Part shown: positions 1 to 36,614 of the stretch, one piece after another
Position numbering within the stretch: position 1 is the first letter of the stretch
Layout of the letters: each line of letters starts with the position of its first letter
DNA from: Bacillota bacterium
GTDB lineage: Bacteria > Bacillota > Desulfitobacteriia > Desulfitobacteriales > JAJXUE01
Reading direction: 5' to 3'
DNA: 36,614 bases
Assembly (NCBI GenBank): GCA_021783135.1
Contig: JAJXUE010000002.1
Coordinates: forward strand, 1-36,614
Position numbers and translations under genes: made by a program
Notes under the pieces: generated by a model
Databases searched by the model: none
What the model saw: the letters and a program-made list of their open reading frames with translations, nothing else
What the model was told of the DNA's origin: nothing

Positions 1-670
1 CCGCGCCCCAAGTAATGGTCGGCAGGTGACCGGTCACGATGCTTAAATTGGGCAAGGCCAGCCAAGCCGCTTGGTTAATGGCGTCAAAATTAACTTGCCC
101 TTGGGCCACGGCCACAATGTAGCCCCCAACCGTACCCAACAAAATCGGAATAATCTTCAAAAATCCTTTGGCGAAGATGCTAAACGCAATCACTATGCCA
201 GCCGTAATAAATGCAGTTATTAATCCTTTTTCCGCTTGTTGGATGGCAACAGGAGTTAAACTTAACCCGATAATCATCACCACCGGCCCCACGACCACGG
301 GCGGCAGCACCTTGGGAATCCAATTTAGGCCTGCGACGGCAATAATGCCAAAAACTACCGCATAGACAATCCCTGCCACCATCATGCCGGTCATAGCTCC
401 TTGTACTCCATACGCTTTGGACGCGGCAATGATTGGCGCGATAAAGGCAAACGAAGAACCCAAGTAAGCCGGTACTTTCCCCTGCGTTACCAGATGGAAA
501 ATTAAGGTGCCTAAGCCAGAGCAAAACAAGGTGACGGATGGATCAAGCCCGGTCAACAGCGGCACTAAAATTGTAGCGCCAAACATGGCAAATACGTGCT
601 GAAACGACAAAGGAATCGCTTTACTGAGCGGAGGCACTTGTTCAATATCATAAATCTTCTTGAACTCCAT
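1..670 (-). CDS. uraA: UraA-type nucleobase permease (NCS2/NAT family), 3' end beyond window
   Basis: About 223 N-terminal residues are visible; the rest lies beyond base 1. Reading inward from 670, the protein has the UraA-type N-terminus PLSFQHVFAMFGATILVPLL, then GKVPAYLGSSFAFIAP and several hydrophobic helices, closely following the uracil/proton symporter UraA. The ATG at 668-670 has an AAGGAGG eight bases upstream. The protein would import uracil, xanthine or a related base across the cytoplasmic membrane; substrate residues in helices 8 and 10 are outside the window, so uracil versus purine cannot be decided. It is the last gene of a same-strand run with a xanthine dehydrogenase-like enzyme and carbamoyltransferase genes, which makes a purine or ureido compound a plausible cargo. 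Family assignment is firm, substrate is inference. Confidence 0.9.
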   Translation of the reverse strand, partial: MEFKKIYDIEQVPPLSKAIPLSFQHVFAMFGATILVPLLTGLDPSVTLFCSGLGTLIFHLVTQGKVPAYLGSSFAFIAPIIAASKAYGVQGAMTGMMVAGIVYAVVFGIIAVAGLNWIPKVLPPVVVGPVVMIIGLSLTPVAIQQAEKGLITAFITAGIVIAFSIFAKGFLKIIPILLGTVGGYIVAVAQGQVNFDAINQAAWLALPNLSIVTGHLPTITWGA

Positions 671-681
671 TGCCAAACCTC

Positions 682-695
682 CTTGTCGGGACAAG
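682..695. promoter_or_regulatory. 14-bp inverted repeat overlapping the permease RBS
   Basis: CTTGTC-GG-GACAAG is a perfect 6+6 inverted repeat with a 2 bp centre. It adjoins and partly covers the AAGGAGG of the permease gene (minus strand). The centre is too short for a good RNA hairpin by itself, so a protein operator is as likely as a translational block. No known operator is recognised. Confidence 0.3.
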
Positions 696-868
696 CCCCT
701 GTAAGGACAGTCCTCGTAACTAAAACAGCGTGACAGCACTTGGAGCAGCAATCCATCAGGTCATAGGCATCACCTTCTTCCCCCAATACCGCCGCATTAC
801 CTAAATCATCAAAGCAATCTGCCCAAGAATCTCGCGTGTAAGTCTAGACCGGAACAGCACCGTACCGT

Positions 869-900
869 TTAAACATCTTAAACATCTTAAACATCTTAAA
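869..900. repeat. 9-bp tandem repeat, about 3.5 copies
   Basis: The unit TTAAACATC repeats head to tail three and a half times in the spacer between the permease and DUF35 genes. The rest of this 267 bp spacer (671-937) shows no convincing gene, terminator or known riboswitch. Confidence 0.85.
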
Positions 901-937
901 TAGCGTTTCGCAAAGTCTCTTTCTCAATGCGTAGCTG

Positions 938-1279
938 TTAGTCAATCGCGTGAAAGATCAGCCCGAGATAATCTTGACCAATCCCTTCTTTGACCGTGCC
1001 GACTGTGGCTCTAAGCTTCATGCCGGCGGCGGGATGTTCCGTTTCTAACTGACCTGCAATGCACAAACCGTTGTTAAAGCGAGCAATACCAAAACTGATA
1101 AACGGTTTCATATACCCTTCCGGCAGGTTGTACACCCTGGTGTAGGTTACCAAGGTGGCTTCTTCGTCTAACGGGATCGGCTCGAATTCGCGTCCGCCGC
1201 ATTTAACACATACAAAGTGGGCGGGGTGATGGAGTTGACCGCAGTTGGTGCATTTGTACGCACTCATCTCGATGGGCAT
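938..1279 (-). CDS. DUF35 protein: Zn-ribbon plus OB-fold, partner of the thiolase-like protein
   Basis: A 113-residue protein. The N-terminal rubredoxin-like Zn ribbon has CTNC at about residues 10-13 and CVKC at 24-27; an OB-fold follows (LVTYTRVYNLPEGYMKPF, then GLCIAGQL). Proteins of this family dock on thiolase-superfamily enzymes: the archaeal thiolase/HMG-CoA synthase complex, the PhlACB acyltransferase and the steroid aldolase Ltp2. They position the CoA or acyl substrate and are not catalysts themselves. The ATG lies 2 bp after the stop of the thiolase-like gene, with GAGG seven bases upstream, so the two are co-translated and very probably form a complex. The family is certain, the substrate unknown. 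Confidence 0.88.
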   Translation of the reverse strand: MPIEMSAYKCTNCGQLHHPAHFVCVKCGGREFEPIPLDEEATLVTYTRVYNLPEGYMKPFISFGIARFNNGLCIAGQLETEHPAAGMKLRATVGTVKEGIGQDYLGLIFHAID

Positions 1280-1281
1280 AA

Positions 1282-2475
1282 CTATTCCTCTCCCTTGGTC
1301 AAAATTGTGGCCACGACATTATTGCCAAAGCCGCCAAAATTGACGGCTAAGCCGGTTTTAGCTCCCACCACCTGACGTCCGCCTGCTTCGCCGCGCAGTT
1401 GACGCGTCAACTCCACCAGCTGGGATACGCCGGTAGCTCCTAAGGGATGACCTTTGGCCTTAAGCCCACCGGAGGTATTAATGGGTATTTTGCCGCCGAT
1501 TTCCGTGGCACCGCTGCGCACTGCCAGATGGCCCTGTCCGCGCGGGAAAAAACCCACCTCCTCCGCTTCCACAATCTCCAGTATGGCAAACGCATCGTGC
1601 AGTTCAGCCACGTCCACATCCTCCGGTTGTAAGCCTGCCATCGCATAAGCCTTGGCCGCGGCCAAGCGGACTGCCAACAAATCTGTCGGTACGGCCCTTT
1701 CCGCCACAGCGTGGGTATCGGTGGCCTGCCCAATTCCGGCAATTTTTATCGGTTTGTGTTTAAAACGTGCCGCAATATCCAGCGCACACAGCACCAGCGC
1801 CGCAGACCCGTCTGATACTGGGCACACATCATACACATGGAGCGGTTCAGCCACGTAAGGATTAATAATCAAAGCGTCCTCGTCAGTGGTAATCGCCGCT
1901 AAGTCCGGTACGAGTTGAATATGCGCAACCGGGTTATGCATAGCATTAGCGTGGTTTTTCACGGCAACCCTGGCGAGGTCAGTTTCCGCAATGCCATACT
2001 TCTCCATGCACAATCGGGTAAACATGCCGGCCAAGGCCGGTAGCGTCAAGCCATAATTATACTCGGCCTCCGGGTGCAGCATCGTAGCTACGAAATCCGT
2101 TGCTTCCCAACCGCTTACGACGCGCATCATTTCACCGCCTACTACCAAAGCGACATCTGCCATTCCGCTGGCAATGGCCATAAAGGCCAGTTTAACTGCT
2201 GAGGCACCGGAGGCAGGACCGTTCTCCACCGTCTCCGCCATCGCAGGGCGCAAGTTTAAGCTGTCAACCAAGGCTGAGGCCACACCATGCTGGCGGTTAA
2301 TCATCCCAGCTCCCATACTAGCGACAATTACCTGATCCACCCCATGACCCTCGCCCGGTATGATGCCGGCGTCGTCAAGCGCCTCCACTGCCGCAAGGCT
2401 GAGCAGGTGCCCAAACGGGACCCCGGACTTGCCAAATTTGGTATGTCCGACGCCAACTATGCCTACTTCTCTCAT
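1282..2475 (-). CDS. Thiolase-superfamily protein lacking both catalytic cysteines
   Basis: 397 residues, normal thiolase length. The N-terminus MREVGIVGVGHTKFG is that of the archaeal/SCP-x thiolase group. Where true thiolases have VEAACASGG this protein has VENGPASGA, so the nucleophilic Cys is Pro87. Near the C-terminus, where thiolases carry the second Cys (GGSGATC-type), it reads GGFGNNVV. The CoA-site histidine in GLKAKGHPLGATG and the HDAF and NHAN elements remain. Claisen thiolysis should be impossible; the nearest precedent is Ltp2, a DUF35-bound retro-aldolase of this superfamily with a repurposed active site. The start was chosen at the ATG overlapping the upstream gene's stop (ATGA); an upstream extension of 32 residues lacks thiolase similarity. 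It is followed directly by its DUF35 partner. The fold is certain; the reaction (aldol or acyl transfer) is inference. Confidence 0.88.
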   Translation of the reverse strand: MREVGIVGVGHTKFGKSGVPFGHLLSLAAVEALDDAGIIPGEGHGVDQVIVASMGAGMINRQHGVASALVDSLNLRPAMAETVENGPASGASAVKLAFMAIASGMADVALVVGGEMMRVVSGWEATDFVATMLHPEAEYNYGLTLPALAGMFTRLCMEKYGIAETDLARVAVKNHANAMHNPVAHIQLVPDLAAITTDEDALIINPYVAEPLHVYDVCPVSDGSAALVLCALDIAARFKHKPIKIAGIGQATDTHAVAERAVPTDLLAVRLAAAKAYAMAGLQPEDVDVAELHDAFAILEIVEAEEVGFFPRGQGHLAVRSGATEIGGKIPINTSGGLKAKGHPLGATGVSQLVELTRQLRGEAGGRQVVGAKTGLAVNFGGFGNNVVATILTKGEE

Positions 2476-3146
2476 CGCCGCCACCCCGGCAGCTGGGCGT
2501 AGGTTTGGGGCAGAATCATTTGGCGGGCCGTTTGTAAGAGTTCGTCGGAAACAGGGCGACGCCCGCCGCATTTGGCTCCCTTATGCTTTTGCCATAATGC
2601 TTGGGTGAGCACATAGGTTGGCACACCGCCCAGTTCATGCCAGGTCTGCGGCCGTGCTTCCAACTCATACTCAATCATCCAACGTTTAAACCCATTGGGG
2701 CTCTCCGCGACAATCCAGACCTCCTGTTCCCCGAGAAAGTCTAAGTGGTATTCCATTTTGGCCGCAAAAAGCTGCGCACCGATACGCAAGCCCTGCCGAA
2801 TGGCCATAGTGTGATAGGACATGCCTACATCTGCATTAACTTCACGCCCGTTAACAATTCCAACAATTTCGCCGTCAATCGTGCCAACCAAGCAATACTC
2901 GTCTTTCACGCGAAAGCGATACCACCCCAAGAGTTCGGCGTAGAGTCGCGCGGCGACAATGTCGTAAAAGTCCTTGGCAACCCCAATCAGGGGACGCACA
3001 GCCTCCAATAAAACGGGAACATCTTCGCGCACGGCCTGGTGTACGACGAGTTTTTGCCCGTTGGCCATGGTTATGTACTTGGCAGGATATGGCGGCTTTT
3101 CTCGCTCGGCGGGCCGCAGCGATTGTTCAAGTTTATCGATTTGCAT
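2472..3146 (-). CDS. GNAT-like acyltransferase, unknown substrate
   Basis: A soluble protein of 224 residues. The central part (about 40-190) has the order of GNAT elements: an opening strand/helix (VHQAVREDVPVLLEAVRPLIG), the strand pair CLVGTIDGEIVGIVNGRE, a region GLRIGAQLFAAKMEY in the acetyl-CoA pyrophosphate-loop position, and a terminal strand WIVAESPNGFKRWM. The loop does not match the Q/RxxGxG/A consensus perfectly, so assignment is moderate. The ATG at 3146 has AAGGAGG eight bases upstream; a TTG six codons earlier lies within that RBS and is rejected. Its stop overlaps the thiolase-like start by 4 bp, so GNAT, thiolase-fold and DUF35 proteins form one translationally coupled unit. 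Confidence 0.6.
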   Translation of the reverse strand: MQIDKLEQSLRPAEREKPPYPAKYITMANGQKLVVHQAVREDVPVLLEAVRPLIGVAKDFYDIVAARLYAELLGWYRFRVKDEYCLVGTIDGEIVGIVNGREVNADVGMSYHTMAIRQGLRIGAQLFAAKMEYHLDFLGEQEVWIVAESPNGFKRWMIEYELEARPQTWHELGGVPTYVLTQALWQKHKGAKCGGRRPVSDELLQTARQMILPQTYAQLPGWRR

Positions 3147-3197
3147 CAAGCAGACCTCCTTCAAGCTTCAGTTTGGCCGTGACACCAAACCTTAAAC

Positions 3198-3308
3198 ACT
3201 AACCGATTTTTTAGGATATAGATGTTCTCAGACTGTCCATATTTTTTAAAGTACAGATGCTTTCGGACTCACCATATTTTTTAAAGTACAGATGCTTTCA
3301 GACTAACC
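3198..3308. repeat. 34-35 bp tandem repeat, three copies plus the start of a fourth
   Basis: Three head-to-tail units start at 3198, 3232 and 3267, with a fourth beginning at 3302. The core is ACT(N4-5)ATATTTTTTAAAGTACAG followed by ATGCTTTC. Copies two and three are nearly identical; copy one has diverged. There are no unique spacers, so this is not CRISPR. It fills the 180 bp gap between the carbamate kinase stop and the GNAT gene start, where a promoter or termination region for the downstream sub-operon would be. Confidence 0.85.
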
Positions 3309-3326
3309 GATAAGTTATTCCACCGC

Positions 3327-4274
3327 TCAGCCGGGGAGAAGCAGCGTACCCCGTTCCCCCTGTAGCGCCGCCTGCAGGTTATTAAAGTCAGTGATGATGG
3401 CCTTCCCCCCGGTAGACGTGACAAATTCAACCGCAGCTTCGATTTTCGGACCCATGCTGCCGGGCGGGAATTGGCCCGTCGCCAAGTAGGCTTGAGCCAA
3501 GGGCACCGGGATATGGCCGAGCGCTCTTTGCGTGGGCAGGTGATAGTCCACATATACCTGCGGTACTCCGGTCAAAATCACCAAGACTTCCGCCCCGATG
3601 GATCTGGCCAAACTAACAGCGGCATAATCCTTATCGACCACCGCCTCAATTCCCACATAGCCGTCCCTGCCCTTGACCACAGGGATACCGCCTCCCCCTG
3701 CAGCCACCACGATTACTCCCCCAGCAACCAGTTGTTTAATTACCCCGCTTTCCAAAATGGCACACGGACGGGGCGACGGGACTACCCGACGGTAGCCGCG
3801 TCCACTGTCCTCTTGTAGCACGTAATTCTTGTTAGTCATTAACTCCCGGGCTTCGGCCTCAGTATAAAAAGGCCCGATGGGCTTACTGGGTTTGGCGAAG
3901 GCTGCGTCGCGCGGGTCCACCTCCACCCGAGTAACAAGCGCGGCAACTTCACGGGTAATTGCTTTGTGCCGCAACAGGTTTTGCAGAGTTTGCGCAATCG
4001 CAAAACCCAGCGAACCTTGCGTATTGGCGACACACACGTCGAGCGGCATCGGCGGCAACAGATGTTTAGTGAGTTCGTTTTTGAGCAAAATGTTCCCGAC
4101 CTGCGGTCCATTCCCGTGCGTAATGACTATTTTGTACCCAGCTTGGGCTAACTCCACCACGTCGCGGCAGCTGTGCTCAATGTTGGCCAACTGCTCGGCA
4201 AAAGTGCCCTTTTGGTGCTCAGTGGTAATGGCGTTACCGCCAAAGGCAATAACAACCGTCTTATTTTGCGTCAT
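3327..4274 (-). CDS. arcC: Carbamate kinase
   Basis: 315 residues, the normal carbamate kinase length. Amino-acid-kinase fold motifs are in order: VVIAFGGNAI at the N-terminus, ITHGNGPQVGN, VVPSPRPCAI, AGGGGIPVV, VDKDYAAVSLA and GSMGPKIEAA. It converts carbamoyl phosphate plus ADP to ATP plus carbamate (ammonia and CO2). The ATG at 4272-4274 was chosen because the conserved sequence begins there; the gene overlaps the end of the cyclase-family gene by 14 bp. Behind allH, allF and allG its likely job is to harvest the carbamoyl phosphate from ureido-compound phosphorolysis, the role of AllK in the E. coli oxamate carbamoyltransferase pathway. No arginine deiminase or ornithine carbamoyltransferase gene is nearby. 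Confidence 0.95.
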   Translation of the reverse strand: MTQNKTVVIAFGGNAITTEHQKGTFAEQLANIEHSCRDVVELAQAGYKIVITHGNGPQVGNILLKNELTKHLLPPMPLDVCVANTQGSLGFAIAQTLQNLLRHKAITREVAALVTRVEVDPRDAAFAKPSKPIGPFYTEAEARELMTNKNYVLQEDSGRGYRRVVPSPRPCAILESGVIKQLVAGGVIVVAAGGGGIPVVKGRDGYVGIEAVVDKDYAAVSLARSIGAEVLVILTGVPQVYVDYHLPTQRALGHIPVPLAQAYLATGQFPPGSMGPKIEAAVEFVTSTGGKAIITDFNNLQAALQGERGTLLLPG

Positions 4275-5046
4275 AGGCGACAATACGGCAAATCGAGGAT
4301 TCGCCGCCCTCAAACCGCCAGGGATAGCAACCGATAATCAGCCGCTTATTGAGAACTTTGTCAATTTCCCCGCCTAAATTTTCCGCGTGCACAATATCAT
4401 ACGGAAACAAATCCACGTGCATCAGTTGGTAGTGATCAGGCGGAAACACCACATCAATTGATTTGCCGAATTTAGCTTGGAAATACTGCTCACATTCGGC
4501 GGCCTGCCTCGGTGCCCATTCCCGGATTTTGGTGTTCATAGGGTGGTCGGCGGAACCGCAATCAACCCCAATCCATTTCAACTCCAGCTTACGGCACCAC
4601 GCCGCAAACTCGCGGGTCGGCCCGGGGTGTTTGACCATGTAGCGTACTTCATCCGCTTCCGGTTGATCCCAGGCATAGCGGTGATAGCCAGTATTGATCA
4701 CCAGAATATCGCCTTTTTTTACTTCCACACGGTCGGTAATGTCTTTCGCGGTGTAGATGCCATAGTCTTCTGCGAGGTCACTAAGATCGACCACCACCCC
4801 TTCCCCAATCAATTCATTTAGCGGAATGGCCGCGATGTCTCGCCCATGGGTGCAAAAATGGAGTGAACCGTCTAGATGCGTACCCACGTGATTGGAAGTT
4901 GTAATTACTTGCCCATTGGCACCATTGGAGCTTAGCCGCTTAAAGAACTTGATCTGCAGCGGCTCGTAAGTCGGCCAAGGTGGGGTAAGGTGACTGAGTT
5001 TTTGGGTCAGGTCGTACATTTGCACATTTGGCCAGTGCTTAAGCAT
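4261..5046 (-). CDS. Cyclase-family metal-dependent amidohydrolase (kynurenine formamidase/isatin hydrolase fold)
   Basis: 261 residues. The family metal motif HxGTHxDxxxH is present as HVGTHLDGSLH (residues 53-63), with a further region VKKGDILVINTGYHRY and the C-terminal PDHYQLMHVDLFPYDIVHAENL typical of these Mn/Zn hydrolases. Members open cyclic or acyl amides (isatin hydrolase, kynurenine formamidase). The ATG has GGGAG about ten bases upstream. It lies between allG and the carbamate kinase, overlapping the latter, so it probably hydrolyses a ring or amide intermediate made from the molybdenum hydroxylase product. The exact substrate cannot be read from the sequence. Confidence 0.85.
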   Translation of the reverse strand: MLKHWPNVQMYDLTQKLSHLTPPWPTYEPLQIKFFKRLSSNGANGQVITTSNHVGTHLDGSLHFCTHGRDIAAIPLNELIGEGVVVDLSDLAEDYGIYTAKDITDRVEVKKGDILVINTGYHRYAWDQPEADEVRYMVKHPGPTREFAAWCRKLELKWIGVDCGSADHPMNTKIREWAPRQAAECEQYFQAKFGKSIDVVFPPDHYQLMHVDLFPYDIVHAENLGGEIDKVLNKRLIIGCYPWRFEGGESSICRIVAYDAK

Positions 5047-5109
5047 AGGGCAATTTCTCCCTTCTTGCTAGAAAGTACCTATTATCTCTTTTTCCACGCT
5101 GTCGCGTTA

Positions 5110-5137
5110 GTTGCAGTAGATCCGTTGCAGTAGGTCT
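5110..5137. repeat. 14-bp direct tandem repeat
   Basis: GTTGCAGTAGATCC is followed immediately by GTTGCAGTAGGTCT, in the 97 bp spacer between allG and the cyclase gene. This is the widest gap inside the xdh-all run; no terminator is visible in it. Confidence 0.7.
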
Positions 5138-5143
5138 TTTTTC

Positions 5144-6547
5144 CTATTGTGCTAACTCCAGCAAGGCTTGCGTAAAACAGGCCCAAGGCGGTTTGACCAA
5201 GCCGGCCCCGACTTGGCCGATGCCGGGTTTTTTATGCGCAATCCCAGTATTGATGTTCGGCAAAATGCCCGTCTCCACCACTTTGCGCACATCAATGCCG
5301 GTAGGAGTGCCGCGGAAGTTTAACGCCGGAATGGTGCACAAAGCGTTCTCACCATAGGTGATCTGGTACATCAAGTTGCTGTACTCCAAGGCATCGGCTG
5401 CACTACCGCCGACGAACTGGACAATAGCCGGGGCCGCAGCCATGGCAAAGCCGCCAATACCTGCCGTTTCGGTAATGGCACTATCCCCAATATCCAAATT
5501 AGCGTCTTTGGCGCTGTAACCCGGGAAGTATAATCCCTCTACCGGCAGCGCCGGAGCAGTAAACCAATGCTCCCCTGTACCGCACACCCTGATGCCAAAA
5601 TCTGTCCCGTTGCGGCTCATTGCCGTTACCAAGGTCGAATACGGCACATGGCCTGCCGCATCTAAGACGGCCTTACAAGCCGGCATCGAAAGGTTGAGAA
5701 AGAAATGGTCATTACCATTAATAAAGTTTAAGCAGCGGCTGATCACTCCCCGGGCTGCTTCAGTCTGGAGCAGGAGTGGCGCCAAAACCCTTAGCAACAG
5801 CGAGGTTCCGGCTTTGTTGCGATTATGCCCTTCGTCTCCCATGTGCAGCATTTGAGCCAAGATACTGCGTAAATCAATCCCTCCTGACAACTGCACTGCC
5901 GCGTGCAGGGTCGGAGCCAGTTCATGTTCCAGCCATTTGAGCCGTTCAAGCACCTCCGCGCTGTATGCTCCATAACGCAGCACTTTGCCCAAGCCTTCGT
6001 TGAGCGTGCAGTAGGCATAATTACCGTGCGTGCGGTTATGCACGATAAACACCGGCATGGAGGGCGAAACCACCCCAGCCATCGGCCCAACGCTGTTATG
6101 CTCATGACAGGGCGCAAACTCAATCGCACCGGAAGCAGCGAGTTGCTCGGCTTCGGCTGCCCCGTCCACCCAGCCCTCATACAAGATGGCCCCGATAACG
6201 GCACCGCGCAGCGGTCCGCTCATGCGTTCCCAGGTAATTGGCGGTCCGGCATGCAGTAACATGCGCTCGCCCATACCCGGAATCACTGCCAAAGCTGTTC
6301 CCACTCCCTCCAAAAAGGGCTGGGCCTCGCTCATTCTCTGCCAGGCCAACTTATTACCCGCTTCGACTTGTTCCTGCACCGCGCTAAGCCGGTCAAGCGC
6401 GTGCAACAATTCGCTATCCCCGCCCGCCGGTGGCGTCCATTCCACCTCAACAACCCGGCAGCCCTGGCGACGCAAATCTGCCGCAAACGGCGGAATACCG
6501 ACGTTAATAACCGCAAGCTCTTGTTGAAACAGCTCGTTTATGCCCAT
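5144..6547 (-). CDS. allG: AllG-type subunit of oxamate carbamoyltransferase (DUF1116, YlbE family)
   Basis: 467 residues, full length for DUF1116. Recognisable segments are FAPCHEHNSVGPMAGVVSPS, HMGDEGHNRNKAGTSLL, FFLNLSMPACKA and PTGIDVRKVVETGILPNINT. In E. coli AllF, AllG and AllH together catalyse oxalurate plus phosphate to oxamate plus carbamoyl phosphate. The ATG at 6545-6547 overlaps the stop of the FdrA gene by one base (TAATG), a strong coupling sign. With allH upstream and carbamate kinase downstream the complete set is present. Family assignment is firm; whether oxalurate is the true substrate is inferred by homology. Confidence 0.9.
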   Translation of the reverse strand: MGINELFQQELAVINVGIPPFAADLRRQGCRVVEVEWTPPAGGDSELLHALDRLSAVQEQVEAGNKLAWQRMSEAQPFLEGVGTALAVIPGMGERMLLHAGPPITWERMSGPLRGAVIGAILYEGWVDGAAEAEQLAASGAIEFAPCHEHNSVGPMAGVVSPSMPVFIVHNRTHGNYAYCTLNEGLGKVLRYGAYSAEVLERLKWLEHELAPTLHAAVQLSGGIDLRSILAQMLHMGDEGHNRNKAGTSLLLRVLAPLLLQTEAARGVISRCLNFINGNDHFFLNLSMPACKAVLDAAGHVPYSTLVTAMSRNGTDFGIRVCGTGEHWFTAPALPVEGLYFPGYSAKDANLDIGDSAITETAGIGGFAMAAAPAIVQFVGGSAADALEYSNLMYQITYGENALCTIPALNFRGTPTGIDVRKVVETGILPNINTGIAHKKPGIGQVGAGLVKPPWACFTQALLELAQ

Positions 6548-8136
6548 TACCTCGCACCCCCCTGTAACGCCTTGGCTACTTGCGCCGCAAACTGGGCGGC
6601 CGCCACATTGGACGCAAATACGGCTGCACCAGCTTGCTGCAGGGTATTTACCTGGCGAGCATAATCCTGGGGATCACGCTGCGTACCGCAGACATACGCC
6701 ACAAAAATAATTTTACGTCCGTCATTAAGAGCTATTTCACGCGCCTTGCGGATTGCCGGGGCCAACTCTTCCGCCGGGTCCGGGTGCGAGCCATAACCTA
6801 GCACCACATCCAGCAGGATTACAGCCGTCTGCGGATCACGCGCCTCCTGCACAATGCGGGCACGGCGCAAGGTGCAGTCAAGCATCGGGTGCGCCCGCCC
6901 CTGCGTGAAATAATCATCACCCAAATCCAACACAGTATGCTCCCTGCTCTTACCCGGGTCGCCTAACTTGGCCTCAGGTGCCAAAGGGGTATTCGAGTAG
7001 ATAAGGCCCAATTGCTCGCCCAGAATCAGCATGGCCTCATCACCTAAAGTCCCGCCGGAAAACAGTCCCCGCACATATTTCGGTCCATAGCTTAACCCTT
7101 TGATGCTCTTTAGCGCTAAACCATCTTCCCTACTCTCACCCTCCAGCGCACCGCCGGCAGCCTCGACAGCCATTTGCGCCGCTGCCAGTAAAGTTTTAGC
7201 GCGCCGCACTGTTGCGTGGCTGGGAGCCTCCACATCATCCCCAAGCACACAGTACACTGCGGGCTTACCGCACCGCTCTAAGGCCGTCAGGACCTTTGCC
7301 GCCACCTCCGGCGCAGCCGGTTTGGAGATGACCACAAGCACAGTTGTATCAGGATCATTGCGCAAAGCCTCGATCCCGTCTAAGAGCATGATTCCGCCTA
7401 CCTCACGCGACAGATCGCGCCCGCCTGTGCCAAGCGCCTGCGATATCCCTTGGCCTAAGCGGTCGATTTGTACGCTCACTTCCTGAATTCCGGTCCCGGA
7501 GGCTCCGACAATGCCAATGCTGCCACGCCTTACTGCATTAGCAAAAGCTAAGGGTACACCGTTGATAATAGCCGTACCACAGTCCGGCCCCATCAGCAGC
7601 AAGCCCTGTTTGTGAGCGTACTGCTTAAGCGCCACCTCATCGGCCAAGGCCACATTGTCGCTAAAAAGCAGCACATGTAAGCCCTTAGCTAGAGCCTGCC
7701 TGGCCTCACGCGCGGCAAATTGCCCCGGTACTGAGATTAGAGCCAGGTTGGCAACATTTTCTGCCAGCGCACGACCAAGTGACTTAGGTAGGGCCTGACC
7801 TGTCACCTGACCGGCGGCTTGACCGGCGACTTGACCGTTCAAGGGTTGCTTTACGCCCCCCCGAAGCATCGTTTCCGCTTGTTCCAAGGCATTTTCCACA
7901 CTCAGCACATCACTACCCCGCACTGCCAGCAGCAAATCGTTACTGCCTGCCTGCACATTCGACGCAAATTCCAAGCTTTCCAGCACCGCCAGGTTGAGCG
8001 GAGTAGCCATGGCGACTAAAGCCGCCTCCACGCCGCGCATACTTTGCAGCCGCTGTGATACGGCCAACAAAGTAACAGAGTCATAATAAGTATTGAACTT
8101 CACCAAGATTCTTTGGTTTTGCTGGTTTGATTCCAT
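6547..8136 (-). CDS. fdrA: FdrA/AllF, acyl-CoA synthetase-like subunit of oxamate carbamoyltransferase
   Basis: 529 residues. The protein resembles succinyl-CoA synthetase alpha plus beta-like domains: MGPDCGTAIINGVPLAF (about 182-198), then GIVGASGTGIQEVSVQIDRL with a glycine-rich phosphate loop near 211-217, and LDVVLGYGSHPDPAEEL toward the C-terminus. These are hallmarks of FdrA, the large partner of AllG and AllH. Two in-frame ATGs exist; the inner one at 8136 is preferred because GGGAG lies ten bases upstream, whereas it would be one base from the ATG at 8145. Its 5' end overlaps allH by 56 bp. A linker at residues 101-115 is a GQ-rich repeat encoded by four tandem 12-bp units, not expected in the family. 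Confidence 0.9.
   Translation of the reverse strand: MESNQQNQRILVKFNTYYDSVTLLAVSQRLQSMRGVEAALVAMATPLNLAVLESLEFASNVQAGSNDLLLAVRGSDVLSVENALEQAETMLRGGVKQPLNGQVAGQAAGQVTGQALPKSLGRALAENVANLALISVPGQFAAREARQALAKGLHVLLFSDNVALADEVALKQYAHKQGLLLMGPDCGTAIINGVPLAFANAVRRGSIGIVGASGTGIQEVSVQIDRLGQGISQALGTGGRDLSREVGGIMLLDGIEALRNDPDTTVLVVISKPAAPEVAAKVLTALERCGKPAVYCVLGDDVEAPSHATVRRAKTLLAAAQMAVEAAGGALEGESREDGLALKSIKGLSYGPKYVRGLFSGGTLGDEAMLILGEQLGLIYSNTPLAPEAKLGDPGKSREHTVLDLGDDYFTQGRAHPMLDCTLRRARIVQEARDPQTAVILLDVVLGYGSHPDPAEELAPAIRKAREIALNDGRKIIFVAYVCGTQRDPQDYARQVNTLQQAGAAVFASNVAAAQFAAQVAKALQGGAR
7794..7841. repeat. 12-bp tandem repeat x4 inside fdrA
   Basis: Four consecutive 12-base units (plus strand CCTGACCTGTCA, CCTGACCGGCGG, CTTGACCGGCGA, CTTGACCGTTCA) encode a Gly-Gln-x-x periodicity in the FdrA linker. 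The unit is a multiple of three, so slippage would change linker length without a frameshift. Confidence 0.9.
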
Positions 8137-9049
8137 TCCCGTCATGCTCCCTTATACGAATTTCGCAGCCCAGGATAATGCCGGCCAAAAGGTAACGGCC
8201 CGAACTCGCCCCTACTTGCAGCACACTCAAAGCCGTGGCAAAGACATCCGGACTGTTGCCGTAGATAGCATCGACCATCGCCACAAGGCGTGACGTACCT
8301 TCACCCCGCACAGCATACCAGAGCATTGTCTGGCTGATAGCATTAGTGCGCGCGCTGAGCTTATTCACAAGAGCTGCCAGATCAGTCTCAAACGCTGCAT
8401 CACAACCATCGTCGTTGACACAGCCGGCGTTTGCGTTACCTTCACTGCTACCTTCACCGCGGACATATGCGAGCAACACTCCTGCCACAAAATCGTCCCC
8501 ACTCGGCGTTAAGCCGGGACCGACTCCAACTAAGGCGTTTAGTGAGGCTGCCACCAAATCTAGCCGTTGCGTCAGTAGACCCAGTTGCAGGTGCTGTGCT
8601 TGCTCCCCATGCTGCGTAGCTAAGCCCGGAAACTGCAATTCCGCCCAGCTATGCACCCGTTGCCAGCAAAGCTCAACCTGCCGCGGCTGCCACTTACTTA
8701 AGGCGAGTGGGCTTGCACCTATATCACTTAAAGAATCTTCATGCACACGATAATTAAACACACGATAATTAAGCTTACGGCAATCAATCACAACCCGGCC
8801 AACACGCAAAATTTTGCCGTTAAACAAGACAATCCAGCCCGGCTCAAGATACTCCGCAAAGTCAATATGCTCCACCCACAGGGCGTTTGGTCCCATTGTA
8901 GCTGCGTTATTCACTAAAGCTAACAACGGTCGAGCGGAGGTCGCCTGCAAATTACACACGCTGCGAAACACAGAGTGTACCTTAAATTGCTCACACCCCA
9001 TACGCGCGGCAAAGTCCCGTCCCCATGCTTTACCCTCAAACGTCAGCAT
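8081..9049 (-). CDS. allH: AllH-type subunit of oxamate carbamoyltransferase (DUF2877, YlbF family)
   Basis: 322 residues. The family signature GVGPGLTPSGDDFVAG is at about 175-190, and LAALVNKLSARTNAISQTML matches the helix that follows it in DUF2877 proteins. AllH is the third component, with FdrA and AllG, of the carbamoyltransferase that phosphorolyses oxalurate. The ATG at 9047-9049 is chosen: AGGAGG is eight bases upstream, while the GTG at 9058 is almost inside the RBS. It starts 20 bp after the stop of the molybdenum hydroxylase large subunit and its 3' end overlaps fdrA, tying the hydroxylase and the carbamoyltransferase into one transcript. A short A/T-rich duplication around 8748-8772 encodes NYRVFNYRV. 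Confidence 0.9.
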   Translation of the reverse strand: MLTFEGKAWGRDFAARMGCEQFKVHSVFRSVCNLQATSARPLLALVNNAATMGPNALWVEHIDFAEYLEPGWIVLFNGKILRVGRVVIDCRKLNYRVFNYRVHEDSLSDIGASPLALSKWQPRQVELCWQRVHSWAELQFPGLATQHGEQAQHLQLGLLTQRLDLVAASLNALVGVGPGLTPSGDDFVAGVLLAYVRGEGSSEGNANAGCVNDDGCDAAFETDLAALVNKLSARTNAISQTMLWYAVRGEGTSRLVAMVDAIYGNSPDVFATALSVLQVGASSGRYLLAGIILGCEIRIREHDGNGIKPAKPKNLGEVQYLL

Positions 9050-9069
9050 CAGCACCACCTCCTGCGCAG

Positions 9070-11424
9070 CTAAGGTCTAGCTAACTTTGCCACTGCCAGG
9101 GCAATTTTTTCCGGTGTCAGAGGTAACTCATAAAAGTTGATGCCCAACGCATCGTACAGCGCATTGCCAATAACAGATGGAACGGATATCATCGGGTGTT
9201 CCCCCACGCCCCGCGCCCCAAACGGCCCGTCCGCCTGCGGGTTTTCCAGCAGGATTGGCACGATTTCCCGCGGAGTATCCTGAGCCGTAGGAATTTTATT
9301 GTCGGTAAACGAAGGGTTTAACAATTTACCGTCCGGACTATATTTGTACTCCTCACACAAGGCCGAGCCTAGCCCCTGCATAACCCCCCCGATTACTTGC
9401 CCTTTACACAGCTTGGGATTAAGCACTTGACCGACATCAAAGGCAGAGGCAATTTTGAGGACAGTGACTTCACCTGTTTCTATATCAACCTCAATTTCAG
9501 CCCCATGCGCCCCGTAAGTCCAATCCAGTGCCGGCAAGCCTTGTCCGTTATCATCCAAATTAGTCAGCCCCGGCGCCAGATACGTACCCCGTCCGATAAT
9601 CGGTCCGCCGATTGCATTGCCGTTTCGGTAGGTGTAGCCCATGGCCAAGGCCTGATAAGTGACAAACTGTTCCGGATGCTGGACATGGTAAATCCGTTCA
9701 TTGGCATGGGCCAGTTCGTCCACCGGGATCCGCAGCACCTGCGCCGCTGTGGCCTTTAACTGGCGCAGCACATCCTGCGCACAGCGAATTACCGCATTGC
9801 CGCCCATAAACGAATACTTCGAGGCCACAGTTTGCCAGTCATAGGGGCTATGATCGGTGTCCACTTCCCCACTCACTTTAATTTTGTCGAGTGGCATAGC
9901 CAAGATCTCAGCGGCAATTTGCGCCATCACGGTGTAAGCACCTTGCCCCATATCGGTGGCACCCAGCAGCATAATGACAGAGCCGTCCTCATTAAGTTGC
10001 ATAATCGCGCCGGTTGCAGTATTGGCCGGCATGGCGGGTGCTTTATGCAATACCGCCAGTCCCTTACCGCGCGCCTTACCACGCGCAATTCCAGCCGCGC
10101 GTTCAGCCGCAGACCGATAACCGCACCAGCCGATTTCACTTGCCACTGCACTTAAGCACTGATCAACCCGCCCGGAATTAGCGTTAATTCGCTCGCCGCT
10201 GATAGTGAGCGAACCCTCGCGCAGCAAATTTTGCTGCCGCAATTCATACGGGTCAATTTGCAAGCGTTGCGCTAATAGGTCCATATGGCGCTCGATCACC
10301 CAATGTGTCTCGAGATGCCCAAAGCCGCGATAGGCAGTACCGAAGACTTTATTGGTATAAAGGGTGCGCGAGTGCAGTTCAATATTGTCCAGCGCATACG
10401 GTCCTGCCCCGGCATAACCGGCAGCCCGGCCCACATTAACGGAGTAATCTGCATAAGCGCCACCGTCCCAGTCGAAATACAGCTGCATAGCCGTAATTTT
10501 GCCACCCTTAGTAATACCGGTTTTAACGCGTCCCCGCAGTCCCTCCCGGCACGGCAATTGGTTATATTCTTCTTCTCGACTGGCTTTAACCCGCACCGGA
10601 ATGCCGTTACAAGCACGTGAGAGCGCTAAGGCCAAAGGCTCCAGATGAATCCCGGCCTTCCCGCCAAACCCGCCGCCGATAAAGGGTACTACCACCTTAA
10701 TATCAGCACGCGCCAAGCCAAAAGCCTTAGCCAGCAAATTACGCACGGAAAAGGGTGATTGGGCCGAGGTCCAAATGGTCACGCGGTTCGAGGCAGGATG
10801 CGCTTGGGCAATTGATACGTGGGTTTCCAGCGGTGCATGCGCGACCTGGGGCAGACTAAGTTCATCCTCAAACACAAAATCCGCTGCGGCAAATCCCTGC
10901 TGCACATCACCGCGCCGGGTTTGGTGCCAGCTGGCAATGTTGGAGTCAGGCTGCGGGAAAAAAGCACCTTTGATATATTCCAGTTCATTAATATCCTCAT
11001 GTACGAGAGTTTGACCCGCCAGTGCTGCATCTACAGATAACACCGCCGGCAGCTCACTGTAGGTGACCTTGATTAAGCCTACCGCCCGCTCTGCGGTGAC
11101 CTCGTCCACTGCTGCTACAGCTGCAACAGGCTCACCTTGATAGCGCACCTTATGTCGCGCCAGAATGGGCTTATCTACCATGTATAACCCTAACAAGTAG
11201 GGCAAATCTGCCCCCGTGAGTATTGCTTTTACACCGGGCAAGGCTTTAGCTGCGGTAACATCGATAGCTACTATTAAGGCATGCGCGTGCGGTGAATGCA
11301 GAATTTTGGTATGCAGCATCCCGGGCAGGGAAAAATCATGCACATAAACGGCCTGACCGGTCACCTTCTGCCAGGCTTCGCTGCGTGTTTGAGCTGTTCC
11401 GACAACAGTGTAATGGTCACTCAC
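9070..11424 (-). CDS. xdhA: Xanthine dehydrogenase-family molybdenum-binding subunit
   Basis: 784 residues. Molybdopterin-binding landmarks are RYQGEPVAAVAAV (94-106), the cofactor loop FIGGGFGGKAG (248-258), AYRGFG (substrate-side Arg), a GATDMGQG loop, and near the C-terminus GARGVGE with the catalytic base Glu742. It hydroxylates an N-heterocycle with water and passes electrons through the 2Fe-2S and FAD partners. A GTG at 11422-11424 is the start: GGAGG lies seven to eight bases upstream, and the conserved N-terminus DHYTVVGTAQTRSEAWQKVT begins there; a 30-residue upstream extension would lie within the iron-sulfur gene. The two genes overlap by 8 bp. The neighbours suggest xanthine or hypoxanthine, but other hydroxylases of this fold (nicotinate, isoquinoline) cannot be excluded. 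Confidence 0.9.
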   Translation of the reverse strand: MSDHYTVVGTAQTRSEAWQKVTGQAVYVHDFSLPGMLHTKILHSPHAHALIVAIDVTAAKALPGVKAILTGADLPYLLGLYMVDKPILARHKVRYQGEPVAAVAAVDEVTAERAVGLIKVTYSELPAVLSVDAALAGQTLVHEDINELEYIKGAFFPQPDSNIASWHQTRRGDVQQGFAAADFVFEDELSLPQVAHAPLETHVSIAQAHPASNRVTIWTSAQSPFSVRNLLAKAFGLARADIKVVVPFIGGGFGGKAGIHLEPLALALSRACNGIPVRVKASREEEYNQLPCREGLRGRVKTGITKGGKITAMQLYFDWDGGAYADYSVNVGRAAGYAGAGPYALDNIELHSRTLYTNKVFGTAYRGFGHLETHWVIERHMDLLAQRLQIDPYELRQQNLLREGSLTISGERINANSGRVDQCLSAVASEIGWCGYRSAAERAAGIARGKARGKGLAVLHKAPAMPANTATGAIMQLNEDGSVIMLLGATDMGQGAYTVMAQIAAEILAMPLDKIKVSGEVDTDHSPYDWQTVASKYSFMGGNAVIRCAQDVLRQLKATAAQVLRIPVDELAHANERIYHVQHPEQFVTYQALAMGYTYRNGNAIGGPIIGRGTYLAPGLTNLDDNGQGLPALDWTYGAHGAEIEVDIETGEVTVLKIASAFDVGQVLNPKLCKGQVIGGVMQGLGSALCEEYKYSPDGKLLNPSFTDNKIPTAQDTPREIVPILLENPQADGPFGARGVGEHPMISVPSVIGNALYDALGINFYELPLTPEKIALAVAKLARP

Positions 11425-11905
11425 TTGCCGTCTCCTCCCTTTCCCGCTTAGCTGCCGCCTGAATGGCACTGACAATGGGTAAATACCCAGTACAACGGCA
11501 CAGGTTGCCCGCAATCGCTACTTTAATTTCCTCCTCACCGGGGTCTGAAGTGCGATCCAACAACGCCCGCGCCGACATTAGCATGCCGGGAGTGCAAAAA
11601 CCGCACTGCAAGGCGTCATGCTGTACAAATTCCTCCTGCAAAATAGCAAGCTTGCCGCCTTGAGCCAAGCCTTCTACCGTTTTCACCTCACACCCATCCG
11701 CTTCGACCGCGAGCATCAGGCAAGAATTTACCGCCCGCCCGTTGACCATAACCGTGCAAGCGCCGCATTCTCCCTCACCGCACCCTTCCTTCGCCCCAAA
11801 CAGACTGAGTTCACCGCGGAGAAATTCCAACAAAGTCTGGCCTGAGTCCACCTCAGCACTAATTGCTGCCCCATTTATACCGCAGGTAATCACGTGTTTA
11901 GCCAT
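11417..11905 (-). CDS. xdhC: Molybdenum hydroxylase 2Fe-2S subunit
   Basis: 162 residues, the usual size. The plant-type ferredoxin cluster has Cys42, Cys47, Cys50 and Cys62 (GCGEGECGACTV, then NSC). The second, helical 2Fe-2S cluster has CGFC at 101-104 and CRC at 136-138 (GNLCRCTGY). It relays electrons from the Mo centre to FAD. The ATG at 11903-11905 has AGGAGG eight bases upstream. It overlaps the FAD subunit gene by 8 bp and the Mo subunit gene by 8 bp, the tight FAD-FeS-Mo order typical of these operons. All eight cluster cysteines are present. Confidence 0.96.
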   Translation of the reverse strand: MAKHVITCGINGAAISAEVDSGQTLLEFLRGELSLFGAKEGCGEGECGACTVMVNGRAVNSCLMLAVEADGCEVKTVEGLAQGGKLAILQEEFVQHDALQCGFCTPGMLMSARALLDRTSDPGEEEIKVAIAGNLCRCTGYLPIVSAIQAAAKREREETASE

Positions 11906-12833
11906 CCTGTTTTCCTCCTGCCGTGACCAATGAACTTACCGCCCGCCGAACGAACACCGCCGCCATATGCCGCCGATATTCCGCTGTAGCACGCACATCG
12001 CTAATAGGGTGGATATACAGATTAATCGCTTGCGCAGCAAGCTCTGCTAAGGCAGGGGTAAACGGCTGGGCATTAAGCAGCTCCTCCAGAGCGAACAAGC
12101 GCAAAGGTGTAGGAGCGGCCGCAGCTACGGCAAAGCGAAACTGCTTAGCCGCATTAAGCCTCGCCGCCAGACCGATAATGCTTAAATCATGCCCCTTAAG
12201 CCTGCCTTGTTTTAAGTACAAACCGCCAACATCCGTCACGTTCGTCATACCCGTCGCACTCGTCGCACCTGTCGCACCCGTCGCACCCGTCGCACCTGTC
12301 GCATCCGTCGTATCGGGCAGAAATACGCCCTGTAACAATTCATCACGCTCTAAAACATGCTGCTTAACCCCGGTAAAGAAATCCTGCAATGGGATGCGGC
12401 GGCTACCACGTTGCGATACCACCTCTAGCACACCCTCATATACCAAAAGCGGGGGAACCAAATCCGCGGCCGGTGAAGCATTACAGATATTGCCGCCCAC
12501 GGTCGCCCGATTGCGCAGTTGATAGGAAGCTAACACCCGCGCCGCAGCCGCAAGCGCTGGAAAGTATTGTCGCACCACATCCGCCTCGGCCAGCCTATTG
12601 ACACAAACCGCCGCACCAATAGATAACCCCTGTCCCGGAGTGTAAGTTAAGGCAGTAAGTTCCTTGAGACCCTTGATGTCGATAACCAAAGCCGGCTGTA
12701 CCTGTTTACGCCGCAGTGCCACCAGCAAATCGGTCCCGCCGGAGAGAATTTTCACCTCCCGTTCCTTCTCTGCCAGGCACTGCACAGCATGCGTTAGAGT
12801 TATCGGTTTTGCATACTCAAAATTTGTTAACAA
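11898..12833 (-). CDS. xdhB: Molybdenum hydroxylase FAD subunit
   Basis: 311 residues. FAD motifs are ILSGGTDLL (29-37) and RNRATVGGNICNASPAADL (107-125), followed by a CO dehydrogenase-type C-terminal domain. It receives electrons from the 2Fe-2S subunit and passes them to NAD+ or another acceptor. The start is a TTG at 12831-12833 with GAGGTG seven bases upstream; the N-terminus LTNFEYAKPITLTHAV is right for the family. Residues 177-202 are a Gly-Ala-Thr repeat encoded by 9-bp tandem units, inserted where homologues go directly from the FAD domain to the GxYxKQGRR strand. It is the first gene of the xdh-all run. Confidence 0.93.
   Translation of the reverse strand: MLTNFEYAKPITLTHAVQCLAEKEREVKILSGGTDLLVALRRKQVQPALVIDIKGLKELTALTYTPGQGLSIGAAVCVNRLAEADVVRQYFPALAAAARVLASYQLRNRATVGGNICNASPAADLVPPLLVYEGVLEVVSQRGSRRIPLQDFFTGVKQHVLERDELLQGVFLPDTTDATGATGATGATGATSATGMTNVTDVGGLYLKQGRLKGHDLSIIGLAARLNAAKQFRFAVAAAAPTPLRLFALEELLNAQPFTPALAELAAQAINLYIHPISDVRATAEYRRHMAAVFVRRAVSSLVTAGGKQDG
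12234..12314. repeat. 9-bp tandem repeat, nine units, inside xdhB
   Basis: Nine consecutive 9-base units based on CGTCGCACC (plus strand) encode Gly-Ala-Thr on the minus strand. The central five units are nearly perfect; the outer units are decayed. The unit is a multiple of three, so gains or losses stay in frame. Confidence 0.92.
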
Positions 12834-12927
12834 GCCGAAACACCTCGTTTCTCTCGCCCTGCCCGAGGTATGGTATGAGTTTCCCTCCTAAGATAGATAT
12901 GCCGCAACACCGTAAAAAATTAGACAC

Positions 12928-12960
12928 AAAAAAAAGCAGGCTGCCCACAGGCAACCCGCT
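12928..12960 (-). terminator. Intrinsic terminator or attenuator ahead of xdhB
   Basis: On the minus strand AGCGGGTTGCC-TGTG-GGCAGCCTGCT is followed by eight T. It stands about 95 bp upstream of xdhB and just downstream of another terminator. It can be a second terminator for the upstream gene, or an attenuator if the xdh promoter lies above it. The sequence between it and xdhB (12834-12927) has no clear -35/-10 pair. Confidence 0.7.
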
Positions 12961-12993
12961 GGAACGTGATTTTTCGGCTATGGCATACTATAC

Positions 12994-13037
12994 CAAAAAA
13001 AGGTCCGTCTCATTCAAGCTAAGACGAACCTTTTTTT
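12994..13037 (-). terminator. Intrinsic terminator after the two-helix membrane protein gene
   Basis: An inverted repeat, GGTCCGTCT against AGACGAACC with one mismatch, is flanked by seven A on the left and seven T on the right, so it could work in both directions. On the minus strand it lies 59 bp past the stop of the 198-residue membrane protein gene. Confidence 0.8.
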
Positions 13038-13095
13038 AAGTAGACAATTTAACTAAAGCTGTATACTTTGCCAAAAAGAAAACTGACTACCAAGT

Positions 13096-13692
13096 TTACG
13101 CAGGCTGTTCCATTCTGCTGATGACCCGCGCAGACTCCTGTTCTTTTTCCGGACGCAACGGGAAAATCAAAATAAGTAGGGTAAAGGCAACTGCCACCAC
13201 GATCAAGTTTTGGATGCCAATCAGGGCAAAAACCACCGACCTAGCCGTAACAGAAGTACCAATAGCATAAGACTCGTCTTGCACTTCATCCAATGTAACT
13301 CCAGGTTGGACATAGGTTTGCAACCCATAAAAATCTACCGAATTAACCATCTTCAGCGCTGCCTGATAATAAGAGTCTTTGGTAGACGCAAAGATAAACC
13401 CATGTGTGGTATATATTTTGAGCATATCGATTTGCTGTCCGGCAAAGCCCTGTTTGGTGGACGAACGGTCAACGCGCAATATATCAGAAGGTACGAGATT
13501 ATAACTCTTGCCATTAGCTTGTACGACATAGTGAAAATCGTTACTTGCAGTAATGTTGGCGACATTAACAGTTAAGCCGGCAATTACGACCGAACATAAC
13601 AGCGCTAAAAGTACAAAACCTACGACTAGAGCACCCAGTATTGACTCACGGTTGGTTTTAGTCCATAAGGTCGGTTTGGAAATTTTAACCAC
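13096..13692 (-). CDS. Two-helix membrane protein of unknown function
   Basis: 198 residues, not recognised. A short cytoplasmic N-terminus is followed by a transmembrane helix at about 18-42, an extracytoplasmic domain of about 100 residues (45-148) rich in polar and aromatic residues with no cysteine pair, a second helix at about 151-177 and a charged tail. The extracytoplasmic domain contains two copies of an SYN/SYAI-like strand pattern but no known motif. The start is probably the GTG at 13690-13692, although AAAGGG is only two bases upstream. A good promoter and a terminator make it a single-gene unit between the glycan operon and the xdh operon. Membrane topology is seen; function is unknown. 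Confidence 0.75.
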   Translation of the reverse strand: MVKISKPTLWTKTNRESILGALVVGFVLLALLCSVVIAGLTVNVANITASNDFHYVVQANGKSYNLVPSDILRVDRSSTKQGFAGQQIDMLKIYTTHGFIFASTKDSYYQAALKMVNSVDFYGLQTYVQPGVTLDEVQDESYAIGTSVTARSVVFALIGIQNLIVVAVAFTLLILIFPLRPEKEQESARVISRMEQPA

Positions 13693-13723
13693 TACCCTTT
13701 CGACACATTTACCACAGTTCCCT

Positions 13724-13752
13724 ATTTTACACCAAATTTACATTTAACACAA
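13724..13752 (-). promoter_or_regulatory. Predicted sigma-A type promoter
   Basis: On the minus strand TTGTGT (13747-13752) and TAAAAT (13724-13729) are separated by exactly 17 bp. Transcription would start about 25 bp upstream of the 198-residue membrane protein gene. Confidence 0.55.
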
Positions 13753-13862
13753 GGTTTCCCTTTATTCTGAAAACTTAACACGCTCCATAGTCAGTATTTG
13801 AGCGACGGGGGGGATTTATACTTAAAGGCAATTTTAGCACAGAATATGTTGGCTTGCCTAAG

Positions 13863-14693
13863 CTACTTTACCCTGGCCGCTATTAAACAGCTTCCGCCAA
13901 TAGGTATCCTTTTCCTTTGCTTAATATTCTTTAATTCCCACGTCCAAAGCTTGTCTAATAACTTACTTACATTACTATTGCTGTTGTACGAATGGTCCTT
14001 GCCCGCTGACTTTCTCGCGTGCTTTATTCCTAAAGACGAAGGTATCTTGCGAAATAAAAAAATGGGCACAGGCAGAATCGCGAAAATATATGTCGCGTAT
14101 TCAACATTAAACCCCGCCTTCGTAAGCTTACTGATCAAATTTTCAAGCGTATATCTCCTAAAGTGTCCCGCGTCTATGTCTTCTAAAGACCACAACGCGT
14201 TATAGGCAGGAACTGAAATGTACAGCATTCCATCATCTGTTAAGAAACTTTTAATATCACGCAAGAATTTATTATCATCCTCAATGTGCTCGAGTACATC
14301 AAAGAGCCCGATTGAAGGGATTTGCTTAACACTTTGTATTGAATTTTCCAAAGTCGAACAAATAATTTTTTTTAAGCCTCTTTTCTTGGCATTTAAGGCT
14401 CCCTTGATGCTTGGTTCAATTAATACAACATCGAAACCAGCGTTCGCTAACCCCAATGAAACATATCCATTGCCACCCCCAACATCAAAGATTGTTGCGT
14501 CAGGTGAAAAGTGAGTGATCATTTCTGCTATGCATTTATTTCGATGGTTAAACCAAAAACTATTGTCTTCCACTTGGAAGCAAATATCATAGCCATCATC
14601 TGGGTATGATAACTCGATTTTACTATCGGAATACCAAATACCATCACTAAAATACAATTCTTCCTTTATTATCCCATCTAATATTGACACCAT
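13863..14693 (-). CDS. SAM-dependent class I methyltransferase of the glycan cluster
   Basis: 276 residues. Motif I is IFDVGGGNGYVSL (68-80); FDVLEHIEDDNKFL is the motif IV region and the post-motif LTDDGMLYISVPAYNALWS follows. The N-terminal segment with WFNHRNK before motif I is typical of methyltransferases in surface-glycan and GT-C clusters. It probably methylates a sugar or lipid-linked sugar; the acceptor is unknown. ATG at 14693 is favoured, with a GGGGG nine bases upstream acting as a weak RBS; a TTG five codons earlier is possible. It is the last gene of the wecE operon and AT-rich compared with rfbA and rfbB, as are the two genes before it. Confidence 0.85.
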   Translation of the reverse strand: MVSILDGIIKEELYFSDGIWYSDSKIELSYPDDGYDICFQVEDNSFWFNHRNKCIAEMITHFSPDATIFDVGGGNGYVSLGLANAGFDVVLIEPSIKGALNAKKRGLKKIICSTLENSIQSVKQIPSIGLFDVLEHIEDDNKFLRDIKSFLTDDGMLYISVPAYNALWSLEDIDAGHFRRYTLENLISKLTKAGFNVEYATYIFAILPVPIFLFRKIPSSLGIKHARKSAGKDHSYNSNSNVSKLLDKLWTWELKNIKQRKRIPIGGSCLIAARVK

Positions 14694-14809
14694 TCCGCTA
14701 GCCCCCAAGAACTTAATTGGTGTGATTATACTATTGCACCAATACTAACTAACAAATCCCATAATACAAATAGACTCTAAACCTGGCTATTCCGATGGTG
14801 ACCATTCTG

Positions 14810-15181
14810 CTAACCTTTAGCCACTATTATTACGCCCGCAATGATTACAGTAATCCCTAACCACCTAGCTAGTGAGAAACTCTCATGAAAAATAAGACTC
14901 GACAGCAATAACACTAAGGGGAACGCGAGGCTCATAAATGGATAAGCATAACTTAACTCTGTCTTCGAAAGTGTTGCCATCCAACTCATTGCTGCCAAAA
15001 CGGCCATAAGTAAACCAGCCAGTACGTAGGGATTTAGCAACATCGTCCTAAGTAAAAAGACCAAAATAGAGCCTTTATCTGCCGGCATAGGCCCAGCGAG
15101 TGACATTCCTTTTTTGGTAAGCAATTGCCCGGCGACAGTTGCAGCAATTGTTATGGTAATTGTGATAAAAGAACTATTCAT
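14810..15181 (-). CDS. SMR/EamA-like four-helix membrane protein, probable lipid-linked sugar flippase
   Basis: 123 residues with four hydrophobic helices (about 3-22, 37-63, 70-93, 100-121). The pattern AATVAGQLLTKKGM in helix 1 and SYAYPFMSLAFPLVLLLSSL in helix 3 matches half-size EamA/SMR proteins such as ArnE and ArnF, which move undecaprenyl-phosphate aminosugar across the membrane. The ATG has GAGG seven bases upstream. It is in an operon with a GT2 polyprenyl-phosphate glycosyltransferase and near a GT-C enzyme, so it likely flips the sugar carrier. Drug efflux is the alternative but the context argues against it. Confidence 0.78.
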   Translation of the reverse strand: MNSSFITITITIAATVAGQLLTKKGMSLAGPMPADKGSILVFLLRTMLLNPYVLAGLLMAVLAAMSWMATLSKTELSYAYPFMSLAFPLVLLLSSLIFHESFSLARWLGITVIIAGVIIVAKG

Positions 15182-15245
15182 ATTTTTACCTCGCTATTTC
15201 CAAACCAGAGATGCATCCCTAGCAAAATACATCAAGGACTCCAGC

Positions 15246-16070
15246 CTATAACAATTGACTTACCTTAGGTATAAACTTAGCTCTATCGTATAGTAGGAAC
15301 TTCATAAACCTATACTCGTAATCCGACCTGGTTGGTATATAAGTTCTATCTTTAATACTAAAAACCGTTTGTTCTTTAGCACTTTTAAGTTGGTCAAAAT
15401 TGTCATTGTCTGTTATCATAATGGAAAAATCCTTTGTGCACAGGTTATTTAAGTTTAAAAACTCATTGTACAGTTTCAAAAAAGTATTAATTTTACTTTC
15501 AAGAGGTACTTCTATGAATTGAGGTCCGACTAATTCCGTGATGTCTTTTGCTGGTACGCCGGCATAAACGTGATTTTCTTCCATATCTTTCGTAATCACG
15601 CCACCGACCAGTAGCATAGCCTTCTTTTTTGCTACAATAGGCGATACAATACAATGCCCTGCAAACCACACATCATCCTCTATCATTAACGGCTTTGATT
15701 TGTTCCATTGGCATCCTTCTAATGAATCGCCGAATTTTGCATGGGACCACAATTGACTTGAAGCGCCGATCCCAACATTATTCCCGATCGAAGTCCCGGC
15801 AATAGAGTCTATTATTGACTGCTGTCCAATCCAACAGTTGTGGCCTATAGTGCACGTTCGATAGCCATGTATGGTCGTGCCTTTATGGATTGTAGTATAA
15901 TCGCCGATGACTAACTCCGGCACATCAATATACAAATCATTTCCGAGAAAACAACCATATCCTATGGTTATATTTTTGCAACTAGGACCAAAAACAATAT
16001 TAGTTCCAAATTGAATTCTTTCAGCAAGTTGAAACTTTGCATCTTCACTTCGGCTAGTAAATTGATTCAT
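15246..16070 (-). CDS. Left-handed beta-helix acyltransferase of the sugar operon
   Basis: 274 residues. Residues about 20-185 are hexapeptide repeats (IGYGCFLGNDLYIDV, IGDYTTIHKGTTIHGYRTCTIGHNCWIGQQSIID, SIGNNVGIGASSQLWSHAKFG, then HVYAGVPAKDI), the fold of trimeric acetyl-CoA/acyl-CoA sugar acyltransferases. The last 85 residues form a separate tail with no recognised motif. GGAGG lies seven bases before the ATG. Because wecE, rfbA and rfbB supply a 4-amino sugar nucleotide, N-acylation of that amine is the best guess. The substrate is inferred from the neighbours. Confidence 0.82.
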   Translation of the reverse strand: MNQFTSRSEDAKFQLAERIQFGTNIVFGPSCKNITIGYGCFLGNDLYIDVPELVIGDYTTIHKGTTIHGYRTCTIGHNCWIGQQSIIDSIAGTSIGNNVGIGASSQLWSHAKFGDSLEGCQWNKSKPLMIEDDVWFAGHCIVSPIVAKKKAMLLVGGVITKDMEENHVYAGVPAKDITELVGPQFIEVPLESKINTFLKLYNEFLNLNNLCTKDFSIMITDNDNFDQLKSAKEQTVFSIKDRTYIPTRSDYEYRFMKFLLYDRAKFIPKVSQLL

Positions 16071-16128
16071 TAGATTTCCTCCACCTATGATAAACGACTT
16101 TAGTAATTCCTATGAGAAAATCACTTTT

Positions 16129-17166
16129 TTACTTCCATGTGTTTACATACCAATCTACTGTTTTGACTATTCCACTCTCAAAGGTTTCCTGCGGTTCCCA
16201 ACCAAGCTCACGCTCCACTTTAGTTGCATCAATCGCGTAGCGCCGGTCATGGCCTGGCCTGTCCGTGACAAATTTTATTAATTCTTTAAAGCTTTTGAGT
16301 CCGGACAATCTTTCTGGAACGCGCTCATCGAGCAAATCGCAGATTAGTCCCGCAATATAGATGTTTTGCAGCTCGTTCTTTCCGCCAAGATTGTAGGTCT
16401 CACCACTTCTGCCATTATGAAACGCTGTATCAACCCCGCGACAGTGATCCAAAACATAAAGCCAATCGCGAATATTTTTTCCATCGCCATAAATTGGAAT
16501 TGTTTCCAGCGCCATAGCTTTCCTTATGATAGTGGGTATCAGTTTTTCAGCATGTTGCTTGGGCCCGTAATTATTGGAGCAATTGGTTGTAACTACATTT
16601 AAGCCGTAAGTATGAAAATAACTGCGCACCAACATGTCCGAGCTGGCCTTACTGGCGCTGTAGGGGCTATTTGGGGCTAAGCGGGTTTCCTCGGTAAACA
16701 ATCCTTCTGGGCCTAATGAGCCATATACTTCATCGGTCGACACATGATGAAACCGACAATGCGCATAACCGTGACGCGGTTGATGGGGTCCCTGAAGCCA
16801 AAACTTACGGGCAACATCAAGCAGGGTAAACGTACCGCTAATATTGGTCTTAATGAACACGTCGGGGCCTAGAATCGAATTATCAACGTGGGATTCCGCC
16901 GCAAAATGAATAACACCTTGCACGTCCCATTCGCGAAAGATAAACTCCACCAAGTCGCGATTACAAATATCACCCGCAATAAACTTGTAACGCGGGTTGT
17001 GTGCCACTTCTTCTAAATTGGCTAGATTACCAGCATAGGTCAACTTGTCCAGGTTAACTATGCGGTAGTTGTCATACTTGTTAAGCCAATAAGGTACGAA
17101 GTTAGACCCAATAAAGCCTGCTCCACCGGTTACCAAGATAGTTGTCAGCCCAGTCCCACTTTCCAC
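16129..17166 (-). CDS. rfbB: dTDP-glucose 4,6-dehydratase
   Basis: 345 residues, standard length. An N-terminal Rossmann motif TGGAGFIGS (13-21) is followed by DKLTYAGNLANL, HFAAESHVDNSI and STDEVYGSL, with the catalytic Tyr/Lys in YSASKASSD and NCSNNYGPKQHAEKLIP. It converts dTDP-glucose to dTDP-4-keto-6-deoxyglucose in the cytoplasm. The start is a GTG at 17164-17166 with AAGGTGG nine bases upstream. It lies 20 bp after rfbA. No rfbC or rfbD is nearby, so its product is presumably used by the WecE transaminase in the same operon. Confidence 0.97.
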   Translation of the reverse strand: MESGTGLTTILVTGGAGFIGSNFVPYWLNKYDNYRIVNLDKLTYAGNLANLEEVAHNPRYKFIAGDICNRDLVEFIFREWDVQGVIHFAAESHVDNSILGPDVFIKTNISGTFTLLDVARKFWLQGPHQPRHGYAHCRFHHVSTDEVYGSLGPEGLFTEETRLAPNSPYSASKASSDMLVRSYFHTYGLNVVTTNCSNNYGPKQHAEKLIPTIIRKAMALETIPIYGDGKNIRDWLYVLDHCRGVDTAFHNGRSGETYNLGGKNELQNIYIAGLICDLLDERVPERLSGLKSFKELIKFVTDRPGHDRRYAIDATKVERELGWEPQETFESGIVKTVDWYVNTWK

Positions 17167-17186
17167 TATTTACGTCCACCTTTAAC

Positions 17187-18077
17187 TCATTTCGCAGCTT
17201 CCGCAGAGGCCAATCCATCTAATAAATCACGTAAATACTGGCCATACTGCGTATTACCCAGCGGTTTAATTAATTCGAGTAACTGCGCCTGATTGATATA
17301 TCCCATGTTATAAGCCACTTCCTCCAGACAAGCCACCTTCAGACCCTGCCGCTGCTCAATCGTTTCAATAAATTGCGACGCTTCCAGCAGTGATTCGTGC
17401 GTGCCGGTATCTAGCCAAGCAAAACCCCGCCCCAAAATTTCCACATTAAGCTTACCCATGTGCAAATAAGCCCTGTTCACATCGGTAATCTCCAGTTCAC
17501 CTCGGTGCGAAGGTTTAAGCGACTTAGCAATCTCAATTACTTGGTTATCGTAGAAATAAAGCCCGGTAATCGCGTAATCGGATTTAGGCTCTAGTGGCTT
17601 TTCCTCTAATGACAGGACTTGATAATCGGCGTCAAATTCAACCACACCAAAGCGGCTCGGATTCTTGACCCGATAGCCAAAAACTGTAGCGCCCTCTGCT
17701 CTTTGCACGGTTTTGTGCAATAACGGCGTAAAGCCTTGGCCATAAAATATATTGTCGCCCAAAATCAGGGCAACGTTGTCCTGACCGATAAATTCTTCCC
17801 CAATGATAAAAGCCTGGGCCAAACCCTCCGGTGCAGGCTGTACCGCATAGGACAATTGCAAGCCCAGCTCTGCCCCAGTACCCAACAAGCTAGCAAAGCG
17901 CGGCGTATCTTCCGGGGTTGAAATGATGAGAATTTCGCGGATTCCGGCCAACATTAAGACCGACAATGGGTAGTAGATCATCGGCTTATCGTAAATTGGC
18001 AGTAATTGTTTCGAAACACACTTCGTCACCGGGTACAGGCGCGTACCGCTGCCGCCTGCCAAAATAATTCCCTTCAT
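17187..18077 (-). CDS. rfbA: Glucose-1-phosphate thymidylyltransferase
   Basis: 296 residues. The nucleotidyltransferase signature [16 protein letters not shown] is at the N-terminus, then [40 protein letters not shown] and [17 protein letters not shown]. It makes dTDP-glucose from glucose 1-phosphate and dTTP. The ATG at 18075-18077 is chosen because it begins the conserved motif and overlaps the stop of the upstream glycosyltransferase by 4 bp (ATGA). It supplies RfbB and then WecE. Confidence 0.97.
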
Positions 18078-19054
18078 CTCCCCATCCCCCATTTTTTTGC
18101 TTTTTCCACCGTTTGAGCAGGCAGTTCCTCGGCATAGGACGATTCCCGAATTACATACTGGCGGAAATAAGCTACTTCACTAATAATTCGGCTTAAATAC
18201 TCCCCCACTACACCAAAGGAGACGAGAATTAAGCCGGAAAATATACTTAATAAGGCAATAGTCGAAGCCCAACCGGCAATGGCAAAGCTCCCCAACATCC
18301 TGCCGACAATAACGTAAGCCCCGATTAACAAGCCTAAAGCAGCAAACACAAAACCGTTAATACTGATAAAACGCAGTGGAATAGTAGAATAGTTCACCAG
18401 CAAATCGTAGGCGAGTTTGGAACTTTTATAGAGAGAATAATTGGTTTTGCCGTATTTCCGGGCATCGTGCGTTACTTCAACATTAGCAATGTTTAACGTG
18501 TTGCTTAAAATCAGCGCATCAATCATCGGATTTGGCGTTTTAACCGAGATTACCGCCTGCACCAAGGACTTGCGCAGCAGTCTGAAGCTGGACATTTTAA
18601 TATCTTTAGGTTTGCCAAAAATTCCTTCTAAGCTTTTGCCGATTATGTAGCTACCGAAGTTGCGATAGGCAGCATGTTTTTTGACATATGGCCTGCCGAT
18701 TACCGCATCATATCCCCCTGCCATCTTGGCAACTAGCTTCTGGATTTCTTCCGGTGGGTTTTGTAAGTCATCGTCCATAGTAAGTACATAATCGCCTTGA
18801 GCGTAATTAAAGCCACACATAATGGCGTTATGTTGACCAAAATTGCGCATGAGGCTGATAGTCTTAACCCGATTATCGCGCTGCGACAGTTCTTTCAATT
18901 TCGCCCAGCTTTTATCGGGACTGCAATCGTTAACCAGAATTATTTCATAGGAATTGGTTAATTGCTGCAGTGACCTCGTTAAACGCTCATACAGCTCGTC
19001 CAGGCTAGCTTCACTTTTGTACACAGGAATAACTACGGAAATTTCTAGCGTCAT
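18074..19054 (-). CDS. GT2 polyprenyl-phosphate glycosyltransferase with two C-terminal membrane helices (ArnC/DPM-like)
   Basis: 326 residues. A GT-A domain carries [49 protein letters not shown] and the metal-binding [13 protein letters not shown]; after residue about 225 two membrane helices follow, ending [13 protein letters not shown]. This is the layout of ArnC and GtrB, which load a sugar onto undecaprenyl phosphate at the inner face of the membrane. It starts one base after wecE and overlaps rfbA. It is expected to use the operon's own dTDP sugar or UDP/GDP sugar; donor specificity is not readable. Confidence 0.93.
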
Positions 19055-19055
19055 G

Positions 19056-20228
19056 TTAATCTCCCACTAACCCAGAGGTTTTACTTATTAGCTCAGTCAA
19101 TATATGCGTAAAATTATCTATGACATAGTCTTGCTCCGGCATAGTTAAACCTGCATACATCGGTAGTCTGAGCAAACGTCCACTGAGTTCTTCCGTTGCT
19201 GGCAGATCACCTGACTGCCAGCCAAGCTTCAGGCCCATGGGCGCCGTGTGGAGCGGGACATAATGAAATGTTGCATTAATACCTTTATCCTTTAGTTCGG
19301 CTAGCATATTATCACGCATGGTCTCATTCGGCAGCAGCACATAAAACATATGATAATTACTCTCTCTGTCTGCCGGAATATAGGGCAAGGTAATTACACC
19401 GCGATCAGCAAAATGCGCCAATTTGGTATAGTAACGTTCATACACCTGTCGACGCAGCTTATTTATTTCATCTAAACACTCAAGCTGCGCATACAACATG
19501 GCGGCCAGGACATCGGACGGTAAGAAACTCGAGCCTACATCCACCCAGGTATATTTATCGACTTGACCGCGCAAAAACTTACTGCGGTTGGTGCCTTTTT
19601 CACGAACTATTTCCGCACGTTCAGCCAACTCTTGGTTAGCAAAGTTAATGGTGATGGCTCCGCCCTCACCACATGAATAGTTTTTCGTTGCATGAAAACT
19701 ATAACAGCCAATATGCCCGATACTGCCCAAGTATTTGCCGTTATATTTAGCATTTACACCCTGGGCAGCGTCTTCAACCACATATAAATTGTGTTTTAGG
19801 GACATGGCCATAATAGCGTCCATCTCACAGCCAACTCCGGCGTAGTGTACGACAAAGATTGCCTTGGTCCGAGGCGTTATTTTGGCCTTGATGGACTGGG
19901 GATCAATATTTAAAGTTTTGGGGTCAATATCGGCAAATATAGGGATACTGCCCCGCAACATGATAGCATTAACTGTAGAAACGAACGTATAGGAAGGCAA
20001 TATGACCTCATCACCAGGTTGTAGATTAATCAGTAGTGCAGCCAGTTCCAAAGCATGTGTGCATGAAGTTGTCAACAAAGCCTTGCTAACCGCAAACTTT
20101 TCTTCCATAAACCGATTGACAAGTTTCGTATAGTGCCCGTCACCTGAGACGTGGTTTCGAGTTAACACATCTTGAATATAGCCTAGTTCGCTGCCGCTTT
20201 GGAATGTCCGATTAAAAGGTATATTCAT
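19056..20228 (-). CDS. wecE: dTDP-4-amino-4,6-dideoxygalactose transaminase
   Basis: 390 residues. A DegT/DnrJ/EryC1 PLP enzyme with very close agreement to E. coli WecE: SCTHALELAALL, PGDEVILPSYTFVST, VVHYAGVGCEMDAIMA, VVEDAAQGV, and SFHATKNY with the PLP lysine Lys182, then REKGTNRSKFLRGQVDKYTW. It aminates dTDP-4-keto-6-deoxyglucose with glutamate to give dTDP-Fuc4N. The ATG at 20226-20228 begins the conserved MNIPFNR; an upstream extension of 13 residues has no family similarity. It is the first gene of the seven-gene operon, facing a 375 bp spacer. Confidence 0.93.
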   Translation of the reverse strand: MNIPFNRTFQSGSELGYIQDVLTRNHVSGDGHYTKLVNRFMEEKFAVSKALLTTSCTHALELAALLINLQPGDEVILPSYTFVSTVNAIMLRGSIPIFADIDPKTLNIDPQSIKAKITPRTKAIFVVHYAGVGCEMDAIMAMSLKHNLYVVEDAAQGVNAKYNGKYLGSIGHIGCYSFHATKNYSCGEGGAITINFANQELAERAEIVREKGTNRSKFLRGQVDKYTWVDVGSSFLPSDVLAAMLYAQLECLDEINKLRRQVYERYYTKLAHFADRGVITLPYIPADRESNYHMFYVLLPNETMRDNMLAELKDKGINATFHYVPLHTAPMGLKLGWQSGDLPATEELSGRLLRLPMYAGLTMPEQDYVIDNFTHILTELISKTSGLVGD

Positions 20229-20603
20229 GCTACACCTGACCTTAAAAAATTGCTTGATTCGATTCACTGTTGTTGTGTTAACTTTGATTTCTATATAAAA
20301 TCGTCAAAATCCTTTAATTCATGCGGAAAAGCTGTTTAAAATAATTATTTGCAAGTCAAAACCATCTAATTATTTTAAAAGTAGCTAATTCTATTTATGC
20401 ATTCAACTCCATCTCCCAAATTATTAATTTGCAAGATTATACACGAAGACTCCTATACTAGCAGGAATTTTCTACAATTTGTATAATTTTACTTAATGTA
20501 ATAAAATTTGTCACCTAACTCTAATCGTCCATACAACGATATTTTTATTTAAACTAGGTGTAAATTTCTACAATTCAAAGTTTGTTTAAAGGAGCTGTAA
20601 CAT
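20229..20603. other. AT-rich divergent promoter region between wecE and the plus-strand GT-C gene
   Basis: No gene is visible here. It must hold promoters for both directions. For the plus-strand gene the candidates are TTGCAA (20429-20434) with TATACT (20454-20459) at a long 19 bp spacing, and a TATAAT at 20482-20487 with a poor -35. Two copies of ATTTGCAAG occur, near 20347 and 20427. A long inverted repeat is listed separately. Confidence 0.5.
20335..20379. repeat. 13-bp perfect inverted repeat with 19-bp spacer
   Basis: TTTAAAATAATTA (20335-20347) and TAATTATTTTAAA (20367-20379) are exact reverse complements. The arms contain only A and T, so an RNA hairpin would be weak; a protein-binding site in the divergent promoter region is equally possible. 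Confidence 0.6.
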
Positions 20604-22349
20604 TTGAAGACAATCAGGTCGAAGAATTACCTTTTGGCAATTATGCTCATCATCATCATAGTACTCTTCTGCATCTCACGCGTAACTTTTCTGGATCGAG
20701 ACCTTCCTCCTTGGCAAGTCACAAACTACCAACCAATCGACGAATTTTACTATACGATTTCAGCCTTTAACATTTACCATTATGGCCAAATTTCCCATAA
20801 GGTAGTTTCATTCATTCCAGATGATGGTAACCCTCTTGATATGCTGGAAACTATTATGACTGCTGCTACTCTTAAATCATTTGGCAACAACTATTTTGGG
20901 CTTCGCATGGCATCAGTAATTTGCTCACTTCTCACCCTCCTGTTGGTATACCTTACATTGAAAAAAATTCTAGTTGGTCGAAATAGAAAAAGCTATAACA
21001 TTTCTATAGTATTAGCTTTGCTATATATGACATTTGACTTCTCATTTTTAATGTCTGGACGAGTTGCAGAACCTACCATATTTCGAATGCTTGCTTTGGC
21101 ATTAGTAATCTATATCGGATCGTTAAAAGGTTTTAACAGCATTTTAAAATCTCCACTCTTATCTTATTTGCTTGGTTTTCTGTCGGTTTCGGCGGTGCTT
21201 TATGTATATATTTACAATGCATTTATAGCTTTAGGTATGTTTAGCACTATTATTTTTTGGTCATATGCAGGTGGAAAGGTTAATGTCTTTAAACAATTGT
21301 CAGCCTTCATCTTAGGTGGAATATCATCTTTAATAACTTACGATATTTTTGTTTCATACTACTATCACATGAATTTACTCGAAACTTATTTCCGGTATAT
21401 TTTCCACCACGACGGGCTTGCAAGTCTAAACATAATTGACAATTTAAGCTTTATCTTTACCACGAATATTTTTAGATTTAATATATCTGTACTGTTTCTT
21501 ACTTTAGTGTCTCTACCTGTATTCATTATAAGAGTATGTAAAAAACATGATAATCTTTTAATTCTGGTACTGAACTTATTTTGCTCTCTAGTAGTCCAAT
21601 CCTGGTTTGTCAATGATTATTCATTCAGAAAGCTAGTTATATTCATACCGTTAATTACGATAATACTTGTAGCTTCATGGGACTACATGTCCGATTTTAG
21701 AGACTGGATAGAAAAAAACGAATACCTTAAATGGATTGGAATAATATACATACTAGGTGCTGGAACTTTTTCATTCTATCAGTATTTGGTAACAACCAAC
21801 CGTTCATTTATATATCCCATTATCAGTAAATATAACTATATAAACTTAGGCGTCTTTTGTATAGTATTTTTTGCGATTCTTCTATTATTTCGTTTTAAAT
21901 TGGCTATGGGCCAAAGTTTAATGATATTTGTCTTGCTTTTAACCATCATTGTGCCAAGCTCATTCATGGATATAAAATATGTTTACGCAAACCCTACTTA
22001 CATGTACCGGAACGCAATGATTTCACTTAGCAATAAAATTAACGGTAAAATAGTTGCCGGCAGTTTGTCATATGGGGTTAGGCTATATAATACATCCATA
22101 CCAGTTTTAAATCCATACGTATACCTGCCTGTTTTAACCGAATATAATAGTTTATTCAGAAAAGTATTTGACAATGGGTTAGCCACCTACTCAATTTCCT
22201 ATGATCGACCAAATGCTAAAAAATCATTAGATGATTTGGGAATGAAATTAATCGATGAATACGACTTTAATTTGGTTGATTCTAAGTCGGAGCCATACAT
22301 GGGTTTATTTGTACCAAATAAATCCTCTGAAAACTTAAAACAACATTGA
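20604..22349 (+). CDS. GT-C fold membrane glycosyltransferase, unknown acceptor
   Basis: 581 residues. A short basic N-terminus is followed by about ten to twelve hydrophobic helices and a C-terminal soluble tail of about 110 residues. The first extracytoplasmic loop carries PIDEFYY, the acidic motif expected for GT-C enzymes that take sugar from a polyprenyl-phosphate carrier (ArnT/PMT type). The start is a TTG at 20604 with GGAG nine bases upstream. It is the only clear plus-strand gene in the window and is very AT-rich, which suggests separate acquisition. It converges with malic enzyme on a shared terminator. It could transfer the Und-P-sugar made by the facing wecE-GT2 operon to a wall polymer or protein; that link is inference. 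Confidence 0.8.
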   Translation: MKTIRSKNYLLAIMLIIIIVLFCISRVTFLDRDLPPWQVTNYQPIDEFYYTISAFNIYHYGQISHKVVSFIPDDGNPLDMLETIMTAATLKSFGNNYFGLRMASVICSLLTLLLVYLTLKKILVGRNRKSYNISIVLALLYMTFDFSFLMSGRVAEPTIFRMLALALVIYIGSLKGFNSILKSPLLSYLLGFLSVSAVLYVYIYNAFIALGMFSTIIFWSYAGGKVNVFKQLSAFILGGISSLITYDIFVSYYYHMNLLETYFRYIFHHDGLASLNIIDNLSFIFTTNIFRFNISVLFLTLVSLPVFIIRVCKKHDNLLILVLNLFCSLVVQSWFVNDYSFRKLVIFIPLITIILVASWDYMSDFRDWIEKNEYLKWIGIIYILGAGTFSFYQYLVTTNRSFIYPIISKYNYINLGVFCIVFFAILLLFRFKLAMGQSLMIFVLLLTIIVPSSFMDIKYVYANPTYMYRNAMISLSNKINGKIVAGSLSYGVRLYNTSIPVLNPYVYLPVLTEYNSLFRKVFDNGLATYSISYDRPNAKKSLDDLGMKLIDEYDFNLVDSKSEPYMGLFVPNKSSENLKQH

Positions 22350-22411
22350 CACATGACATCAATTGCCTGAAGTCTCATATAATCCTACTTAGTTGCTCAG
22401 TTTGTTGCTCA

Positions 22412-22446
22412 AATAATAAGGGCAGCCTCGCGGCTGCCCTTATTAT
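22412..22446. terminator. Bidirectional intrinsic terminator between the GT-C gene and malic enzyme
   Basis: A near-perfect inverted repeat, AATAATAAGGGCAGCC, loop TCGC, GGCTGCCCTTATTATT, sits in the 109 bp between two converging genes. Strong GC core stem with A/T-rich flanks on both sides. Confidence 0.92.
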
Positions 22447-22458
22447 TTGTTTAAGAAC

Positions 22459-23685
22459 CTATTTCCCTACCAAATCCCGTACATGCTGTGCCACGCTTTC
22501 CGGGTCCTTCTGGACCCGCGCCACACCACTATCCATAGCCGCTTTAGCTACAGCAGCTGCAACGGTCGGAGCCAACCGGGGGTCAAAGGCCTTAGGCATG
22601 ACGTAATCGGCCGTCAATTCCGCATCCGACACTAAGCTCGCGATGGCATAAGCCGCAGCGACCTTCATTGCTTCATTGATCGTAGTCGCCTTCACATCTA
22701 AGGCGCCGCGGAAGATACCAGGGAAGGCTGCAACATTATTGACTTGATTGGGGAAATCGGAACGCCCGGTTCCTACGACAGCTGCACCGGCGGCCTTAGC
22801 GGCATCCGGCATAATTTCCGGTACCGGGTTAGCCATGGCAAAGATGATCGGGTCTTTGGCCATCGATTTAACCATCTCCGGCGTCACTGCGTCAGCGACC
22901 GACACACCAATAAATACATCCGCCCCTTGGAGCGCCTCCGCCAAATCGCCTTTTACCATGCCGCGGTTGGTCTTTAGCGCAATTTCATCCTTATATTTAT
23001 TCATGCCGCGCGGACGCCCCTCATAAATCGCGCCCTTGCTGTCACACATAATCACATTTTCTACACCCATACTCATCAACAGCTTGATGATGGCTGTGCC
23101 CGCCGCACCTGCGCCGCTGGTGACAACTTTGATGTTGTGAATGTCTTTTTTAATCAGCTTGAGAGCGTTAATCAAGCCGGCCATGGTGACTATAGCCGTA
23201 CCATGTTGGTCATCGTGGAACACCGGGATTTGCATAACTTCTTTTAACCGTTCCTCCACTTCGAAGCAATCCGGCGCACCAATATCTTCTAAGTTAATCC
23301 CGCCGAAGGTAGGCTCAAGCAACCTAGTAGCGGCAACTATTTCGTCCACACTCTTGGTGTTCAGACAAATCGGGAAGGCATCCACGCCGGCAAAGGCTTT
23401 AAACAAGACCGCTTTGCCTTCCATTACCGGCATTGCGGCATAGGCACCGATATCACCTAAACCCAGCACAGCAGTTCCATTCGAGACTACCGCCACCATG
23501 TTGCCGCGGTTGGTATAGACATCCACCAGGTCTTGCTCACGGGCAATTTCCTTGCACGGCTCCGCTACTCCCGGGGAATAGGCCAAGCTTAAATCGTGCG
23601 CATCGCGCACAGGCACTTTACTTTCTACAACTATTTTACCTTGATGCTCACGATGTAATTTGAGCGCTTCCTCACGCAGAGACAT
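22459..23685 (-). CDS. Malic enzyme (NAD(P)-dependent oxaloacetate-decarboxylating malate dehydrogenase)
   Basis: 408 residues, the short bacterial form. Motifs are LSLAYSPGVAEPC (substrate), NRGNMVAVVSNGTAVLGLGD, HDDQHGTAIV, and the Rossmann GAGAAGTAIIKLL. It oxidatively decarboxylates malate to pyruvate and CO2. The ATG at 23683-23685 is chosen since conserved sequence begins there; AAAGGA lies twelve bases upstream, a little far. A GTG four codons earlier is possible. It follows sdhB by 129 bp on the same strand, so a path from succinate through fumarate and malate to pyruvate (or the reverse) would be co-encoded apart from fumarase. In the spacer AAGTTTCG occurs twice. Confidence 0.96.
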   Translation of the reverse strand: MSLREEALKLHREHQGKIVVESKVPVRDAHDLSLAYSPGVAEPCKEIAREQDLVDVYTNRGNMVAVVSNGTAVLGLGDIGAYAAMPVMEGKAVLFKAFAGVDAFPICLNTKSVDEIVAATRLLEPTFGGINLEDIGAPDCFEVEERLKEVMQIPVFHDDQHGTAIVTMAGLINALKLIKKDIHNIKVVTSGAGAAGTAIIKLLMSMGVENVIMCDSKGAIYEGRPRGMNKYKDEIALKTNRGMVKGDLAEALQGADVFIGVSVADAVTPEMVKSMAKDPIIFAMANPVPEIMPDAAKAAGAAVVGTGRSDFPNQVNNVAAFPGIFRGALDVKATTINEAMKVAAAYAIASLVSDAELTADYVMPKAFDPRLAPTVAAAVAKAAMDSGVARVQKDPESVAQHVRDLVGK

Positions 23686-23813
23686 AAAAAACACCAATCC
23701 TTTCTTTATAACCGAAACTTTTAAACGAAACTTTTACCCGATTTTTATTGCCGAATCATATAACGTTGACACCATGCAATTGTGCAAGCTTCCTAAATAT
23801 GCCTATGCATGCT

Positions 23814-24560
23814 CTACTTCCTTAGCCACCTGCCCACGGCAAATTTATTAACTTCACGGTTCAAGTCGGCAATTGAAGTCGTCAGCGGAATAGCCTTAGG
23901 GCAAGCCTGCACACAGTTTTGCGCATTACCGCAATCACTGATGCCGCCCTTATCCATTAGCGCTGCCAACCGCTCATGCTTGTTCATGTTGCCGGTAGGG
24001 TGAGTGTTGAACAAGCGTGCCTGCGATATGGCCGCAGGACCGATGAAATTAGCGCGGGAATTAAATTGCGGGCACGCTTCAGCGCAGCAACCGCACGTCA
24101 TACATTTGGAAAGTTCATAGGCCCATTGACGTGTTTCCTCCGCCATACGGGGCCCCGGGCCTAAATCATAGGTGCCGTCAATCGGAATCCAGGCCTTAAC
24201 TTTTTTGAGATTATCAAACATCACTTGGCGATCCACCATTAAATCGCGCACCAACGGAAACTTAGTCAACGGTTCCAGCACAATAGGCTGCTGCAGTTGA
24301 TCAATTAACGCAGTGCAGGCTTGGCGGGCGGTACCGTTAATGTTCATCGAACAGGCGCCGCACACTTCTTCTAAGCAGTTACATTCCCATACTACCGGGG
24401 TGGTCTTGGTCCCCTCAGCAGTAACCGGATTGCGTTGAATTTCCATTAACACGGAGATAACATTCATCTTCGGTAGGTAAGGGACTTTGAAGTTTTCCCA
24501 GCGCACGGGCTGGTTCGGTCCATCTTGACGCTTGACGCGTAAATTAATGAATTCAGCCAT
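23814..24560 (-). CDS. sdhB: Succinate dehydrogenase/fumarate reductase iron-sulfur subunit
   Basis: 248 residues. The 2Fe-2S site is CNCLEEVCGACSM plus a Cys eleven residues later; the 4Fe-4S site is CMTCGCCAEACP; the 3Fe-4S site is CGNAQNCVQACP followed by a proline-rich turn. All cluster ligands are present. It carries electrons between the flavin subunit and the diheme cytochrome b. The ATG overlaps the sdhA stop by one base (TAATG). Direction of the reaction (succinate oxidation or fumarate reduction) cannot be told from sequence; in an anaerobe either is possible. Confidence 0.97.
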   Translation of the reverse strand: MAEFINLRVKRQDGPNQPVRWENFKVPYLPKMNVISVLMEIQRNPVTAEGTKTTPVVWECNCLEEVCGACSMNINGTARQACTALIDQLQQPIVLEPLTKFPLVRDLMVDRQVMFDNLKKVKAWIPIDGTYDLGPGPRMAEETRQWAYELSKCMTCGCCAEACPQFNSRANFIGPAAISQARLFNTHPTGNMNKHERLAALMDKGGISDCGNAQNCVQACPKAIPLTTSIADLNREVNKFAVGRWLRK

Positions 24561-26311
24561 TACTTACTTACCTCCTTGTCCACGTCATATTTGCGGGCAC
24601 GTGGCTTAATCAGAGATACATCGACATCTTCATACGAAAATTCCGGTCCGCTCGGCGTCCACTTAGCCTTGGTGGTTTTCAACCAGTTGGCATCATCCCG
24701 CTCCGGGAAGTCCGGTTTGTAATGCGCACCACGGCTCTCATTCCGGTTTAGGGCACCCAAGGTAATAACACGTGCCAGCTCTAGCATATTCCACAGGTGA
24801 CGGGTAAACTGCAGAGCCTGGCTGCTCCAGACAACCTCATCATTGACGTTGATGTTTTTGTAGCGGTCCATCAGCTCCAGAATCTTGGCGTCGGTTTGCT
24901 TTAGCTTATCGTTATAGCGCACCACAGTGACATTTTCCGTCATCACTTCGCCTAATTCCTTGTGCAGCACATAGGGATTTTCCGTACCCTGCATTTTGCC
25001 GATAGCGGCAAACTTATCCTGTTGGCGTTTGATTTCGGCCGCAAAGATGCCCTGAGGCAAATCAGAGGTCGCTGTTTTCAAGCCCTCGGTATATTTGACC
25101 GCATTGGGCCCGGACACCATCCCACCGTAGATTGCCGACAATAAAGAGTTCGCGCCTAAACGATTGGCACCGTGGTATTGATATTCACACTCACCGGCCG
25201 CAAACAAACCCGGTATATTGGTCATCTGGTCGAGATCAACCCACATGCCACCCATGGAGTAGTGCACCGCCGGGAAAATTTTCATCGGAACTTTGCGGGG
25301 GTCATCGCCGACAAACTTTTCATAAATTTCCAGAATACCACCCAATTTAACGTCTAACATATGCGCATCGATATGTGACAGGTCCAGGTACACCATATTT
25401 TGCCCGTCAATACCTAGCTTTAAGTCGACGCAAACGTGGAAAATCTCGCGGGTAGCGATATCGCGGGGCACCAAATTGCCATAGGCCGGATATTTCTCTT
25501 CCAGGAAATACCACGGTTTGCCATCCTTATAGGTCCAAATCCTCCCACCTTCACCCCGGGCTGACTCCGACATCAAGCGCAGCTTGTCCTCGCCCGGGAT
25601 GGCCGTGGGGTGGATCTGCACAAACTCACCGTTAGCGTAATACACACCTTGCTGGTAAAGCTCAGAGGCTGCAGTACCGGTGTTAATGGTTGAGTTGGTG
25701 CTTTTGCCAAAGACTATGCCCGGACCACCGGTCGCCATGATTACGGCATCCCCGGCAAAAGCGCGGATTTCCATGCTTTTTAAGTCCTGAGCCACAACAC
25801 CGCGGCACACACCTGCATCGTCCATTACCGCACTCAAAAAGTCCCAGCCCTCGTATTTTTGCACCAAGCCCTCAGTTTCAAAGCGGCGCACCTGCTCGTC
25901 CAAGGCATACAATAGTTGTTGCCCGGTTGTAGCTCCCGCAAAGGCGGTGCGGTGGTGTTTGGTCCCGCCAAAGCGACGAAAATCGAGCAGACCCTCCGGC
26001 GTACGATTAAACATGACACCCATGCGATCCATTAAGTGAATAATACCGGGAGCCGCTTCACACATTTTTAAGACCTGAGTTTGATTAGCGAGAAAGTCTC
26101 CCCCATAGATACTGTCGTCAAAATGAATCCAAGGTGAGTCCCCTTCACCCTTAGTATTAACCGCCCCGTTAATGCCGCCTTGCGCGCACACGGAGTGAGA
26201 GCGTTTAACCGGAACTAAACTAATCAAGTCGACGGAAGCGCCGGCCTCAGCAGCTTTGATAGTCGCCATTAGCCCGGCCAGACCGCCGCCTACAATTACA
26301 ATCTTACTCAT
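24560..26311 (-). CDS. sdhA: Succinate dehydrogenase/fumarate reductase flavoprotein subunit
   Basis: 583 residues. The FAD-binding GGGLAGLMATIKAAEAG is at the N-terminus; the covalent-FAD histidine is in SHSVCAQGG; substrate-site elements are HPTAI, SARGEGG and HYSMGGMWVD; the C-terminal FAD clamp is GANRLGANSLL. Length and sequence type match the Bacillus/epsilonproteobacterial SdhCAB/FrdCAB class. The ATG follows AAGGAAGGG at good distance. It lies 37 bp after sdhC and overlaps sdhB. A 13-bp duplication (AGCTTAATCCAGT twice on the minus strand) sits between sdhC and sdhA, starting at the sdhC stop. Confidence 0.98.
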   Translation of the reverse strand: MSKIVIVGGGLAGLMATIKAAEAGASVDLISLVPVKRSHSVCAQGGINGAVNTKGEGDSPWIHFDDSIYGGDFLANQTQVLKMCEAAPGIIHLMDRMGVMFNRTPEGLLDFRRFGGTKHHRTAFAGATTGQQLLYALDEQVRRFETEGLVQKYEGWDFLSAVMDDAGVCRGVVAQDLKSMEIRAFAGDAVIMATGGPGIVFGKSTNSTINTGTAASELYQQGVYYANGEFVQIHPTAIPGEDKLRLMSESARGEGGRIWTYKDGKPWYFLEEKYPAYGNLVPRDIATREIFHVCVDLKLGIDGQNMVYLDLSHIDAHMLDVKLGGILEIYEKFVGDDPRKVPMKIFPAVHYSMGGMWVDLDQMTNIPGLFAAGECEYQYHGANRLGANSLLSAIYGGMVSGPNAVKYTEGLKTATSDLPQGIFAAEIKRQQDKFAAIGKMQGTENPYVLHKELGEVMTENVTVVRYNDKLKQTDAKILELMDRYKNINVNDEVVWSSQALQFTRHLWNMLELARVITLGALNRNESRGAHYKPDFPERDDANWLKTTKAKWTPSGPEFSYEDVDVSLIKPRARKYDVDKEVSK

Positions 26312-26348
26312 CTTTTCCCTTCCTTTCCGACTGGATTAAGCTACTGGA

Positions 26349-26957
26349 TTAAGCTACCAAATGGGCAAGACTTGTCATGCCAACCACTGCGAGCACGATA
26401 AAGACAGCACTGCAGAAGTAAGTGGCGATTTTTTGCGAGCGCGGACCGATGGTAATGCCCCACGTAATGAAGAAAGCCCATAGACCATTGGCGAAGTGAA
26501 AGATGGCGGAAAGCACGCCAACTACATAGAAGATAAGTCCAAAAGGCGTTTTGACGAAAGCTACTAAGGATTGCACGGTGTCCACCGGACTCAAACCCGA
26601 GAACCTTAGGGCAAACACATGATAAGCGATAAAGATCAAGGTAAGTAGACCGGTAAGCCGTTGCAGCACGTAAAACCAGTTGCGGTAATACTTGTAGCGC
26701 AAGGTATTTACCCCGCTGCCATAAACCACAATCAAGCCATAAATGGCGTGAAACAAAATGGGCAAAAAAATGACGATAAGCTCAACAATAAAGATGCCCG
26801 GGGTATCACGCATGGTTTTAATTACAGCGGCATACCGTGCCGGATTGGTAGTGGCGATAATGTTTAAGGTCAGGTGGAAGAGCAAGAAAATACCGATGGG
26901 GATGAGGCCTAGCAAGGAATGCACCCTGCGCACGAGGAAATGATTGGAATTGCTCAT
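26349..26957 (-). CDS. sdhC: Succinate dehydrogenase diheme cytochrome b558 subunit
   Basis: 202 residues, the same length as Bacillus subtilis SdhC. Five membrane helices. The heme-region histidines are His13 (VHSLLG), His28 (LLFHLT), His70 (LFHAIYG), His113 (AYHVFAL) and His154 (IFHFANG), essentially the Bacillus spacing, so two b hemes and menaquinone as quinone partner are expected. The ATG has AAGGAG nine bases upstream. It is the first structural gene, 33 bp after the regulator stop, with no terminator between, so the regulator is probably on the same transcript. Confidence 0.95.
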   Translation of the reverse strand: MSNSNHFLVRRVHSLLGLIPIGIFLLFHLTLNIIATTNPARYAAVIKTMRDTPGIFIVELIVIFLPILFHAIYGLIVVYGSGVNTLRYKYYRNWFYVLQRLTGLLTLIFIAYHVFALRFSGLSPVDTVQSLVAFVKTPFGLIFYVVGVLSAIFHFANGLWAFFITWGITIGPRSQKIATYFCSAVFIVLAVVGMTSLAHLVA

Positions 26958-26990
26958 ACCTTAATACTCCTTTCCGTTTAGCCGTTTAAT

Positions 26991-28679
26991 TTAACTTGAA
27001 CTCTTGATTTTGTTATATAAAGTCGCCAGCGAGATATTTAACATCTGGGCGGCCTTCTTCTTTCCCTCCACAGAATCGCCATAACGAGCTAGAGCTTGTT
27101 TTATCAGGATATTTTCCATTTGCGACAGTGGCATAATATCCCCTACCTGCAGGCCGGAAACCTGCTTTGGCTGTTCGATCAACGCTAGGAGGTGGGCATA
27201 CGTAATCACGTCATCCTCTGCCGTAATCATAGCCCGTTCCAGGACGTTTTGTAATTCCCGCACATTGCCCGGCCAATGATAGGTTTTTAACAATTCCTCC
27301 CCTTCCGTGGTCACACCCTTAATCTTTTTGCCCAGCTTACGGTTAAGTCCCGCGACTAAGTGTTGAACATAGGCCGGGATATCGTCCGGGTGTTGACGCA
27401 AGGGCGGTAGTCGCAATTCGACTACATTAATCCGGTAATACAAATCCTGACGAAATTCACCGCGCTGCACCATCTCTTTCAAATTGCGATTGGACGTAGC
27501 CACTACCCTGACATTAACTTGGCGCAATTCGCTGCTGCCAATGCGTTCGAATTCCCGATCCTGTAAAACCCGCAAGAGTTTAGCCTGAGTGTGCAGATTA
27601 ATGTCGCCAATCTCATCCAGGAAAATCGTTCCGCCTTCCGCTAGCTCAAGTTTACCCAGCTTAGCTTTAAGAGTGCTCCCTTCTATTTTCTCTTGCCCGA
27701 AAAGTTCACTCTCAAGCAATGTCGGCGGAATAGAAGCACAGCTTACCTTAATAAACGGCAGGGCGCTACGCTTACTGGCGGCATGCAGGGCATTGGCAAA
27801 TACCTCTTTACCTGTACCGCTTTCCCCCAAAATTAAAACCGAGGAATCGGAAAGTGCAGCTTTACGCGCCAAATTCATCACCCGAGCGAACTCTGGCTGA
27901 CTGCCAATTATATCATCAAACGTATAATTACTGGCAGAAATCTGCCCGATTCGATCATTGAGACCCGCGATAATTGAAGTGCTTTGTTGTAGCTGTTCCC
28001 AAAGCTTAAAAATATCGTTAAGCGGTTGGAAGACAACTACGCCCCCCTCCATTTTCCCTTCGACCACAATTGGCGCAGAATTAGAGACGACTTCGGCCGT
28101 GGACCCACCGACTTCAGAGCGATGCCCGAAGACTGCTTGATGCGTGCGCAAAGTCTTAGCTAACGCCCCGTTAGGTGAAACCTGCAAAACGTTTTGTCCG
28201 ACCCGCTCCCGCGCCAAAATACCGGTGACCCTAGTAAAAGCAGGATTGACATAGGTTATTGTTCCCTCGCGATCGGCAACCTCAATAGCTTCCTGCACCG
28301 AATCAAACACTGCATCAAGTTCACCTTTTAGCCGCTTAATCTCGACGAGGCGTTCCTTTTCCTCAATCACACTCATCACGATATTGGCAACCTCCGCTTC
28401 CATCAGCGAAGTCTCCGTACGTTTTAAACGCCTGATCTCAGCTTGTACTTCGCTCAAGCCCGTAGCCTCAATAATAATTTTCAACTCCGGCAGCTTACAT
28501 ATCTCAGCAATCGAGTCCGTGGTGAAAATTCCCGCGCTTCTTGCTAGAATCAACCCAGGTGCGTTGGGATTGATGTCAGCCATGCCTGCTATAGCAATGT
28601 TATCGATAGATTGGAGCGTCCGATAGACGGAGCTGCCTCCGTTGCCCGCCCCAATTATCGCCACTTGCACTTTACTCAC
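26991..28679 (-). CDS. Rossmann-PAS-AAA+-Fis regulator of the NtrC class without GAFTGA loop
   Basis: 562 residues. Residues 1-75 are an NAD(P)-type Rossmann fold with VAIIGAGNGGSSVYRTL and a strand-ending IIEATG; a coiled coil spans about 78-125; a PAS domain about 120-225 (AIEVADREGTITYVNPAFTR). The AAA+ domain has Walker A GESGTGKE (285-292), Walker B TIFLDEIGD (351-359) and arginine-finger region FRQDLYYRINV; a Fis-type helix-turn-helix ends the protein (KKAAQMLNISLATLYNKI). After ELFGQEK, where sigma-54 activators have GAFTGA, this protein has IEGSTLKA with one residue fewer. Sigma-54 activation is therefore unlikely; action on sigma-A promoters, as in TyrR, is more probable. The start is a GTG with GGAGG nine bases upstream. 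It leads the sdhCAB-malic enzyme run and probably senses redox or a metabolite. Confidence 0.92.
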   Translation of the reverse strand: MSKVQVAIIGAGNGGSSVYRTLQSIDNIAIAGMADINPNAPGLILARSAGIFTTDSIAEICKLPELKIIIEATGLSEVQAEIRRLKRTETSLMEAEVANIVMSVIEEKERLVEIKRLKGELDAVFDSVQEAIEVADREGTITYVNPAFTRVTGILARERVGQNVLQVSPNGALAKTLRTHQAVFGHRSEVGGSTAEVVSNSAPIVVEGKMEGGVVVFQPLNDIFKLWEQLQQSTSIIAGLNDRIGQISASNYTFDDIIGSQPEFARVMNLARKAALSDSSVLILGESGTGKEVFANALHAASKRSALPFIKVSCASIPPTLLESELFGQEKIEGSTLKAKLGKLELAEGGTIFLDEIGDINLHTQAKLLRVLQDREFERIGSSELRQVNVRVVATSNRNLKEMVQRGEFRQDLYYRINVVELRLPPLRQHPDDIPAYVQHLVAGLNRKLGKKIKGVTTEGEELLKTYHWPGNVRELQNVLERAMITAEDDVITYAHLLALIEQPKQVSGLQVGDIMPLSQMENILIKQALARYGDSVEGKKKAAQMLNISLATLYNKIKSSS

Positions 28680-28706
28680 ATTCGTTCACCTCCAATGCAT
28701 AATTAT

Positions 28707-28727
28707 TTTGTCCAACTACTGGACAAA
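28707..28727. promoter_or_regulatory. 21-bp palindromic operator upstream of the regulator gene
   Basis: TTTGTCCA-ACTAC-TGGACAAA is a perfect 8+8 inverted repeat with a 5 bp centre, its middle about 38 bp before the regulator start codon. A further partial half-site, TTTGTCTA, begins near 28734. On the minus strand TTGTCC could serve as -35 with an A/T-rich -10 (AATTAT) about 16 bp on, so the palindrome would cover the promoter. Autoregulation by the Fis-type regulator is a natural guess. No -24/-12 (GG-N10-GC) promoter was found here. Confidence 0.65.
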
Positions 28728-29013
28728 TCTCATTTTGTCTAAATGCTAGAAATTAATTCACTAGTCACCTTTGCGATTTTTTTATTTATTAGAATGTTCG
28801 ACAGTTTTTTCCTTATTCCTGCCGTTGTTGTTTATAATTTTTAGATAAATTAAGTTATGATTCAACTGCTGATAGCAGTAATATTTCGCCCTTCAACTAC
28901 CCAATATGGAAAAATGAGGATGTTCTTAACGTGAATCTCTCAATACGATTCAAATTGCGGCTTATCTAGGGTTTGAATCCTCATATCTTATTCACGCTTT
29001 AGCCCTTTCCTTG
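28728..29013. other. AT-rich spacer between regulator operator and transposase, with hairpin sequences
   Basis: No gene is visible. The sequence contains GATTCAAA (28948-28955) against TTTGAATC, and ATGAGGAT near 28915 against ATCCTCAT near 28976, so the 70 bp next to the transposase gene can fold on itself; this may be the left end region of the insertion element. CTGCT-GAT-AGCAG occurs near 28866. No match to the right-hand sequence that would define terminal inverted repeats was found by eye. Confidence 0.4.
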
Positions 29014-30648
29014 TCAAATAGCGACAGGTATCCCTTGGTTTGACTTAGGTAATTTTCTTCGATCATACCCTTTTAAAAATCTATTTAATTGGCGAAAGTT
29101 ATGGGCAATTATTTTGGCTCCCACGACGAGCTTACATTTGATGATTCCTCTTACATTGAGTTTTCCCGCACCATGTGCCCGCTTTAACGCTGAATTTGTT
29201 CCTTCGATAGCAGCTCGTTTGCTCGTAGCTTCTTTTCGTAGCCCTCGATCCTCAATTTTGAGACGCGTCTCTTCGGCATACAGTGCCTTTTGGCTTACCC
29301 GCAGAACAGTATCTTTCTTCTGGAACTTAACTCGGCAATTCTCTTTCTTGGGACATTGTTCGCAGATCTCTCGATTAAAGTGAGCACTTAAGGTTTTCTC
29401 TTTTTCATCAAAAGCTGTCCGAATGGGTTCCTGATTGGCGGGGCAACGAAGAACCTTTTGGTTATTCTTAATCTCGAAATCACTATAGTGAAGTTTTTGG
29501 CTCGACGTTTTGCGACCGGTCATATCTGTGTAGTGAACTTTAATCCCTTGGGCTTGGGCCTCTTCGGTCATGTCCGGGCTATAATAGCCACCATCAGTAT
29601 ACACATCTTTGATCCCATGTTCCGAAAGATTTGGGAGGGACGTTTTAAGCAACTCGATATCACTGGTCGTATTTGGTGCAAGGTTATAATGCGTCACGAT
29701 TTGAACTGGATTTTCATCGGCGCAGGTTTCGGATAAGTTTAGGGCATAGCCTACATGCTTCTTACCGTTTTTATTTCGGTAGGTCGCATCTGCATCATAA
29801 GCGGATTGAAGAGATTTTGATGAAATCTCCCGAGATCCTTTGGCAATCCAACGTTTCTCTTCTTCACTGAAGGCCGCTTGCTCTTTTAGAAAACGTTCTA
29901 AACGTAGGATTTCAGTTTCGGTTTTTAGCTCAGGGTGTTCTTCGACCTGTTGAAGGACTTCCGCACAATGGTTGATCAAACTCTGAATTCGGGAGAGAAT
30001 ATCCTTCCCTTTGAGTTGATACAGTAAATGTGTCTTGTAATCCGATTTAAGAAAAATCTTCAAGGAATCTTTGAGGAGATTTTCCGGGAGAACCTTAATT
30101 CCTTGGACTAAGACATCATAGGTTAGGGAGAGACGGCCAGCCAGTTTAATATTAGACATAATCAGAGTTGAATCCATGCGTACTTCATCCGTAGTGAGTC
30201 TCGCAACGTTGATGAAGTGATCCGTAAGCTTTTCAAACTGAGCATAAATGAGATCCGCTTCCTCCGGATGTTCAAGAGAATAATGATAAAGCCTAGCACG
30301 GAATTCATACAGAGTTCGCGGTGCAAAATAGCGCTCTCCTAAAGTGCGAAGGCCTAAGGCGAAGGAAATTTGGTAGTTAAATGCAAATTCATCCAGAAGG
30401 ACTTCATCAGTGTACTCTCGGATTTCCTTGATTAAATCGAGACCCATAAAAATATTAACGGGAAAGTTAGGACGCCCATTGTCATTGGAGTATAAAGGAG
30501 CAAATAGGCATTCATCAATCTGACAAAAGACATGCTCATAGAATAGCGCAGCCCAAGAGTTCTGAAGTTTTTGAGCTAGCCGCGAGTCCATACCATAAAG
30601 GCTATTAAATAAATTACCTTGTAGATGCTCTTTATTTTCACGGAACAT
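29014..30648 (-). CDS. IS1182-family transposase
   Basis: 544 residues, full length for the family and without frameshift, so possibly active. The N-terminal DUF772 region reads APLYSNDNGRPNFPVNIFMG and DEFAFNYQISFALGL. DDE acidic residues are in DEVRMDST, DGGYYSPD and AIEGTNSALKR. A cysteine cluster CEQCPKKENC precedes the last catalytic region, as in IS1182 proteins. The ATG at 30646-30648 is taken, with GGGGG about eight bases upstream as RBS; a TTG two codons earlier is possible. The RBS lies inside one arm of a long inverted repeat (30651-30772), which may block translation of read-through transcripts. Confidence 0.93.
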   Translation of the reverse strand: MFRENKEHLQGNLFNSLYGMDSRLAQKLQNSWAALFYEHVFCQIDECLFAPLYSNDNGRPNFPVNIFMGLDLIKEIREYTDEVLLDEFAFNYQISFALGLRTLGERYFAPRTLYEFRARLYHYSLEHPEEADLIYAQFEKLTDHFINVARLTTDEVRMDSTLIMSNIKLAGRLSLTYDVLVQGIKVLPENLLKDSLKIFLKSDYKTHLLYQLKGKDILSRIQSLINHCAEVLQQVEEHPELKTETEILRLERFLKEQAAFSEEEKRWIAKGSREISSKSLQSAYDADATYRNKNGKKHVGYALNLSETCADENPVQIVTHYNLAPNTTSDIELLKTSLPNLSEHGIKDVYTDGGYYSPDMTEEAQAQGIKVHYTDMTGRKTSSQKLHYSDFEIKNNQKVLRCPANQEPIRTAFDEKEKTLSAHFNREICEQCPKKENCRVKFQKKDTVLRVSQKALYAEETRLKIEDRGLRKEATSKRAAIEGTNSALKRAHGAGKLNVRGIIKCKLVVGAKIIAHNFRQLNRFLKGYDRRKLPKSNQGIPVAI

Positions 30649-30650
30649 TC

Positions 30651-30772
30651 GCAAAACCCCCGTAAGGTCAATTTATCTCCATCGTTCAGCCAATTTCTTC
30701 TCTATACTGAATAATTCAACTTCTGGAGATAGATTTCCTTCTATTTAGAGTAACTTAAACAGGGGTTTTTGC
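30651..30772 (-). repeat. Long interrupted inverted repeat upstream of the transposase start
   Basis: Outer arms are GCAAAACCCCCGT (30651-30663) and ACAGGGGTTTTTGC (30759-30772), pairing with one bulge and one wobble. Inner arms are TATCTCC (30674-30680) and GGAGATA (30725-30731). In a minus-strand transcript entering from outside, the outer stem would bury the transposase RBS and abut its start codon. Confidence 0.75.
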
Positions 30773-30864
30773 AGTGGAATCAGTTATTGTTTTCACATGT
30801 ATAAATTGGCACAAATGTTGTTCTGGACGTGGGTAAGGTTGTTGGCTTAAAAACCCTTAAATAC

Positions 30865-30890
30865 AAAAAGGCCGAATTTAACGGCCCTTT
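30865..30890 (-). terminator. Intrinsic terminator of the second glycan operon
   Basis: On the minus strand GGGCCG-TTAAATT-CGGCC is followed by a run of five T. It begins 11 bp after the stop of the last GT-C gene. Confidence 0.85.
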
Positions 30891-30900
30891 CAAATAATCA

Positions 30901-32460
30901 CTACAGTTTTACATACTGCAGTTTAACCAATTCCCTTATATCTTTTTTAAATTCAATTGGATTAAAAAACTGTAAATACTCTAATTTAAATAAACTCCGA
31001 TAGCTGCTTATGTTGTAGTTGCCTGGTAAAACTGTGACTATAAATTGAGCAGGCCGTATCTTATAATCTTTCATATTATATTCTTCGTAAGGGATAAATC
31101 TTGCATAATCACGTAAGTCTTTAAATTGCATTGTAATTCTTTCGCCAAACCGAGTTTGATCACCAAAAGCTAATTTCATCATGCCGTTATACTCGTAAAA
31201 GCCTATCGAGGTACCTGGTACAGATAAATTGGGAGTATGATCGTCAAATAAAAATGTTGTGTTGTCCCTAATGACACTACTGTGTTTGAAATTTTCTATT
31301 AATGCCAGTTGCTTATACCAATCTCTTTGATAGGTGTCTGCATTATGAATATTTGCGCCAACAAAAACAGCGATTATTAAGGCATATACGGCTATGGCAA
31401 TATAGGTTTTTGCCTTAACTTTGTCCAAAATCATCTTAATAATGTAGTAAATAATAAAGCTTGCGCCCAATGGCACCAAAAGCTCATTTCTAGTTTCCCA
31501 TCCTATTGGGCTAGGTAATTTATTTACCACGCAATAAGGCAGAATGCCAATTATTAAGGCAAATATACCAAATATGACAAAGGGCCAATTTAGGGATGCT
31601 TTACTCTTCCCCAAAAGTTTAAATAAGCCTATGGCAATAGCTAACCAAAAAAACAGAGTAATTAAAGATAGATTTGACATTGAGTCGTGTATTACTGCAG
31701 GAAATGAATTATAGACACCAGTTAGCAAAGTCCTATTTAGAGCAAGAAAGCCATGCAAGTTAACACTGTCATATCCCTTATAAATACCATATGGCTTTAA
31801 AAAAACCAGTTTAATTATACCAAAAAGTACTGGTATAATTAAAAAATCGAGGTATGCTTTTATCATGCCGAGTAAAGATTTAGGCTTGGGATTTTGCCTT
31901 TCAATGTAGTATATGTAAATTAATACAATACTATAAAACACTAAAATAGAGTTAGTGAAAAATGCAAATAAAAAACATAGTAGGGCCAATACTCTTGTCC
32001 TGATCTTACCATATATCATGTAGCATGCTAGTAGCCAGAACCCTATAAAAAACGCTAAGTTGCACAGCGCGTATGGCAATGTGATTAAGAGTTCTCTGGC
32101 GGCATTAACAGGATAGATTGCGAAAAGAGTAGTTATTACCATCCTGGAGAATGAGTCTATCTGTTTTATTGTTCTTAAAAGTTCGTACACGAGAAATGTG
32201 CACGCAAGAAATGCCAAAAGAACAATTATTCTATAAATCATTATATTGTATGGCAAAGCCAATAACGCCACATGTAGTGGACCCGGCCAATAAGACCCAT
32301 TCTGCATGAAAGTTTTAATAATTGTAGCGGCAGGTACATGGTACAGTGTCCAGTCATCCCAGTAAAGCCCATTATTTAATAACGTGCTACCGTAGGCCAA
32401 AATATAAACAACGATGATTACAGTTTTATCTTTGGATAATTTCAATGTTCTTCGCTCCAT
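30901..32460 (-). CDS. GT-C type polytopic membrane protein, probable glycosyltransferase
   Basis: 519 residues with about ten membrane helices and a soluble C-terminal region from about 395 on. Right after the first helix comes GLYWDDWTLYH, an acidic WDD motif in the first extracytoplasmic loop as in GT-C glycosyltransferases. No closer family is recognised. The ATG at 32460 has no RBS before it; a TTG five codons later has TGGAG nine bases upstream and may be the true start. It is the last gene of a five-gene operon with a GT2 enzyme and a flippase-like protein, and 108 bp downstream of the other GT-C gene. Transfer of a sugar from a lipid carrier to a cell-surface acceptor is inferred. Confidence 0.75.
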   Translation of the reverse strand: MERRTLKLSKDKTVIIVVYILAYGSTLLNNGLYWDDWTLYHVPAATIIKTFMQNGSYWPGPLHVALLALPYNIMIYRIIVLLAFLACTFLVYELLRTIKQIDSFSRMVITTLFAIYPVNAARELLITLPYALCNLAFFIGFWLLACYMIYGKIRTRVLALLCFLFAFFTNSILVFYSIVLIYIYYIERQNPKPKSLLGMIKAYLDFLIIPVLFGIIKLVFLKPYGIYKGYDSVNLHGFLALNRTLLTGVYNSFPAVIHDSMSNLSLITLFFWLAIAIGLFKLLGKSKASLNWPFVIFGIFALIIGILPYCVVNKLPSPIGWETRNELLVPLGASFIIYYIIKMILDKVKAKTYIAIAVYALIIAVFVGANIHNADTYQRDWYKQLALIENFKHSSVIRDNTTFLFDDHTPNLSVPGTSIGFYEYNGMMKLAFGDQTRFGERITMQFKDLRDYARFIPYEEYNMKDYKIRPAQFIVTVLPGNYNISSYRSLFKLEYLQFFNPIEFKKDIRELVKLQYVKL

Positions 32461-32568
32461 TATACATTAAAAATGATGTTAACTTTTAATCTACTAAATC
32501 TCGTTCTAAAGGTCCGAAACGTCAACATAATTTAATCCCAATATTTCACCAAGTACTTACAACTAAAT

Positions 32569-34440
32569 TTATTGGGCCAAAAGATGCACGGAACTGTTAC
32601 TATTCACAACTTTAAACAAGAAAGAATGTTTATCTCTGCCAACAAAAAGACTTCCGTACCTATTCCAAAAACCGACATCAGCATGTCCAATAAGAACATA
32701 ATCGTAGCTTTTCAGTGTCTGTGCCCATTGTAATGCGGAAATATTTCGGGTCCAGACGTCTCCGGCATAATAAGGAGGTCCAATGCTCCATGCAGCATTG
32801 TCCGTATAGCCAAGATTTGTTTTTCTCGGTGCAAGTTCATACTTTAAAACATAGAATTCAAATCCAGTTGTATCTTGCCAAACGATATATACCTTTTGGG
32901 TGACGCCAACTACATTATTAACATGAATCATGTCCTGCTTTATGACCTTGCGAGTCGCAATAATCTTCTGAGAAGGTTCAAAAAATATCTGTCTATGTAC
33001 AGCATGACCCGGAATTAATAGGACTAAAAGCAGAATCAAAACTATGGGGACGGAAACCTTAGGGCTTATCAAGTATTTCCTAAATGCCATAATAATGAAA
33101 GCAATGGTAACAAAGCTCCACCCAATAAAATAGATACCCATGTACCTGCTAAATGAAGCTACTCTAACCCCTTCATATGCCGAAAATGAGTATAAATAGA
33201 CCAAGAGATGAACGCCAAGATAAGCAAAAAACCCTGCAACTAATAGTAAATATACAACAAATATCTGTTTTCGCTTATAGTGGTCTTTTTGAAAGAAATA
33301 GATTACTCCATAGGCGATAGTGAATGCAAACAACAAAAATGGAATAGCAAACATATTTGAACCTACATGTGCTATAAATTCATGTTTCACTGCATGCATA
33401 AAGGCCGTAATAGTTTCTCGATCTCGAAGGGTGGCGCGAGCCGAAAAACTCCTATAGATATCTGATATAGAGAAATTGGTTTTATAAGATTTTTTGAAAC
33501 CTAAACTCAAAACCCTACTATTCCAACTGGCATATGCTACAAACGGCACAGCGACAAGCGATAATATTGTTAATGCCTTCTTGATATTTATATCATTTGT
33601 GCCATGTCTCCAGTAACGCCTTAAACACTGATCTAGCACTATTATACCTACAACTAATGCTACTAGAACAATACCTATTTGTTTAATAAGCGGTATGACA
33701 AATAGTAATGGGAGAATTCGTATTATTGCACCCATGTCCTGTTCATCTGACAAATAGTAAAGACCTAAAGCTATGCCAAAGAAAGCGCCAAGGACCGGAT
33801 CTGCATACAACTCGTTGTATCCATTTGTGGCGCTGAAAAATGGTACAACTAAATAAGCTACAATAAATATTGCCGCAGCCGTACCAAACTGTTTCCAACG
33901 TAGCCTTTGTAACAATCCTAAAAATAAGGATATAAAAAGAATGTTCTGGGCAACATAGGTTGTACCTTCTGAATAACCGATTATCTTTGTCACAAAGTAT
34001 TGAAATATAGCGGTCCCCGGCGGATAATCTGTGAAGGTGACGACAGTATTAACACCAGGCAAATTATTACGATAAGTCATTGCCTTAATAATTAGGCCCC
34101 AATGTGAGAACTCGTCCCAGCCAGTGTATATAGTATTGCGATATTGGAAGTAGATGAATATACAAGAAATTACATACATTAACAGTCCTGGTGTAAATAA
34201 ATTGTAGGCAACATCTCTTAGATTTTTATGGTTTTGAAAAATAAACCATGAAAACAATACAAATCCGACAATCGCTAGTACATATGTGCCGAAAAGCAAT
34301 AAGCCAAGCAATGAGAAAAGATATAAAACAGAAATAATAAGTGACACTGAAAATGTTACAGCTGCTTCAACCGGCCAAGTAAATCGTTTAGCTATATACA
34401 AGAAGTAACCCAGAAGGCAAATTAATAACAGTAATATCAC
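32569..34440 (-). CDS. GT-C type polytopic membrane protein, probable glycosyltransferase
   Basis: 623 residues and about twelve membrane helices. The first large external loop has YTGWDEFSHWG, the acidic GT-C motif, and further on FTDYPPGTAIFQYF, a proline-containing segment common in this class. The soluble C-terminal 110 residues follow the last helix. The GTG start at 34440 has GAGGTG five bases upstream. It lies 40 bp after the SMR-like gene. It is probably the enzyme, or one of two, that uses the Und-P-sugar from the GT2 protein at the start of the operon. Acceptor unknown. Confidence 0.77.
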   Translation of the reverse strand: MILLLLICLLGYFLYIAKRFTWPVEAAVTFSVSLIISVLYLFSLLGLLLFGTYVLAIVGFVLFSWFIFQNHKNLRDVAYNLFTPGLLMYVISCIFIYFQYRNTIYTGWDEFSHWGLIIKAMTYRNNLPGVNTVVTFTDYPPGTAIFQYFVTKIIGYSEGTTYVAQNILFISLFLGLLQRLRWKQFGTAAAIFIVAYLVVPFFSATNGYNELYADPVLGAFFGIALGLYYLSDEQDMGAIIRILPLLFVIPLIKQIGIVLVALVVGIIVLDQCLRRYWRHGTNDINIKKALTILSLVAVPFVAYASWNSRVLSLGFKKSYKTNFSISDIYRSFSARATLRDRETITAFMHAVKHEFIAHVGSNMFAIPFLLFAFTIAYGVIYFFQKDHYKRKQIFVVYLLLVAGFFAYLGVHLLVYLYSFSAYEGVRVASFSRYMGIYFIGWSFVTIAFIIMAFRKYLISPKVSVPIVLILLLVLLIPGHAVHRQIFFEPSQKIIATRKVIKQDMIHVNNVVGVTQKVYIVWQDTTGFEFYVLKYELAPRKTNLGYTDNAAWSIGPPYYAGDVWTRNISALQWAQTLKSYDYVLIGHADVGFWNRYGSLFVGRDKHSFLFKVVNSNSSVHLLAQ

Positions 34441-34480
34441 TGAAACACCTCTCTGTTACACATTTTTTATCCATCCATTT

Positions 34481-34828
34481 TTATCTTAAGCCTATCAAGT
34501 AGACCCCTAAAATTACAACGCACACGCCTATCCATCGCGTAAATGGAATTGACTCTTTAAAAATCAACCATGCAACCAAAACACCTAGTACGTAAGCATA
34601 ACTTTGTAGTGGGTATGCAATACTTAGACTCAAACGAGAAAGTATTAATAACCAAATAACCGTTGCAATAACGTATAAAACAAGACCCGCCCAAATATAT
34701 GGCGACAGCAACACTTGAACTACAGTTTTAGAATTAAGACCCCCTACCAGTTGAAGTCCAATCTTCCACAATGTCTGTCCAGTTACGAGTAAAATAATAT
34801 TGAAAAGAAGTAAGAGATAACTGCTCAT
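34481..34828 (-). CDS. SMR/EamA-like four-helix membrane protein, probable lipid-linked sugar flippase
   Basis: 115 residues with four helices (about 2-22, 40-65, 68-90, 97-114). It has the same pattern as the protein at 14810-15181: a helix 1 with VTGQTLWKIGLQL, SIAYPLQSYAYVLGVLVAWLIFKE in helix 3 and a terminal VVILGVYLIG. The ATG overlaps the DUF2304 stop by 4 bp, with GAGGA six bases upstream. Same predicted job: moving a polyprenyl-phosphate sugar across the membrane, as ArnE/ArnF do. Being the second such gene in the window, it marks a second, parallel glycosylation unit. Confidence 0.78.
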   Translation of the reverse strand: MSSYLLLLFNIILLVTGQTLWKIGLQLVGGLNSKTVVQVLLSPYIWAGLVLYVIATVIWLLILSRLSLSIAYPLQSYAYVLGVLVAWLIFKESIPFTRWIGVCVVILGVYLIGLR

Positions 34829-35178
34829 GAGACATCCTCATTCTTTTGTAATTTGTCTTCTAGTAGCGCCAGATCTTGTGCCAACTTAATATTTTGATTA
34901 CTCAATTTGGTAACTATAACTGAAAAGTGGAGAGTCAATAATAATGAAAAGAGCAGAGTCATAAGGAACAACAATGAGGGCGGATAGTACACATTCATTA
35001 ACCGAGATACTCTTTCAAGTAAACCTCTCCAAGTAGAAAAAATTATCATTACAGTTGCCGACAATATCCAAAGTAAGGAATATTGTTCCAGAAGTTTTCC
35101 TTTGCGAATAAGCTCCAAGATACCAATTAGAAATAAGAAACTAAAACCGATGGAAAAGTATTGGATGTTAACGCCCAC
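34825..35178 (-). CDS. DUF2304 membrane protein
   Basis: 117 residues. Three hydrophobic segments, with the family features SLLWILSATVMIIFSTWRGLLERVSR and YYPPSLLFLMTLLF, and a C-terminal coiled coil (KLSNQNIKLAQDLALLEDKL). DUF2304 proteins are repeatedly found next to DPM-type GT2 enzymes and are thought to be their membrane anchors or partners; this GT2 lacks its own membrane helices, which fits. The start is a GTG with AAGGAG nine bases upstream; it overlaps the GT2 gene by 11 bp and the SMR gene by 4 bp. Confidence 0.85.
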   Translation of the reverse strand: MGVNIQYFSIGFSFLFLIGILELIRKGKLLEQYSLLWILSATVMIIFSTWRGLLERVSRLMNVYYPPSLLFLMTLLFSLLLTLHFSVIVTKLSNQNIKLAQDLALLEDKLQKNEDVS

Positions 35179-35893
35179 TTTTAAAGTCTCCTTTCACACC
35201 GAGTTTAGGACGGGATATACTCATTAGCAGTGCTAGCAACACTTTTACCATATAATATACCGACCTAACCGGTGTTATAGATGACCTCCCCGTGGATCGG
35301 TGCCGCATAGAGACAGCTACCTCTTTAATTCTAAATCCCTCGCGGTTTAACATAACTAAGGACTCTACTTCAGGATAATCAGTAGGATACGTATGGGCAA
35401 ATAACTTTATAATTTCTTTGCTAGCTGCTCTATAACCTGATGTAGTATCTTTGAATGTTTTTCCACAAATAATTGAAACTACAATTGAAAAAAAAACGAT
35501 TCCCAATCTCCTAGTGATTGGAGCACGGTAGTTGCCTTTTTCAACAAATCTGGATCCTAAAACAAAATCAGCTTCACCACAGATAATTGGTTTTAACAAG
35601 ATTTCCAAATCATTAGGGTCATGTTGCCCATCAGCATCCAACTGAACTGCAATATCATAATCGTTCTGCGCTGCATAACGATAGCCAGTCTGAACTGCTC
35701 CCCCAATTCCTAAATTTACAGGCAAATTAATTACCTTGGCCCCAGCTTTACCGGCAATCATACTCGTTTTATCTTCGGAACCATCATTTACAACTAGGAC
35801 TGAAGCATTCGGATAAGCTTGCATGATTTCCTTGCTGACATTGCCAATTGACAGTTCTTCGTTATACGCAGGAATAATTATAAGAGTCTTCAT
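35168..35893 (-). CDS. GT2 dolichol/undecaprenyl-phosphate sugar synthase (DPM1-like)
   Basis: 241 residues, the short soluble DPM1 type. KTLIIIPAYNEELSIGNVSK is at the N-terminus, then VLVVNDGSEDKT, the metal-binding QLDADGQHDPNDL, VLGSRFVEKG, and TSGYRAASKEI. It loads a hexose from a nucleotide sugar onto a polyprenyl phosphate on the cytoplasmic face. The ATG at 35891-35893 has GGAGG about five bases upstream; a start four codons earlier would lie within the RBS. It is the first gene of the five-gene operon; an A/T-rich region upstream (35894-36025) must hold the promoter, where a TATAGA near 35950 is a weak -10 candidate. Confidence 0.93.
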   Translation of the reverse strand: MKTLIIIPAYNEELSIGNVSKEIMQAYPNASVLVVNDGSEDKTSMIAGKAGAKVINLPVNLGIGGAVQTGYRYAAQNDYDIAVQLDADGQHDPNDLEILLKPIICGEADFVLGSRFVEKGNYRAPITRRLGIVFFSIVVSIICGKTFKDTTSGYRAASKEIIKLFAHTYPTDYPEVESLVMLNREGFRIKEVAVSMRHRSTGRSSITPVRSVYYMVKVLLALLMSISRPKLGVKGDFKSGR

Positions 35894-36025
35894 AAAATCC
35901 TCCACTTCAGTAAGCTTGCATGAAAATAACTTACAAACTACTTTAACGCAATTCTATATAATAAGTAATTTTTCCTGTAATTCGACATCCTTTTTTTAAA
36001 TTTATATATTTTTGCAAGTGCGCAT

Positions 36026-36068
36026 AAATAAAAAGAGGTCTCATTTACAAAATGAGATCTCCTTTATT
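36026..36068. terminator. Bidirectional intrinsic terminator
   Basis: GAGGTCTCATTT (36035-36046), loop ACA, AAATGAGATCTC (36050-36061), with A-rich sequence on the left and T-rich on the right. It overlaps the stop of the membrane protein gene entering from the right edge and separates it from the second glycan operon. Confidence 0.85.
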
Positions 36069-36614
36069 TATCAAACAACTGCCCCCACCCTTTTAACAGC
36101 TGCATCAATTCCTGCAGCTTTAGTTCTATACTGGGCTGCGCCAAGCCCGGAGGGTCAGGCATTGGTGCCGTTCCCGAAGATGACGGCGGGACGACATGGC
36201 GCACAAGAATTGTCGAGATCAAACCCATAATAATGATTGGCAGCCCGCCGCTGATACCAACAAAGCTTAGCAGCGGAACAAATAAACTAAAAATTGGAGT
36301 GCCGGCTCTACCCGTCGGTGTGGCATTGACCAAAAGGAACAAGGTTAAGTAGGCTGGTGACAACACTTGAACCCCAGGTCGCGTTATTCCGTCACCGCTG
36401 TTTAAGGCAGCGCTGTTCCTTTGTGGCAAATCCCAGTTACCCCCGCCAAGTTGAGCCAAAAATTGCGCTAACTGGGGTAAACTCATGCTAATCATTTGCT
36501 CTGAACCGGGAAATGCGGCTGGATCGGGCTGGATTATCTTGTCCTCGCCGCACAGCCAAACTACAATCTGAATAATCGTGTTAACAACTAGTAGCCAAAA
36601 ACCAGCATTAGGGA
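36064..36614 (-). CDS. Membrane protein of unknown function, 5' end beyond window
   Basis: The reading frame is open to the last base of the window: 183 residues are visible and no start needs to be assumed inside. The visible part begins PNAGFWLLVVNTIIQIVVWL, a transmembrane helix, then a polar stretch with SLPQLAQFLAQLGGGNWDLP, two further hydrophobic segments (around LTLFLLVNAT and LSFVGISGGLPIIIMGLIST) and a Pro/Ser-rich tail ending in an amphipathic helix LQELMQLLKGWGQLF. An internal ATG at 36495 is not a convincing start, because the sequence before it continues the same protein character. Not recognised; it may be part of a small repertoire of sporulation or envelope proteins, but nothing in the visible part shows this. 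Confidence 0.7.
   Translation of the reverse strand, partial: PNAGFWLLVVNTIIQIVVWLCGEDKIIQPDPAAFPGSEQMISMSLPQLAQFLAQLGGGNWDLPQRNSAALNSGDGITRPGVQVLSPAYLTLFLLVNATPTGRAGTPIFSLFVPLLSFVGISGGLPIIIMGLISTILVRHVVPPSSSGTAPMPDPPGLAQPSIELKLQELMQLLKGWGQLFDK

Follow-up and report, generated by a model that had tools for sequence, protein, structure and literature searches.

A cysteine-less thiolase-fold protein encoded with DUF35 and GNAT-fold partners: a candidate route from malonamate to acetyl-CoA in a putative anaerobic pyrimidine operon

Loss of the nucleophilic cysteine has precedents in the thiolase superfamily, and in KS-Q domains a glutamine occupies the position at which the protein described here carries a proline. 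KS-Q loading domains such as that of GfsA are decarboxylases that bring two histidines to the substrate carboxylate (PMC12267109); they act on malonyl-ACP within polyketide synthases, whereas the present protein is predicted to use a free CoA substrate alongside DUF35 and GNAT partners. The SCP2-type thiolase-like protein TbSLP (5AB7), likewise cysteine-less, decarboxylates malonyl-CoA weakly and slowly (PMC12329534) but carries a YDCF motif and shows ~24% identity. The nearest PDB sequence match of the present protein is the Sulfolobus thiolase-like protein ST0096 (4YZO), also lacking the nucleophilic cysteine (a serine is aligned). To our knowledge, TbSLP has no DUF35/GNAT operon. DUF35-bound relatives without the cysteine are found among aldolases (Ltp2–ChsH2 and Sal–Shy; 6OK1, 9MYR), which use a catalytic tyrosine in YDxF, are accompanied by a MaoC-type hydratase and belong to a steroid context, whereas here the residue is histidine, no such hydratase is encoded and the context is read as pyrimidine catabolism. 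The closest fold is that of the archaeal thiolases (6et9, TM 0.91; furiosus enzyme, 7YVY), which share the DUF35 partner, the histidine pair of HDxF and GHP, and CPxSDG; they retain the nucleophilic cysteine (ACASG) where proline stands here, and their third component is HMG-CoA synthase rather than a GNAT-fold protein. On the pathway side, the AllFGH system of E. coli converts the acylurea oxalurate to oxamate and carbamoyl phosphate (PMC11326118), gains ATP from the latter and leaves oxamate as a dead end; homologues of AllF, AllG, AllH and carbamate kinase recur in the present operon, whose proposed amide product, malonamate, would instead be recovered as acetyl-CoA.

The window, by which we mean the whole 36,614-nucleotide stretch of Bacillota DNA analysed, carries these genes in a minus-strand array that runs from the Mo-hydroxylase through AllH, AllF, AllG, cyclase, carbamate kinase, GNAT-fold protein, thiolase-fold protein and DUF35 to the permease:

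1–670, minus strand: NCS2 permease, truncated at the window edge, clustering with the permeases of related operons
938–1279, minus strand: DUF35 protein, 113 aa (PF12172), with a Zn-ribbon (zf-ChsH2) and a C-terminal region
1282–2475, minus strand: thiolase-fold protein, 397 aa, with Pro87 at the nucleophile site and HDAF for HDCF; putative malonyl-CoA decarboxylase subunit
2472–3164, minus strand: GNAT-fold protein, 230 aa (AF2/Foldseek), third member of the unit; proposed malonamate:CoA acyltransfer step
3327–4313, minus strand: carbamate kinase (TIGR00746, 372 bits, cut-off 358); the real start is probably downstream of 4313
4261–5046, minus strand: cyclase-family ring-opening hydrolase (PF04199); proposed barbiturase-like step
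5144–6547, minus strand: AllG (DUF1116) homologue of oxamate carbamoyltransferase (PF06545, E 1.5e-99)
6547–8145, minus strand: AllF/FdrA homologue (NF004760, 483 bits, cut-off 433)
8081–9058, minus strand: AllH (DUF2877) homologue (PF11392, E 1.8e-18)
9070–11514, minus strand: Mo-hydroxylase large subunit of the XDH family (NF043082, 522 bits against a cut-off of 780, and under every XDH cut-off); proposed uracil hydroxylation
11417–11905, minus strand: Mo-hydroxylase 2Fe-2S subunit
11898–12833, minus strand: Mo-hydroxylase FAD subunit

The thiolase-fold protein contains both the Thiolase_N and the Thiolase_C domain (Pfam matches PF22691/PF00108), and its AF2 model (pLDDT 88) finds the archaeal acetoacetyl-CoA thiolase 6et9 as its top PDB match in Foldseek. 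A previous sequence-only reading of the locus had noted proline 87 in place of the catalytic cysteine, and this is borne out by tblastn alignments, in which the proline of VENGPASGA aligns with the cysteine of active homologues (ENACASG, EGACASG). All 80 retrieved homologues, at 59–83% identity, carry NGPASG together with HDAF, GHPxGxxG and NFGGFGNN, so Pro87 is neither a sequencing error nor a singleton. These Pro-type proteins span Bacillota, Coriobacteriales, Spirochaetota, Bipolaricaulota, Acidobacteriota, Gemmatimonadota, Eisenbacteria and others, and in a maximum-likelihood tree they form a single clade among Cys-type sequences (support 100/100). Across an alignment of 37 sequences reaching down to ~60% identity, no substitution occurs at Pro87, His293, Asn333, His343, Asn379, Asn385 or Asn386, nor anywhere in the NFGGFGNN loop. 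Judged from these alignments and the tree, the loss of the cysteine is real and old.

The sequence-only reading was also right that a second catalytic cysteine is missing, but it placed the loss at the C-terminal GGFGNN site. That site does not discriminate, since active DUF35 thiolases of the Cys type read GGSG or GGDG and have no cysteine there either; those of the same phylum read ENACASG, HDCF, GHPIGATG and GGSG. By this comparison, the second catalytic cysteine of the DUF35-type subfamily is that of HDCF, which is Ala295 in the window protein (HDAF). The histidine of HPLGATG, in turn, is intact as claimed (His343).

A cysteine elsewhere filling the nucleophile pocket had been named beforehand as a finding that would refute the proposal. 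The sole invariant cysteine of the Pro-type proteins, C218 (CPVSDG), was considered as a relocated nucleophile and rejected as unlikely, since homologues that keep an intact nucleophile carry cysteine or serine at that site.

A second cysteine-less DUF35-thiolase is encoded elsewhere in the window's own genome (L117:7803-9554), with ESGGATGG and HDAF and therefore glycine at the nucleophile position; its neighbours are DUF35-like, acyl-CoA dehydrogenase-like and acyl-CoA synthetase-like genes, and in the tree it forms a lineage apart from the Pro clade.

The coupling of the thiolase-fold protein to DUF35 likewise held up: the genes lie 2 bp apart, the DUF35 gene adjoins the thiolase gene in most loci, with a tblastn match in 78 of the 80, and the four Zn-ribbon cysteines are present in the window (C10, C13, C24, C27). 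The CxxC...CxxC pattern occurs in 41 of 51 DUF35 homologues, and the other 10 space the second cysteine pair as CQNPDC. However, collecting the Pro-type homologues and comparing their neighbours, as had been suggested, revealed that the presumed pair is incomplete; the third partner, together with the pyrimidine pathway and the gene replacements described below, had been missed. The gene of this GNAT-fold protein overlaps the start of the thiolase gene by 4 bp, and 75 of the 80 loci encode the protein next to the thiolase, so that, by neighbourhood, GNAT, cysteine-less thiolase and DUF35 form a conserved three-gene unit. A survey of Acidobacteriota found the trio in 1 of 199 genomes.

The GNAT-fold protein scores above the cut-off of no sequence family and has no PDB relative by sequence at E<=1; PF00583 gives sub-threshold matches (E 0.03–0.06) in 3 of 22 members. 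Its AF2 model (pLDDT 89, pTM 0.87) nevertheless matches GNATs in Foldseek (PatZ, PA3270; E to 1.7e-7, probability 1.00), with TM values of only ~0.45–0.6, and Ser116 and His118 are invariant. Because GNAT and thiolase folds both bind acyl-CoA, the trio looks like a CoA enzyme.

The gene content agrees with the small-molecule catabolic setting that had been anticipated. Homologues of AllF, AllG and AllH are all present together, and related operons repeat them with the cyclase, Mo-hydroxylase, carbamate kinase and permease, usually accompanied by a PucR-type regulator. The HxGTHxDG metal motif is present in the aligned cyclase orthologues that were inspected. For the NCS2 permeases of this operon family, uracil permease is the best or near-best model, and two of them (L006, 606 bits; L010, 643 bits) exceed the equivalog cut-off of 477; that of L017 is an exception, of xanthine type. 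In addition, five loci (L051, L054, L067, L123 and L130) have cytosine-deaminase-like genes in the vicinity of those for the cyclase or AllF. Since the AllFGH homologues share the operon with carbamate kinase, a Mo-hydroxylase, a PF04199 cyclase and a permease of uracil type, we read it as one for oxidative (barbiturate) pyrimidine catabolism. The barbiturate route of uracil oxidation yields ureidomalonate, the next homologue of oxalurate, and by analogy to oxamate we propose that the AllFGH homologues would form malonamate from it, whose carbon would then have to be salvaged by some further step. Searches of the open-access literature (AllFGH with barbiturate or thiolase, barbiturase/malonamate, DUF1116 clusters) found no published description of this operon.

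Several neighbouring genes were recorded alongside. Clostridium-type loci (L009, L010, L012 and L022, e.g. L022:17925-18914) end the operon with a 3-hydroxyacyl-CoA-dehydrogenase-like gene whose top model is FHMPC dehydrogenase. Downstream in the window, a malic-enzyme-like gene with a fumarate reductase/succinate dehydrogenase-like set (22459-26957) and a transposase-like ORF (29014-30654) were judged by eye to be unrelated.

Insight into the roles of the trio comes from operons in which its genes are replaced. When 398 Bacillota genomes were searched with the cyclase alone, 32 held a close homologue: 10 have the GNAT-fold gene and 16 others encode a nitrilase-type amidase in the operon, no genome combining the two; 6 show neither in the stretch read. 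This exclusion has P = 1.2e-4 under independence, a value that ignores relatedness in a phylogenetically clustered sample. The nearest models of the amidase are formamidase and nitrilase; seven amidase loci also encode a class III CoA-transferase (best model CoA:oxalate CoA-transferase), and two a biotin-dependent (methyl)malonyl-CoA decarboxylase set. All of these replacing genes are absent from the 80 thiolase-retrieved loci. Two loci, L133 and L136, encode a GNAT that has diverged to 39% identity and keeps 42 positions unchanged when seven sequences are aligned. Its neighbours are decarboxylase genes (MmdA-like, biotin-carrier and sodium-pump), and the Pro-type thiolase is absent from the operon and from the rest of the genome. 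Counted over whole genomes, MmdA-like proteins are present in all 7 genomes of the replacement types that were tested and in 3 of the 11 that carry the trio, with one additional weak match; the window's own genome is among these three, encoding such a protein elsewhere. Judged from these mutually exclusive replacements, the GNAT-fold protein appears to substitute for amidase plus CoA-transferase, and thiolase/DUF35 and biotin decarboxylase appear interchangeable. Separately, a variant that lacks both amidase and GNAT is found in L139, L141 and L134, with a peptidase-like gene and a sodium-pump decarboxylase beta gene next to the cyclase or AllG; L139 and L141 have two CT-like genes (~30%) nearby.

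From the observed gene content, Pro/His conservation, neighbourhood and exclusive replacements we infer the substrates, reactions, division of labour and physical complex of the following scheme. Uracil (or thymine) would be imported by the permease and hydroxylated to a barbiturate by the Mo-hydroxylase; the PF04199 cyclase would open the ring to ureidomalonate, which the AllFGH homologues would cleave phosphorolytically to carbamoyl phosphate and malonamate, the former yielding ATP through carbamate kinase. The GNAT subunit would then exchange the amide of malonamate for CoA, giving malonyl-CoA and NH3, and malonyl-CoA would sit on the DUF35-held thiolase fold where an active thiolase keeps its acyl-CoA. 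An acyl-enzyme is impossible there because the nucleophilic cysteine is missing; His293 and His343, retained beside Pro87 as two active-site histidines beside a replaced nucleophile in the manner of KS-Q, would instead promote decarboxylation to acetyl-CoA and CO2. The amide-to-thioester exchange is, by estimate, uphill unless decarboxylation pulls it.

We put the probability that the trio is a three-component CoA enzyme closing an anaerobic oxidative pyrimidine pathway, with the GNAT converting malonamate to malonyl-CoA and the thiolase acting as decarboxylase, at roughly one half. The fuller proposal, that the trio combines amide-to-CoA exchange with thiolase-fold decarboxylation to make acetyl-CoA straight from malonamate and so completes an undescribed, ATP-yielding anaerobic uracil pathway across many phyla, is more tentative and falls somewhat short of even odds. 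The decarboxylation of a malonyl thioester by the thiolase-fold protein is suggested only by the replacement of decarboxylase genes; with an MmdA-like protein in three trio genomes, it need not be the sole decarboxylase. Furthermore, AllFGH is characterised for oxalurate and oxamate only, and some trios (L055, L059) adjoin glutamate dehydrogenase outside a pyrimidine operon.

Among other readings of the trio, the same conversion of malonamate to acetyl-CoA could proceed with roles reversed or shared, the GNAT decarboxylating and thiolase–DUF35 acylating CoA, or all three forming an inseparable enzyme. GNAT folds can indeed be malonyl-CoA decarboxylases (MCD, CurA) with a His-Ser/Thr dyad (PMC3701320), for which the invariant Ser116 and His118 would be candidates, but L133 and L136 would then hold two decarboxylases, GNAT and biotin set, with no acylation step and no cysteine-less thiolase, and we consider this arrangement rather unlikely. 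MadA was examined as a precedent for the GNAT chemistry and set aside, for although it has a GNAT domain, its hot-dog domain decarboxylates (PMC8666670). It is less probable that the thiolase fold is catalytically dead and that, with DUF35, it provides the GNAT with a scaffold or channel that binds CoA. The loss of both cysteines, the bridging that DUF35 proteins provide between archaeal thiolase and HMG-CoA synthase within their complex (PMC12329534) and the 4-bp gene overlap, compatible with a complex, would suit such a scaffold. Against it, His293, His343, Asn333 and the NFGGFGNN loop stay invariant in all 37 homologues, and the divergent GNAT exists without the thiolase just as thiolase–DUF35 exists without the GNAT in four genomes (L033, L037, L041 and L062, which yielded neither a GNAT nor a close homologue of the cyclase).

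The sequence-only reading favoured an aldol-type or other non-Claisen carbon–carbon reaction on the model of Ltp2. Decarboxylation, now the best reading, keeps to the broader part of that proposal, but an aldolase or retro-aldolase like Ltp2 or Sal has become highly improbable. The suggested comparison with Ltp2 and PhlC does find a shared fold (6ok1, TM 0.82) as well as the DUF35 partner and missing cysteine; however, the catalytic tyrosine of YDHF/YDCY is His293 in 37 of 37 sequences, Ala295 stands at the site of Cys304 (Sal) or His296 (Ltp2) (PMC12329534), and the operon encodes neither a hydratase nor a beta-hydroxyacyl-CoA step. Equally remote is a C-acyltransferase or decarboxylative condensation like that of PhlABC or MucABC, in which, for example, a malonamate enolate would be acylated by GNAT-held acetyl-CoA. 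The DUF35-containing three-component layout and the presence of PhlC and MucABC among the structural matches speak for it, but the operon genes include no KAS/HMGCS-like partner subunit of the PhlABC type, the catalytic cysteine (compare the CsATase C88S mutant in the PDB) is missing too, and the replacing amidase, CoA-transferase and decarboxylase genes indicate breakdown. Scarcely more probable is a purine-derived ureide operon, in which AllFGH would form oxamate, as in E. coli (PMC11326118), and the trio oxalyl-CoA or a related C2 acyl-CoA. The CoA:oxalate model of the class III CoA-transferase, the XDH-like Mo-hydroxylase and the PucR regulator would fit, but uracil-type permeases and recurrent cytosine-deaminase-like genes point elsewhere, and the replacing decarboxylases are of the (methyl)malonyl-CoA type, superfluous for an oxalate route.

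Should the malonamate reading hold, malonyl-CoA decarboxylation would join the reactions of DUF35-bound thiolase folds, a GNAT-fold protein would gain an amide-to-thioester role, it would become clear what happens to the amide that AllFGH forms, which goes no further in E. coli, and acetogens, gut and termite bacteria and spirochaetes would recover ATP and acetyl-CoA from uracil anaerobically. Moreover, the three genomically distinct end modules of the pathway make the assignment directly testable.

The trio enzyme may also serve further pathways, given its glutamate dehydrogenase or nitrilase neighbours and the thiolase–DUF35 pairs free of GNAT and cyclase. Where the trio stands outside the uracil operon, its neighbour, close by or immediately adjacent, can be an archaeal-type glutamate dehydrogenase, upstream or nearby in L055, L063 and L065 and downstream in L059 and L066. 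This arrangement suggests an ammonia linkage or another substrate. In Coriobacteriales, the trios of L025:9313-14984 and L028:102-7171 adjoin a PucR-type regulator, a DUF485-like protein, an ActP-like symporter and a Nit6803-like nitrilase, so that a nitrile or amide acid possibly feeds the same enzyme.
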